Positions 1-64,000 of a stretch of DNA of 64,000 bases are shown here, in pieces. Made by a program: the position numbers and the translations under genes. The stretch covers positions 4,981,503 to 5,045,502 of the forward strand of contig NZ_JYKO02000001.1 in the NCBI RefSeq assembly GCF_000949385.2, written 5' to 3'. This DNA is from Pseudomonas sp. LFM046 (GTDB lineage: Bacteria > Pseudomonadota > Gammaproteobacteria > Pseudomonadales > Pseudomonadaceae). Each line of letters opens with the position of its first letter. Position 1 is the stretch's first letter. The notes under the pieces were generated by a model. The model was not told where the DNA came from, ran no database searches, and saw only the letters and a program-made list of their open reading frames with translations.

Positions 1-268
1 GACTGCAACCCACGTCCGCCAGCTGGCTTGCCGCGATCTCTCCGGTGAGGGCTCCCTGCACCGGCTCCACCGCACAATCCTGCGCACCTACGGCAATCGA
101 ATTGCCCACCAGACCTTGAATGGCCTGATCGATGTACAGAGCGGGCGGCATGACCGCGACTTCGACACCAGCAGGCAGGACCAATTGGCGCAAGCCTTTG
201 ATCAGCTCTGCGACACTGGCGCGGGTACCGTGCATTTTCCAGTTACCGGCTACCAGAGGTCGGCGCAT
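1..268 (-). CDS. tpiA: Triosephosphate isomerase (partial, N-terminal part)
   Basis: Glycolytic and gluconeogenic enzyme interconverting dihydroxyacetone phosphate and glyceraldehyde 3-phosphate in the cytosol. The reverse-strand reading begins MRRPLVAGNWKMHGTR, which contains the family N-terminal motif with the substrate-binding Asn and Lys (GNWKM). The reading runs 89 codons and leaves the window at base 1, so the catalytic His and Glu are not visible. The ATG at 266-268 is chosen because it starts directly before the conserved motif. It lies just downstream of glmM on the same strand, the usual Pseudomonas order glmM-tpiA-secG. Confidence 0.96.
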   Translation of the reverse strand, partial: MRRPLVAGNWKMHGTRASVAELIKGLRQLVLPAGVEVAVMPPALYIDQAIQGLVGNSIAVGAQDCAVEPVQGALTGEIAASQLADVGCS

Positions 269-333
269 GCTGAATCTCGTCGATCAAAGTGGGCGCAGAT
301 ATTACCCAAGAGATTTCCAAGTAGCAAGACAAA

Positions 334-1674
334 TCAAGCACATACCTCTTTAACGACTTTCGCCAGCTCTTCCGCATGACCGCGCACAAGGCTCTCGTCG
401 TCGCCTTCCACCATCACGCGGACCAAAGGTTCGGTGCCGGACTTGCGCAGCAGCACCCGACCACGACCCGCCATCTGCTCGGTGACTCGGGCCGAAGCCT
501 CCTTCACCGCAGGATGATTGACCGGGTCCACATCACCACCAGCGTAACGCACGTTGATCAGCACCTGCGGGCACTTGCGCATGCCCTGGCGCGCTTCGGC
601 CAGGGACTGACCACTGCGCTGCAGGGCTAGCAGCACCTGAAGGGCGGAGATGATGGCATCCCCCGTGGTTGTGAAGTGGCTGCAGACGATATGACCGGAG
701 TTCTCGCCGCCCAGGGTCCAGCCATTGGCCTTGAGTTCGCTCATCACATAACGGTCGCCGACCTTCGCACGAACGAACGGGACTTCGAGTTCCTTGAGCG
801 CCAGTTCCAGGCCCAGGTTGCTCATCAGGGTACCGACTACACCGCCACTCAGCTTGTCGCGGTTATGCAGGTCGCGAGCGATCAGGTAAATCAGCTCGTC
901 ACCATCCACCACCGTGCCAGTGTGATCGACCATCAGTACGCGGTCGCCGTCACCATCGAAGGCGATGCCGAGGTCCGCATTCTGCTCAACCACGGCCGCC
1001 TGCAGGCTGGCCATGTGGGTGGAGCCGCAATCGTCATTGATGTTGAGGCCATTGGGCTGCGCAGCGAGCACACTTACCTGTGCACCCAGCTCACGAAAGA
1101 CGCTCGGAGCAACCTTGTATGTGGCACCGTGCGCGCAGTCCAGCACGATCTTCAGACCGGCAAAGTCGGTGCTGATGGGGGTGGTGCTCTTGCAGAACTC
1201 GATGTAGCGACCAGCGGCGTCGTTGATGCGGGAAACCTTACCCAGCTGCTCCGACTCCACCACCGTCATGGGCTGGTCCAGCAGCTCCTCGATCATCAAC
1301 TCCACCTCGTCCGACAGCTTGGCGCCCTTGCCGGAGAAGAACTTGATGCCGTTGTCGTGGTGCGGATTGTGAGACGCACTGATGACGATGCCGGCATCAG
1401 CCAGGAACGTGCGTGTCAGGTAGGCAATGGCAGGCGTCGGCATCGGGCCGAGCAGCATCACGTCAGCACCAGCCGCCAGCAGGCCAGCCTCAAGGGCGGA
1501 CTCGAACATGTAGCCGGAAATCCGGGTGTCCTTGCCAATCAGGATGCGGCACTTGCCTTGCTTGCGGAACGCCATGCCGGCGGCCCAGCCAAGCTTGAGC
1601 ATGAAATCCGGAGTAATCGGGAACTGGCCAACCCGGCCGCGAATACCGTCGGTGCCGAAATACTTTCTGCTCAT
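334..1674 (-). CDS. glmM: Phosphoglucosamine mutase
   Basis: Converts glucosamine 6-phosphate to glucosamine 1-phosphate, feeding UDP-GlcNAc for peptidoglycan and LPS. The 446-residue product has all alpha-D-phosphohexomutase landmarks: the active-site phosphoserine loop [12 protein letters not shown] near residue 100, the metal-binding loop DGDGDRV near 240, and the C-terminal phosphate-binding [12 protein letters not shown] loop. Length and start ([13 protein letters not shown], the conserved N-terminus) are normal. It follows folP by only 17 bp and precedes tpiA, so it is probably in the ftsH-folP-glmM transcript. Confidence 0.97.
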
Positions 1675-1691
1675 GAAATGCTCCGTGTTTC

Positions 1692-2543
1692 TTATTCCGC
1701 CGCTTGCACTGCGGCGATCATGCGTACGACGTCGACGGTTTCCGCGACATCATGCACGCGCAGGATGCAGGCGCCCTTCGCGACCGCGAGAGCGGCCAGG
1801 GCAAGACTGCCATACAGACGCTGATCGACTTCCCGCCCCAGCGTCTGACCAATCATGCTCTTGCGTGAAACGCCGACCAGCAGGGGAAGCCCCAAAACGT
1901 GCAGCGCCTCGAGATGCTTGAACAGGCTCAGGTTGTGGGCCAGCGTCTTGGCGAACCCGAACCCTGGATCAAGGACGATCCGGTCGGCCGGAATGCCCGC
2001 GGCAACGCACGCCTGCATGCGCTCCGCCAGGAAACTCTGCACTTCCCCTACGACGTCCTGGTATTGCGGGTCCTGCTGCATATTCCCGGGCTCGCCCAGC
2101 ATGTGCATCAGGCAGACCGAGAGACCGGAATCCGCCGCAGCATCCAGGGCGCCGTCACGACGCAGGGCACGCACGTCATTGATCATTCCAGCCCCGAGGC
2201 GTGCACCTTCGCGCATCACTGCGGGAGTGGAAGTATCCAGGGAAATCACCACGTCCAGCTCGCGGGCGATGGCCTCAACCACCGGCGCGACGCGCTCCAG
2301 TTCCTCGGTTGGGGACACCGGACGCGCCCCAGGCCGAGTGGACTCGCCACCGACGTCGATCAAGGTCGCCCCCGCGGCGACCATCTCCGCGGCGTGGCGC
2401 AACGCAGCATCACGCCCGCTGAAGCGACCGCCATCGGAGAAGGAATCGGGAGTGACATTGAGGATGCCCATCACCTGCGGCTGGGCCAAATCAAGAACCC
2501 GGCTGCCGCAAGGCAACCGGGTCTGGTACTGCACTGACTTCAT
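1692..2543 (-). CDS. folP: Dihydropteroate synthase
   Basis: Condenses p-aminobenzoate with hydroxymethyl-dihydropterin diphosphate in folate synthesis; the target of sulfonamides. The 283-residue TIM-barrel protein shows the signature [15 protein letters not shown] near residue 25, the ESTRPGA substrate loop near 65, and the phosphate-binding end GVSRKSMIG near 220. It starts 9 bp after the ftsH stop, indicating co-transcription with ftsH and glmM. Nothing unusual. Confidence 0.97.
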
Positions 2544-2552
2544 CTACGAGCC

Positions 2553-4475
<1,923 letters not shown>

Positions 4476-4666
4476 TTAGCTACCCTCTGGAACGGGCCCC
4501 TTCCTGGAGCGCACCCCGCATGACGGCTGGTGATTAACCGGCCTAACTTACTACACAACCCCTGCCCCTGGCAGGCGCCGTCTGTAACCCTTTATGAGAC
4601 CTGACGGCCTCCCTGCGGTGCCGAGCCCATTGAAACGGGACCGGTGGGTCAGGTCACCGTTGCAGT

Positions 4667-5177
4667 CTATTCCCCACGGAAGCCGCGCGCGAGCAGGGAT
4701 TGCTCGCACGAGCGGTCACGCGACGAAAGCGGCTTGCGCACCTGCACCTTGCCGAACATTTCGCGCACCGGCTTTCGGTACGCGTCGAAGCCTTCGCCCT
4801 GGAAGATCTTGGCCAGGAATTCGCCGCCGGGAGCAGAACGCTCGTCCCGCCAGCTTGCACCGATACATGGCGCCCTGCTGGTCGGCACCCTCACTCCACC
4901 CATATTGGGGGTCAATTTCGAAATCACAAGGTCTGCCGGGTTGTCACTGATCGCCTCGATAAGGCGCGAGAAGCCTTCATCATCAGTGAAATCACCCTGA
5001 ACGACCGTTACATCGGGAATGCTATCCATTTCCAGGAAGCCGGATGCGGTCCTTATCCTGAGTCTCGAGCAGCTTGTAGCTGCCGCAGGAACGGTAATCG
5101 TCCTTCTGCGCCATTCAGACGTGCAGATCATCGAAGTGTTCTTCCAGCCGATGACGGCTAGTCTTGGAACGGACCAC
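4667..5177 (-). pseudogene. rlmE: Decayed 23S rRNA 2'-O-methyltransferase RlmE (FtsJ)
   Basis: The reverse strand carries a recognisable but broken rlmE in its normal place between yhbY and ftsH. Reading from a GTG at 5175-5177 gives [14 protein letters not shown], then an in-frame TGA where the family has Lys (HV-stop-MAQKD), then [13 protein letters not shown]. At that point roughly 40 codons of the family are missing with a frame change, removing the SAM-binding DLGAAPGGWSQ region. The reading resumes in another frame at LEMDSIPDV and continues to LLARGFRGE. The catalytic Asp in the VISDMAPNM motif is Lys (VISKLTPNM). One stop, one large deletion with frameshift and active-site substitutions make sequencing error an insufficient explanation. 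A functional copy elsewhere would be expected. Confidence 0.88.
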
Positions 5178-5253
5178 GGGATACCTCGTGTTCGGCTGTG
5201 CGCCCCGGAATCACTCGGGTAAACTACCAGCCTTTTTTCGCAGGGGTCTGATT

Positions 5254-5568
5254 ATGCCGCTCTCTCAGGAGCACAAGAAGCAATACAAATCTATCGGTCA
5301 TCATCTGAAACCGGTATTGACGGTGGCCGAAAATGGTCTGACCGAGGGTGTGCTGGCCGAACTCGATCGCGCGCTGAACGATCATGAACTGATCAAGGTC
5401 CAGTTCCGCATCATCGAGCGCGACGACCGCCGCGCCCTGATCGAGGAACTCTGCGCTGCCGGCAACTGCGAGCTGGTTCAGGTCATCGGCAAGATGGCGC
5501 TGGTCTATCGCCGCAACCCCAAGCCGAACCGCAACCTGTCCAACATCAGCCGTTTCAGCGGCCTCTAA
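5254..5568 (+). CDS. yhbY: Ribosome-assembly RNA-binding protein YhbY (CRM domain)
   Basis: Small CRM/YhbY-fold RNA-binding protein associated with 50S ribosome maturation. The 104-residue product begins MPLSQEHKKQYKSIGHHLKPV and contains the family core VLAELDRALNDHELIKV and the later IGKMALVYRRNPKP. The ORF is open further upstream, but this ATG matches the family N-terminus and follows a purine-rich stretch. It diverges from the rlmE remnant, as yhbY and rlmE do in other Pseudomonas. Confidence 0.93.
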   Translation: MPLSQEHKKQYKSIGHHLKPVLTVAENGLTEGVLAELDRALNDHELIKVQFRIIERDDRRALIEELCAAGNCELVQVIGKMALVYRRNPKPNRNLSNISRFSGL

Positions 5569-5590
5569 GCCTACCGCCAAGGGCGCGCCC

Positions 5591-6037
5591 TCAGCGCGCC
5601 CGGCCCTCCACCCGCTTCGCCGGCAAGGGCTGGATCACCAGCAGCAGGCCACAGAAGGCCAGCAACAGATAGCTGAAATTCAGCCAGTACAACGCCTCCG
5701 GCAGCCAGAAGCGCACCAGCAGAAATACCACCACCAGGGCCAACACTGCGGCCAGCAACTGCGCGCGCGCGTCTCCCCAGAGACGCACAAGCCCTGCGTG
5801 CTGAATCAGCAGCAGGGCCTGAATCAAAGCACAGAAACCAGCGAACGCCACCAGCAGGGGCCGTAGCGTGGCGGCCACTTCATCCACCAGCATTGGCGCA
5901 AGGCCAATGCGGCCCAGCGCCGGCAGCATGACGAAGTGCAGCAGCCAGAGGCCGCCAACCCAGAAGGTCTGGGCCAGCTGCCAGGCAATGGCGCCGGCCC
6001 GAAAGGGCGAACGATCAGACGTGACGGACTTCGACAA
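5591..6037 (-). CDS. DUF4149-family integral membrane protein
   Basis: A 148-residue hydrophobic protein with four predicted membrane segments (about residues 14-38, 55-80, 88-108, 118-138). It sits in the slot between greA and yhbY where Pseudomonas genomes carry a DUF4149 membrane protein. Its start overlaps the 3' end of greA by 23 bp, so it is probably translated from the carB-greA transcript. Function unknown. Confidence 0.8.
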
Positions 6038-6487
6038 TCTCGTACTCGACGACGCCGCTCGGAGTCTTGACGGTCACCACGTCCCCTTCTTCCTTGCCCA
6101 CCAGGGCACGGGCGATGGGGGAGCTGACCGACAGCTTGCCCTGTTTGATGTCAGCTTCGTCGTCGCCGACGATCTGATAGGTCACGGTCTCGTCAGTGTC
6201 GACGTTCGCGATATCCACGGTCACACCGAAGATCACCTTGCCGGTGTGGGGCAACGACGCAACATCGATGACCTGGGCATTTTGCAGGCGCCCTTCGATA
6301 TCACGGATGCGAGCCTCGACCATGCCCTGCTGTTCGCGGGCGGCATGGTATTCGGCGTTTTCCTTCAGGTCGCCCAGTTCACGCGCTTCGGCGATGGCCT
6401 GAGTGATCTGCGGACGCATCACGGATTTCAGGTGTTTCAGTTCGTCTTCCAGGGCGCGAGCGCCTTGGACGGTCATCGGAAATTTGG

Positions 6488-6491
<4 letters not shown>
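6015..6491 (-). CDS. greA: Transcription elongation factor GreA
   Basis: Binds the RNA polymerase secondary channel and stimulates cleavage of backtracked transcripts. The 158-residue protein has the N-terminal antiparallel coiled coil (residues 1-75) with the acidic tip segment [18 protein letters not shown], and the C-terminal FKBP-like domain with [14 protein letters not shown]. Its ATG overlaps the carB stop by 4 bp, indicating translational coupling. Confidence 0.97.
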
Positions 6492-9709
<3,218 letters not shown>

Positions 9710-9728
9710 GGGACTCTCGTTGCAATAA

Positions 9729-10382
9729 TCAGGACAGGGTTGCGGTGGCCAGCTTCACGCCAAAGCCGACGAACAGGGCGCCGACGCCGCTGGAGGCGCC
9801 GGCAGCCAGCCGTTGCCGCCGGCGGAACCAGGCCGCCAGACGCACACCGGAAAAAATCAGGAAACTCAGGTAGAGAGCGCTGAGGACTTCGAGGATCGCG
9901 CCCAGCACCAGGAACGACAGACCAGGGTAGGCGTATCCCGGGTCGACGAACTGGATGAAGAAGGACACGAAGAAGAGGATCGCCTTGGGGTTGGACAGGC
10001 TCAGCAGCAGCGCCTTGCGGAACGGCTGGTTGACGTCCACATCCTTGACCGGAGCGGCCTGCTCGACCGGCTGGCGCAGCTTCTGCCAGCCACCCCGGAG
10101 CATGCCCAACCCTAAGTAGAACAGGTAGGCGGCGCCGACGTACTTCAGGCCGAGGAACAGCATGGGTTCGGCCTTGAGCAGCGAGGCAATCCCCAATGCC
10201 GACAGCAGCATCAGGACCGCGTCGCCGAGGAACACCGCGCTGGCCGCCCGGTAGCCGGCACCCACGCCGCGCTGGGCGGCGGTGGCGAGCACGAACAGCG
10301 AGTTCGGCCCCGGCAACAGGACGATGAACAGCGTACCCAGGACGTAGGTCCAGAGGTCGGTGATTCCCAAGGTCGGCATCAT
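9729..10382 (-). CDS. LysE/RhtB-family amino-acid exporter
   Basis: A 217-residue inner-membrane protein with about six hydrophobic segments and the LysE-family N-terminal signature [24 protein letters not shown] (shown in part: [12 protein letters not shown]). Such proteins export amino acids or homoserine lactones by proton antiport; the substrate cannot be read from sequence. It is wedged between carA and carB with about 20 bp on each side, so it is co-transcribed with them. A role in relieving amino-acid excess is inference only. Confidence 0.88.
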
Positions 10383-10405
10383 CTTCGCAAGCCTCTTCAG
10401 CGGTC

Positions 10406-11542
10406 TCAGCGGCGCTCGGCCATCGCCGCGATGAAGCGGTCGAACAGCGGTGCCACGTCGTGCGGACCAGGACTGGCTTCCGGGTGGCCCTGGAAGCTGA
10501 AGGCCACCTTGTCGGTACGCTCGACGCCCTGCAGGGTGCCGTCGAACAGCGACTTATGGGTGGCACGCAGGTTGCTCGGCAGCGTCGACTCGTCCACAGC
10601 GAAGCCGTGGTTCTGGCTGGTGATCATCACCACGCCCGAATCCAGGTCCTGCACCGGGTGGTTGGCGCCATGGTGGCCATGGCCCATCTTCACGGTCTTG
10701 GCGCCGGAGGCCAGGGCCAGCAGCTGGTGGCCGAGGCAGATGCCGAAGACCGGGATCTCGGTATCGAGGAACTCGCGGATGGCCTGGATGGCGTAGTCAC
10801 ACGGCTCGGGGTCACCAGGGCCGTTGGAGAGGAAGATGCCGTCCGGGTTCAGGGCCAGCACTTCGCTCGCCGGGGTCTGGGCCGGCACCACGGTCAGGCG
10901 GCAGCCACGAGCCACGAGCATGCGCAGGATGTTCAGCTTGACGCCGAAGTCATAGGCCACCACATGGTACGGCAGATCGCTGGCGGCGATTTCCGGGTGG
11001 CTGTCGGTTTCCAGGTTCCACACGCTGGAGCGCCACTCGTACTTCTCGGTAGCGGACACCACCTTGGCCAGGTCCATGCCCTTCAGGCCAGGGAAGCTGC
11101 GCGCCAGTTCCAGCGCTTTCTCTTCGGTGGCGTCGTCACCGGCGAGGATGCAGCCGTTCTGGGAGCCCTTTTCGCGAAGGATGCGGGTCAGGCGGCGAGT
11201 GTCGATACCGGCGATCGCGACCGTGCCATGCTCTTTCAGGTAGTCCGGCAGCGACTGCTTGTTGCGCCAGTTGCAGGCCAGCAGCGGCAGGTCGCGAATG
11301 ATCAGGCCGGCGGCCCAAACGCGGTTGGACTCGGCGTCTTCCGGCGTGGTGCCGGTGTTGCCGATGTGCGGATAGGTCAGGGTAACAATTTGCTGGGCAT
11401 AGGAAGGATCGGTAAGGATTTCCTGATAGCCGGTCATGGCAGTGTTGAACACTACCTCGCCGATGGTATGGCCATCGGCCCCAATGGCTTCGCCGCGAAA
11501 AATGCTGCCGTCGGCAAGCGCGAGTATGGCTGGCTTAGTCAA
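10406..11542 (-). CDS. carA: Carbamoyl-phosphate synthase small (glutaminase) subunit
   Basis: Hydrolyses glutamine and passes ammonia to CarB. The 378-residue protein has the CarA-specific N-terminal domain ([16 protein letters not shown]) and a class I glutamine amidotransferase domain with the nucleophile in [12 protein letters not shown] (about residue 265) and the catalytic His-Glu in [12 protein letters not shown] near 350. The start follows a purine-rich SD (GGGAGG). Confidence 0.98.
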
Positions 11543-11585
11543 GAAGACCTCCCGTAGATCTAAGGCTGAAGCAAACGCAGGTTGT

Positions 11586-11626
11586 AAAAAAGCGGGATGA
11601 CGTTGATACCGTCACCCCGCTTTTTT
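11586..11626 (-). terminator. Hairpin with A/T flanks upstream of carA (terminator or attenuator)
   Basis: A near-perfect stem (AAAAAAGCGGG-TGACG pairing with CGTCA-CCCGCTTTTTT) lies 44 bp before the carA ATG in the dapB-carA gap. With T-runs in both orientations it can end dapB transcription, or act as an attenuator in the carA leader. Sequence alone does not separate the two. Confidence 0.75.
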
Positions 11627-11726
11627 ATCTGAGCCATTTCTGCGTAACTTTTAGTGGACACACTAAAGCTGCAGTTTACAGGAATGCGTCATTTCGGTCC
11701 ACCCGAAAGACATCCTGATCTGCACA

Positions 11727-12611
<885 letters not shown>

Positions 12612-13739
12612 TTAGAGATCGCCGAAGAAGCGCTTCATACCCTCGAACCAGCTGCTGGCCTTGGGCGAATGGGATCCGTCGCTCTGCAGCGTCTTGCGGA
12701 ACTCATCGAGCAGCTCGCGCTGGCGCTTGTCCAGGTTGACCGGTGTTTCCACCACGACCCGGCACATCAGGTCGCCGGCACCGCCGCCACGCACCGGCGC
12801 CACGCCCTTGCCACGCAAGCGGAACAGCTTGCCGGTCTGGGTCGCTTCCGGAATCTTCAGCTTGACCCGGCCATCCAGGGTCGGCACTTCCAGTTCACCG
12901 CCCAGGGCGGCATCCGCGAAGCTGATGGGCACTTCGCAATAGAGGTGCTTGCCGTCGCGCTGGAAGATCGGGTGCTCGCGCACGTTGACCACCACATAGA
13001 GGTCGCCGGCCGGGCCACCCAGGGCGCCGGCTTCGCCTTCGCCGGAAAGGCGGATGCGGTCGCCGGTATCAACGCCTGCCGGCACTTTCACCGACAGGGT
13101 CTTGTGCTCTTCCACACGCCCCTGGCCATGGCAACTGCCACAGGGGTCGCTGATCATCTTGCCGCTGCCGTGGCAGCGCGGGCAGGTCTGCTGAACCGAG
13201 AAGAAGCCCTGCTGCATGCGCACCTGACCAATACCACCACAGGTGGTACAGGTGACCGGACTGGTGCCCTTCTTGGCGCCAGAACCATCGCAGGTCTTAC
13301 AGTTGACCAGGGTCGGCACGCGAATGGTGACCGTGGTGCCGCGCACCGCCTCTTCCAGGTCCAGCTCCAGGGTGTAACGCAGGTCGCTGCCACGCTGCGG
13401 GCCACCGCGCTGACCGCCACGCTGGCCGCCGAAGAAGTCGCTGAACACGTCGCCGAAGATGTCGGAGAAGCTGGCACCGCCGAAACCGGCACCGGCGCCC
13501 GCCCCCATTTGCGGGTCGACGCCCGCGTGGCCGTACTGGTCGTAGGCCGAACGCTTGCCGGCGTCAGACAGGATTTCGTAGGCCTCGTTGGCCTCTTTGA
13601 ATTTCTCTTCCGCAGCCTTGTCCCCCGGATTGCGGTCCGGGTGGTATTTCATGGCGAGGCGGCGATAGGCCTTCTTCAGCTCGGCCTCACTGGCGCCCCG
13701 CTCGACACCGAGGATTTCGTAAAAGTCACGTTTAGCCAT
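12612..13739 (-). CDS. dnaJ: Co-chaperone DnaJ
   Basis: Hsp40 co-chaperone that delivers unfolded clients to DnaK and stimulates its ATPase. The 375-residue protein has the J domain with HPD ([10 protein letters not shown], about residues 32-40), a Gly/Phe-rich linker ([10 protein letters not shown]), four zinc-finger repeats of CxxCxGxG type ([32 protein letters not shown], residues about 140-205), and the C-terminal substrate-binding domain. Standard length. It follows dnaK on the same strand; a hairpin lies between them. Confidence 0.97.
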
Positions 13740-13782
13740 AGGTTTCCTGCACTCTCGAATTCACCTGCCCCAGACACGCCAA

Positions 13783-13802
13783 CGCGGGAGCAAGCTCCCG
13801 CG
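13783..13802. repeat. Inverted repeat in the dnaK-dnaJ gap
   Basis: Nine-base arms (CGCGGGAGC and its complement) around a two-base loop, without a T-run. It is most likely an mRNA hairpin that trims or dampens the dnaJ part of the dnaK-dnaJ transcript, or a short REP-like unit. Confidence 0.55.
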
Positions 13803-13867
13803 CGGCGGATCAGTCAGGCGTACGGGACGTCAAACCCCGCACGCTGGAGCGGAAGCAAGCGTGACAC

Positions 13868-15781
<1,914 letters not shown>

Positions 15782-15808
15782 ATTCTCTCTCCCGAAACTT
15801 TGGATTCT

Positions 15809-15834
15809 CCGCGGCCTCATTTCACGGGCCGCGG
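15809..15834 (-). promoter_or_regulatory. 5'-UTR hairpin of dnaK
   Basis: An 8-bp all-GC inverted repeat (CCGCGGCC / GGCCGCGG, 10-base loop) lies between the sigma-32 promoter and the dnaK SD. Placement in the leader suggests an mRNA stability or translation element; there is no T-run, so it is not an intrinsic terminator. Confidence 0.5.
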
Positions 15835-15858
15835 CAGCACTAAAACGCTTGAATTAAC

Positions 15859-15886
15859 AGATGGGGGCCCGAAGGCGGATTTCAAG
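15859..15886 (-). promoter_or_regulatory. Sigma-32 heat-shock promoter of dnaK
   Basis: On the minus strand: CTTGAAA, a 13-bp spacer, then CCCCATCT, which matches the known sigma-32 consensus (CTTGAAA, 11-16 bp, CCCCATNT) at every position. The -35 element overlaps the grpE stop codon, so dnaK can be transcribed separately from grpE. Confidence 0.88.
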
Positions 15887-16451
15887 CCTGCTCGTCAATC
15901 GACGGCGGAGTCGCGCTCGGCGCCTTGCTGACCACCACCATGGCGGGGCGCAGCAGACGGCCGTTGAGCAAGTAGCCCTTCTGGAACACCTTGAGCACGC
16001 TGCCCGGCTCCACGTGGGTGCTCTCTTCCATGGCCATGGCCTGGTGGTGCTCCGGATTGAACGGCGCGCCTTGCGGGTCAACGGCTTCCAGCTGGTAGCG
16101 CTTGAGGGTGTCGTGGAACAGCTTGAGAGTCAGCTCCATGCCCTCGCGCACTGCCTTGATCGAGTCGTCGCTGGCGCTGGTGATTTCCAGGCCACGCTCC
16201 AGGCTGTCGACAACCGGCAGCAGGTCGTTGGCAAATTTTTCCAGCGCGAACTTGTGTGCCTTCTCCACGTCCTGCTCGGCGCGGCGACGCACGTTCTGCA
16301 GCTCGGCAGCGACACGCAGCGACTGATCCTGGGCCGCGGCCAGTTGCTCTTCCAGCACCTGTACGCGGGTGGCGAGCTCGTCGCCTGACGCGGCTTCAGC
16401 AGCGGGATTCGCTTCGGGGGTCTGGGTATCCAGGGTCTGTTCGTCGGCCAT
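15882..16451 (-). CDS. grpE: Nucleotide exchange factor GrpE
   Basis: Homodimeric exchange factor that releases ADP from DnaK. The 189-residue protein has an acidic disordered N-terminus, a long coiled coil (about residues 30-85: [18 protein letters not shown] and onward), and the beta-domain signature [13 protein letters not shown] with [25 protein letters not shown] use the ATG at 16449-16451 ([10 protein letters not shown]) with SD GGAGGAAGGC; the ORF is open upstream from a TTG without SD. Confidence 0.96.
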
Positions 16452-16506
16452 GCCTTCCTCCTCATACAAAGACAGCTGCGGGAAAGACCCGCTGATATGT
16501 CCGCCT

Positions 16507-16534
16507 ATATGGGGTCGCAATTTGTCGCTTCAAG
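16507..16534 (-). promoter_or_regulatory. Sigma-32 heat-shock promoter of grpE
   Basis: On the minus strand: CTTGAAG, 13 bp, CCCCATAT, about 56 bp before the grpE ATG. It matches the sigma-32 consensus with one mismatch in the -35. It has the same spacer as the dnaK promoter, consistent with coordinated heat induction. Confidence 0.85.
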
Positions 16535-16567
16535 GGGGAGAGGCGATTGTCAGCCAGAAAACAAACA

Positions 16568-16583
16568 CTGTATAAATAGCCAG
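16568..16583 (+). promoter_or_regulatory. LexA (SOS) box before recN
   Basis: CTGTATAAATAGCCAG, 25 bp before the recN ATG, matches CTGT-N8-ACAG with one mismatch in the right arm. recN is a known member of the LexA regulon in Pseudomonas, which supports the call. The TATAAAT inside may double as the -10. Confidence 0.75.
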
Positions 16584-16607
16584 CCATCTCAGCGCGGGAG
16601 TCGCACC

Positions 16608-18281
16608 ATGCTGGTACACCTGTCGATTCACAACTACGCGATCGTCGAACACCTGGACCTGGAACTCGAAGGCGGCATGTCCGTGATCACCGGCGAAACC
16701 GGTGCCGGCAAGTCCATCATGCTCGACGCCCTCGGCCTGGCCCTGGGCGATCGCGCGGACAGCGGCGTGGTGCGCCCTGGCGCCGACAAGGCGGATATCC
16801 TCGCCAGCTTCGACCTCGGCGACATTCCCGAAGCCAGCGCCTGGCTGGCCGAACGCGACCTGGACAATGACGGCCCCTGCATCCTGCGCCGGGTCATCAC
16901 CGCCGAAGGCCGCTCCCGCGCCTATATAAATGGCAGCCCCTGCCCCCAGGGCGACCTCAAGACCCTGGGCGAACTCCTGATCGATATCCACAGCCAGCAC
17001 GAGCACCAGTCCCTGCTCAAAGCCGACACCCATCGCCGCCTGCTGGACGAATTCGCCGGCGCCAGCGACCTCGCCCGCCAGGTGCAGCTGGCTGCCCAGC
17101 GCTGGCGGCAAACCCGCCAGGAACTGGAGCGCGTATCCAGTGCCGGTGAGGAGCAGCGCGCCCGTCACCAATTGCTGAGCTACCAGTTGGACGAACTGGA
17201 GAACCTCGCTCTGGGCGAGCACGAGCTGGAACAACTGGAGCTGGAACACAAGAACCTGGCCAACGCCGAAAGCCTGCTGGCCGCCTGCCGCCAGGTCATG
17301 GAGATGTGCAGCGAAAGCGACGCCGGCAACGTCCTCAGCGCCCTGACCGCCAGCCTCAACCGTCTCACCGCCTTCCATACCCAGCCGGGCGCCCTTGCCG
17401 AAGCGGTAAACCTGCTGTCCAGCGCACAGATCCAGGTCGAAGAAGCCATGGGCGAGCTGAACCGCTTCCTCGACCACTTCGACGCCGACCCGGAGCGCCA
17501 GCAGGCCCTGGAGGAGCGCCTCGACAGCATCTACACCCTGGCACGCAAGCACAGGGTCCAGCCGTCCGACCTGGCCGAGCTGCAACAGCGGCTGCTGGAC
17601 GAACTGGAAGCCCTCAACGCCGATGACGAAGCAGCGGAACGCCTTGCCGAAGAACTGGCCGCCTATGAACGCCATTACCGGGAGAAGGCCTCGGAGCTGA
17701 GCAAGCTGCGCGGCGACGCTTCCGGGCAACTGGCCGGCGCCGTGGAAACCGAAATGCAGCGCCTGGGCATGCCCGGCGGGCGCTTCAGCATCCAGCTTCA
17801 CGCAAGTGAGGTGGGCGACCCCCAACACTACGGCCTGGAACAAGTGGAGTTCCTGGTCAGCGCCAACCCCGGACAACCGCTCAAAGCCCTGGCGAAGGTG
17901 GCCTCGGGCGGCGAACTCTCCCGTATCAGCCTCGCCATCCAGGTGATCACCGCACAGACCTCGCGGGTGCCCACCCTGGTCTTCGACGAAGTGGACGTCG
18001 GCATTGGCGGCCCCACCGCCGAAGTGGTGGGGCAGTTGCTGCGCCGTCTCGGCGAACGCGGGCAGGTCCTCACCGTCACCCACCTACCCCAGGTGGCAGC
18101 CCAGGGTCACCACCACCTGTTCGTGCACAAGGAACGTGGCACCCAGGAAACCCGCACGGCGGTGGCCAAGCTGCAGGAAGCCCCACGCATCGAGGAGATC
18201 GCGCGGATGCTGGGCGGGGTCGACCTCACCGAAGAGTCCCTGGCCCACGCCAGGAAGATGGTGACCAGCGCGCAGGGCTGA
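16608..18281 (+). CDS. recN: DNA repair protein RecN
   Basis: SMC-like ATPase acting in double-strand break repair. The 557-residue protein has the N-terminal Walker A TGETGAGKS near residue 32, the family motif DIHSQHEHQSLL near 130, a long Gln/Glu/Leu-rich coiled coil (about 155-380), the ABC signature SGGELSRI near 430, and Walker B LVFDEVDVGIGG. The ATG at 16608 (MLVHLSIHNYAI) matches the family; upstream in-frame ATGs lie inside the grpE/recN promoter region. It diverges from grpE. Confidence 0.97.
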   Translation: MLVHLSIHNYAIVEHLDLELEGGMSVITGETGAGKSIMLDALGLALGDRADSGVVRPGADKADILASFDLGDIPEASAWLAERDLDNDGPCILRRVITAEGRSRAYINGSPCPQGDLKTLGELLIDIHSQHEHQSLLKADTHRRLLDEFAGASDLARQVQLAAQRWRQTRQELERVSSAGEEQRARHQLLSYQLDELENLALGEHELEQLELEHKNLANAESLLAACRQVMEMCSESDAGNVLSALTASLNRLTAFHTQPGALAEAVNLLSSAQIQVEEAMGELNRFLDHFDADPERQQALEERLDSIYTLARKHRVQPSDLAELQQRLLDELEALNADDEAAERLAEELAAYERHYREKASELSKLRGDASGQLAGAVETEMQRLGMPGGRFSIQLHASEVGDPQHYGLEQVEFLVSANPGQPLKALAKVASGGELSRISLAIQVITAQTSRVPTLVFDEVDVGIGGPTAEVVGQLLRRLGERGQVLTVTHLPQVAAQGHHHLFVHKERGTQETRTAVAKLQEAPRIEEIARMLGGVDLTEESLAHARKMVTSAQG

Positions 18282-18293
18282 TCTGACTCCGAA

Positions 18294-18325
18294 ACAAAAA
18301 AGGCGACCCTCAGGTCGCCTTTTCT
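18294..18325. terminator. Bidirectional terminator between recN and fur
   Basis: Stem AGGCGACC / GGTCGCCT with a four-base loop, flanked by an A-run on the left and a T-run on the right, between convergent recN and fur. It works in both directions. Confidence 0.88.
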
Positions 18326-18338
18326 TTACGCAAAACGC

Positions 18339-18743
18339 TTACTTCTTCTTACGGATGTACAGCACCAGGTTGTGGTCGACCAGCTCGAAGCCACGCTCCT
18401 TGACGATCTCCTTCTGGCGCTTCTCGATCTCCGGGTCGAAGAATTCGATCACTTCACCGGTGTCCACGCACACCATGTGATCGTGATGGCCGCTATCGGC
18501 CAGCTCGAACACAGCATGACCGCCGTCGAAGTTGTGGCGCACCACCAGGCCCGCTGCCTCGAACTGAGTCAGTACCCGGTAAACAGTGGCCAGACCGACG
18601 TCCTCACCCGCTTCCATCAGAGCCTTGTAAACATCCTCCGCGCTCATGTGGCGTTGCTCGGTGGAATCGAGCATCTGGAGGATCTTGACCCGAGGCAAGG
18701 TCACCTTCAGGCCGGCTTTACGCAGTTCGTTGTTTTCAACCAT
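18339..18743 (-). CDS. fur: Ferric uptake regulator Fur
   Basis: Fe(II)-dependent repressor of iron acquisition genes. The 134-residue protein has the winged-helix DNA-binding half ([22 protein letters not shown] in part: [12 protein letters not shown]) and the metal-binding dimerisation half with [12 protein letters not shown] and [17 protein letters not shown]. The C-terminus is short, as in Pseudomonas Fur. It is divergent from omlA/bamE, as known in P. aeruginosa. Confidence 0.97.
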
Positions 18744-18770
18744 GGTCAGCTTTTCTCGAGGAATGCTGCT

Positions 18771-18799
18771 TTCGCAGGTTCCCTTAATGCAGGTATGAT
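18771..18799 (+). promoter_or_regulatory. Sigma-70 promoter of omlA/bamE
   Basis: TTCGCA, 17 bp, TATGAT, ending 43 bp before the omlA ATG in the fur-omlA divergent region. The spacing is ideal; the -35 is weak. Confidence 0.6.
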
Positions 18800-18842
18800 C
18801 GGGCTTTTAATGCCCAGCCAAGATAGTGGAAGTCTCCCACCG

Positions 18843-19370
18843 ATGCAAAACACCAAGCTCCTGCTGACCAGCCTCTCCTTCGCAGGCTTGCTCGCACTCG
18901 CCGGTTGCTCGTTTCCTGGGGTCTACAAGATCGACATCCAGCAGGGCAACGTCGTCACGCAGGACATGATAGACCAGTTGAAGCCTGGAATGACCCGACG
19001 TCAAGTGCGGTTTATCATGGGCAATCCGCTGATCACCGACACCTTCCACGCCAATCGCTGGGACTACCTCTACAGCATCCAGCCGGGCGGCGGTCAGCGC
19101 CTCCAGGAACGTGTCAGCCTGATGTTCGACAGCAATGACCAGCTGATTGGCCTGGCCGGCGACTTCATGCCCGGCGTGAGCCGTGACGAAGCGATTCTGG
19201 GCAGCGACGGCGCCGCCACCGAAGCGAAGCCGGAACAGCCGAAAGAGCAGCCCAAGGCCGAAGAGCCGCCGGCACCGGGCTCGCTCCTGGAAAAGATCCA
19301 GAAGGAAGTGGACACCGCAGAACCGGTACCGGTACCGATTCCGGAGCCGCTGGAAACTTCGCCGCAATAA
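18843..19370 (+). CDS. bamE: Outer-membrane lipoprotein OmlA / BAM subunit BamE (SmpA)
   Basis: Lipoprotein of the beta-barrel assembly machine. The 175-residue precursor starts [22 protein letters not shown], a lipoprotein signal with lipobox LAGC (Cys about residue 22). The BamE fold follows with [20 protein letters not shown] (in part: [17 protein letters not shown]). The tail is long and Pro/Glu-rich, typical of Pseudomonas OmlA. The reading frame is open far upstream, but only this ATG gives the lipoprotein signal. Confidence 0.95.
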
Positions 19371-19381
19371 AATGCGGCAAC

Positions 19382-19411
19382 AAAAAAGCCCGGGCTGGTC
19401 CCGGGCTTTTT
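19382..19411. terminator. Bidirectional terminator between bamE and rnfH
   Basis: GCCCGGG / CCCGGGC stem with a five-base loop, an A-run before and a T-run after, between convergent genes. Confidence 0.88.
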
Positions 19412-19423
19412 CATGGGCGGGAT

Positions 19424-19744
19424 TCAGGCGTCCCGCTCACCGGCGCGAGCCTGGGCCGCCTTGGCCGCACGCAGCTTTCGCACTTCCTTGGGATCGGCAA
19501 TCAGCGGGCGATAGATCTCCACCCGATCGCCCTCCTCCAGCAGTCGCTCCTCGGGCTTGGCCAGCGCCTTGCCGAAGATGCCCAGCGGGCAACTGGCAAG
19601 GTCCAGCTCAGGAAAGTAAGCCTCCATCCCCGAACGCAAAACAGCGTCACGGGCACTGATCCCCTTGGCAACACTCAGACGCAGCAACTGCTGGCGACCA
19701 GCCAGGGCGTAGACCACCTCGACCTGGATGTTGTCCTCAGCCAT
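19424..19744 (-). CDS. rnfH: RnfH-family (UPF0125) ubiquitin-like protein
   Basis: A 106-residue beta-grasp protein. The family signature is [33 protein letters not shown] (in part: [16 protein letters not shown]). RnfH is almost always coupled to RatA, and here its start overlaps the ratA stop by 8 bp. Biochemical role unresolved. The basic C-terminus ([17 protein letters not shown]) is variable in the family. Confidence 0.93.
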
Positions 19745-20171
19745 AAAGCTGCTTCGCCCGCTGACAGAACGCGTCCACCAGGGTGTTGGCGGCCTGGTTG
19801 AACAGCGGCCCCAGAGTGGCCTTGACGATGGGGCCGGCGTAGTCGAAACGCAGGTCCAGACTGATCTTGCAGGCCTTGTCGCCGAGCGCCTTGAAGTGCC
19901 AGACGCCGTGCAACTGAGAGAAGGGGCCTTCCTCCAGATTCATCTCGATAGCCTTGCCGTGGTCCAGCTTGTTGCGGGTCACGAAGCGCTGACTGATGCT
20001 GCCCTTGGCCACCTCCAGGCTGGCGAGCATATGGCTCTCGCTCTCCTCCATCACCGTGGCGGCCGAGCACCAGGGCAGGAATTCCGGATAGCGCGCCACA
20101 TCGTTGACCAGGTCGTAGAGCGCCTGCGCAGGGAAAGGCAACAGGGCGGAGCGCTGGATATGGGTGGTCAT
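19737..20171 (-). CDS. ratA: START/polyketide-cyclase-like protein RatA (PasT/Coq10 family)
   Basis: A 144-residue SRPBCC-fold protein of the Coq10/RatA family. It was reported in E. coli as a ribosome-association toxin and is related to ubiquinone-binding Coq10. The family core is [18 protein letters not shown] near residue 20, with [12 protein letters not shown] later. The ATG at 20169-20171 ([12 protein letters not shown]) matches the family start; the frame continues upstream without family similarity. It is divergent from smpB. Confidence 0.92.
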
Positions 20172-20327
20172 CTTGTCCTCGAACAGGGTTCCGAACCACG
20201 TCGCGCGGGACATGCGCAGGGCCGGACTGGTCAGAAAAAAGTGCCGCATTGTCGGAGATCCGCCAATAACGCTCAAGCCTACGCCGCCGTAGCCGCGCCG
20301 TCTGCGACTCCCTATAATGCGCGGCCT

Positions 20328-20807
20328 ATGGCTAAGCAAAAGAAACATCCCGAAGGCTCCATCGCCCTCAACAAGAAGGCGCTGCACGACTATTCCATCG
20401 AACAGAAGTTCGAGGCCGGCCTCGCCCTGGCTGGCTGGGAAGTGAAGAGTCTGCGCGCCGGCAAGGCACAGCTGGTGGACAGCTACGTGCTGCTCAAGGA
20501 CGGCGAAGCCTGGCTGCTGGGCAGCCACATCACCCCGTTGAAAACCGCCAGCACCCACGTGATCGCAGACCCCGTGCGCACCCGCAAGCTGCTGCTGCAC
20601 AAGCGCGAGCTGGGCAAGCTGTTCGGCGCGGTGCAGCAGAAGGGCTATGCCTGCGTGGCGCTGTCCCTCTATTGGAAGAAGCACCTGATCAAGTGCGAGA
20701 TCGCCTTGGCCAAGGGCAAGAAGGAATTCGACAAGCGCGCCACGGAGAAGGAGCGGGATTCCGATCGCGAGATCGCGCGCGCGATGCGCACCAAGGGCAA
20801 GGAATAA
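20328..20807 (+). CDS. smpB: tmRNA-binding protein SmpB
   Basis: Binds the tRNA-like domain of tmRNA and directs it to stalled ribosomes. The 159-residue protein has the family segments [14 protein letters not shown] and [12 protein letters not shown] (residues 35-75) and the Lys/Arg-rich C-terminal tail [23 protein letters not shown] (in part) that enters the mRNA channel. A TATAAT lies at 20313-20318, 10 bp before the ATG, so the leader is very short. Its RNA partner ssrA is at 31.8 kb. Confidence 0.97.
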
Positions 20808-20817
20808 GCCCCACCCA

Positions 20818-20848
20818 GAAAAACGCCGGGCATTGCCCGGCGTTTTTG
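20818..20848 (+). terminator. Rho-independent terminator after smpB
   Basis: ACGCCGGGC / GCCCGGCGT stem, three-base loop, A-run before and five T after, 11 bp past the stop. It can also serve the convergent lldR transcript. Confidence 0.9.
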
Positions 20849-20891
20849 TTTGTGTCGCTCGCGAGCGGCGCTCGCCCCGACGGCTGCCGCG

Positions 20892-21659
20892 TCAGATACC
20901 CTGCCGCCGCTGCGCCCGCGCCAACCGCTGAGCTTCCAGCTGAGACTCTTCCAGCACCTCCTGCACGTACTGGATGTGCCGATGGGAAATCTCTCGCGCC
21001 TCTTCAGCCCGCCGCTCGACGATCGCGGTGTACAGCGCGCGGTGCTGCTCGATCAACATCCCGCGGGTCTCGCTGCGCTGCAGGTACATGCCGCCGATAT
21101 TGGTCACCACGTTGTGCTTGAGCAGGTCGAACAGCCCCCGAATGGTGTGCAGCAGCACCGCGTTGTGGCTGGCTTCGGCGATCGCCAGGTGGAAGCGCGC
21201 ATCCGCCGCCCCTTCGTCCGCCCGGGTCGCCTTGCTGCCTGGCGCGTAGCAGGCCTGCAGAGCCTCATAGGCATCGGTCAGCCGCTCATGATCCACCGGC
21301 GTCGCCCGCTGCGCCGCGTAATAGGCACAGGAGCCTTCCAGGGTGTGACGAAACTCCAGCAGATCGCGCTGGGCTTCAGGATTGCTCTCCAGCAACTGCA
21401 GCAGCGGATCACTGAACGTGGTCCCCAGTTCGGCAGCCACATAGTTGCCACCGCCCTGACGACTGACCAGCAACCCCTTCGCCACCAGCTTCTGGATCGC
21501 CTCCCGCAAGGAGGGACGCGACACCCCGAACTGCTCGGCCAGCGCGCGCTCAGCCGGTAGCCGCTCACCGGCCTTCAAGGTGCCTTCGAGGATCATCGCC
21601 TCCAGCTGACTGACGATATCGTCCGACAGACGGCGCTGACGTACCTGACCGAATCCCAT
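20892..21659 (-). CDS. lldR: FadR-type (GntR/FCD) repressor of lactate utilisation
   Basis: DNA-binding regulator that releases its operator on binding lactate. The 255-residue protein has the GntR winged helix (residues 7-75: LPAERALAEQFGVSRPSLREA in part) and an FCD ligand-binding domain (about 90-235) with the metal/ligand residues in DARFHLAIAEASHN. I take the ATG at 21657-21659 (MGFGQVRQRR). It diverges from lldP, and the palindrome at 21852-21870 is its probable operator. Confidence 0.94.
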   Translation of the reverse strand: MGFGQVRQRRLSDDIVSQLEAMILEGTLKAGERLPAERALAEQFGVSRPSLREAIQKLVAKGLLVSRQGGGNYVAAELGTTFSDPLLQLLESNPEAQRDLLEFRHTLEGSCAYYAAQRATPVDHERLTDAYEALQACYAPGSKATRADEGAADARFHLAIAEASHNAVLLHTIRGLFDLLKHNVVTNIGGMYLQRSETRGMLIEQHRALYTAIVERRAEEAREISHRHIQYVQEVLEESQLEAQRLARAQRRQGI

Positions 21660-21851
21660 TGCTCTACCCACCCCTTCACGCCACCTCGGGCGGCCTTCTA
21701 ACACGGCGCTTTCGGCGCGCGACGCGGCAGCCTAACCAGCCCGCAGACCACGCACAAGCCGAGCGACCTTCCGCCACCCCTCGACCAAAGTCGCAAAGCG
21801 GCAAATTGACACAAGGATAGACCTGCTTTTACCCTGAGCCGTCGCTTTTGT

Positions 21852-21870
21852 AAATTGGTATTACCAATTT
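21852..21870. promoter_or_regulatory. LldR operator
   Basis: A perfect palindrome: AAATTGGTA, one central base, TACCAATTT, lying between lldR and lldP. The core TGGTATTACCA fits the FadR-subfamily half-site GT-N3-AC. A TTGACA at 21806-21811 could be the -35 of lldP, placing the operator downstream of the start site. Confidence 0.82.
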
Positions 21871-21983
21871 TACCGACAAGCAGCGCCGACTCGGTCTTCG
21901 CCTGCCCCAGCGCCACAAACGCAACGGTCATTGCCCGATACGGCTAACAGGCACTCCAAAAACAATTAGGGAGCCACCCCAAG

Positions 21984-23672
21984 ATGCAAACCTGGCAGCA
22001 GATCTATACCCCCCTTGGCAGCCTCGGACTGTCGGCGCTCGTCGCACTCATTCCCATCGTGTTCTTCTTCCTGGCCCTGGCGGTGTTCCGCATGAAGGGC
22101 TACATCGCCGGCACCATCACCCTGGCACTGTCGATTGCAGTGGCCATCTTCGCCTTCCAGATGCCGGTCGACATGGCCTTCGCCGCCGCCGGTTACGGCT
22201 TCGCCTACGGCCTCTGGCCCATCGCCTGGATCATCGTCGCGGCGGTGTTCCTCTACAAACTCACGGTCAAGAGCGGCCAGTTCGAAGTGATCCGCAGCTC
22301 GGTGCTGTCCATCACCGACGACCAGCGCCTGCAGGTGCTGCTGATCGGCTTCTCCTTCGGCGCCTTCCTCGAAGGTGCGGCGGGCTTCGGCGCGCCGGTG
22401 GCCATCACCGCCGCCCTGCTCGTGGGCCTGGGGTTCAACCCGCTCTATGCCGCAGGCCTGTGCCTGATCGCCAACACCGCGCCGGTGGCCTTCGGCGCCC
22501 TGGGCATCCCGATCATCGTCGCTGGCCAGGTGACGGGCATCGACGCCTTCAAGATCGGCGCCATGACCGGCCGCCAACTGCCCTTCCTGTCCATCATCGT
22601 GCCCTTCTGGCTGGTGGCCATGATGGACGGCTGGCGCGGCATCAAGGAAACCTGGCCGGCAGCCCTGGTGGCTGGCGCCAGCTTCGCCATCACCCAGTAC
22701 TTCACCTCCAACTTCATCGGCCCGGAACTGCCTGACATCACCTCCGCCCTGGTGAGCCTGGTATCCCTGACCCTGTTCCTCAAGGTGTGGCAGCCCAAGC
22801 GTGCCGAAGACCGCGAAGTGGTCGGCGTGTCCGGCGGTGCCGCGGTAATGGGCGGTTTCGGCGGCCCGCGCAGCACCACTCCGTCGCCCTACAGCTTCGG
22901 CGAGATCCTCAAGGCCTGGTCGCCCTTCCTGGTGCTGACCGTGCTGGTGACCATCTGGACCCTGAAGCCCTTCAAGGCGATGTTCGCCCCGGGCGGCGCG
23001 CTGGAGCAGTTCGTCTTCCTGTTCGCCATTCCGCACCTGGACCAACTGGTGATGAAAGGCGCACCCATCGTCGCCACCGCAACCGCGATTCCGGCCGTGT
23101 ACAAGTTCGACCCGGTATCGGCCACCGGCACCGCGATCTTCCTTTCGGCCCTGGTTTCCATGGTCATCCTGAAGATCAACATTAAAAGTGGTCTGACCAA
23201 TCTTGCTGAAACCTTCGTCGAGCTGAAGTGGCCGATTCTCTCCATCGGCATGGTGCTGGCCTTCGCCTTCGTCACCAACTTCTCCGGCATGTCCACCACC
23301 CTGGCCCTGGTACTGGCCGGCACCGGCGCAGCCTTCCCGTTCTTCTCGCCGTTCCTCGGCTGGCTGGGCGTGTTCCTGACCGGTTCGGATACCTCGTCCA
23401 ACGCCCTGTTCGGCTCGCTGCAGTCCACCACTGCGCACCAGATCGGCGTCAACGACACCCTGCTCGTCGCCGCCAACACCAGCGGCGGCGTAACCGGCAA
23501 GATGATCTCGCCCCAATCCATCGCCGTGGCCTGCGCCGCCACCGGCATGGTTGGCAAGGAATCCGACCTGTTCCGCTTCACCCTGAAGCACAGCCTGCTC
23601 TTCGCCGCCATGGTCGGCCTGATCACGCTGGCCCAGGCTTACATATTCACTGGCATGCTCGTCGTTCATTGA
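21984..23672 (+). CDS. lldP: L-lactate permease
   Basis: Proton symporter for L- and D-lactate and glycolate in the inner membrane. The 562-residue protein has about 12-14 hydrophobic segments and the family blocks [14 protein letters not shown] near residue 130, [16 protein letters not shown] near 435, and [14 protein letters not shown] near 475. It leads the lldP-lldD-dld operon. Start [15 protein letters not shown] with SD TAGGGAG. Confidence 0.97.
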
Positions 23673-23680
23673 TCGAGCGC

Positions 23681-23706
23681 CCGGGCTGCGCCACGCCGCA
23701 GCCCGG
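23681..23706 (+). repeat. Intercistronic hairpin after lldP
   Basis: A 10-bp stem (CCGGGCTGCG / CGCAGCCCGG) with a six-base loop starts 8 bp after the lldP stop. No T-run. The same core stem recurs after lldD, suggesting mRNA processing or stability control inside the operon. Confidence 0.6.
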
Positions 23707-23747
23707 TTTCCTTTCACTGCCCTGAAGCCCCGACTCGGATCGAATTC

Positions 23748-24893
23748 ATGATCATCTCCGCCTCCACCGACTACCGCGCCGCCGCCCAGCGCAGGCTCCC
23801 GCCCTTCCTGTTCCATTACATCGATGGCGGCGCTTACGCCGAGTACACGCTGCGCCGTAATGTCGAGGACCTGGCCAGCATCGCCCTGCGCCAGCGCGTG
23901 CTCCGGAACATGTCCGAGCTGAGCCTGGAGACCACGTTGTTCGGCGAGACCCTGTCCATGCCGGTGGCCCTGGCCCCGGTAGGCCTGACCGGCATGTACG
24001 CCCGCCGTGGCGAAGTGCAGGCGGCCAAGGCGGCGGCGGCCAAGGGCGTCCCCTTTACGCTTTCCACCGTCTCGGTCTGCCCGATCGAAGAAGTCGCGCC
24101 GGCCATCAACCGGCCCATGTGGTTCCAGCTCTACGTGCTGAAGGACCGTGGCTTCATGCGCAACGCCCTGGAGCGCGCCAAGGCGGCCGGCGTGACGACG
24201 CTGGTGTTCACTGTCGACATGCCCGTACCCGGCGCCCGCTACCGCGACGCCCACTCCGGCATGAGCGGCCCCAACGCGCCGCTGCGCCGCGTGCTCCAGG
24301 CCATGACTCACCCGACCTGGGCCTGGGACGTCGGCCTGCTGGGCAAGCCCCATGACCTGGGCAACATCTCCACCTACCGGGGCAACCCCACCGGCCTGGC
24401 GGACTACATCGGCTGGCTCGGCGCCAACTTCGACCCGTCGATCTCCTGGAAGGACCTGGAGTGGATTCGCGACTTCTGGGAAGGCCCCATGGTGATCAAG
24501 GGCATCCTCGACCCCGAAGATGCGAAAGACGCCGTGAAGTTCGGCGCCAACGGCATCGTCGTCTCCAACCACGGCGGCCGCCAGCTCGACGGCGTGCTCT
24601 CCAGCGCCCGCGCCCTGCCGGCCATTGCCGACGCGGTGAAGGGCGACCTGAAGATCCTCGCCGACTCCGGCATCCGCACTGGCCTTGATGTGGTGCGCAT
24701 GCTCGCCCTCGGCGCCGACACCGTGATGCTCGGCCGCGCCTTCGTCTACGCTCTGGCCGCAGCAGGCGGTGCGGGCGTGAGCAATCTGCTGGACCTGATC
24801 GATAAGGAAATGCGCGTGGCGATGGTGCTCACCGGCGCCAAGTCCATCAGCGAGATCAGCGCCGACTCGCTGGTACGCGAACTCGGCCACTGA
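23748..24893 (+). CDS. lldD: FMN-dependent L-lactate dehydrogenase (quinone)
   Basis: Oxidises L-lactate to pyruvate and feeds electrons to the respiratory chain at the inner membrane. The 381-residue protein is a full-length alpha-hydroxyacid dehydrogenase with [15 protein letters not shown] at the N-terminus, the substrate/FMN strand [11 protein letters not shown] near 125, and the active-site signature [10 protein letters not shown] near 275 with the catalytic His. Second gene of the lld operon. Confidence 0.97.
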
Positions 24894-24906
24894 GCCCAAC
24901 AACCCG

Positions 24907-24927
24907 GCGGGCTGCACCGCAGCCCGC
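24907..24927 (+). repeat. Intercistronic hairpin after lldD
   Basis: Nine-bp stem GCGGGCTGC / GCAGCCCGC with an ACC loop, 13 bp after the lldD stop. It shares GGGCTGC / GCAGCCC with the hairpin after lldP. Confidence 0.6.
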
Positions 24928-24947
24928 ACTACCAGACGGGACACTGC

Positions 24948-27761
<2,814 letters not shown>

Positions 27762-27772
27762 CCCCTGGGTCC

Positions 27773-27876
27773 CGTAGGTTGGTGCCGAGCGCAGCGAGGC
27801 CCAACAAGACCGTAGGGTGCGCTGCGCGCACCGGGAAGCCCGTGCGGAATCTCCGGTGCGCACGGCGCACCCTACC
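27773..27876. repeat. Pseudomonas intergenic palindromic repeats
   Basis: Fills most of the 306-bp gap after dld. The first unit (GTAGGTTGGTGCCGAGCGC and onward) belongs to the GAGCG(A/C)AGCGA type of intergenic repeat. The second is a long imperfect inverted repeat: GTAGGGTGCGCTGCGCGCACC at 27812 and its partner GGTGCGCACGGCGCACCCTAC ending at 27875. A close copy of the second unit lies at 59827-59907. The rest of the gap (27877-28067) shows no gene; it holds the leader of the next small gene. Confidence 0.75.
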
Positions 27877-28067
27877 GGATTGGCTTCATCCGTCTCGCCC
27901 GGGCATTCAATCGCCACAAGCCCCCTCGCCCCCGCCGCTGTAACAAAAAAACCTGAACCCACGGAAAACAAGGCAGTCCACCGCCAGGAGCCCGGTTTTC
28001 GCCCGTGGCTTATCCGTCTCGCCCACATAGGCACCCCGTGCCGAAGCAATCGAGAGGAGGTTTCCCC

Positions 28068-28346
28068 ATGAAACGCACAGCCCTGTTGTTCAGCGCCGCC
28101 CTGCTGGCCTCGCCCGCATTCGCCGATGACTTGTGCGCGATCAATCTGCAGAAACTCGACGACGCCATGGCCAGCTATCCGACCATTGGCGAACCCCTGC
28201 GCCAGCAAGTGACGGACCTTCGCACGAAGGCTGAGCAGGCCCAGCAGGTGGGAGACACCGAAGCCTGCGTCAACGCCAGCACCCTGGCGCTGCAACGCCT
28301 GCAGCAGCCCGACAGCAACGGTAATGGCGCTGGCGGATCGAGCTGA
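28068..28346 (+). CDS. Small secreted protein, unknown function
   Basis: A 92-residue protein with a clear signal peptide (MKRTALLFSAALLASPAFA, cleavage before DD). The mature part is about 73 residues, helical, with two Cys (LCAINLQKL and EACVNAS) that could form a disulfide. SD GAGAGGAGG precedes the ATG. It resembles the next gene in layout: signal peptide, an N-terminal Cys motif with LQKLDDA/MAKIDQI, and a C-terminal helix ending in LLQ/LQRLQQ. The pair may be ancient paralogues of periplasmic function. No function recognised. Confidence 0.75.
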   Translation: MKRTALLFSAALLASPAFADDLCAINLQKLDDAMASYPTIGEPLRQQVTDLRTKAEQAQQVGDTEACVNASTLALQRLQQPDSNGNGAGGSS

Positions 28347-28380
28347 CGGGACATCAGCTACGGAAGCGACTGGAAACGCG

Positions 28381-28404
28381 AAGGGCCGCATCGCGGCCCC
28401 TTTT
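28381..28404 (+). terminator. Terminator after the first small secreted gene
   Basis: GGGCCGC / GCGGCCC stem with a three-base loop followed by TTTT, 35 bp after the stop. Confidence 0.8.
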
Positions 28405-28481
28405 ATCCATGGCACAGCGCCCGGCAGATGCACGGCGCTTTCCTATACTGCTCAGCGGTTACCCCCATTAGGAGCTTCGAC

Positions 28482-28727
28482 ATGCGCCGTCTTGCCGTTT
28501 TCCTTGCCGCCGCCCTGCTCAGCACTCCACTCCTCGCCTCCCACTGTCCTGCGGACATGGCGAAGATCGATCAGATCCTCAAGACCGATCCCCCTGCTGA
28601 CCCCTCTGTACTCGAGCAAGTGAAAAAGCTCCGCGCCGAAGGCGAGGAGCTGCACAAGTCCGGCGATCATGCCGAGGCGGAAAAAGTACTGACCGAAGCG
28701 CTGAATCTGCTGCAAGCCAGCGAATAG
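28482..28727 (+). CDS. Small secreted protein, possible paralogue of its neighbour
   Basis: An 81-residue protein with a signal peptide (MRRLAVFLAAALLSTPLLA) and a short helical mature part beginning SHCPADMAKIDQILKTD, ending in HAEAEKVLTEALNLLQASE. SD AGGAG lies 8 bp before the ATG. It has its own terminators on both sides, so it is a single-gene unit. Convergent with the sensor kinase. Function unknown. Confidence 0.75.
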   Translation: MRRLAVFLAAALLSTPLLASHCPADMAKIDQILKTDPPADPSVLEQVKKLRAEGEELHKSGDHAEAEKVLTEALNLLQASE

Positions 28728-28733
28728 GAATCC

Positions 28734-28763
28734 GTTCAGGGTCCAGCGAACCGGACCCTGAAC
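28734..28763. terminator. Shared hairpin between convergent genes
   Basis: An 11-bp perfect stem GTTCAGGGTCC / GGACCCTGAAC with an eight-base loop ends exactly before the sensor-kinase stop. There is no T-run, so termination may be weak or Rho-assisted. Confidence 0.6.
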
Positions 28764-28764
28764 C

Positions 28765-31683
28765 TCACGCCTCCTGACCGAGCAGCGACAGCGCCATCCG
28801 GCGCACCTGCTTCAGGTCCACCGGTTTACTCAGGCAGGCGTCGGCGCCACGCCGACGCGCTTCGGCCAGGACCTTCTCATCCACTGCCGCGCTCACGACC
28901 AGTACAGGCGTCATCGTCAGACGCGGGCTGGAACGCACGAAGTCGAGCACATCCAGGCCATCGCCGTCAGGCAGGTCCAGGTCCAGCAGCAGCAAGGACG
29001 GCGTGATGTCCGCCAGCATCCCCAGCGCCTTGCCCACCGACCCCGCGCCGCGCACATCGGCCATGTCCCGCAGGCCTTCCTGCAGCACCTTGAAGCAGGC
29101 AGGGTGGTCCTCCACGCAGAGCACCGTCGGCAACGTCGTCGGCTCCTCCACCTCAGGCGTGGCCGGTGCCGGCGGCTCGAAGTCATCGGACGCGGCGACG
29201 CTGGGCAGATCGATCCAGAAGCGGCTGCCGATATCCGGCGCGCTGCTGAAGCCCATCTCGCCGCCCATCAACTCCGCCAGCTCGCGGCACAGCACCAGGC
29301 CGATGCCGGTGCCAGGGATGGTGGAATTCTCCCGGCCCAGGCGCTGGAAGGGTTGGAACAACATCGCCTGCTGCTCCTGGCTGAGGCCCGGACCACTGTC
29401 GGCCACCCAGATGCGTACCGCGGCCGGCCGCACCTCGTAGCCCATGCTCACCAGGCCCTGCGGGCTGTTGTACTTCACAGCGTTGGACAAGAGGTTCAGC
29501 ACCACCTGACGCAGGCGACGGGCGTCGGCCATCACGTGCAGCGGCGCCATTGGCGGCTGCATTTGCTGCAGCTGCAGGTGGCGGGATTGCAACTCAGGCT
29601 GAATCAGCTCCGCGCAACTGGCCAGCAGCGGGCCGATATCCACAGGCTTGAGCTGCAGTTTCTGGCGGCGGTTCTCGATGCTCGACAGGTCGAGGATGTC
29701 ATCCACCAGCGAGGTGAGGTGGCGGCTGGCGTTGACGATTTCCTGGGCGTAGTCGCCCTCCACCTTGCGGTCTTCCTGCCCCTCGGCCTCCAGAGCGATC
29801 AGCTGGGCGAAACCGTTGATGGCATTGAGCGGCGTGCGCAGCTCGTGGCTCATGCTGGACAGGAACCGGCTCTTGGCCTGGCTGGCCGCCTGGGCCTCGC
29901 GGCTGGCGACGCGCAGTTCCTCTTCCACCTGCTTCAACCGGGTGATGTCCACGTGGGTACCCGCCACCCGCAGGGCACGGCCGTCGGAGTCGCGCTCCAG
30001 CACCTTGCCGCGGCTGAGCAGCCAGGCGTAGCGGCCCTCCACATCGGCGAAGCGGTACTCGGCGTCGAAGTTGTCCTGGTCACTCACCGAGAACAGCATC
30101 CGCAGGCGACGCACCCGTTCCACATCATCCGGGTGCACGCGCTCGTTGAATTCGGAGAAGGTGATGCTGTCGCTGCGCAGCCCGAAGCGCTTCACGAAGC
30201 GGCCGCTCATCTTGATCGACAGGGTGATGGCGTCCACTTCCCAGAGACTTTCCGTGGTGCTTTCCAGGACCAGGTCGAGGTTGCGCCGGGCCTCCAGGCG
30301 CTCTTCTTCGCTGGCCTGCAATTGCGCGCCGCTGAACTGGACCGCCTCGGCCAGGGCCTGCAGTTCGGCAATGCGGCTGCTCGGCGCCGGCGGGCGGAAG
30401 TCGCCCTGACCGATGCGTTTCATCATCCCCATGATGAGGGACATGGGCGTGGCCAGTTCGCCGCTGAGCCGCCGCGAACGCGACCACATCCAGGCGAAGA
30501 ACAGCGCATAGAAGAAGCCCAGGCCGGCGATCAGCAGGTAGCCGATCTGCTGGTAGCGCTCGGCGAGGCGGTTGGTTTCCTTGAAGATGTTGGCCTCGTC
30601 CACCACCATCATCAGTCGCCAGCCGGTCTGCGGGATTTCGCTCCAGGCCACCAGTTGCTTGCGGCCACCCAGCTCCACTTCCTGCACATTGCCCTTGCCG
30701 GCGGCCATCGCCTCCAGCAGTGGCTGCATCTCGCGATGGCGAGCCAGGTTGAAGTCCTCGGGCTTGAGCACTTCGCGGCGCACCGCTTCGTCGTAGGAGA
30801 AGCGGGTCAGCTCACGCAGGCCGAAGTCACGCTCGCCCGCCTCCGGCAACGCCATGATGCTGTGATCGCGGCTCACCAGCATGGCGTAACCCTGCCACGG
30901 CACCTTGAGGCTGCCGATCTCACCGAGCATCTGCCCCACCGTGATATCCAGCCCCACCACCCCTTCGAGGAAATCGCCCCGGTAGACCGGGGTGATCGCC
31001 GACATCATCCAGCCGAGGCCGGCCGGGTCCAGGTAGACATCGGTCCAGACAGTCTTGCGCTGCGGGTTGTGCTTGGCGTCGGCGAGGTAATAGAAGTTGT
31101 AGTTGGGTATCACCATGTCATGGGGATACTGCTCGGGGGTCATGAAGAACGGGAAGATGCGGTTGTAGCTGTCCCAGCTGTTGAAGTAGACCGCCGCCAC
31201 CAGCGGATTGGACTCGCGGATGGAGCGCATCAGCGGGTCCACCTGGGACAGGCGCAGCGCCTTGTCGTGATCCTGCTTGTCCACCGGCGTGCTGCTGGCA
31301 TAGAAGGACGCCGCGCGGCCATCGTCGCTGCGGGTGTAGTAGACCCCGTCGGAACTCAGCACATGGCGCTGCCGCTCCACGTCGTCCGGCTGGAAATTGC
31401 GATCGTGCAGCGCACGCCCCACCGCATCGCGGAAGAGCCGGGTGGGCACCTCGATGCCCTGCAGGCGCATATCGATCACCTTGCCCTCGCGCAGGACCGC
31501 GCTGCTCAGGTCCTCCAAAGCGCTCTGCTGCAGGTAATCCACCTGCGCATCCCGGATCGCGCTATTGGTCAACAGATAAGCCGTGATCAACACCGATTCG
31601 ACAAGAATCAGCGGGATCAGGGCACTCTGTACGAAGGCACGCCAGATCCACTGACGGAGGGGGGTTCGGGCAGAACGCAGCAT
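28765..31683 (-). CDS. Hybrid sensor histidine kinase (dCache-PAS-HisKA-HATPase-REC)
   Basis: Membrane sensor kinase of 972 residues. A first membrane segment (about 15-37) and a second (about 381-400) bracket a 340-residue periplasmic region of double-Cache type ([36 protein letters not shown] in part). The cytoplasmic part has a PAS domain (about 465-585), the dimerisation/phosphoacceptor box [16 protein letters not shown] (His near 613), the ATPase with N box [11 protein letters not shown] and G boxes, and a C-terminal receiver (about 855-965) with [13 protein letters not shown]. No response regulator is adjacent, so phosphotransfer must go to a remote partner. I use the ATG at 31681-31683; an in-frame start 18 codons upstream is possible. 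Ligand unknown. Confidence 0.9.
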
Positions 31684-31824
31684 GGCGTCGTCTCGGCTCA
31701 AAGGTCTTCCTGACAATAGCCTGCAATCATATAGCAAGCACCCATGACATTAGGTCAAAAGCGTGGTCGACGCTGAAGCCCTTTTTGCCGTAGAATCCGC
31801 ACCGTTGTACACCCTGCAGTTCTT

Positions 31825-32199
31825 GGGGCCGATTAGGATTCGACGCCGGTAACAAAACTCTAGGGGCATGCCGAGCTGGTAGCAGACCTCGTAAATTAGC
31901 TGCTGCAAACTATTAGTTGCCAACGACGACAACTACGGGGCGGCCCTCGCGGCCTAACCCTTCTGGCGGCTTCGGCTGCCAGCAGTCATAAGGGGATGCC
32001 TGTAAACCCAAAATGACTGTCAGATAGAACAGGATCGCCGCCAAGTTCGCTGTAGACGTAACGGCTAAAACTTATACAGCTCGCTCTGAGCACCCTGCCA
32101 GTCGGGCCGCAAAGAGCTAACTCAGTAGACTTGGCTAAGCATGTAGTCCCGAAAGCGGAGAGCTGGCGGACGGGGGTTCAAATCCCCCCGGCTCCACCA
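31825..32199 (+). ncRNA. ssrA: Transfer-messenger RNA (tmRNA)
   Basis: Rescues stalled ribosomes with SmpB. The 5' end GGGGCCGATTAGGATTCGAC and 3' end GGCTCCACCA pair as the tRNA-like acceptor stem, and the T-arm reads GGGTTCAAATCC. The resume codon opens GCCAACGACGACAAC at 31919, encoding the tag ANDDNYGAALAA with TAA at 31955-31957. Length 375 nt. A promoter-like TAGAAT lies at 31791-31796 with a weak -35 near 31767. The 3' end is a known integration hotspot and appears to have been used here. Confidence 0.97.
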
Positions 32200-32211
32200 A
32201 AATCCAAGACG

Positions 32212-32249
32212 AAGCCCCCGAATTTCTTAGCGAGATTCGGGGGCTTTTT
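32212..32249 (+). terminator. Terminator after ssrA
   Basis: AAGCCCCCGAAT / ATTCGGGGGCTT stem with an 11-base loop followed by T residues, 13 nt after the mature tmRNA end. Confidence 0.88.
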
Positions 32250-32300
32250 CGTTGGGGCCCAGAGTGTCGACGGATACCCCACAACTCAACTGACTAGGGA
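32241..32300. repeat. Direct repeat A (left end of the effector module)
   Basis: Starts in the right arm of the ssrA terminator: GGGCTTTTTCGTTGG is identical at 32241-32255 and 34957-34971. Similarity continues through GTGTCGA, CCCAC, CTCAAC-GA and CAGCGG over about 60-75 bp with small indels. It borders the DUF2931/DUF2235 module on the ssrA side. Confidence 0.65.
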
Positions 32301-32366
32301 CAGCGGGTCCATGGCCTGGCAGCCGCTGACCAGCAGCAGGCCCAGGAGGGTAAGCAGAGCACGCAT
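32286..32366 (-). pseudogene. Truncated copy of the DUF2931 lipoprotein gene
   Basis: A 26-codon ORF reads MRALLTLLGLLLVSGCQAMD and then PLSLVS-stop. It is nearly the same as the first 24 residues of the adjacent DUF2931 lipoprotein (MRYFLLLLGLLLVSGCKAMD PLSG). The rest of the gene is missing at the junction with direct repeat A. Its ATG overlaps the neighbour's TGA (TGATG), so it was translationally coupled. It is read as a second immunity-type gene truncated when the element was joined to ssrA. Confidence 0.8.
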
Positions 32367-33022
32367 CACCAGCTCCCATAGGGAATGCCGAAACGTTCGA
32401 TATAGCGTTTGGAAGCGTCCGACTGGGGATAATAGTGACCGCCCGATTTGCCTAAATGTGGCCCCAGGGGCTCCACCTCGGCCTGGGCGCGGGCCACCTT
32501 GACCGACCGGTAGCAGCGGTTGTAGACCCAGACCTGGATGGCGCCGCCGGGAGCCAGGCCCAGGTACAGCGTGGCCTTGTAACTTGACACCCTGTGGGGT
32601 TTCTCCGGGCAGCGCCAGGCGACGGAGTCGCGCATGATCTGTCGCGCTTCCTCCGGAATCTCCACCCAGGCGCGGTAGGTTTGCGGCTCGACGATGGACT
32701 GCCAGCGCACGTAGATGCGCTGGGGCAGGTCGGCACCGACCACGGCGACGCCGGTGGGGCCGGCACCGCCACCCCAGCCGCGCGCAGCCTCGGTGCCATC
32801 CTCCGGCTCATCGCCAGCGGCAGTGCCGCCGCCGGTATTTCGGAACAACCGGCCGCGAATATCGACGACTGCGCTGTCCTCGACCCAGACCTTCATATAG
32901 GCGGGTTGGACGAAGCCCAGGCTCCACCAGGGATCATGAGGGTCGTTGGCACCCGACAGCGGGTCCATGGCCTTGCAGCCGCTGACCAGCAGCAGGCCCA
33001 GCAGAAGAAGGAAATACCGCAT
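32366..33022 (-). CDS. DUF2931-family lipoprotein, probable immunity protein of the adjacent lipase effector
   Basis: A 218-residue lipoprotein precursor: MRYFLLLLGLLLVSGCKAMDP with lipobox VSGC (Cys 16). The body has DPWWSLGFVQPAYMKVWVED and YKATLYLGLAPGGAIQVWV, which I recognise as DUF2931-like. Such lipoproteins commonly sit next to DUF2235/Tle lipases and are thought to protect the periplasm from them. The ATG at 33020-33022 lies 4 bp after the effector stop, so the two are one transcript. Confidence 0.8.
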   Translation of the reverse strand: MRYFLLLLGLLLVSGCKAMDPLSGANDPHDPWWSLGFVQPAYMKVWVEDSAVVDIRGRLFRNTGGGTAAGDEPEDGTEAARGWGGGAGPTGVAVVGADLPQRIYVRWQSIVEPQTYRAWVEIPEEARQIMRDSVAWRCPEKPHRVSSYKATLYLGLAPGGAIQVWVYNRCYRSVKVARAQAEVEPLGPHLGKSGGHYYPQSDASKRYIERFGIPYGSW

Positions 33023-33026
33023 GAGA

Positions 33027-34808
33027 TCAGGCTCCTGTCTGGGAGTGGGGATGGCGCACGCGCTGGCCATCGGCGGCGGGGGCGTTCACAAAGGTCAAGG
33101 CAATACCGGTGCGCGGTGTTTGACCTTGCAGGCGCGAAGGCGGGTTCCAGTGGGCCGAGCAGTGGATGTAGTGCAATTGCAGCAGCCGTTCTTCGGCGGG
33201 CGTGGTGCTGTAGTCGCCTGCGATAAATCGTCCGGAAAGAGGGCGGAGCTCTGCAGGGAGCATCAGGTTCGGGGCATGTTCGTCGATAGGATCAAACCTT
33301 ACCCCGTGCTGCTGGGCTAATTGATGCATCAGCCGCAGGTAGACCCGCGACAGTTCGCCCCGCACTGGGCGTTTCAACTGGAGGGCGGCATAGACCCGCT
33401 TGCGCGGTGGGGCCAGGCGGTCCGTGGGATCGGGCGGCAATCGCCGGGCCTCGGGGGTGACAATGGTCAACATCTCCACCGGCCAGCCCTTGGCCAGCCA
33501 GGCATCCCTGGCTCGCTCGGCATCGCGGTGGATGGAGGTGCTGCGCACGTCGGTGTGCAAGGGGACGTCCAGCGCCTGCATAGGGCTGACCAGCAGGCAT
33601 TCCTCGGCTTCGGCCAGGTAGCCGCCACCGAGGTCGGCATGGGCGCCGGGGAGGATGAGTTCGCGGTGTTCGGGCGCGGTGCTGTTGAGGGCGAAGTTGG
33701 CACGGTATTCGTCGCGTGCCACCAGGTGTACCACCGTCGGGAAGTAGTCGGGCGCCAGGTAGAGTTGCAGGCCCGGGGTGCTGGCGCTGCGTACATTGCC
33801 CAGATTGGCCAGACCGGCGGTGGAAGCGACGGTATCGAACAGGCCGATGAAGGCCACCTGAACCCCCTGCCTGTAGCGACCGCTCAGGTCTTTGCTAAAG
33901 GTGCCGCTGGTATCGGGGAGCAGCATTCCCAGGGGACCGTTGCGGCCCTTGGCCAGCTCATTGGCGAAATGCCGGGCCGCCGCCGCGCCGCGGCTGAAGC
34001 CGAAGATATCGAGGGTCAGCCACTCAATTTCATAGTCGGGGTTTTCGTCAGAGAATCGATAGCAGCTCGCCCTAATCTCATCGAAGGCCTTTTTTACTCG
34101 TCCGACTACCCCGGTGGCGCCGCGCCCGGTGCCGGCACCAAACAGGCTGTCCTCCTCGCCCGTTCGGGTGCCGATGCCCTCGATGTAGATGCGTCGATGG
34201 CCCTGTTTGGCTGCGGCCGGCAGCTTCTGGGTTTCGGGATATAGGTCGTGGAGCAACTTGATATTGGTCACGCCATTGCCGTAACTGCTCTCCGGATCAC
34301 GCATATAGGGCTTGCAGCTGGCGTCCAGGTCGTCCTCGGTGATGGCGTGCTGGGCGCCGCAGAGTTGGCCCTGGGCGGCGTTGGCGGCATTGTTGTAGGT
34401 GCCGTCGAAGAACACGCCAATGCGCAAGGCGATGCGCTGTTTCACCAGGGGTGCTGGTTCTGGCTGTCGCTGTTCGAGCACTGTCGGCGGGGGATCGGAC
34501 AGGAAGTAGTCACCGTCGAGAAACGCATCCCGAGCCCTACTCAGAGGGACGAACGGCTCACGGGTGACCACTAGCCATTCACCGCTGTCGATCTCTTCGA
34601 GAATCCGCTCCATTGTGTCTTCATCCGTGCAGTCCAGTTCGCTTGCGCCACATTCGTGTACAAGCTCTTCCAGCCCACATGGCCACTCGTCGTAATCGTC
34701 GAACAAGGCTTCGCGAACCTCCTCGACGGCAAAGAAAGGGCTCTCCACGTATTTTTTGTCGACCGAGTCGAGATCGGACCTCCTGATCAGCCTCTCTATC
34801 ACTATCAC
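33027..34808 (-). CDS. DUF2235 alpha/beta-hydrolase, Tle1-like type VI secretion lipase effector
   Basis: A 593-residue protein. The first 115 residues are an acidic domain of unknown fold; the DUF2235 catalytic domain begins near 125 (RIGVFFDGTYNNAAN) and contains the nucleophile elbow FGFSRGAAAARHFANEL (GxSxG, Ser near 273) typical of Tle1 phospholipases. HADLGGGYL near 395 is likely to carry a further catalytic residue. No signal peptide, no PAAR domain and no vgrG/hcp gene nearby, so delivery would use a T6SS encoded elsewhere. GTG start at 34806-34808 with SD AAGGAGG. The downstream lipoprotein fits an immunity partner. Confidence 0.82.
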   Translation of the reverse strand: MIVIERLIRRSDLDSVDKKYVESPFFAVEEVREALFDDYDEWPCGLEELVHECGASELDCTDEDTMERILEEIDSGEWLVVTREPFVPLSRARDAFLDGDYFLSDPPPTVLEQRQPEPAPLVKQRIALRIGVFFDGTYNNAANAAQGQLCGAQHAITEDDLDASCKPYMRDPESSYGNGVTNIKLLHDLYPETQKLPAAAKQGHRRIYIEGIGTRTGEEDSLFGAGTGRGATGVVGRVKKAFDEIRASCYRFSDENPDYEIEWLTLDIFGFSRGAAAARHFANELAKGRNGPLGMLLPDTSGTFSKDLSGRYRQGVQVAFIGLFDTVASTAGLANLGNVRSASTPGLQLYLAPDYFPTVVHLVARDEYRANFALNSTAPEHRELILPGAHADLGGGYLAEAEECLLVSPMQALDVPLHTDVRSTSIHRDAERARDAWLAKGWPVEMLTIVTPEARRLPPDPTDRLAPPRKRVYAALQLKRPVRGELSRVYLRLMHQLAQQHGVRFDPIDEHAPNLMLPAELRPLSGRFIAGDYSTTPAEERLLQLHYIHCSAHWNPPSRLQGQTPRTGIALTFVNAPAADGQRVRHPHSQTGA

Positions 34809-34956
34809 TCTGTTCCTCCTTCACAAGCTAAGTGGATGAGGAATGAGGCTTTCACAGGCGTGCCGTCCTGTCGGCGTAATGCAGGCTGAACACCCTATCG
34901 GAAAGGTCTGGTTTGCTTTCGGCGCCCGGCTCGCCGTCGGACGCGTCAGAAGAAGC

Positions 34957-35025
34957 GGGCTTTTTCGTTGGCCTCTAGGGTGTCGAAGACTATCGAATCC
35001 CCCACGGCTCAACCGATGAGATCAG
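34957..35025. repeat. Direct repeat B (right end of the effector module)
   Basis: Second copy of the segment at 32241-32300. It also carries half of a terminator stem (GCGGGCTTTTTCG) without its left partner, which suggests it was copied from an ssrA-type 3' flank. The interval 34809-35046 otherwise holds no convincing gene. Confidence 0.65.
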
Positions 35026-35046
35026 CGGTCCCAAGCCCTGACCGCA

Positions 35047-35346
35047 TCAGGCCACCGAGCGAAGCGAGGCCAGATCGATACCTTCCAGCGGGCGCTGCTG
35101 GAGCGTGGTCATGCTGCGAATGTTCGACCAGAACACTTCGGTGGGAAAAGGCTCGGGACTGACGGCGCTCAGGACCAGGAAGTGCCCATGGTCGTAGATG
35201 CCCTCCACAGGCATCACCACCCCCACGATATGGAAGCAGCCCCAAAGAGACTCAGGGTCCTCGTCCCACACCAGCTCCATGAGTACGGTCTGTCCGAGGC
35301 AGGAAAGTGCCGTGGCAGCATCCACGGCTATGCGCTGGCTAGACAT
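35047..35346 (-). CDS. Hypothetical protein, 99 residues
   Basis: Starts MSSQRIAVDAATALSCLGQT and ends LEGIDLASLRSVA; the longer upstream frame is less likely because no SD precedes it, whereas GGAGGACTATTGCC precedes this ATG. Mixed alpha/beta composition with a central GCFHIVGVVMPVEGIYDHGHFLVL stretch (in part: VVMPVEGIYDHGHFLVL). No membrane segment and no family recognised. It precedes the 84-residue ORF in the same direction only loosely (73 bp gap). Confidence 0.5.
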   Translation of the reverse strand: MSSQRIAVDAATALSCLGQTVLMELVWDEDPESLWGCFHIVGVVMPVEGIYDHGHFLVLSAVSPEPFPTEVFWSNIRSMTTLQQRPLEGIDLASLRSVA

Positions 35347-35419
35347 GGCAATAGTCCTCCGCAGTGGGCACGGCTTTTTGTGCCCGGATGAAGTCCGTTT
35401 CGGCGCGCTGACACCTGCA

Positions 35420-35674
35420 TTACTCCGGCAAGACCGCCAACTCGGCAAGGCGACAGAAATCGTCAAAATTGCTGCGCGACAAGTGAACCACCGCGTCCAT
35501 CAAGGCCCCTTCCCGATAGCCATCGAAATAAGGACCGGGAACGCACTCTCGCAGCGTCGCGTTCTCAAGAATGATCTCGGCGATCACCTGGGTCGTGTGC
35601 AGCCTCGCCTCCAGGCGGTCGGCCAGCTCCTTCAGGCGGCGCTGGTCGTGTGTGAGGGTGACTGCTCTATTCAT
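35420..35674 (-). CDS. Hypothetical protein, 84 residues
   Basis: Starts MNRAVTLTHDQRRLKELADRL with a strong SD (AAGGAGGAG). A helical N-terminal half (coiled-coil-like LKELADRLEARLHTTQVIAEIIL in part) is followed by PGPYFDGYREGALMDAVVHL. It is divergent from the XRE gene at 35795 and shares its palindromic control region, so the XRE protein may regulate it. Function unknown. Confidence 0.6.
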   Translation of the reverse strand: MNRAVTLTHDQRRLKELADRLEARLHTTQVIAEIILENATLRECVPGPYFDGYREGALMDAVVHLSRSNFDDFCRLAELAVLPE

Positions 35675-35743
35675 ATTGGCTCCTCCTTGAGAGACCCGAA
35701 GTCGTCGGGTGAAAGCTCAACCTCAGAATATCCTATTTTGGGA

Positions 35744-35762
35744 TAAACCTAAATTAGGTTTA
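35744..35762. promoter_or_regulatory. Palindromic operator between divergent genes
   Basis: Perfect 9-bp arms, TAAACCTAA and TTAGGTTTA, around a single A. It sits midway between the 84-residue ORF and the XRE regulator, 33 bp before the latter's ATG, as expected for an autoregulated XRE repressor. Confidence 0.72.
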
Positions 35763-35764
35763 TT

Positions 35765-35794
35765 GAGACCACCGGCCTTCATTCCGGTGATCTC
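35765..35794 (+). promoter_or_regulatory. Inverted repeat abutting the XRE start codon
   Basis: GAGACCACCGG and CCGGTGATCTC pair with one mismatch around an eight-base loop and end at the base before the ATG. No ordinary SD remains outside the stem, so it may fold over the ribosome site, or the transcript may be nearly leaderless. It could alternatively be a second operator. Confidence 0.5.
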
Positions 35795-36067
35795 ATGAAA
35801 ACGATTAACTCCCCGCCTTACCAACGGCTGCTTGAGCTGCTCATCGACGCACGCAAGAAATCCGGAGTGACGCAGCAACAGCTCTCCAAAAGGCTGCTGC
35901 GGCCCCAGTCCTACGTATCGAAATATGAGCGGGGCGAACGAAGGCTCGATGTCATCGAGTACCTCCTGGTCGTCCAGAGCCTGGGGGCTGATCCCTTTGA
36001 GCTCTTGCGGGAGGTCCAGCCACTACTTGGAAAATCCGTTCAGGGCGAGATGCCAGTTCTCAATTGA
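35795..36067 (+). CDS. XRE-family helix-turn-helix regulator
   Basis: A 90-residue Cro/CI-type protein. The HTH is at about residues 13-67: LIDARKKSGVTQQQLSKRLL, then RPQSYVSKYERGERRLDVIE with the recognition helix QSYVSKYERGER. A short tail follows. It lies in the low-expression island after ssrA and has its own palindromic operator upstream. Likely autoregulator; the target may be the divergent 84-residue ORF. Confidence 0.85.
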   Translation: MKTINSPPYQRLLELLIDARKKSGVTQQQLSKRLLRPQSYVSKYERGERRLDVIEYLLVVQSLGADPFELLREVQPLLGKSVQGEMPVLN

Positions 36068-36367
36068 ACGTACCTACCGCTGAAGCGGGCTTGCCAAAGC
36101 AATAATTCGACCTTGGCAAGCCTGAGCACAGTGCCGCCTTCGCGCTCGAGCAGAAAGAGAACGGCCCAGAAATGCGCCAAAGCTGATTGAACGGCGATTG
36201 CAGAAACGCACACGTTGCTCCTTGCGAAATTCCTGGTTTTCGGCGCGAGGCATCCTTGATCCGGCGCCACCCTCCTTGCTCGCAGCACCAGCGAGAGCCG
36301 GCATGACACGAGACAGCGCTAACCATAGTATGTAGAACGATAGTATGCAACGAACCAGATTGGCCGG
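36068..36367. other. 300-bp interval without a convincing gene
   Basis: The minus strand is open for 126 codons (36074-36454) but overlaps the next regulator, has no SD and shows no family features, so I do not call it. The last 50 bp contain the repeat-type operator of the next XRE gene. Confidence 0.5.
36324..36347 (+). promoter_or_regulatory. Repeated ATAGTATG operator before the second XRE gene
   Basis: ATAGTATG occurs at 36325-36332 and 36340-36347, 15 bp apart, 20 bp before the ATG. Each copy is near-palindromic (CATA-G-TATG for the first). This layout resembles the paired C-boxes of restriction-modification controller proteins. Confidence 0.55.
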
Positions 36368-36604
36368 ATGCCTATCCAGCCAGATCAATGCCAACTCGTA
36401 GCCGTCTTCGCCGCCAATGTGAGGCGCAAGCGTCTTGAACTCGGTTTCTCGCAAGAGGAGCTAGCCGAACGCGCAGGCGTGCATCGCACCTATGTCGGCA
36501 TGCTGGAGCGAGGAGAAAAGAACGTGACGATTTACAACATCGAACGGATCGCGCTGGCCTTGAGCGTCAAACCGGCATCTCTTCTAGAAAGCGATGCTCA
36601 CTAG
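36368..36604 (+). CDS. XRE regulator resembling restriction-modification controller (C) proteins
   Basis: A 78-residue single-domain HTH protein: LVAVFAANVRRKRLELGFSQ, EELAERAGVHRTYVGMLERG, then NVTIYNIERIALALSVKPAS. Size and the HRTYVGMLERG/NIERIALAL pattern match C proteins of type II restriction systems and related orphan regulators. No methylase or endonuclease is adjacent, so it is an orphan or a relic. There is no strong SD before the ATG. Confidence 0.82.
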   Translation: MPIQPDQCQLVAVFAANVRRKRLELGFSQEELAERAGVHRTYVGMLERGEKNVTIYNIERIALALSVKPASLLESDAH

Positions 36605-36640
36605 CGGCTTGATGAGGCTGGCGCTCCTGCATGAACTAAC

Positions 36641-36746
36641 AAAAAGGGGACAGTTCTATTTTTTCCGATCTAATTTTCATCCTGCGCCTCACGATCACCG
36701 TATGCGCTGCCAAACCTAGAGTAGGAAAATAAATCTGTCCCCATTT
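36641..36746. repeat. MITE-like inverted-repeat element, copy 1
   Basis: About 106 bp, starting AAAAAGGGGACAG and ending AAAATAAATCTGTCCCCATTT, so the ends are inverted repeats (GGGGACAG / CTGTCCCC). The middle part shares CTAATTT-CATCC, CACCGT-GCGC and AAACCTAGAG with copy 2. Such GGGGACAGATTTATTTT ends are typical of REP-like elements mobilised by Y1-type transposases; none is in the window. Confidence 0.78.
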
Positions 36747-36762
36747 CTCCCGGATTGTTCAG

Positions 36763-37065
36763 ATGCAGTCAGACGAATACCTCGATGGGCATTACATTGG
36801 CATCCGGAAAGAATCCGAGACCGATTCATCATGCACCTATCGGTTCATTGCCAACAGATACCGCCGCATTGGTAACAGGCGTCTTGAAGATCTTGGCCCT
36901 GTCTTTGGCTCCTTCAGGATAGACAAAGGTAGCGGCAGCACAGAACTCATTGAACCAATGCCTGGGGATGACAAGGGAGGCACATATGTCCGAGCCGCTC
37001 AAAAGATCAGTCGCTACTGGCGGGAAGGCGAGCTACCCGACTCTGCGATCTACTGCGCCGGCTAA
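36763..37065 (+). CDS. Hypothetical protein, 100 residues
   Basis: Starts MQSDEYLDGHYIGIRKESET. Beta-rich, polar, no membrane segment; contains ANRYRRIGNRRLEDLGPVFG and ends SDSAIYCAG-like (LPDSAIYCAG). It lies between two copies of the MITE-like element and the start codon is only 16 bp from copy 1, without a clear SD. Lower GC than the core genome. No family recognised. Confidence 0.5.
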   Translation: MQSDEYLDGHYIGIRKESETDSSCTYRFIANRYRRIGNRRLEDLGPVFGSFRIDKGSGSTELIEPMPGDDKGGTYVRAAQKISRYWREGELPDSAIYCAG

Positions 37066-37109
37066 TGAGGCCTAACAATTCATTCAAGCCGAAGCCGCTT
37101 CACAATACG

Positions 37110-37216
37110 AAAAGGGGACAGATTTATTTTCGTTACTCTAATTTCATCCCACGAGCCACAATTCACCGTGCGCGCAGCTAAACCTAGAGCAGAAAAATAA
37201 AATCTTTCCCATTTCC
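37110..37216. repeat. MITE-like inverted-repeat element, copy 2
   Basis: Same orientation as copy 1, roughly three quarters identical by eye. The left end AAAAGGGGACAGATTTATTTT is intact; the right end has decayed (AAAATAAAATCTTTCCCATTT). It ends 35 bp before the HEPN-type gene. Confidence 0.76.
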
Positions 37217-37251
37217 CCCCTTCGTCCACTGCCAATTCGGAATGAAGCCCT

Positions 37252-37857
37252 ATGCCCAAGCTACCTCATGTAGTTATCACGAAGGAGCGCGAACTCCATA
37301 CATACGCGGAGCTTTGGCACGCATCAGACTGTGTTCTTGAAAATGGACTGAAGAACCCCGAAGGCTCTACGTGGCAGTTTCTATCCAGTGCGCTGCTTAC
37401 CGCGTTTACGTTTGAGGCCTACCTAAATCACGTCGGTCCGACCTTGTTCACGCAGTGGCACCATCTTGACCGACTGCCTCCATGGTCAAAATTTGAGCTT
37501 ATTTGTGAGCGGCTGAAGGTGTCCTTTCCAAATGGCCAAGGCACACGTCCGCTGCAGACAATCACTAAGCTTTTGGACTTTAGGAATACGATGGCTCATG
37601 GGAAATCGCGCCAGCTCAAAGCCAAGCCAATCGAAAAGTCAGTCGAGAACTATCACCACGCGATGGGTGAAGACCTTCTTGCTGATTGGGAGGTCCTAAT
37701 CCAGTCAGACCGCTTTGCGCAGCAGGCTCGAGAAGACGTCAGAGAGGTGTTTAAGCAAATCCACGATGCCCGGCCGGAGCCGAAGGAGGCGCTATTTAGT
37801 TTCGGTACAGGGCTCTACGGCGCAACGCTTGTTCTGGACCCAACTCCCGGCGTGTAA
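37252..37857 (+). CDS. HEPN-motif protein, unknown function
   Basis: A 201-residue, helix-rich protein. LLDFRNTMAHGKS places an R-x4-H motif at residues 111-116 (RNTMAH), the active-site signature of HEPN ribonucleases. The motif is preceded by a helix with FEAYLNHVGPTLF near 54-66, as in HEPN proteins of defence and toxin systems. No MNT-type antitoxin is adjacent; the upstream 100-residue ORF is the only close partner. GC and codon use look lower than the flanking core genes. Toxic or RNase activity is inference. Confidence 0.62.
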   Translation: MPKLPHVVITKERELHTYAELWHASDCVLENGLKNPEGSTWQFLSSALLTAFTFEAYLNHVGPTLFTQWHHLDRLPPWSKFELICERLKVSFPNGQGTRPLQTITKLLDFRNTMAHGKSRQLKAKPIEKSVENYHHAMGEDLLADWEVLIQSDRFAQQAREDVREVFKQIHDARPEPKEALFSFGTGLYGATLVLDPTPGV

Positions 37858-38030
37858 AAGGCCCCTGCCAGGGGGCTACCCCAGCACGACTGTTGCGACA
37901 CCGCACGGTAGTCATTTACGACGCTGACATCTCAGGGACAGCTCAAGCCCCCTCCAGCAAGGATGACCGTGTATCCCGCGTAAATTTAGAAACCAAAAAA
38001 AACATCGCAAGATCAATAGGTTAATAATCA

Positions 38031-38056
38031 CGGTCAACCGACCCGGCCCCACCAAA
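38031..38056 (+). other. Degenerate tmRNA 3'-end (attR-like site)
   Basis: CACGGTCAACCGACCCGGCC followed by CCACCAAA resembles the T-arm and 3' end of ssrA at 32172-32201, where the matching end is CCGGCTCCACCAAA. It is followed at once by a terminator, just as ssrA is. I read it as the displaced original tmRNA end, marking the right border of an insertion of about 5.9 kb. The rest of the 37858-38181 gap shows no gene. Confidence 0.6.
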
Positions 38057-38058
38057 CC

Positions 38059-38097
38059 AAAAGCCCCTGAAGATCGATAAATCTTCAGGGGCTTTTT
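38059..38097. terminator. Bidirectional terminator at the island border
   Basis: AAAAGCCCCTGAAGAT / ATCTTCAGGGGCTTTTT, a long stem with a short loop and T-runs on both strands. On the minus strand it ends the eight-gene reductase-to-lipocalin operon. Probably the original ssrA terminator. Confidence 0.9.
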
Positions 38098-38181
38098 CAT
38101 GAGGGCCGCTAAATCGCCCCTCACCCGGCACCATCGAGAACCACTGATCGACAACCCCGCCCTCTGACCAGGCGCAGCGTC

Positions 38182-38619
38182 TCAGGCCCCGCCGCCGATC
38201 ACGGCTCGTTTCCAGCGCAGCCGTGCGGTGCGCGCCTCCGCTGTCCCCTCCTCCAGGCGTGCCGTCAGTTCCAGGGTGTCGCCATTGAAGAGGGCCACAC
38301 GCTTCTGGGTGCCGCCTTCCCAGTTCGGGAACAGGCTGTGCCGCACGTGGTGGCGGATCACGCCGTCTTCGATGTCGTAGCCGCCGGCGTAGGTCAGGTA
38401 GCTGTCGTAGGCCTTCGCCTTTTCGGCGTCGCTGGCGGACCACTGGCCGCCTTCCAGGGGTTCACGGTCCTTTCTGGCGATCAGGCAGAACATGCCGTGG
38501 TCACCGTACTCGATGAACCCCTCCAGTTCGGTTCCCATGGGATGGACCAGGCGGCCATCGTCATAGGCCTGCTCCCAGGAAAGGATCTGCCAGCGTCCCA
38601 CAATGCTTTCACGGTTCAT
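38182..38619 (-). CDS. Lipocalin-like domain protein
   Basis: A 145-residue single-domain protein starting MNRESIVGRWQILSWEQAYD, with the lipocalin-like GxW motif (VGRWQI) and repeated beta strands (GFIEYGDHGMFCLIARKD; GGYDIEDGVIRHHV). No signal peptide, so cytosolic. Its ATG overlaps the hydrolase stop by 4 bp, making it last in the reductase operon. Proteins of this type turn up in catabolic clusters, perhaps binding a hydrophobic intermediate or acting as small isomerases; the role here is unknown. Confidence 0.75.
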   Translation of the reverse strand: MNRESIVGRWQILSWEQAYDDGRLVHPMGTELEGFIEYGDHGMFCLIARKDREPLEGGQWSASDAEKAKAYDSYLTYAGGYDIEDGVIRHHVRHSLFPNWEGGTQKRVALFNGDTLELTARLEEGTAEARTARLRWKRAVIGGGA

Positions 38620-39458
38620 GCCCGCGTCTCCTGCTGTTCAAGGTTGAAGAAGTCCATCAGCAGCCCGGTGAATGCCTGGGCGCGCTCGATCTGCACCCAG
38701 TGGCCGCACTCACCGAACACATGCATCTGGGCGTGGGGAATCAGCCGCAGCATCCGCTCGGAAACCTCCAGCGGGATGACCTTGTCGTCACGGCCGTGGA
38801 TGATCAGCGTGTCCTGGCGCAGGCCCCGCAGTGCCTCTTCCGGCAGCGCCAGCATCTCCACACCCTGCTGGCGTGGCTCGGGGAAGAGCTGTTCGAAGCG
38901 GCTCTGGACGTCGTCGCGAATGCTCGCCTCGTAGCGCATGCGTACCAGATCGTCGTTGATCAACCCCTGGTCGTAGGCGAAGACGCCCATCAGTTCACGC
39001 ATGGCTGCGATCGAGGGCTGGTAGCCCCAGACCTTGTTCAGGCCTTCGGTAATCGGGAAGGACAGGCCGACGGCGCCCATCAGGACGAGTTGCCGTACCC
39101 GTTCGGGGTGGCGGTGGGCCAATGCCAGCGCAATCGCGCCGCCGAAGGAGTTGCCGACCACCGACACCTGCGGAATATCCAGCGCATCCAGCAAGCCGAT
39201 GAGTTGGCCGACCCAGGCATCCGGGTCGAGACGACGCCCCGGCGGGCATTGCGTATAGCCAAAGCCCAGCATGTCCGGCGCGATGACCCGCGCATGCCTG
39301 GCGAGCTGGGGGATCACCCCACGCCAGTTGGCCCAGGCGGTGACGCCGGGACCGGAACCGTGAATCAGCAGGATGACGTCGCCCTCACCCTGGTCGTGAT
39401 AGTTGAGCGTGCAGTCGCCGACCTGGAGGCTGTTGGCGATTTCCGGGGAAGTGGTCAT
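38616..39458 (-). CDS. Meta-cleavage-product hydrolase (alpha/beta hydrolase, DmpD/TodF type)
   Basis: Predicted to hydrolyse the C-C bond of the ring-opened product made by the adjacent extradiol dioxygenase, giving a 2-hydroxy-2,4-dienoate and a carboxylic acid. The 280-residue protein has the oxyanion motif LIHGSGPGVTAWANW near 30-45, nucleophile GNSFGGAIALALA (Ser about 103), Asp in IIHGRDDKVIPLE and His in FGECGHWVQIE. The start overlaps the dioxygenase stop by 4 bp. The natural acyl group is unknown. Confidence 0.88.
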   Translation of the reverse strand: MTTSPEIANSLQVGDCTLNYHDQGEGDVILLIHGSGPGVTAWANWRGVIPQLARHARVIAPDMLGFGYTQCPPGRRLDPDAWVGQLIGLLDALDIPQVSVVGNSFGGAIALALAHRHPERVRQLVLMGAVGLSFPITEGLNKVWGYQPSIAAMRELMGVFAYDQGLINDDLVRMRYEASIRDDVQSRFEQLFPEPRQQGVEMLALPEEALRGLRQDTLIIHGRDDKVIPLEVSERMLRLIPHAQMHVFGECGHWVQIERAQAFTGLLMDFFNLEQQETRA

Positions 39459-40414
39459 GGTCTGGCCTTGGCGGTGTGTGAAGGGATGACGACCGGTGCG
39501 CGCACACCCTCAGCCGCCAGTCGTTTGAGAATTTGCCGCGCTTCTTCGCGCTTGTGATCGGGCAGCCAGGTACGGTCGTGGCCCCACAGGCTCATGCCCT
39601 GCAGCTCCTCGACCTGCCACTCCGGGCCGATGGTGCGGGCCGCCCAGCCCAGCTCGAACATCCAGCCGTCGGGGTTCTTCAGGTAGAAGGAGGTGACGTG
39701 GTCGTTGATGTGCCGCCCCAGGGTGACGCCGATGCTCTCAGGCTTTTCCAGGGCCATGTCGTAGGCACGGCCGACGTCGTCGAAGTCGTTGTATTCGAGC
39801 ATCAGGTGGTAGATCTTCGCCGGCCCGCCGGTGTGGGCCAGGCCGATGGTGTGGTGGCGCGGGTTGCAGTGCAGGAACTCGACCCGGAACGGCGCCTGGG
39901 TGTGATCGCTGACCTTGAAACCAAAGAGGTTGCGGTACAGGTGGCTCAGTTCATCGAAGTGTTCGGTGATCAGAGCGACGTGCCCCAGCCCCAGGTCGCC
40001 GGTGCGGAAGCCACCCAGCGGACGGCCCGGTACGAACGGGCTGGCCGCATCGCCCAGGCCATGGCAGACCTCGATGCGCACACCGTCCGGGTCGCGGAAG
40101 TGGTACATGCCCGCCACGCCGCGCCGGGCAATTTCCTCGGCGCTGCCGTCGGTGGCGGCGTAGCCGGCGGCCTCCAGCACCTGGCGCAGGCGCGTGTGTT
40201 CCTCGGCGTTGCTCACTTCAAAGCCCATGCCCATGCTCGCCTCGCCGCTCACCGCCGTCACCAACAAGCGCTGGATCTTCTCGTCGGCGCGCAGGCGCAC
40301 GCACACCTGCGGCTCGACCACCTCGACCTGCAGGCCGACGTGGTCGCGGGCCTGGTCGATCCAGGCCTGCAGATGCGGCGTTTCGACCACCACATAACTC
40401 AATGCGTTAACCAT
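39455..40414 (-). CDS. Two-domain extradiol (catechol 2,3-type) dioxygenase, VOC fold
   Basis: Cleaves a substituted catechol next to the diol using Fe(II) and O2. The 319-residue protein has the non-catalytic N-terminal VOC domain and a catalytic C-terminal domain carrying the 2-His-1-Glu ligands in LGLGHVALIT (about 142), KIYHLMLEYNDF (about 208) and GWMFELGW (about 263), with the acid-base His in NPRHHTIGLAH. I use the ATG at 40412-40414 with SD AGGAGA; the frame is open 13 codons upstream without SD. It is coupled to the hydrolase. Substrate not assignable; the closest feel is 2,3-dihydroxybiphenyl/3-substituted catechol enzymes. Confidence 0.9.
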   Translation of the reverse strand: MVNALSYVVVETPHLQAWIDQARDHVGLQVEVVEPQVCVRLRADEKIQRLLVTAVSGEASMGMGFEVSNAEEHTRLRQVLEAAGYAATDGSAEEIARRGVAGMYHFRDPDGVRIEVCHGLGDAASPFVPGRPLGGFRTGDLGLGHVALITEHFDELSHLYRNLFGFKVSDHTQAPFRVEFLHCNPRHHTIGLAHTGGPAKIYHLMLEYNDFDDVGRAYDMALEKPESIGVTLGRHINDHVTSFYLKNPDGWMFELGWAARTIGPEWQVEELQGMSLWGHDRTWLPDHKREEARQILKRLAAEGVRAPVVIPSHTAKARP

Positions 40415-40449
40415 TTGCGGGTTCTCCTGTAGGCAATCCGGGGCAGGCA

Positions 40450-41208
40450 TCACTGCGCCGACATGCCGCCGTCGACCGACAGCGTGGTGCCGGTGACGTA
40501 CGAGGCCTGTTCAGACAGCAGCCAAAGCACGGCGCGGGTGACTTCCTGCGCCTGGCCGATGCGGTGCATCGGCACGCCGGCGTCGTACATGTGGTCGTCG
40601 CCACCGGTGACGCGGTCGTAGCTCGGCGTCTTGATCGGGCCGGGGCAGATGGCGTTGACGCGAATGCCCTGCCGCGCGTAATCGAGCGCCACCGCGCGGG
40701 TGGCACCGACGATGCCGTGCTTGGACGCCACGTAGTACGCGGTGTCCGGCATGGCCTTGAGACCGAAGATCGAGGCGTTGTTGACGATGGCCCCGCCGCC
40801 GCTCTGCAGCATCGCGGCCGCCTCGTACTTCATCATGTACAGGATGCCCTTGAGGTTGATGTCGATGACCTCGCTCAGGTCCTCGTCGGGCGTGGCGTGA
40901 ATCGGGTTGAAGTCGCGCTGCAGGCCGGCATTGTTGAAGGCGCCATCCAGGCGTCCATACCGCTGCATGGCCAGGTCCACCAGCGCAGCGCAATCCCCGG
41001 CACGGGAGACATCGGTGGCGCGAAACAGCGCCTGGCCTCCCTCGCCGAGTACCTGTTCGAGCAGCGCCTGGCCGGCCTCGGCATTGCGATTGCCGATCAC
41101 CACCCGCGCGCCTTCGCGCGCCAGGCTCAGCACCACGTCGCGGCCCATGCCGCTGGCCCCGCCGGTGACCAGGATGACTTTGTCACACCAATTCGTTTGC
41201 ATGCTCAT
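40450..41208 (-). CDS. Short-chain dehydrogenase/reductase (possible dihydrodiol or hydroxy-acid dehydrogenase)
   Basis: NAD(P)-binding classical SDR of 252 residues: cofactor motif TGGASGMG (15-22), NNAG near 92, catalytic Ser in VNNASIFG and the YxxxK motif AYYVASK near 158, C-terminal TGTTLSVDGGMSAQ. SD AGGAGAAG precedes the ATG. In a Rieske/extradiol operon it could rearomatise a cis-dihydrodiol, but CarAa-like oxygenases often need no such step, so a ketone or alcohol substrate is equally possible. Confidence 0.88.
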   Translation of the reverse strand: MSMQTNWCDKVILVTGGASGMGRDVVLSLAREGARVVIGNRNAEAGQALLEQVLGEGGQALFRATDVSRAGDCAALVDLAMQRYGRLDGAFNNAGLQRDFNPIHATPDEDLSEVIDINLKGILYMMKYEAAAMLQSGGGAIVNNASIFGLKAMPDTAYYVASKHGIVGATRAVALDYARQGIRVNAICPGPIKTPSYDRVTGGDDHMYDAGVPMHRIGQAQEVTRAVLWLLSEQASYVTGTTLSVDGGMSAQ

Positions 41209-41225
41209 GCTCGCTTCTCCTTGAC

Positions 41226-42674
41226 TCAGGCGGGGCCGATACGACCGAACAGGCTTTCCAGAACCAGGCCGATGGCCAGCAAACGGCGGTCGGAGAAAGC
41301 CGGGCCATCCAGCTCGATGCCCACCGGCAGGCCGCTGCGGCTGCCCAGGCCGATGGGCAGCTGGATGCCCGGCAGCCCTGCGCTGGCACCTGGTTCGGTG
41401 TTCTGGATCAGCGCCTCGAAGTTGCTCGGCAGGTTGACGTCCGCGCAGGCCACCGGCGCGACCACGCAGGTGGTCGGGAAGATCAGCGCGTCGAGGGCAT
41501 GGATTTCGAACAGGTCCTGATAACGCTCGCGCAGGACCTCACGGCCAGCGTCACGGGCCGCCTCGTAGATCGGTCTGACGTCCACCAGGGCGTCGCCGGC
41601 CGGCATCTTGCGCGGCAGCACCCAGTGTTCGTAGATGGCGCGCACATCGGGGCTGTGCAGCTTCCGTGCAACATCCTCGATGGTCATGGCGTGGCCGTAT
41701 TCACGCAGGTACTCGACCATGCAGTCGTAGGCCTCAAAGATGACCACCGGGAACCCCACCGGCTCGTTGAGCGTGAGCAAGCCGGCGTCCGCGATCGGCA
41801 CCAGCGTCACGCCATGCCGCTCGAGGGTTTCCAGCGCCGCCTCCGCACGCTCGCGCACATCCTCATCGAGGCTGGCCCAGCACTCGGCGGGCACGCCAAG
41901 GCGCAGCTGCTGCAGCTGCACCGGCGGCAGGGCGTGGTCGTCGGTCACCAGGCCATCGAGCAGCGCCACATCCGCCATGCACAAGCCCATCGGGCCGACG
42001 GTGTCGCGGCTGCGGGCAATCGGGATCACCCCACGGTCGCTGTAACGCCCCTGGCTCGGGCGTAACGAGGCGCAACCGTTGAGCGCCGGCGGAATACGCA
42101 GCGAGCCGCCGGTATCGGTACCCAAGGCCGCCAGGGCCATGCGCGCGCCCAGCGCCGCGGCGCTGCCAGAGGAGGAGCCGCCAGCGATGCGTGTGCTGTC
42201 GTAGGGGTTGCGCACGCCCACGTCCGGGCCGGTGTTGTAGGCGCCGTTGTAGCCGGTGGCGCCAAAGGCCAACTCGTGCATGTTGGTCTTGCCGAGGATG
42301 ATCGCCCCGGCTTCGCGCAGCTTGTGGACCGTGGGCGCGTCTTCGCTCGGCAGGAAGCCTGCGAAGGCGGGCGAACCGGCGGTGCACGGCAGGCCGGCGC
42401 TGTGGATGTTGTCCTTGATCACCACCGGAATGCCGGAAAGCGCCTTTTGCGGCTCGCCACGCGCACGCGCGGCATCGGCGGCGCGTGCTGCGGCCAGGGC
42501 GCCCTCGGCGTCGACGGTGACGAAGATGTTCAGCGCGCGCCCCTCGTCAATGCGCTCCAGGCAGGCCTGCACCAGCTCCTCGCTGGTCAGCACACCGTCA
42601 CGAAACGCCGCCTGGGCTTCGGCGATCGTCAGGTCACTGAGTACCTGACTGGAGAAAGAAGCAAACATGTTCAT
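41226..42674 (-). CDS. Amidase-signature hydrolase (first of two)
   Basis: Hydrolyses a C-N amide bond. The 482-residue protein has a complete Ser-cisSer-Lys triad: Lys in [14 protein letters not shown], the Gly/Ser stretch [13 protein letters not shown], and nucleophile Ser in [14 protein letters not shown] take the ATG at 42672-42674 ([10 protein letters not shown]) with SD AGGAG; the longer frame upstream is antisense-like and overlaps the next gene. It is 16 bp after the racemase-like gene. It differs clearly from the second amidase at 46.1 kb, so two different amide substrates or steps are likely. Confidence 0.92.
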
Positions 42675-42690
42675 GGCAGCACTCCTGGGC

Positions 42691-43428
42691 TCAGTGACTG
42701 AACGCCGTGTCCTTGATCGTTTCCGGGCCGGGGAAGGCTGTCTTGCTGTGGGCCAGGCCCAGATCCAGGAGCAGCTCGCATTGCTTGTAGGCAATGACTC
42801 CGGGATTGAGCACGGGCACCGGCAGGTTGGCAGCCAGGTAGGCGTGGGACTGGTGCATGGTGGTGGAGCCGAGCACGATGACGTCGGCACCGTCCTCGTC
42901 TATGGCGCGCCGGGCAGCCTCCAGCAGCTTGGCGAAGACCACCTCCTCCTTGCCTTGCAGCAGGGCTTCGGTGTCCGGGCGCACGTCGATCGAGCGGATC
43001 GAGGCCAGCCGCGACTCCAGGCCGTACTCCTTGAGCGTCTTGCGGTACAGCGGGTACCAGCGCGGCCACATGGTCAGGATGCTGAACCGGTGGCCGAGCA
43101 TGCAGGCGGTGTGGAATGCGGCGATGCCGGGCGCCAGCACCGGGATCGACAGGCGCGAACGCAGCGCGGCCAGGCCCGAATCGCTGACGGTGTTGATGCA
43201 GACCGCGTCGAAGCCCTCCTCCTCGGCCTTGATGCCGGCCTCGATTACCGCCAGCTCCATCAGCGCCATGTCGTAGTAACTGTCGGCCAGGGTCATCACC
43301 TGGCCGGCACCGACGAAGCTGACCTCGATGTCCGGCCGCAGCAGCGCGGCGGGCAGCTGCGACTCCACCAACGGGCGGGTGGCCTCACTCATGGGCACCG
43401 GAAAGATCATCTTGATGCGTTTGCTCAT
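42691..43428 (-). CDS. Asp/Glu/hydantoin-racemase-fold protein lacking both catalytic Cys
   Basis: A 245-residue protein of the Asp/Glu racemase superfamily (maleate isomerase, hydantoin racemase, arylmalonate decarboxylase). Recognisable blocks are [19 protein letters not shown] (75-93, in part), [14 protein letters not shown] and [15 protein letters not shown] (182-196). Family racemases have Cys where this protein has Thr 80 (NTVSDSGL) and Ser 188 (LGSTTMH). A Cys is present at 77 but three residues off register. I use the ATG at 43426-43428 with SD GGAGA. Either a different chemistry or a non-catalytic role; racemase activity should not be assumed. Confidence 0.82.
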
Positions 43429-43442
43429 GGCAGCGTCTCCGC

Positions 43443-44765
43443 TCACAGGCCCAGCTCGCTACGCGGGCGGCTCAAGGTGTCGATCAGGGCGTAGAGGATC
43501 TTCTCGGCGCAGGGCATCAGGTCGGGGATATAGGTCGCCCCCATGCCGCCCAGCCCCTCGGCCACCGGCAGCGGCGCGCCGGTCGCCGGCCACGGCCAAC
43601 CGATGCGCGCGGTCGGCACGCCGTAACGGCGCAGCGCGGCGCCGTCGGTCTGCCCGGCGAGCATGTCGGGGGTGCCGTGGGGGCGCTGTTCGATGAATTC
43701 CCAGCCGCGCTTGCACGACTGGATGATCCAGTTCTCCGGGTCGGTGCTGCCGCCCGGCACGGAGCCGTACTGTTCCCACTCCAGGTCCAGCTCGGGGAAG
43801 CGCGCCTCGAGGTCGGCGACGAACTCGGCGAACTGCGCCTTGACGCTGGCCGGGCTGACCCGCGGATTGACCCGCACGTCAAAGAAGATCTCGGTCACCG
43901 CGCTGGGGAAGGCCGGGCGCTCGACCTGGCCGCCACGCACGCCGGCGATCCAGCCATGGGGCTGGATCACGCCACTGGTGTTGCGCGCGGTGTAGTCGAG
44001 GATCCACTGCTGCAGTTCCTGGATCACCGTGGCCGCCGGCACCACCGAGCTGCGGAAGCCCGGAATGTCATGCGGCACGCCGGCATAGCCCAGGGTGCCC
44101 TTGACCTTGAGCTTGAACCAGGCCATGCCCGGCTCCTCGTGATAGACCCAGTTCCACGGCTTCATGATGATCGCAAAGTCCGGGTACATGCCGCGGTTGA
44201 GCATGTGGATCACGCCGTTGGACATGCCGGCGTTGCGCGCCCCGATGTCCACCGGCATGCCGCCGTCGGCCACGCCCAGCAGCAGGTCGCCCTTGAGCGG
44301 CGCGCCGGATTCGATCAGCGCGGTGGCCACTTCGGTGAGGGTGGCGATCATGCCCTTGGGGTTGGACGATCCCAGGCCGAACACCCAGTCGTCGACCTGC
44401 TGCGCGAAGGGCTGCAGGTCAGCCTCCTGGCCGTCGCCGGTGAGGACTTCCTCGCCCGGCGTGCGGTCGAGGTGGGTGTCGATCGGCGCGTACAGCAGCA
44501 CGCTGGCACCGCCGCCGCTGCCCTTGAACTCGCCCAGCGCATTGCCGGTGATCTCGTTCATCGGGTAGTAGCGCGCCTGCATGCCGATGCCCTGCAGGTG
44601 GCGGGTCATGAACTCGCTGGCCTCGCGGGCGGCGCCGGTGGGGCTATGGATGTTGGTCAGTTCGAACAATAGCGTTTGCAGGCGCTGTGGATTGAGGCGG
44701 GCGCGTGCCTGCTCGTACCACTGGCTCTGCTCAGGGCTGAACGGTAGCGAAGTCGTGGGTTTCAT
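43443..44765 (-). CDS. M20-peptidase-fold protein with altered metal site
   Basis: A 440-residue protein with the overall M20/M25/M40 layout: catalytic domain, lid/dimerisation domain (KVKGTLGYAGVPHDIPG), and C-terminal GQTDGAALRRYGVPTARIG. The metal-binding motifs are changed: GHxD reads APID (Pro 94 for His), the bridging Asp of DxKG is Asn 135 (SSNPKG), the catalytic/ligand Glu-Glu pair reads Gly-Gly (ADGGMP, 168-169), and the C-terminal His motif is absent (GLGGMGATYIP). The frame is intact. I take the ATG at 44763-44765 with SD GAGGAG. Ordinary zinc-peptidase activity is unlikely; it may use another mechanism or a scaffold role. Confidence 0.78.
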   Translation of the reverse strand: MKPTTSLPFSPEQSQWYEQARARLNPQRLQTLLFELTNIHSPTGAAREASEFMTRHLQGIGMQARYYPMNEITGNALGEFKGSGGGASVLLYAPIDTHLDRTPGEEVLTGDGQEADLQPFAQQVDDWVFGLGSSNPKGMIATLTEVATALIESGAPLKGDLLLGVADGGMPVDIGARNAGMSNGVIHMLNRGMYPDFAIIMKPWNWVYHEEPGMAWFKLKVKGTLGYAGVPHDIPGFRSSVVPAATVIQELQQWILDYTARNTSGVIQPHGWIAGVRGGQVERPAFPSAVTEIFFDVRVNPRVSPASVKAQFAEFVADLEARFPELDLEWEQYGSVPGGSTDPENWIIQSCKRGWEFIEQRPHGTPDMLAGQTDGAALRRYGVPTARIGWPWPATGAPLPVAEGLGGMGATYIPDLMPCAEKILYALIDTLSRPRSELGL

Positions 44766-44775
44766 GGGCGGCTCC

Positions 44776-45804
44776 TCAATGGCTGGCGACGAACTGTTCG
44801 GCGAAGATGTTCTCCGCCCGCACACCCAGCTCGATCAGGCGCTGGGTCGCCGCGTCGATCATCGGTTGCGGGCCGCACAGGTAGGCCACGGTGTCCGGGC
44901 TGGTGACGTCGCCTTCACGCAACGCGCTGACCGGGCTGCCCAGATGCAGCCCCTCGGTGGCTTCGCGGTCGACGCAGATGCGCGCCTCCAGGGTCGGCAG
45001 CCACTGCTTGCGCAACTCGATGTCGTCCAGGGAGAACAGCGCCTCCGGCACCGCGCAGCCGAAGCTGAGCAGCATCGGCGGTTTGCGCCCACCGCTCTGG
45101 CGCAGGGTGTCGATCATCGACAGGATCGGTGCCAGGCCGGTGCCGCCGGCCACGAAGATGTGGGGCGCGCGCTTGTGTTCCTCGCGCAGGAAAAAGGCGC
45201 CATAGGGCCCACTCAGGGTCAGCACCTGGTCCACCTCGACCTGGTTTTCCAGGAAGCCGGACATGGCACCGCCCGGCAGCAGGCGGATAAGGAACTCCAT
45301 CTTCGGCAGGATCGCCTGGGTGCTCGACGGCGAATAGCTGCGCAGCACGCCCAGGCCCGGCACCACGATCTGCATGAACTGGCCGGGGAGAAATTCCATC
45401 CACTCGCCATCAGCCAACTCCAGGGTCACGCGCATGACATTGCTGGCGATGCGCTCGACCGAATCGACGAAGGCGTGCACCTCATGGGCGGCGCCGGCCC
45501 CCACTTCACTGCCGTAACCGAGGTTGAAGGTGCAGTCGGTATTGGCCTGGGATACGCACAACAGGCGCTGCCCCGCCTCGTACTCACTGCCCAGCAGTGA
45601 GGTGCTGGCGCCAGGCTGGGTGACCGCCTCGCCTTCGGCCAGACTGCAAATGCAGCTGGAGCAGCCACCGGAACGGCACTGGTAGAGCACCGGCATCTCG
45701 GAGGCGAGCGCGGCATCCAGGATATTGCCGCCCGGGGCGACACCAAAGGTACGGCTGACGCCATCGGAGAAGTTCAGGGTGATTTGGTGCAGTTGTTCAT
45801 TCAT
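44776..45804 (-). CDS. Rieske-oxygenase reductase (2Fe-2S ferredoxin plus FAD/NADH domains)
   Basis: Single-chain electron donor for the Rieske oxygenase at 48.5-49.8 kb. The 342-residue protein has an N-terminal plant-type ferredoxin with Cys 43, 48, 51 and 83 (CRSGGCSSCIC ... LLCVS), then an FNR-type FAD domain with RSYSPSST near 155 and an NADH domain with FVAGGTGLAPILSM near 220 and AYLCGPQPMI near 305. This domain order is that of class IB reductases such as those of benzoate dioxygenase and 2-oxoquinoline 8-monooxygenase. First gene of its operon, behind a XylS-type promoter. Confidence 0.93.
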   Translation of the reverse strand: MNEQLHQITLNFSDGVSRTFGVAPGGNILDAALASEMPVLYQCRSGGCSSCICSLAEGEAVTQPGASTSLLGSEYEAGQRLLCVSQANTDCTFNLGYGSEVGAGAAHEVHAFVDSVERIASNVMRVTLELADGEWMEFLPGQFMQIVVPGLGVLRSYSPSSTQAILPKMEFLIRLLPGGAMSGFLENQVEVDQVLTLSGPYGAFFLREEHKRAPHIFVAGGTGLAPILSMIDTLRQSGGRKPPMLLSFGCAVPEALFSLDDIELRKQWLPTLEARICVDREATEGLHLGSPVSALREGDVTSPDTVAYLCGPQPMIDAATQRLIELGVRAENIFAEQFVASH

Positions 45805-45897
45805 GGCTGGATCCACCGAAACAGAAACCTTGCGGGGTGCGCCCGGACAGGCCGCAGCGCCTGTGTGAGCGCTGCGGCAGGGCCTGGCCTTGCCCCG

Positions 45898-45960
45898 ATG
45901 TTAGGAAGGGCGAGCCAGCCATCGCGCTCCCTTGGGTTACGCGACTATCCCGGGAGCGCA
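45898..45960 (-). promoter_or_regulatory. XylS-type activator site and promoter of the reductase operon
   Basis: On the minus strand: TGCG-CTCCCG-GGATA (45946-45960), a 5-bp gap, a degenerate second half-site GTAACCCAAGGGAGC (45926-45940), 22 bp, then TAACAT (45898-45903). It matches the TGCA-N6-GGNTA box known for XylS/BenR. The same layout occurs before the Rieske operon and the transport operon. It lies about 90 bp before the reductase ATG in a 329-bp gene-free interval. Confidence 0.78.
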
Positions 45961-46057
45961 ATTAGTTGCGAGAGGCAACGCGGCAGCTTGCGCAAGACGC
46001 GGCGCGGCGCCCGCGCATGGCGGGCAGCGCAGTGCAGACACAGGGGAAAATGCGGTA

Positions 46058-46089
46058 GCCCCGGAAATGGCCAAAACCATGTCCGGGGC
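46058..46089 (-). terminator. Hairpin after the second amidase gene
   Basis: GCCCCGGA / TCCGGGGC with an inner ATGG / CCAT stem, 45-75 bp after the amidase stop, followed on the minus strand by CATTTTCC. Probably ends the Rieske-hydrolase-amidase transcript; the T-run is weak. Confidence 0.55.
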
Positions 46090-46133
46090 CACGCGTGGCA
46101 AGGCGCCTCAGCAGCCGTTCAAGGCGCTCGCGC

Positions 46134-47540
46134 TCAGGCGAACGCCGGCGGACGCAGGCGATGCCAGTCGCTGAGCTTCTGCACGGCCATGCCGGCACGG
46201 CACAGCACCGCCTCGCCGCCCTTGCGGGCAATGAACTGGCCGCCGATCGGCAGGCCGGCCTCGGTCAACCCGAGCGGCAGGCTGAGGCTGGGATGGCCAC
46301 TGACGTTGAACGGTGCGGTGAACTGGATCAGCCGGCGGTTGGCCTCCGGGTCCAGCGCCAGGTTGGCCAGTTGCTCATGGGTCGGCGCGGCATAGGGCTG
46401 CACCGGCGCCAGCACCACGTCCAGCTCATGCAACAGGGCATCCACTTCACCGGTGAAGCGCTGTGCCGCGAGCAGGATGCGCTGGTAGTCCATGCCGCTC
46501 AGGGCACGGCCGCCGTCGATCAGGCGACTCAGCGCCGGGCCGTACTCAGCGGCACGCTGCGGATAGGTGCCCGCGTGCGCCACGGCGGTCTGCACGCCGC
46601 AGTGCGCCTCCCAGTTGCCGCTCACCTCGCGGGTGTCCGGCATCCGTACGCTGCGCAACTGGCCGCCGCCCTCGTGGACCATCCGCATGATCTGTTGCAG
46701 CGCGCGCTGGATCACCGGGTCGACCCCGTCGCTGAGCCAGCGTTCGTCGATGCCAACGCGCAGGCCACGGAAGCTGTCATCGATCCCCGGCACCTCCAGG
46801 CAGACGCTCGGCTGCGAGGTGGGGTCGAGCGGGTCGTGACCGGCGATGGTCGACAACAGGAACAGCGTGTCGCGGGCACTGCGGGTGATCGGCCCGACAT
46901 GATCCAGGCTGGCGGCCATCTCGAAGGCGCCGAAGCGACTGACCCGGCCCCAGGTCGGCTTGAGCCCGGTCAGACCGTTGGCCGCACAGGGAAAGCGGAT
47001 CGAGCCGCCGGTGTCGCTGCCCAGCGAGGCGTAGCACAGCCCCGCCGCCGTGGCCACGCCGCAGCCGCTGGACGAAGCGCCGGTCCAGTGATCGGCACCC
47101 CAGGGATTGACCGGCGGTGCGATGCTCGGATGGTTGATGGCGAAGGCGCCCTCGGTCATCTGCAGCTTGCCGAGCATCACCGTCCCGGCTTCGCGCAGGC
47201 GGGCCACCACCGTGGCGTCCTGCTGCGGTACACGGTCGGCGTGCAGCGGCATGCCGGCGGCGGTGACCACCCCGGCGGTGTCGAACAGATCCTTGAGGGC
47301 CAAGGGGATGCCATGCAGAGGGCTGTGGCAGACACCCTTGGCCAACGCCTGCTCGGCCTCGCGGGCCTGCGCCAGGGCCAGTTCAGGTGTGACGCGGGCA
47401 TAGCTGCGCAGCGTGCCATCCAGCGCTTCGATCCGCGCCAGCTGGGCCTCGGTCACCTCGACCGGGGAGAGCTTGCGACTGCGGATCAGCAGCGACAGTT
47501 CATGCATTTCCAGGTAGTGAAGATCGCTGGGCAGGCTCAT
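46134..47540 (-). CDS. Amidase-signature hydrolase (second of two)
   Basis: A 468-residue amidase: Lys in GIPLALKDLFDTAG (about 80), Ser/Gly stretch GASSSGCGVATAAG, and nucleophile loop LGSDTGGSIRFPC (about 180), so the triad is complete. I use the ATG at 47538-47540 (MSLPSDLHYLEMHELS), which overlaps the preceding hydrolase stop by 4 bp; the longer frame upstream is a shadow of that hydrolase. Co-transcribed with the Rieske oxygenase, so it may act on the first oxidised product. Confidence 0.92.
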   Translation of the reverse strand: MSLPSDLHYLEMHELSLLIRSRKLSPVEVTEAQLARIEALDGTLRSYARVTPELALAQAREAEQALAKGVCHSPLHGIPLALKDLFDTAGVVTAAGMPLHADRVPQQDATVVARLREAGTVMLGKLQMTEGAFAINHPSIAPPVNPWGADHWTGASSSGCGVATAAGLCYASLGSDTGGSIRFPCAANGLTGLKPTWGRVSRFGAFEMAASLDHVGPITRSARDTLFLLSTIAGHDPLDPTSQPSVCLEVPGIDDSFRGLRVGIDERWLSDGVDPVIQRALQQIMRMVHEGGGQLRSVRMPDTREVSGNWEAHCGVQTAVAHAGTYPQRAAEYGPALSRLIDGGRALSGMDYQRILLAAQRFTGEVDALLHELDVVLAPVQPYAAPTHEQLANLALDPEANRRLIQFTAPFNVSGHPSLSLPLGLTEAGLPIGGQFIARKGGEAVLCRAGMAVQKLSDWHRLRPPAFA

Positions 47541-48400
47541 TGATCGACTCCGATAAATCCCAGGGCCAGACGATTGAATTCGTCCGGGCATTCGCTCTGC
47601 AGGTGGTGCGCGGCGTTGCCGAAGACGTGCAGATGGCCGTCGCGCAGGCGGTTGAGCATCAGCATCGGCACGTCGACGCTGCCGAACCAGTCGTGCAGTC
47701 CCCAGCACAGCAGGGTTGGCGCCTGCACCTGGTGCAGCAGCGGCAGCAGGTTCTCCCACTCGCCCAGGGCTCCCGGAGTACGCAGCAAGCGGATGAAGTC
47801 CGGGTTGTTGCTGGCCTCGAAGCGCAGGCGCAGGGTCTCGTCCTCCAGCCGGCTGTCGTCGTGCAGCTCGTAGCGCTGCAGCAGCACCCGCATCTTTTCC
47901 AGGCTGGGGCCGTCGCCCGCCAGGTAGTAATCGCTCATCAGGTTGGCGGCGTGCTTGCTGAACAGCGGCAGCGGCGCCAATGCCCCCTGATCGACCGGCT
48001 GCGAGCCGATCGCGATCAACCGGCCGACCCGCTGCGGATGCTCCGCCGCCAGACGCAGCGCCACCCCGCCCCCAAAGGACTGGTTGATCAGATGGGCACG
48101 GGCGATGCCCAGCGCATCCATGAAACCCAGCAGCTTGCGCGCATGCCAGGTGAACAGCGGCCCGTCCACCGGCACCCTGTCGGAGCCGCCGAACTGGGCG
48201 AAATCGAGGAAATAGCATTGCCGATTGGCGGCGAAGGCTGCCGCGCTCAGGCGGAAGTTGCTCCAGGCGGTACTGCCCGGGCCGCCACCGTGGGTGAAGA
48301 TGACCGGCAGATGCCCGTCATCCTGCCCCAGGAGCTGATAGTGCAGGCGCACGCCATCGACCGAGACGAACCGGCTCGGGCCGGGAGAGATAGACGACAT
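47537..48400 (-). CDS. Alpha/beta hydrolase of the meta-cleavage-product hydrolase group
   Basis: A 287-residue hydrolase with oxyanion motif FTHGGGPGSTAWSNF, nucleophile NQSFGGGVALRLAA (Ser about 109), Asp in WGLHDWFGSV and His in NAAHHLQSECP. The GGGPG and NQSFGG patterns are those of BphD/HsaD-type C-C hydrolases, but ester or amide substrates are possible. It lies between the Rieske oxygenase and the second amidase and overlaps the latter's start by 4 bp. It is clearly diverged from the hydrolase at 38.6 kb. Confidence 0.85.
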   Translation of the reverse strand: MSSISPGPSRFVSVDGVRLHYQLLGQDDGHLPVIFTHGGGPGSTAWSNFRLSAAAFAANRQCYFLDFAQFGGSDRVPVDGPLFTWHARKLLGFMDALGIARAHLINQSFGGGVALRLAAEHPQRVGRLIAIGSQPVDQGALAPLPLFSKHAANLMSDYYLAGDGPSLEKMRVLLQRYELHDDSRLEDETLRLRFEASNNPDFIRLLRTPGALGEWENLLPLLHQVQAPTLLCWGLHDWFGSVDVPMLMLNRLRDGHLHVFGNAAHHLQSECPDEFNRLALGFIGVDQ

Positions 48401-48420
48401 ACAGGCTCCAGAAAGCGGAA

Positions 48421-48448
48421 AGCCAGCGCTCCATGAGGAGCGCTGGCT
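48421..48448 (-). repeat. Intercistronic hairpin after the Rieske gene
   Basis: A perfect 12-bp stem AGCCAGCGCTCC / GGAGCGCTGGCT with a four-base loop lies between the oxygenase stop and the hydrolase start, without T-run. It would stabilise the upstream message or lower downstream expression. Confidence 0.65.
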
Positions 48449-48457
48449 GGGTGGGAA

Positions 48458-49792
48458 TCACTCTTCGATCTTGCGGACCCTGTAGCCCGGACGATGACCG
48501 TCGGCGGTGTCCTTGAAGATCAGGCTGGTGTCCTTGCGCGCACCGGCCACGCCGCGTCCCGGCTTGGCGATGCCGCGGTTCCAGCGCGAGGCCATCTTGC
48601 GCCAGGTGATCGGCGACACGTCGGTGGCCACCAGCTGCTCGTTGTCCCAGCCGGTGCCGTCGGAGTAGAAGTTCTGCATGGCTTCGCGGGCGTACAGGTC
48701 GCAGTCGTTGAAGCCGTGCAGGCACAGCGGCTCGTACATGTACTTGTAGCGGTAGTCGAATTTCGTGCGGTCTTCTTCGGTCGGGCACACACGCACCAGG
48801 ATTTCCCAGTACTCGTGGGTGTCGTCGGTGATCGGCACGTACCACTCGTACTGCACGACGTGCTCTTCCGGCCAGTTTTCCACCATCAGCACGCCCGGCA
48901 GGACCACCGACGTGCGGTAGAAGCGACCCTTCAGGCCGTCGACCTTCAGACCCAGGGTCTCGTTCTCCAGGATCGGCTTCCACTTGTCGGTGAACAGCCA
49001 CTGCATCAGGCCCTTCGGCCCGTTCTCGTCCTCGATCACGCTGATGCAGTCGTCGGCGGTCGGCAGGATGCCCAGCGGCAACACCCAGTCCATCGCATGG
49101 ACGATGGCGTTGTCCTTGTGCACCAGGATGTGGGCGTTGTCGAAGCCGTTCTCGCAGGCGATCCGCCAGTTGCCATAACCGGTACGGTGCATGCCGCGAA
49201 CCTGCGCGTTGTCGTCCAGCACGCTCGGCGAGGACGGCCACAGCGGGTGCGGGAAGCGATCACTGTTTTCCGGGAAACGGAACGGCAGGTCGTGGGACAG
49301 CGGCGGCACGTCCTCGTCGGGGAAGTCGTCTTCACGCACGAAGACGAAGATCATGCCGTTGACCTCATGCACCGGGTAGGTGGTGATACCGGTGGTGCCC
49401 ACCAGCTTGTCGTCCGGGTTGGCGATGATGGTCACCAGCTCGCCGCTCTGCAGATCGAAGGTGAAGCCGTGGTACCAGCAGGAGATGGTGCTCTTGTTGA
49501 AGCACATCGGCTTTTCGGACAGGCGCACGCCACGGTGCAGGCACTGGTCCTTCAGCGCGAAGACCTTGCCGTTGACCCGACGCAGCACGATCGGCACACC
49601 GCAGATCTGCAGGCCTTCGACCTGGTCCTCGCCCAACTCGTGGGTGAACAGCGCCGGATACCAGTGGTTGATGAAGCCCCAGGCGGCATCCTTGTAAGGC
49701 TGGTACTGGCTCTGGGTCTTGGCGTTGTTGGTGCGGGCATCGCTGATACCGGTTTTAACCACACGCCGGCGGATGGTGGGCTGCTCGGACAT
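48458..49792 (-). CDS. Rieske non-heme iron oxygenase, CarAa / 2-oxoquinoline-8-monooxygenase-like
   Basis: Terminal oxygenase of 444 residues. The Rieske 2Fe-2S motif is C84-L-H86 ... C105-W-Y-H108; the mononuclear iron site is in NGFDNAHILVHKD (Asp 218, His 221, His 225) with a C-terminal Asp in HGFNDCDLYARE (363/365). GFINHWYP near 40, STISCWYHGF, VVLPGVLMVEN, YEWYVPI and REAMQNFYSDGTGW follow carbazole 1,9a-dioxygenase CarAa closely from memory, which also resembles 2-oxo-1,2-dihydroquinoline 8-monooxygenase. I start at the ATG at 49790-49792. No small beta subunit is present, as in those homotrimeric enzymes. It leads its operon under a XylS-type promoter. Exact substrate unknown. Confidence 0.9.
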   Translation of the reverse strand: MSEQPTIRRRVVKTGISDARTNNAKTQSQYQPYKDAAWGFINHWYPALFTHELGEDQVEGLQICGVPIVLRRVNGKVFALKDQCLHRGVRLSEKPMCFNKSTISCWYHGFTFDLQSGELVTIIANPDDKLVGTTGITTYPVHEVNGMIFVFVREDDFPDEDVPPLSHDLPFRFPENSDRFPHPLWPSSPSVLDDNAQVRGMHRTGYGNWRIACENGFDNAHILVHKDNAIVHAMDWVLPLGILPTADDCISVIEDENGPKGLMQWLFTDKWKPILENETLGLKVDGLKGRFYRTSVVLPGVLMVENWPEEHVVQYEWYVPITDDTHEYWEILVRVCPTEEDRTKFDYRYKYMYEPLCLHGFNDCDLYAREAMQNFYSDGTGWDNEQLVATDVSPITWRKMASRWNRGIAKPGRGVAGARKDTSLIFKDTADGHRPGYRVRKIEE

Positions 49793-49847
49793 TGTTGATC
49801 CCTCTGGCTGACTGCATGGCGCCGCCCTATGCGGCGCTGTTGCAGTC

Positions 49848-49909
49848 ATCCTAAAAAGGCTGTTCGAGACTGACGCTCCCTAGACTGTGTGGCTTATCCC
49901 GCAAGCGCA
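49848..49909 (-). promoter_or_regulatory. XylS-type activator site and promoter of the Rieske operon
   Basis: On the minus strand: TGCG-CTTGCG-GGATA (49895-49909), a 5-bp gap, CACA-GTCTAG-GGAGC (49875-49889), 21 bp, then TAGGAT (49848-49853). The -10 resembles the TAGGCT of the XylS-dependent Pm promoter. A GC hairpin (GCGCCGC / GCGGCGC, 49819-49837) lies in the leader. Confidence 0.8.
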
Positions 49910-50030
49910 GAAAGATGCACGAACCATAGGGGCATTGGCGCGCTCAGCCCATCCTACGAACTTCATCCTGCTAGTCGGGCAATTCGATCGTCAAAGGCAG
50001 AGCCGGTGACTCATGACCACAGCGCGGCAA

Positions 50031-51029
50031 TCAACGTGCGAGCGTCTCCGACGGGCTCTCGCCGAAGCGGCGCTTGTAGTCGGTGGTGAAATGCCCGAGG
50101 TGGCTGAAGCCCCAGCGGAAGGCGACCGCCGTTACCGTGTCGCTGCCGGGGCTCAGGCGCTGCAGTTCCTCGTTGACGTGGCGCAGGCGAACTTCCTTCA
50201 GGTACAGCATCGGCGAGGTGTTGCGGTAGCGACGAAAGCCCGTGAACAGGGAGCGGCTGCTGACGCCCGCGTGCTCGGCCATGTCGACGATGGAGATCGG
50301 CTCGTGGGCGTGCTCCTCGATGTAGCGCTCCACGCGCTTGACGAACGAGGGCGCCAGCGAACGGCCGTCGGAACTCAGCTCGCTCGAATAATTGTGGGGG
50401 TGATTGGTCAGCAGCAGATTGACCAGACCGGCCTCCATCTGCGCCGTCAGCAAGGGCGACAGTTCATCGTCCACCGACAGGCTGTCGTACACCCAGCTGA
50501 CCATGCGCAGCCAGCGCGCTCCGGCCTCGGTATCCAGCGGCAGGCTCGACTCGAACTCGATGTTGCTGCGCAGGGTACGACCGAGCAATTGCTGGCAATG
50601 CCGCTCGATCAGGCTGCGATCGACACGGATGATCAGCTTCTCCGTGTTCGGCGCATGATTGATCAGGATCGGCGTATGGGCGTTGATCACCGTGCCCATG
50701 CGCGAATTGCTCAGAACGCTTTTCTGCCCCTGCTCGATCCGCTCCTCGCCATAGATGGGCATCTGAATCAGCGCAAAGGTATCGAGCACGCCCGGCGTGA
50801 TGGTGACGGCGCCGCCATAGCTCATGCGGCCGATGCCGATGCCGCCGAAGCGCCGGTAGTACACGCGGGCATCGACCGAGCCACGGCCATCGACACTGCA
50901 GAGACGGTTCGCGCAGAAGATCTTCTCACCGATCTGGCGGGCTTCTTCCAGGTCGCGGGTATGGCAAATTTCGTAGCGTGCAAGCACCGCTTCCGGTGGA
51001 GTAACCGGACGAAAAGTCAGCTGTTCCAT
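50031..51029 (-). CDS. AraC/XylS-family activator of the catabolic regulon
   Basis: A 332-residue regulator with an N-terminal AraC_binding_2 type effector domain (about 30-200: INHAPNTEKLIIRVDRSLIE) and a C-terminal double HTH (about 230-328) with FVKRVERYIEEHAHEPISIVD, GVSSRSLFTGFRRYRNTSPM and AVAFRWGFSHLGHFTTDYKRRFGESPSE (shown in pieces). The C-terminal pattern is that of XylS, BenR, AntR and CbdS. It is monocistronic between the Rieske operon and the transport operon and is the best candidate to bind the three XylS-type sites. SD GAGGT precedes the ATG. Confidence 0.9.
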   Translation of the reverse strand: MEQLTFRPVTPPEAVLARYEICHTRDLEEARQIGEKIFCANRLCSVDGRGSVDARVYYRRFGGIGIGRMSYGGAVTITPGVLDTFALIQMPIYGEERIEQGQKSVLSNSRMGTVINAHTPILINHAPNTEKLIIRVDRSLIERHCQQLLGRTLRSNIEFESSLPLDTEAGARWLRMVSWVYDSLSVDDELSPLLTAQMEAGLVNLLLTNHPHNYSSELSSDGRSLAPSFVKRVERYIEEHAHEPISIVDMAEHAGVSSRSLFTGFRRYRNTSPMLYLKEVRLRHVNEELQRLSPGSDTVTAVAFRWGFSHLGHFTTDYKRRFGESPSETLAR

Positions 51030-51429
51030 GGGTCTACCTCAGCGGCCGGGCTAGGCAACCCGACCGGGCTATCTCACGATCTTTATGCGATCCGGGGTAC
51101 ATCTCCCCGGATCATTCTTGTTCTGGCAGTCGTTAGCTGAGCCTGGAGTCCCGATTCTCCGACGGGCGCTCCGGTTCAGTGCAAGGCTGGATAAAACCGC
51201 CGCTTCGGCGAGCACGTGCCCACTGCGGCCCCTGTACAAGCTCCTGTTTCCTATTCAGGTCCGGGGACTTTCCGAATCAAGCATTTAGCGGGCCAAGACG
51301 CTATCTGCCTGCCCTTTTCCCGACGAACATCGGCAGCACGACCTTTGCGTCATGAATGCGCCCATTCGTCGCGAAAAAAATGGCCAGGAACCCCCTCGCA
51401 GGCGTCCCTGGCCTTGACTTCCAGTCAGC
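51030..51429. other. 400-bp gene-free interval upstream of the AraC-type gene
   Basis: Holds the leader and presumably the promoter of the regulator gene, and the terminator of the upstream operon at 51374-51416. I see no coding sequence; short open frames lack SD and composition. No clear XylS box was found facing the regulator gene. Confidence 0.5.
51374..51416 (-). terminator. Terminator of the YCF48-to-cupin operon
   Basis: On the minus strand GGCCAGG ... CCTGGCC with a long loop is followed by ATTTTTTT, 13 bp after the cupin stop. Confidence 0.78.
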
Positions 51430-51969
51430 TTATCGGCGCTCGGCACCGACCATGACGAACATCATGCGTGCCGGAGTGTTACCCGTGTTACGCCATGCGT
51501 GTCGGGTACCCATCTGCACCACCACATCACCGGCGTTCAGCACGGTCGGCTCGCCTTCATCCAGGTGCAGGGTCAGCTGTCCCTCGACGAGCACGCCGTA
51601 GTCGATGGTGTCGCTGCGGTGGAAACCGGGGGCATCCGCCTCGAACAGCTCCGCCAGCCCCGGCAGGCGAGCGGCCATCTCCTCACCCGCGGCCTGCAGT
51701 TGCTCCGGGGTGGGCATACCTGCCGACTCCGGCGGGAAGGTCACCAGCATGGCGCAGGTACCGCCGGCCGCTGGCAGAACCGACTCGATCCGGGCCAGGG
51801 GTTCGGGCTGGACAGCGCCCACCAGCGGCTCGGCCTCGGTCTTCCAGAACAGCGCGGCACTGAAGCCCGGGCTGTGCACGAAGGATTCGTCGCCGGCAAT
51901 TGGGCCGGCGCTGACGATACGGGAACGGCCTGCACCGTCATGCCCGGTCACCACGCAATTGGCGCGCAT
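51430..51969 (-). CDS. Cupin-domain protein
   Basis: A 179-residue protein with a C-terminal cupin (about 105-175): DTIDYGVLVEGQLTLHLDEG and GDVVVQMGTRHAWRNTGNTPARM (in part), where the His before W and the upstream Asp/Tyr positions suggest a metal site with reduced His content. The first 100 residues form an extended N-terminal half. I choose the ATG at 51967-51969 because AGGAGG lies 6 bp before it. It is the last gene of the transport operon. It may be a small isomerase or dioxygenase-like enzyme, or a sensor; not assignable. Confidence 0.8.
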   Translation of the reverse strand: MRANCVVTGHDGAGRSRIVSAGPIAGDESFVHSPGFSAALFWKTEAEPLVGAVQPEPLARIESVLPAAGGTCAMLVTFPPESAGMPTPEQLQAAGEEMAARLPGLAELFEADAPGFHRSDTIDYGVLVEGQLTLHLDEGEPTVLNAGDVVVQMGTRHAWRNTGNTPARMMFVMVGAERR

Positions 51970-51986
51970 CGGAAACCTCCTGGCGG

Positions 51987-53093
51987 TCACCGGTGAAGGA
52001 TGTGGAAGTTGGTGAAACCATTACCCTGCGCCTGGATCGCCTCCAGCGCTTCGTTGAGCTTCTCCAGGGGATAGGCGCGCGACTCCAGTTGCGACAGATC
52101 GAGAATCCCCGACTCCACCATGCTCGCCATCTCTTCGCCCTCGCGGGTGGTGAACCACAGCGAGCCGATGTACTGGAGCTGCGCGCACATGAAGGGGTGC
52201 GGATCGATCGGAATCGGACCGGCCACGCCACCGATCTGCACGATGCGGCCGCCACGGCCGACGGCCTGCATGGCATCCACCGACAGCTCGGTCGGCGCCT
52301 TGGCGCCCAGGGTATCGAGCATCGAATCAATACCAGCCGGCAGCAGAGCGCGCACTTGCTCATGGATGCTCCTCTCGCCGATGTGGATCGGCACCACGCG
52401 GCGCGGATCGAGGGCCTGCAAACGCTCCAGCGCCGCCTGGTCACGGGCGGCCACCAGTACGCGGGCCGCGCCGAACGCCAGGGCCAGCAACGCGGCGCCC
52501 ACACCCAGGGTGCCGCTGGCGCCGAGAATCAGGATGTTCTGCGACGGGCGCAGGGCGGCCTTGCGGATCGCCGCATAGGCGGTGCCCAGATACCCGAAAC
52601 GGGTCGCCTCGGCGAAGCTCAGGCAATCCGGCAGACGCACCAGGCTGTGGCCATGGGCCGTCATGTACTGGCCGTAACCGGCATAGGGGTAGCGCTCGAA
52701 CACCTTCTGCGAGCCGGGGCCAAAACCGAAATAGCCCATGAAGGTGTAGGCCTCGCAGCGCGGCGCATCGCCTTCGCGGCAATGGCGGCATTCGCCGCAA
52801 CCCACCCCCGGATTCACATAGACCCGGTCGCCAGGCTTGAACGCCGTGACGGCGGAGCCGACGGCGGTAACCGTGCCGGCCGAATCCAGGCCGAAGATCG
52901 CCGGCAGCGCGGGCAACGGCAGGAATGGATACCACTCGGGAAAATGCGTGGTGACGTTCTTCAGGTTCGGGATCACACCGGATGCCTCGACCTTCACCAG
53001 CACATCGTGCGGCCCGGGTGTGGGCCTGGGCACTTCATCGACCACGAACTTTCCGCCGATCTCATGCAGACGGGCAGCGTGCATCATTGTCAT
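51987..53093 (-). CDS. Zinc-type medium-chain alcohol dehydrogenase
   Basis: A 368-residue MDR enzyme. The structural zinc loop CGECRHCREGDAPRC (about 95-110) and the Rossmann motif ILILGASGTLGVGAALLAL near 165 are complete. The usual catalytic Cys near residue 40 is replaced by Gly-Val in EASGVIPNLKNV, so the catalytic zinc site is atypical. Several ATGs crowd the start; I use the one at 53091-53093 because AGGAT lies 7 bp upstream. The operon position suggests oxidation of an alcohol in the degradation pathway. Confidence 0.85.
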   Translation of the reverse strand: MTMMHAARLHEIGGKFVVDEVPRPTPGPHDVLVKVEASGVIPNLKNVTTHFPEWYPFLPLPALPAIFGLDSAGTVTAVGSAVTAFKPGDRVYVNPGVGCGECRHCREGDAPRCEAYTFMGYFGFGPGSQKVFERYPYAGYGQYMTAHGHSLVRLPDCLSFAEATRFGYLGTAYAAIRKAALRPSQNILILGASGTLGVGAALLALAFGAARVLVAARDQAALERLQALDPRRVVPIHIGERSIHEQVRALLPAGIDSMLDTLGAKAPTELSVDAMQAVGRGGRIVQIGGVAGPIPIDPHPFMCAQLQYIGSLWFTTREGEEMASMVESGILDLSQLESRAYPLEKLNEALEAIQAQGNGFTNFHILHR

Positions 53094-53180
53094 TGTTGTC
53101 ATCCTCATGCCGACGGTAGCTGGGCCGCCGGGAAATGGACTGCCGTCGGCGCCCATGGCGGGCGCCGAGGCGACGAAGGA

Positions 53181-54449
53181 TCAGCGGCCCGCCGACTGCA
53201 AGGTCTGCAGGGAGAAGTTGCTGGCCTTGGCGTCGAAGTTGGTCTTCCAGGCTGCGGTGTCGATCAGCGACAGCGTGGCGTGATTGCGCTGGAAATCGAT
53301 GACCGCGCTGGCGGTGGTACGGACATCGCCATCGGCGGTGTTGGCGTAGGAATGGAATTCCATGAACTTCCAGAACTCGCCTTTGCGGTTATAGGCCTCG
53401 GCGTAGTAGAAACGCGGGTACTTCACATCCATGTACAGCACCTTCTTGCTGTAGGGATGCACCGACGGTGTGATCGCTTCGATCACGTAGACCTCACGCG
53501 GCTCGAAGTTGTTGTTGTTCATGTTCCAGTACGGCGCCTTGTCGTCGAGCACCGGGTATTTCTCGGCAAAGCTCTTGCCGTTCGGGTTCCACAGGCCGGT
53601 CTTGCTGTTGGCCGCGGCGAGCACCCAGCGTTTTTCCACCAGTTTGTACTCGGGGTACCAGCAGGGACGGGCGTTGAAGGCGTCCAGGTCGTCCTGCAGC
53701 TGATCGGAAGAACCCACCGGGTCCATCCAGGCGCCACCGGAGAGGCGGCGAATGCGGCGCACGGCCGGGATGTAGGCCCACACGTCGTTGACCTTTTCCG
53801 AGTCGTACATCTGGGTGTAGGTGCCCAGCCCCTTCATGTCGGAAGGCGACTTGAAGTAGAGCAGCTGACGACCACGCTCGCTGCCGTCACCCTCCACGGT
53901 ACTGTCGCCGGTGAGTCGGCCCTTCATGGTGTAGCGGCTGAACTCCGCCACCGGCTCGGCGTGGACGCCCTTCTTGCCGTCGATCAGCAACTGGGTGAAC
54001 TGCGGCACCTGGGAGACATCCCCCACCAGTTGGCCGAGGTGCCAGTTCCACATGAGTTTTTCCGCGGCCTGCGGGTCCTTCATATCGATCTCGGGGAACG
54101 GCTCACCCGCGCCCCAGTTGTCCACCCGGCAGGCTTCCTTGTTGATGCTGGCCTTGCCCGCGTTGGCCTGGGAGGCCTTGACCCAGCGCGGGTCCAGAGG
54201 CACCTCCTTCGAGGCGGCCAGCGGCAGCTTCCAGCCGCTGTTGCGGATGCGCCACTCCATCTTCTCGGTCAGCAGGCTGGCGATGCTGTGTCCCTCGAAG
54301 GTGTCGTTCTTGATCTGGTCGATGTTCTCGGCGGAGATCACGGTACCGGCGGGCAGTTCGGCGGCAACGGCCAGGGACGGGATGCTGCCGGCAGCGGCGA
54401 TCAGGCCGGCCGCCAGGGTGTACCGCAGGGCGAAACGGGATGCGCTCAT
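53181..54449 (-). CDS. DUF1329 outer-membrane-associated protein (LolB-like)
   Basis: A 422-residue exported protein with signal peptide (MSASRFALRYTLAAGLIAAAGS ... SLAVAAE in part). The DUF1329 body contains GTYTQMYDSEKVNDVWAYIP and RRIRRLSGGAWMDPVGSSDQ (in part), and DLDAFNARPCWYPEYKLVEKR. DUF1329 proteins recur beside DUF1302 and RND genes in steroid and hydrophobic-compound degradation clusters and are thought to handle lipophilic substrates in the periplasm. It lies 21 bp after the DUF1302 stop, in one operon with the transport genes. Confidence 0.88.
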   Translation of the reverse strand: MSASRFALRYTLAAGLIAAAGSIPSLAVAAELPAGTVISAENIDQIKNDTFEGHSIASLLTEKMEWRIRNSGWKLPLAASKEVPLDPRWVKASQANAGKASINKEACRVDNWGAGEPFPEIDMKDPQAAEKLMWNWHLGQLVGDVSQVPQFTQLLIDGKKGVHAEPVAEFSRYTMKGRLTGDSTVEGDGSERGRQLLYFKSPSDMKGLGTYTQMYDSEKVNDVWAYIPAVRRIRRLSGGAWMDPVGSSDQLQDDLDAFNARPCWYPEYKLVEKRWVLAAANSKTGLWNPNGKSFAEKYPVLDDKAPYWNMNNNNFEPREVYVIEAITPSVHPYSKKVLYMDVKYPRFYYAEAYNRKGEFWKFMEFHSYANTADGDVRTTASAVIDFQRNHATLSLIDTAAWKTNFDAKASNFSLQTLQSAGR

Positions 54450-54470
54450 GATGAGGTCTCCGATGGGGGG

Positions 54471-56078
54471 TCAGAACAGGTAGGTCAGGCTGGTGTAGAC
54501 CTGATCGCGGTCGTGGAACACGCCGAACAGGGTGGTGCTGTCGCAGTTGTTCATCTGTCCGGGCACGCACTTGGAGGCGTCCCGGTGGGCGTCATCCCAG
54601 AAGGCGTCGTACTCGACCTTCCAGCGCCACTTGCTGGACAGCTCGAAGGTCACCGACGGAATGGCGAAACCGCCGCCATTGCTCAGGTCCGAGCCCAGCA
54701 CCAGTTGTGGGTGGACGCGCCCGCTGTCGTAGCTGAGGTCGAAGATGGTGGTGGCCAGGACCGAATGCTCCTTGACCTTGCCACCCCAGCCCACGCTGTA
54801 GAGCAGCCCGTCATCCTCGTCGAAGTTCTGCACCCATTTGTCGAACAGTTGCACCGAGAAGAACATCGGCTTTTCCGTCCCCAGCAGCTCCTGGGTGAAG
54901 GCGAAGTTCTTGTCCATGCGGACCATGGCCGCGATCACGTCCTTGCGGGTGAAGCCGTCGAAGCCGGGGGCAATGAACTGGCTCAGCACGGTCGGGTTGT
55001 CCAGCGTGATCTGGTACGGGGCGTCCTTGATGTAGGCCATCTCGGTGCTGAACACCGCGTCGGCCGCATCGGAGTAGCCGCTGGCGGTGAAGCCGAAGAT
55101 GTCGACGATCGGGTAGATGACTTCGCCGGCCACACCGCGGGTCTGGTCGGTGCCGTGGGTCTCGGCGCCGGACGGCACGTTGGGCAGGCCGATCAGCGCG
55201 AGGTTGTTCGAGGCGTTGAGGATCGGCGAGTTGTAGAAGGTCCGGAGGTACGACAGCGAGTAGTTGAGGTCGCCGTACAGGCCGCTCCAGCGCAGGCCGC
55301 CGGTGAAGTCCTTGTAATCGCCTTCGTCGTTCTCGAAGTTGTAGGGGTCGATGTTGCGGAAATCGACGCCGGCGTACGGATTGCCCGACCAGCGCCCGCC
55401 GTAGATGTCCAGCTCGGTGCCGATGTCGTCCTTGCGATCCAGCCCGGGACGGACGAAGGCCTCCAGGCCACCCTCCAGCTCCGGCACATCGATGTTCATC
55501 TTGATGATGTTGTTGGTCTTGCGCAGTTCCTCGTTGGCCGGTTCGAGGAAGTTGCGCCAGGTGAAGTCGAAACCGTGCACCAGGTCGTTGGCGGCGAAGA
55601 AGTCGGTCTCGCCCCAGGCCAGCTGCTGCTTGCCGATGCGGAAGGACAGGCGCTCGCCCACCGGGAAGTCGACGTAGAGCTCGCGGATCTGCTCATCGTC
55701 GTAGAGCTCCATGATGTCGCCCCGGCCATCCGCTTCGCGGAAGTTGTTGGCGCCCATCTCTTCGAGGTGTTCGAGGAAATCGGTTTCGACCTCGCGGCTG
55801 GCCCGCAGCTTGGCGACGACCGAAATGTCTTCCGTGGCCTTCCAGTCCAGGTTGAGGCGAACGGTGCTGCGAGCCATGGACAATTTGCCCTTGTCATCGA
55901 AGCCGGGGGTGTCGCCCCAATCCTTGGTGTTCCAGGACAGCTCTTCGCGCAGGTAGCCGTCGTAGTGGAAGCTGTCGTCGGCCAGCGCCGACAGGGCGAC
56001 GGTGCCCAGTGAAATCGCGAGGGCGAGCTTGTCGATCGACGCACGCCTGAGCGCGGCCGGGATGTGATTCTTGTTCAT
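54471..56078 (-). CDS. DUF1302 outer-membrane protein
   Basis: A 535-residue exported protein. The signal peptide ends near SLGTVALSALA-DD; the mature part is rich in amphipathic beta strands, aromatic and acidic residues, and ends with Phe (VYTSLTYLF), the usual outer-membrane barrel signature. Family segments include RIGKQQLAWGETDFFAANDL and FTWRNFLEPANEELRKT. Probably the outer-membrane channel or docking partner of the RND transporter. I take the ATG at 56076-56078 (MNKNHIPAALRR); the upstream frame is a shadow of the RND gene. Confidence 0.88.
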   Translation of the reverse strand: MNKNHIPAALRRASIDKLALAISLGTVALSALADDSFHYDGYLREELSWNTKDWGDTPGFDDKGKLSMARSTVRLNLDWKATEDISVVAKLRASREVETDFLEHLEEMGANNFREADGRGDIMELYDDEQIRELYVDFPVGERLSFRIGKQQLAWGETDFFAANDLVHGFDFTWRNFLEPANEELRKTNNIIKMNIDVPELEGGLEAFVRPGLDRKDDIGTELDIYGGRWSGNPYAGVDFRNIDPYNFENDEGDYKDFTGGLRWSGLYGDLNYSLSYLRTFYNSPILNASNNLALIGLPNVPSGAETHGTDQTRGVAGEVIYPIVDIFGFTASGYSDAADAVFSTEMAYIKDAPYQITLDNPTVLSQFIAPGFDGFTRKDVIAAMVRMDKNFAFTQELLGTEKPMFFSVQLFDKWVQNFDEDDGLLYSVGWGGKVKEHSVLATTIFDLSYDSGRVHPQLVLGSDLSNGGGFAIPSVTFELSSKWRWKVEYDAFWDDAHRDASKCVPGQMNNCDSTTLFGVFHDRDQVYTSLTYLF

Positions 56079-56134
56079 GGTGTCTCCCAAGGGTGGTGGC
56101 AGCGTGGAACTTGCGTTCTTGTTGTTGTCTGGTC

Positions 56135-58546
56135 TCAAACCGGTTGGAGCGACGCGGAAGCGGAGCCGGCGCCCAGCGGGTCCGGCTCGCCGAAGATGAA
56201 GCGCGGGCGGAACACGTAGAGCAGCGACGGCATGACGAAGAGGGCGGAGAAGGCCGACACGCTCAGCCAGATGGCCATCAGCAGGCCCATCTCGGCCTGG
56301 AAGCGCAGCGACGACAGCCACCACAGCAGGGTGCTGACGATGAGCACGCTGGCGGTGACGATCACGCCCATGCCCGAGGAATGCAGGGCCAGGCGGATGG
56401 CCTCCTCGGCGCTGCGGCCTTCGGCGATTTCCTCCTTCACCCGGTCGGCGATGTAGAAGGCGTAATCCACCCCCAGGCCGATGCCGAGGGCGGCCACCGG
56501 CACGGTGTTGATGTTCATGCCGATGCCCTTCCAGGTCATGAAGGCGAAGGTCAGCATGTTGGAAATGATCACCGGCACCATGAACACCATGCCGGCGACG
56601 CTGGAGCGGTAGACCAGGGTGCAGAGCACCGCCAGCACCAGCAGGGCCAGGGCGATGGCCTCGATCTGGCTGGACAGGATGATTTCGTTGACCGCCGCCA
56701 TCACCCCGATCAGGCCACCCGCCAGGTGCCACTGGCCTTCGGCCAGGGGATGGGTGGCGATGAATTCCTTGATCCGCGCCACCGCCGTGCGGATGGTCTC
56801 GCCCTGGCGGTCACGGAACATCAGGGTCACCGAACCATTGGCGTACTGATCGTCGGCAAAGCGCGAGATATCCCCCGGCTCGGAGACTGAATCCAGCATG
56901 GCCATCAGGCTGCCGTTGATCGCTCCGCTGTCACCCAGCTCCAGGTAGCGCGGATTGCCTTCGCGCAGGCTGCTGTTCACGTTGGGCAGGACGTCGGCGA
57001 TGGACAGCGAGCCGCCCACTTCCGGCTGCGCCTCGATGAAGCGCTGAAAGCTGTTCATCGCGTGCAGCGCTTCGTTGCCCTTGATCAGGCCGGGACGGCT
57101 GTCGTCGCCGAGCACCACGAACATCCGGTCAACGCCTTCGAAGCGGCCGTTGATCGCAGCGGAGTCACGGTTGTAGGGCGACTCCGGCCAGAGGATCGGC
57201 GAGCCGGGGTTGGCGTCGCCGATCTTCAGGTTCAGCGAATACAGGCCGGCGCCCACGACTACCAGCAGGCTGGCGCCGAGCACGACGTAACGGGCCCGCG
57301 ACAGGCAGACCCGCACCGCCAGGTCGAGCACCTTGCGCAGCACCGGCAGGCAATCGATGGGATGCGCCACGCCATGGGGCTTGCGGATGAAGGACAGCAT
57401 GACCGGCGTGAGGATCACCGCGCTGACCGTCAGCGTCGACACCCAGACCACCGCCAGCACGGTGAGCTTCTGCAGCATCGGGATCGGGCTCAGGGCCACC
57501 ACCGCCATGCACGCGGCGTCGGCGATCACCCCCAGCATGCCCGGCCGGAAGAGGTCGGCCAGGGCCACCCGCGCCGCGATTCCGGCGGTGTCGGCGCCGG
57601 GCGGTAGCAGTTCCAGCTCATCATCGAAGCGATTGACGATCTGCACCGAATGGGAGACCGCCCGCGAGGTGATCAGCATCGCGACCACGATCACCAGCGG
57701 CTCGAAATTGATGGCCAGCAGACGGCAGATGCCCAGCGCCCAGATCGCGCTCACCAGGCCCGCCAGCAGCGGCAGCATCAGGCCGCGCCAGGTGCGCAGC
57801 AGCACGAAGAGCATCACCAGGGTCACCAGCAGCGCCGCCGCGACCAGCTCGATGGTTTCCGGCAGGTAGTGGCCCACCCAGCCATAGAGGATCGGGTCGC
57901 CCACCACGCGGATCTTGACGCTGCCGTCATCCACCTTGGCGATCAGGTCGCGAATCTCCTGGAAGACCTTGGTGTAGTCCACCTGCTGGTCGATGAAGTC
58001 CACGGTGATCAGGGTGGCCTGCAGGTCCTTGGACACGTAGGGCCCATAGACCAGCGGGTTGCGCAGCACGGCCTGCTTCAGCTCGGTCATGGCCTCGGCG
58101 TTCGCCGGCAGATCCGGCCACATCAGCGGGCGGCTCTCGATGCCGGCCGTGGAGGCGCGGACCTCCTTCAGCTTCTTCGAAGCGAGCGAAGTGATCTGGT
58201 ACTGGTTGACTGCGGACACCTCACGCAGGCCCAGGGTCACGGTCCGCACCTTGTCCAGCACGGGGGTCTGGAAGATATCCCCCTGCTCCACCTCGAACAT
58301 GATGGTGACCATGTTCGAGCCGCCGAAGGTGTCCTTGAACTTGTCGTGGGTCTGCACGTACTCGTGGCGCGAGGGCAGCATGTCCTCGAAGACCGTGCGG
58401 ACCTCGATGTGCAGGGCGAACCAGCTCAGGGCCAGGGTCAGGATAAGGAGTCCGCCCGCCACCCAGGCGCGCCAGCGGATGCACAACTCGGCAATGCGTT
58501 CGATCATGTTCTGCTCTCCATTGGAAGGGGCCAGGGACGGGTTCAT
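56135..58546 (-). CDS. RND-superfamily (MMPL-type) transporter
   Basis: An 803-residue inner-membrane protein with two RND halves. Each half has one N-terminal membrane helix, a large periplasmic loop and five more helices (about 12 total; clusters near 215-400 and 610-790). The first loop begins VRTVFEDMLPSRHEYVQTHD, characteristic of single-chain MMPL/hopanoid-type RND proteins. Paired with YCF48, DUF1302 and DUF1329 it forms a four-gene module found with degradation of sterols and other hydrophobic compounds. Its start overlaps the YCF48 stop by 4 bp. Direction of transport unproven. Confidence 0.88.
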   Translation of the reverse strand: MNPSLAPSNGEQNMIERIAELCIRWRAWVAGGLLILTLALSWFALHIEVRTVFEDMLPSRHEYVQTHDKFKDTFGGSNMVTIMFEVEQGDIFQTPVLDKVRTVTLGLREVSAVNQYQITSLASKKLKEVRASTAGIESRPLMWPDLPANAEAMTELKQAVLRNPLVYGPYVSKDLQATLITVDFIDQQVDYTKVFQEIRDLIAKVDDGSVKIRVVGDPILYGWVGHYLPETIELVAAALLVTLVMLFVLLRTWRGLMLPLLAGLVSAIWALGICRLLAINFEPLVIVVAMLITSRAVSHSVQIVNRFDDELELLPPGADTAGIAARVALADLFRPGMLGVIADAACMAVVALSPIPMLQKLTVLAVVWVSTLTVSAVILTPVMLSFIRKPHGVAHPIDCLPVLRKVLDLAVRVCLSRARYVVLGASLLVVVGAGLYSLNLKIGDANPGSPILWPESPYNRDSAAINGRFEGVDRMFVVLGDDSRPGLIKGNEALHAMNSFQRFIEAQPEVGGSLSIADVLPNVNSSLREGNPRYLELGDSGAINGSLMAMLDSVSEPGDISRFADDQYANGSVTLMFRDRQGETIRTAVARIKEFIATHPLAEGQWHLAGGLIGVMAAVNEIILSSQIEAIALALLVLAVLCTLVYRSSVAGMVFMVPVIISNMLTFAFMTWKGIGMNINTVPVAALGIGLGVDYAFYIADRVKEEIAEGRSAEEAIRLALHSSGMGVIVTASVLIVSTLLWWLSSLRFQAEMGLLMAIWLSVSAFSALFVMPSLLYVFRPRFIFGEPDPLGAGSASASLQPV

Positions 58547-59586
58547 GGCTGCAGCTCCGACCATTGGCGGCCGTCCCAGCGGCCGATGTCGGCGCCGGCC
58601 AGCCAGGTCGCGCCGCCGTTCACCAGGGCGCGGGTGTGCCAGGAGAGGTTGCGTTCATCCAGGGCGCCGCTTTTCCAGTCCTCGCCGTTGCCGGAGACCC
58701 AGCGACCCAGGGAGCCGGTGGCGAACCAGCGCTGCTGCTGCGGGTTCCACAGCACATCGAACAGATGCTCGGTCACGCCCAGCTCGACCGTTTCCCAATT
58801 GCGGCCGCCATCACGGGTCACCAGCAGGGCGCCTTCGAGACCGACCGCCACGCCGTTCTGGCCATCGCGGAACTGCACCGACATCAGCGAACCGGGAACG
58901 GGCGCGGCGATTTCCTCCCAGCTCTGCCCCTGGTCATCGCTGAGCAGGACGCGCCCGAACTCGCCGACCACCACCAGGCGGCCGCCGTCGAGAATGGCCA
59001 CGTCGTTCCAGGCCACGTCTTCCTCTTCGCGCAGACGCTGCCAGGTCTGGCCGTAATCCCGGCTGACCAGCAGGGCGCCCATTTCGCCCGTGGCGATGGC
59101 CAGCCCGCCTGCGGCGACACGCACGCGGTTGAGCTTGTTGGCAACGTCCGAGCGCGGCACGCCTTCGGCGAGCTGCCAGTTCCGTCCCGCGTCCTGGCTA
59201 TGCAGGATCACCCCGTCGTTGCCCACCGCCACGGCATGCGCGGCATCCCAGATGGCAACGTCTTGCAGCGTCCGGTCAGTCGGCGTGGGCAGGCGGCGAA
59301 CCTGGCCGTCCGGCGCGATGGCGAGGATTTTGCCGTTCGATCCGCAGGCCCAGACCTCGCCATCGGCGGCCAGGGCCAGGCCGTAGAAATGGTCCCGCCG
59401 CTCCAGTGCCGGCGGGGTCACGGTGCCCCCGACCGGCTGCGGCTTGATGAACAGCCCGGCCCAGAGCAGACCGGCGATGATCGACCAGGGCAGCACCGTC
59501 ATCAGCGCTTTCAGGGCGCGCTGCACGAGGCCCGGGCTCGGTATCCGCTGGGCGGCGGCTTGATCGATGTTGATGAGTTTTGACAT
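58543..59586 (-). CDS. YCF48/BNR-repeat beta-propeller protein
   Basis: A 347-residue protein with an N-terminal cytoplasmic stretch, one membrane helix (about 30-50: VLPWSIIAGLLWAGLFIK), and a periplasmic propeller of repeated blades with the BNR/YCF48 pattern (HSQDAGRNWQLAEG, VSRDYGQTWQRLRE, LSDDQGQSWEEI, VTRDGGRNWETVE). I start at the ATG at 59584-59586. It is first in the transport operon behind a XylS-type promoter and is coupled to the RND gene, so it is likely an assembly or accessory subunit. Confidence 0.88.
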   Translation of the reverse strand: MSKLINIDQAAAQRIPSPGLVQRALKALMTVLPWSIIAGLLWAGLFIKPQPVGGTVTPPALERRDHFYGLALAADGEVWACGSNGKILAIAPDGQVRRLPTPTDRTLQDVAIWDAAHAVAVGNDGVILHSQDAGRNWQLAEGVPRSDVANKLNRVRVAAGGLAIATGEMGALLVSRDYGQTWQRLREEEDVAWNDVAILDGGRLVVVGEFGRVLLSDDQGQSWEEIAAPVPGSLMSVQFRDGQNGVAVGLEGALLVTRDGGRNWETVELGVTEHLFDVLWNPQQQRWFATGSLGRWVSGNGEDWKSGALDERNLSWHTRALVNGGATWLAGADIGRWDGRQWSELQP

Positions 59587-59651
59587 GGCTCGGGTCCACA
59601 GGGTTGGCGTCGTCTTGTTCTGGTAATGGCGCCGGCAACGCAGGCAACCCC

Positions 59652-59713
59652 ACTCTAGGTACCCCCCGGGACCCGAACTATCCCGACACTGCACGGCTTG
59701 TCCCCCAGGCGCA
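59652..59713 (-). promoter_or_regulatory. XylS-type activator site and promoter of the transport operon
   Basis: On the minus strand: TGCG-CCTGGG-GGACA (59699-59713), 5 bp, a perfect XylS box TGCA-GTGTCG-GGATA (59679-59693), 21 bp, then TAGAGT (59652-59657). Best of the three sites. The remaining gap (59714-60000) contains only the repeat at 59827-59907. Confidence 0.82.
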
Positions 59714-59826
59714 GATTTTCCCGCCGGCCCTGAGCATTCACGGGATGGTTGACCCGCTTCGGACTACCCATGAAGGGGGCGGGGCCTGCCTGCGCACCCG
59801 GGGCTCAACTGCTGCACTGGCCCCAC

Positions 59827-59907
59827 CGTAGGGTGCGCTGTGCGCACCGACTGCGGGATCGCCCCCTGCACCTCGCTCCACCCTTGGTGCGCACGGCGCA
59901 CCCTACC
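59827..59907. repeat. Intergenic palindromic repeat, second copy
   Basis: GTAGGGTGCGCTGTGCGCACC at 59828 and its inverted partner GGTGCGCACGGCGCACCCTAC ending at 59906; the arms match those at 27812-27875 almost base for base while the loop differs. It marks the space between the chemoreceptor and the transport operon. Confidence 0.8.
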
Positions 59908-60000
59908 TGAGCAGCTCCGTCGCTCGATTGAGTCGTAACAGGCCGGGACGGGCAGGCCATAGGATGGATGCGCGGGCGCAGCACCGATCGCTGCCCCCGC

Positions 60001-61980
60001 TCAGAGCCTGAAGCGGTCCACCAGGGCATTCAGGCGACCCGCCAGCGACTGCAGGTCGTGGCTGCGCCGGCGGACCTGGCCGGCACTGCGCGATGCGTTC
60101 TCCGCCGAATCGGCGATGGTCACCAGGCTGCGCGACAGCTGCTCGCTGGTTGCCGCCTGCTGGCCGGTCGCCGTGGCGATCTGCTGACTCATCTCGCGCA
60201 CCTCGCCGATCATCTGCGTGATCCGGTGCAACGCCTCGCTGGCGTCGCGGGCGCTGGCGACGTTGGAGTGCGAGCCCTGCCGGCTCCGCTCCACCATGCC
60301 GACCACCGTCTGCGTGCGCTCCTGGATAGCCGCGATGCTGCGGCGCACTTCCTCGGTGGAGTTGTGCGTACGCCGGGCCAGCGCCCGAACCTCGTCGGCC
60401 ACCACGGCGAATCCCCTGCCCTGCTCGCCGGCGCGGGCCGACTCGATGGCGGCGTTGAGCGCCAGGAGGTTGGTCTGGTCGGCGATTTCGCGGATCACCG
60501 CCACCACGCTGCCGATGGTCTGGCTGGTGCCCTCCAGTTGCTCGGTCAGCACAAAGATCTCTTCCAGCAGCGTGGCATTGCGGGTGATCGCCTCGGCAAG
60601 GGCGGCCACCGTGCCCTGCCCTCGGGCCACCGCCTGGTCGCCGTCACTGGTGGCGCGGGCCGTCAGGCCGGCATTTCCGGCCACCTCCTCCACCGTGGCC
60701 GCCATCTGCTGCATGGCGGCCGCGAGCTGGCCGATCTCGTCGCGCTGCGCATCCACACCGGCCCCGGCGGCCTGGCTCTCCTGCTGGAGCGCCTCGGAGG
60801 TTTCGTGAAGCGTCTGGCCGGTGCTCTTGATCTCGGCCACCAGCTCGGCCATGGAACCGATGAAACGATTGAATTCTTGTGCCAACGTCGCCAACTCGTC
60901 GCGCCCCTGGACCGGCAGGCGAGCGCGCAGATCGGCTTCGCCCGAGGCCAGTTGCCTGACCGCCAGCACCACGGCGTTCAGCGGCCGCGCCAGGGCCTGG
61001 CCGAGCAGCAGGATCAGGATTGCGGCGATCAGCACGGCGGCCGTCCCCAGCAGCAACAGCTTTACCGCCAGGGCCTTGACCCCACCCAGGACCGCTGCGC
61101 TGGGCAAGGCCACGCCGAACGACCAGGGCGTTGCCGTATCGCCGATAGCCACCGGCACGGCGAGCATGAAGATTTCCTCCCCCATGGCCGGCGAGACGAA
61201 GCGCAGGGTCAGCGGCCGCCCGTTACGCACGGCGTCGATCATGGTCTGCAAGTACTCGCCCATGAAGTCCGCCTCGGTTTCGGCCTCCTTGCGTCCGATC
61301 CGGCTCGGGTCGGGGTGTGACACCAGCGTGGTGTCGTTGGCGGTCAAGGCAGCCAGGCCCACGCCCAGCGGGCGCAGTCGGGCCACGCTGGCCTGGAGCT
61401 GCTTCGCATCGAGGCCCAGCCCCAGGCTCCCGACCACCCGCCCGTTCTGACGTATCGGAATCAACAGCGGGATAGCCAGGCGCGCGTCGCCGAGCCCCGG
61501 CAACGCACGGGGTGGATCGACCCGCTCGCGCTCGACGGCATCGCGCCCCATCAGTTCGGCCAGGGCCTGCCGTTGCTCAAGTGAGGCCGGCAGGGTGCCG
61601 CCGCCGTCACGCAGCCAGTAGACCGGCGTGCGCACCTGCCCCTGTGACGGCAGCCACCAGGCGGCACTCACCTGGGGGCTGGTGTGGAGCAGGGTTTCCA
61701 GCATCTGGTCGGCGATGCGGCTGTCCACCAGCTCGCCATCGGCCAGCTCCCGGCCAAGCAGCTCCCCCGTGGTGCGCGCCGAATACAGGGCATTGTCGAA
61801 GTAGGCACCGATTTCGGCGGCCTGCTGGTGAACGATGGCGTCCACCGCCGTTTCCGCCAGGGCCTCGGTCGAGGCCTTGCTCGATTGGTAGACCAGCAGC
61901 ACGGTCACCAGATAGACCAGCAGGGTCAGCGGCAAGACGCTGATGAGCAGCTTGTTCTTCAAGGACAGCCTGGCCAGCAT
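60001..61980 (-). CDS. Methyl-accepting chemotaxis protein
   Basis: A 659-residue chemoreceptor. Membrane helices at about 10-32 and 325-348 bracket a double-Cache-like periplasmic sensor ([20 protein letters not shown] in part; [10 protein letters not shown]). A HAMP domain follows (about 350-402), then a methylation and signalling region with the highly conserved hairpin tip [20 protein letters not shown] and [13 protein letters not shown]. It lies between the transport operon and the lower-pathway genes, so taxis to the degraded compound is a reasonable inference. Single-gene unit. Confidence 0.93.
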
Positions 61981-62106
61981 GGCGAACTCCTGTAGCGGGC
62001 GGCCGGCGGCGCATCCCTGGCCTCCGCGGATTCAATGGCGATGTCGGTGTCGGGCGTGGGTGTCGGGCATTAGTGGGCCCGATCGCCCCTTTCGGGGTGG
62101 TGAGTA

Positions 62107-62160
62107 GGATGTGGTGGAGCGAAGCGATACCCATCAGCGGGGTTCGATGGGTATCGCAAG
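62107..62160. repeat. Intergenic palindromic repeat (GAGCGAAGCGATACCCATC type)
   Basis: A perfect 12-bp inverted repeat GCGATACCCATC (62124-62135) / GATGGGTATCGC (62146-62157) preceded by GTAGGATGTGGTGGAGCGAA. The left flank resembles the unit at 27773, another member of the same Pseudomonas repeat class. Confidence 0.7.
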
Positions 62161-62200
62161 CTCGCGGAACGCCGCCCGACCCATCCGGCAGAGAGCGTCC

Positions 62201-63211
62201 TCAGCGCTTGAGCAGGTCCAACGCCACGTCGACGATCATGTCTTCCTGGCCGCCGACCATCCGCCGCCGGCCCAGCTCGACCAGGATGTCCAGGGTCTTC
62301 AGCCCGTACTTCGCCGCCGCCACTTCGGCGTGGCGCAGGAAGCTGGAGTAGACGCCGGCATAGCCGAGTCCGAGGGTTTCGCGGTCGACCCGCACGGGGC
62401 GGTCCTGCAGCGGGCGCACCAGGTCGTCGGCGGCGTCCATCAGGCGGTAGAGGTCGGTGCCGTGGTGCCAGCCGAGCCGTTCGGCGGCGGCGATGAACAC
62501 CTCCAGCGGCGCGTTGCCGGCGCCAGCGCCCATACCGGCCAGGCTGGCGTCGATGCGGTCGCAGCCTTCTTCCACAGCGGTGATGGAGTTGGCCACGCCG
62601 AGGCTGAGGTTGTGGTGGGCGTGCATGCCGGTCTGGGTCTCCGGCTTCAACACGGCCTTGAACGCACGCATGCGGTCGCGGATGTCCTGCATGTTCATCG
62701 CGCCGCCGGAGTCGGCCATGTAGATGCACTGCGCGCCGTAGCTCTCCATCAATTGGCCCTGCCGAGCCAGTTCTGCGGCCGGAATCATGTGGCTCATCAT
62801 CAGGAAGCCCACGGTGTCCATGCCCAGGCTGCGGGCGTATTCGAGGTGCTGCCTGGACACGTCCGCCTCGGTGCAGTGGGTGGCGATGCGCACCGAACGC
62901 GCCCCGGCGTCGTAGGCCGCCTTGAGGTCGTGCACCGTGCCGATGCCGGGCAGCAGCAACACGGTGAGGGTGGCGTGCTCGATGACGTCGCTGGCGGCCT
63001 CGATCCACTCCAGATCGGTGTGGGCGCCGAAGCCGTAGTTGAACGACGAGCCTTGCAGGCCGTCGCCGTGGGTGACTTCGATGGAGTCCACCTTCGCCTG
63101 GTCGAGGGCGCGGGCGATGGCCTGCACCTGGTCGAGGGAATACTGGTGGCGGATCGCGTGGCTGCCATCGCGCAGGGTCACGTCGGAGATGTAGAGCTTC
63201 TTGCCGTTCAT
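62201..63211 (-). CDS. dmpG: 4-hydroxy-2-oxovalerate aldolase
   Basis: Splits 4-hydroxy-2-oxovalerate into pyruvate and acetaldehyde, the latter channelled to DmpF. The 336-residue protein has [18 protein letters not shown] at the N-terminus with the metal-binding Asp, the second metal site in [15 protein letters not shown] near 195, and the C-terminal DmpG communication domain. I use the ATG at 63209-63211 ([11 protein letters not shown]). It follows dmpF by 11 bp. It completes the lower meta pathway for the upstream dioxygenase and hydrolase. Confidence 0.96.
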
Positions 63212-63222
63212 GGTCGGTCTCC

Positions 63223-64000
63223 TCAGGCCTGGAGCATGGACTGCGCCATGCGCTCGGCCGTGGCCAGCGCGGCGGAGGTCATGATGTCGAGGTTGCCGGC
63301 GTAGCTCGGCAGGTAATGGGCGGCGCCTTCCACTTCGAGGAAGACCGAGGTCTTCAGCCCGGAGAAGCGGCCGTGGCCGGGGATATTCAGGTCGCGGACC
63401 TCGTCGAACTGCACCCGCTGCTTGAGGCGGTAACCGGGCACGTAGGCCTGCACGGCGGCGGCCATCTCCTCGATGCTGGCCGCCACCTTCGCCTGGTCGG
63501 CCGCTTCGCTGAGCACGAACACAGTGTCGCGCATCATCAGCGGCGGTTCGGCCGGGTTCATGATGATGATCGCCTTGCCCTTGGCCGCCCCACCGATCAC
63601 TTCGATGGCTTTGCTGGTGGTCTCGGTGAACTCGTCGATGTTGGCGCGGGTGCCGGGGCCGGCGGACTTCGACGCAATCGACGCAATGATCTCGGCGTAG
63701 TGCACCTTGGCCACGCGCGACACCGCCGCCACCATCGGGATGGTGGCCTGGCCGCCGCAGGTGACCATGTTCACGTTGGTTGCCGCCAGGTGCTGTTCCA
63801 GATTGACCACCGGCACGCAATACGGACCGATCGCGGCCGGGGTCAGGTCGATCATGCGCAGACCGGGCTTGTGGCCCCGCAGCAAGGCGTCGTTCTGCAC
63901 GTGGGCGGCGGCACTGGTGGCGTCGAAGACGAAGTCGATGTCCTGGAACACCGGCAGACGGGTCAGGCCCTCGACGCCTTCATGGGTAGTGGCCACGCCC
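63223..64000 (-). CDS. dmpF: Acetaldehyde dehydrogenase, acylating (partial, N-terminus beyond window)
   Basis: Oxidises acetaldehyde with CoA and NAD to acetyl-CoA in complex with DmpG. The visible 259 residues include [16 protein letters not shown], the conserved [19 protein letters not shown], the catalytic Cys in [14 protein letters not shown] and [13 protein letters not shown]. The first roughly 50 residues (NAD-binding GxGxxG) lie past base 64000. Further lower-pathway genes, for instance a 2-hydroxypentadienoate hydratase, would be expected just outside the window. Confidence 0.95.

Follow-up and report, generated by a model that had tools for sequence, protein, structure and literature searches.

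Tandem XylS-type promoter sites as predicted operators of an AraC/XylS-family regulator in a 2-oxoquinoline-type gene cluster of Pseudomonas sp. LFM046

A gene cluster of Pseudomonas sp. LFM046 raises the question of whether transport, oxygenation and ring cleavage are governed by one switch. The original prediction, made for the 64,000-nucleotide stretch of DNA that was analysed (the window), was that three promoters of XylS-type architecture define a single regulon, with the AraC/XylS gene located among them as the activator.

Tandem sites and the genes behind them

The sites in the window consist of the following elements; scores are from a weight matrix trained on orthologous loci only.

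45946..45960, minus strand: reductase promoter, distal half-site TGCGCTCCCGGGATA (whole site 40.8 bits)
45926..45940, minus strand: reductase promoter, proximal half-site GTAACCCAAGGGAGC
45898..45903, minus strand: reductase promoter, putative -10 element TAACAT, 22 bp past the site, predicted from sequence
49895..49909, minus strand: OxoO (Rieske) promoter, distal half-site TGCGCTTGCGGGATA (whole site 42.3 bits)
49875..49889, minus strand: OxoO promoter, proximal half-site CACAGTCTAGGGAGC
49848..49853, minus strand: OxoO promoter, putative -10 element TAGGAT, 21 bp past the site
59699..59713, minus strand: transport-operon (YCF48) promoter, distal half-site TGCGCCTGGGGGACA (whole site 30.9 bits)
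59679..59693, minus strand: YCF48 promoter, proximal half-site TGCAGTGTCGGGATA, a perfect TGCA-N6-GGATA box
59652..59657, minus strand: YCF48 promoter, putative -10 element TAGAGT, 21 bp past the site

All three predicted sites are present, but the total is four, the fourth lying outside the window. They have the form of a XylS-type operator, that is, tandem head-to-tail 15-bp TGCA-N6-GGNTA half-sites by the -35 region, with an exact match in the proximal half at YCF48 and distal halves that read TGCR-N6-GGAYA. The two halves are 5 bp apart at the reductase (45960-45926), OxoO (49909-49875) and YCF48 (59713-59679) promoters, and both the period of 20 bp and the position of the -10 elements agree with the prediction, as does the perfect box of the transport site, which is its promoter-proximal half. 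The second half-site was claimed too broadly: in the OxoO and reductase (OxoR) promoters its A box is degenerate and the GGGAGC part is retained without the TGCA part, so that the fit to a XylS-type operator is partial at these two promoters, whose proximal halves keep the B box only. A consensus scan for sigma-70-like promoters between 45500 and 60100 found none, which says little because shuffled sequences yield just 1.5 +/- 1.2.

The genes associated with these promoters are as follows.

48458..49792, minus strand: OxoO, a Rieske oxygenase of the 2-oxo-1,2-dihydroquinoline 8-monooxygenase type (PDB 1z01, 968 bits, residues 1-444; PF11723 and PF00355)
46134..48400, minus strand: genes downstream of OxoO, an HsaD/BphD-like C-C hydrolase (47537-48400) and an amidase (46134-47543), placed by synteny
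44776..45804, minus strand: reductase with Fer2, FAD and NAD domains, probable OxoR
38616..44825, minus strand: M20 hydrolase, Asp/Glu racemase-like protein, amidase, SDR, VOC-type extradiol dioxygenase-like protein and alpha/beta hydrolase, a probable operon downstream of the reductase, by synteny
51430..59586, minus strand: probable transport operon of YCF48-like, MMPL/RND, DUF1302, DUF1329, zinc ADH and cupin genes
51365..51425, minus strand: terminator-like hairpin and T run that follow the cupin gene and separate the transport operon from the regulator gene
50031..51029, minus strand: AraC/XylS-family regulator, a probable OxoS-type activator (PF14525 and PF12833; below the AndR cut-off)
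62201..64000, minus strand: MhpE- and MhpF-like genes, part of an mhpBCDFE-type operon with the fourth site in its promoter

Gene names in 38616..44825 and 62201..64000 were assigned by reading of the sequence. The hydrolase and amidase genes likely form one co-transcribed operon with OxoO. The order of the transport operon, closing with the regulator, is kept in 20 of 53 orthologous loci. The hairpin folds at -28.9 kcal/mol (z -3.4), a stability equalled in 2 of 200 shuffles, and is absent from the listing of the consensus scan.

Rarity and conservation of the sites

The pattern TGCRN5GGGAYA-N14-GGGANM has four exact matches in the 5.97-Mb genome, all inside 21 kb; a genome scan had been suggested as a check on the original prediction, and it returned no exact tandem site beyond the cluster. 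Only the fourth match, at C1:5048505-5048539, 3 kb past the window and upstream of the MhpB-type ring-cleavage operon, is independent, since the pattern was derived from the three window sites. The reversed pattern gave no exact match over the genome, nor did the tandem pattern in 6 Mb of order-1 random sequence. Allowing up to two mismatches all but removes the excess (68 hits versus 57 for the reversed control), and single half-boxes in the window are marginally in excess, with 7 against 2.7 +/- 1.8 by chance, a number reached in 2 of 100 shuffles. The orthologue-trained matrix gave the three window sites 30.9 to 42.3 bits, and the next-best places in the window 5.2 bits (an out-of-register reading of the third site) and 1.5 bits. 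An old-yellow-enzyme gene about 5 kb past the fourth site is not supported as a quinoline-pathway XenA (2,4-dienoyl-CoA reductase 136 bits versus at most 98 for XenA), and the flank on that gene's side (L095) yields no additional site with the matrix.

Among the 53 orthologous regulator loci, the fetched stretch includes OxoO in 46, and in 35 OxoO and the regulator are at most 2 kb apart. The original prediction had named absence of the sites from orthologous clusters as a result that would speak against it; the OxoO, YCF48 and OxoR promoters of these clusters do carry them. A site precedes OxoO in 44/46 loci, the two misses being a degenerate site (L058) and one with one base less between the boxes (L060), and precedes the transport operon in 17/20, with 3/20 lacking it. 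Upstream of OxoR it was found in 23/36; 11 of the 13 misses are operon-internal, leaving 2/36 (L071, L076) that are not. The ADH gene has an upstream site in 9/37 loci, a count made without L048, a locus-edge artefact. No site was found before MhpB where present in these loci (0/6), before any of ten other gene classes, or before the regulator's own gene (0/42), and autoregulation through this motif was therefore rejected.

Of 111 locus sites scoring at least 15 bits, 13 precede none of the queried genes. This minimum is also reached by 21 of the 23 OxoO-promoter sites not covered by the training pattern. The second box stands exactly 21 bp from TANNNT in all 44 alignable OxoO promoters (43 loci and that of the window), where information content per base is 1.10 bits in the site, 1.66 in the -10 element and 0.21 upstream. 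One orthologous locus (L079) has a full tandem, TGCACTTTCGGGATA-5-TGCACTGCCGGGACA. The sites and their fixed spacing to the -10 element are conserved in both beta- and gammaproteobacteria.

A survey of 398 family genomes, in which regulator presence was called at E <= 1e-90, found the strict site form, which was fixed after hits had been seen, in 19/19 genomes with the regulator and 0/379 without it; a looser form also matches 41 of these 379. Since regulator and sites share one cluster, finding them together does not prove binding independently. Ten stretches were taken from other genomes, nine of them on account of a site distant from the regulator; five of the ten carry a site upstream of MhpB and three upstream of MhpD.

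The candidate regulator and competing explanations

Both domains of the regulator score above their cut-offs (PF12833, 76 bits; PF14525, 131 bits), giving the C-terminal double helix-turn-helix and companion domain that define the AraC/XylS family. The best-matching NCBIfam family is AndR, the anthranilate dioxygenase regulator (NF041686, residues 15-331), yet the protein scores 177 bits where membership requires 350, and is not an AndR member. We consider it very probable, from sequence comparison, that the sites are tandem operators of this adjacent protein and that it activates a 2-oxoquinoline (8-hydroxycoumarin-type) catabolic regulon in the manner of OxoS.

The sites could instead be bound by another XylS-type paralogue, above all BenR, which would place the cluster under general benzoate-type control. 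The genome does encode BenR (63% to XylS), adjoining a benA homologue, and the TGCA-N6-GGNTA half-site family is that of BenR in the available text of PMC6449761. The Pben promoter of the same genome, TGCAAAAAACGGATA-6-TGCAAAAAGCGGATA, reads TGCA-AAAAAC-GGATA / TGCA-AAAAGC-GGATA, with a period of 21 bp, A-rich inner bases and no CGGGATA/GGGAGC core; BenR is an unlikely binder because its own promoter has this period, against 20 bp and CGGGATA at the cluster sites. The DNA-binding parts diverge as well, with 41/104 identical residues between the regulator and BenR, whereas BenR and XylS share 72/104, and the regulator differs from XylS at five of the positions that we take to be DNA-contacting. 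Binding by BenR or another such paralogue is very unlikely.

About as unlikely is a non-AraC transcription factor whose sites only look like XylS boxes. The incomplete half-site repeats at two of the three promoters would be compatible with such a factor, as would a GGGATA...GGGAGC sequence that can be read otherwise. Against it, no regulator other than the AraC gene was recognised between 44776 and 59586, both the YCF48 site and the L079 site are simple tandem boxes of XylS type, and the spacing to the -10 element equals that of Pm. Chance likeness of GC-rich promoter DNA picked by eye, with which the marginal half-box excess and the two-mismatch scan would agree, is rejected as next to impossible by the exact tandem scan (4 versus 0 in controls) and by conservation of the sites, at a constant distance from the -10 element, over both beta- and gammaproteobacteria.

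Proposed switch and comparison with known systems

The adjacent regulator would act as follows. Two monomers would bind the head-to-tail half-sites 20 bp apart and recruit RNA polymerase; the proximal half-site ends 21-22 bp before the putative -10 element and therefore overlaps or abuts the -35 region. With inducer present, four promoters would fire together, those of the OxoO oxygenase operon, the reductase operon with its extradiol-type enzyme and hydrolases, the YCF48/RND/DUF1302/DUF1329 transport operon and, just past the window, the mhpBCDFE-type ring-cleavage operon, while the regulator gene itself would stand outside control by this motif. The original observation is correct, the sites are conserved, and the proposed design is of a known kind; binding and induction are predicted. 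The proposal of one switch over transport, oxygenation and ring cleavage is supported by conservation and, for ring cleavage, strengthened by the fourth site, with the pathway amended to a 2-oxoquinoline/8-hydroxycoumarin type and the 20-bp period set against 21 bp in Pm and the Pben of this genome.

For a catabolic cluster that is widespread, these findings define the operator sharply enough to be tested. The shared promoters tie a YCF48/RND/DUF1302/DUF1329 transport complex of unknown function, and mhp-type ring cleavage, to the oxoquinoline oxygenase. A more tentative proposal is that a single OxoS-type regulator, through a 20-bp-period operator distinct from the BenR operator of the same cell, may run a regulon conserved in beta- and gammaproteobacteria that includes this dedicated transport complex, the natural inducer and substrate possibly being a so far unknown 2-oxoquinoline-like compound and not quinoline, since a molybdenum-hydroxylase gene lies within 10 kb in only 2 of 53 loci.

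The closest known system is the OxoS regulon of P. putida 86 (Carl et al. 2004, Gene 331:177). The Rieske protein matches 2-oxo-1,2-dihydroquinoline 8-monooxygenase (1z01, presumably the strain 86 enzyme), and the cluster is therefore of the quinoline/8-hydroxycoumarin type. Carl et al. reportedly described in that strain both OxoS, an activator of XylS type, and a motif that matches; the motif, said to be TGC-Pu-CT-N3-GGGATA, fits the orthologue consensus obtained here, and the core of our finding has perhaps already been described in one strain. Both clusters have an OxoO orthologue, confirmed here, and a XylS-type regulator, which here adjoins the OxoO gene and is predicted to control it. 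A literature search around OxoS, OxoO, OxoR and quinoline found no text describing this regulon, and we know of no placement of the mhp and YCF48/RND operons in the OxoS regulon of P. putida 86. Unlike the quinoline cluster of that strain, which presumably contains qorMSL, this one has no molybdenum hydroxylase gene of the qor type nearby: the genome has four PF02738 genes, and none is closer than 1.5 Mb, even if the contig is taken as circular and distances are counted across the origin. With no such gene near, quinoline is a candidate substrate and not a certain one.

XylS/Pm of the TOL plasmid pWW0 shares the tandem TGCA-N6-GGNTA-type half-sites, the double-HTH activator and the 21 bp from proximal box to -10 element; it differs in its 6-bp gap and 21-bp period (here 5 and 20 bp), and the regulator matches XylS at 39/104 residues of the DNA-binding part. 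BenR/Pben has the half-site family in common, whereas in the Pben of this genome the half-sites are 6 bp apart and the core differs; for P. fluorescens Pben, a 5-bp gap is reported in the available text of PMC1360089. With periods of 20 and 21 bp, the two XylS-type regulators of this one genome offer a natural test of how cross-talk is avoided.

Tandem sites in the cluster and in the genome

The original prediction that three promoters of the cluster share one architecture was accurate: all three sites are present as described, at the positions claimed, upstream of the genes for the reductase (OxoR), the Rieske oxygenase (OxoO) and YCF48, which heads a probable transport operon.

Predicted sites and associated genes (window coordinates; C1, genome coordinates)
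45960-45926, minus strand: reductase site, two 15-base half-sites, gap 5 bp, 22 bp to TAACAT
49909-49875, minus strand: OxoO site, two 15-base half-sites, gap 5 bp, 21 bp to TAGGAT
59713-59679, minus strand: YCF48 site, two 15-base half-sites, gap 5 bp, 21 bp to TAGAGT
50031-51029, minus strand: AraC/XylS-family regulator gene, probable OxoS-type activator
C1:5048505-5048539, about 3 kb beyond the window end: fourth site, TGCGCTTTCGGGATA-5-GTAAGCCACGGGAGC, exact genome match
62201-64000 plus C1:5045502-5048540: mhpBCDFE-type operon crossing the right edge of the window, promoter with the fourth site

A genome scan with the tandem pattern TGCRN5GGGAYA-N14-GGGANM yielded 4 exact matches in 5.97 Mb; as the pattern was derived from the three sites of the window, the fourth alone is an independent match. 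The backward-read pattern had no exact match in the genome, nor did the pattern itself in order-1 random sequence totalling 6 Mb. Once 2 mismatches were tolerated, the tandem signal was swamped (68 genome matches versus 57 in the control), and enrichment of the single half-box TGCRN6GGAYA in the window was marginal (7 versus 2.7 +/- 1.8 expected; at least 7 in 2 of 100 shuffles).

Downstream of the fourth site lie genes which, named by sequence reading, encode an MhpB-type extradiol dioxygenase and then MhpC-, MhpD- and MhpF-like proteins, with an MhpE-like gene at the right edge of the window. Both other site-bearing genomes in a genus sample of 18 also have a site before MhpB, and in three further genomes (loci L103, L104 and L108) it precedes MhpD, not MhpB. 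A gene read as methyl-accepting chemotaxis-type (60001-61980) follows closely behind the MhpE-like gene in the same orientation; it may be co-transcribed with it and may serve substrate sensing.

Conservation of sites and spacing

To follow the sites across genomes, 54 loci with relatives of the regulator were fetched, of which one (L094, Sorangium, 34%) was dropped. OxoO lies within the fetched stretch in 46 of the remaining 53 loci, at most 2 kb from the regulator in 35; several of the seven loci without it (L064, L065, L068, L076, L080, L085, L090) are short contigs. A weight matrix built from 47 distinct exact-pattern sites in these loci, with the window left out, was scored over the 400 bases before each gene.

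Upstream regions with a site of at least 15 bits (training sites drawn from the same loci as the scored promoters)
OxoO: 44/46
YCF48: 17/20
OxoR: 23/36
ADH: 9/37
SDR: 1/32
MhpB, within the 53 loci: 0/6
Regulator's own gene: 0/42
RND 0/20, DUF1302 0/19, DUF1329 0/20, M20 0/36, amidase 0/41
Cupin 0/39, HsaD-like 0/27, VOC 0/26, HydB 0/19, Asp/Glu racemase 0/24

The sites before OxoO, YCF48 and OxoR are thus conserved in orthologous clusters, and 21 of the 23 OxoO promoters whose site falls outside the training pattern still reached 15 bits. In 11 of the 13 loci without a passing OxoR site, OxoR follows OxoO and the amidase gene. The two other OxoR misses (L071 and L076) and the OxoO misses (L058 and L060) have a site that is degenerate or displaced by a single base; for YCF48, L058, L081 and L084 fall below the threshold. 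Scanning both strands of 1.95 Mb, prefiltered on the distal box, gave 111 sites of at least 15 bits, 13 of them before no queried gene. Outside these loci, in genome G106, one site (L107, position 3140) precedes another AraC-family gene (31%) rather than a queried enzyme gene.

Individual clusters show further variation. L056 carries two OxoO copies (11167 and 16988), each with its own site, and in the Thauera/Azoarcus-type clusters L061, L062, L064, L068 and L070 a second AraC-family stretch (30-33%) lies directly behind the first. OxoO sites are divergent in Pandoraea/Paraburkholderia (L086, L087, L088, L093; for example, TGCACGGACGGGATA...TTGGAGTG), and in L087 and L093 the regulator's first recognition helix is altered, a hint that protein and site co-vary.

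Forty-four OxoO promoters were aligned, from 43 loci and the window (41 with near-identical ones collapsed; L058 and L060 unalignable). Information per base was 1.10 bits in the site and 1.66 in the -10 hexamer, falling to 0.42 across the spacer and to 0.21 in the upstream sequence, and the distance from the second box to TANNNT was 21 bp in all 44. A T run ahead of TGCR is strongly conserved in these promoters; the reductase and YCF48 sites of the window are without it.

For a wider comparison, 398 genomes from the family were drawn evenly out of a larger group; some of the 398 are the same records as orthologous loci. The regulator was called in 19 (E <= 1e-90, five candidates scored per genome). 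At least one exact match to a slightly looser tandem pattern was found in 19/19 genomes with the regulator versus 41/379 without it, and two or more in 18/19 versus 1/379; a stricter pattern, its form picked after seeing the matches, gave 19/19 versus 0/379. Because sites and regulator sit in one cluster, this co-occurrence is evidence of linkage, not of binding.

Substrate of the cluster

Along its full length, the Rieske protein aligns with 2-oxo-1,2-dihydroquinoline 8-monooxygenase (PDB 1z01, 968 bits, E 7e-291); carbazole dioxygenase comes next at 301 bits. When quinoline is broken down through the 8-hydroxycoumarin pathway, the product of this monooxygenase is carried on to 2,3-dihydroxyphenylpropionate. 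Passages of one study describe the reduction of 8-hydroxycoumarin by XenA as part of a pathway that is specific to the degradation of quinoline (PMC5519977). An MhpB-type operon under the same predicted switch is consistent with this route.

No qor-type molybdenum hydroxylase gene lies near the cluster: the genome's only four PF02738 matches (C1:691360, 1801070, 2442661 and 2741606) lie 1.5 Mb or more from it, even if the contig is taken to be circular. With these four proteins as queries, which distant relatives may escape, matches were found in 2 of the 53 loci (L073 and L090), whose flanks were covered for as much as 10 kb in either direction. The entry substrate may thus be a 2-oxoquinoline-like compound and not quinoline.

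Proposed switch and known XylS-type systems

The regulon originally proposed, with transport, oxygenation and ring cleavage on one predicted switch, is supported computationally by the sites, their places, their conservation and their fixed spacing. In the mechanism we propose, two OxoS-type monomers would bind the half-sites head to tail and recruit polymerase, a 2-oxoquinoline-like compound would be the inducer, and the four operons would respond jointly, with the regulator gene outside the switch. In the interval separating the transport operon from the regulator gene, behind the cupin gene, there is a terminator-like hairpin (z -3.4; an equally good fold in 2 of 200 shuffles), which is absent from the list of a consensus scan.

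The genome encodes a second XylS-type protein, BenR (63% to XylS), adjoining benA. Its promoter Pben reads TGCAAAAAACGGATA-6-TGCAAAAAGCGGATA-21-TAACCT, with a half-site period of 21 bp and another core, whereas the period is 20 bp at the cluster sites. In the DNA-binding part, the local regulator shares 41/104 identical residues with BenR and 39/104 with XylS, while BenR and XylS share 72/104. Because Pben differs in period and core and the DNA-binding parts diverge, the local regulator appears to be the better candidate binder.

In XylS-dependent promoters, a box borders on the -35 region or extends into it. In its sequence record, the Pm promoter of the TOL plasmid reads TGCAAGAAGCGGATA-6-TGCAAAAAATGGCTA-21-TAGGCT; its 21-bp gap to the -10 is that of the OxoO promoters, and from this gap it follows that their second box likewise adjoins the -35 region or overlaps it. 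Tandem TGCA-N6-GGNTA half-sites are a well-documented feature of AraC/XylS activators, as passages of PMC5481539 and PMC6449761 set out, and the 5-bp half-site gap is not new in itself, being in print for Pben of P. fluorescens in a passage of PMC1360089. A description of the present regulon was not found in searches of open-licence PMC papers.

On computational grounds, the cluster represents a conserved regulon of a familiar type. Carl, Arnold, Hauer and Fetzner (Gene 2004, 331:177) reportedly described a XylS-type activator, OxoS, in P. putida 86, with the promoter motif TGC-Pu-CT-N3-GGGATA. If so, the central result is already on record for that strain, and the present analysis contributes the inclusion of the mhp and transport operons, the wide conservation, the finding that exact sites are confined to the cluster, and the difference from BenR.
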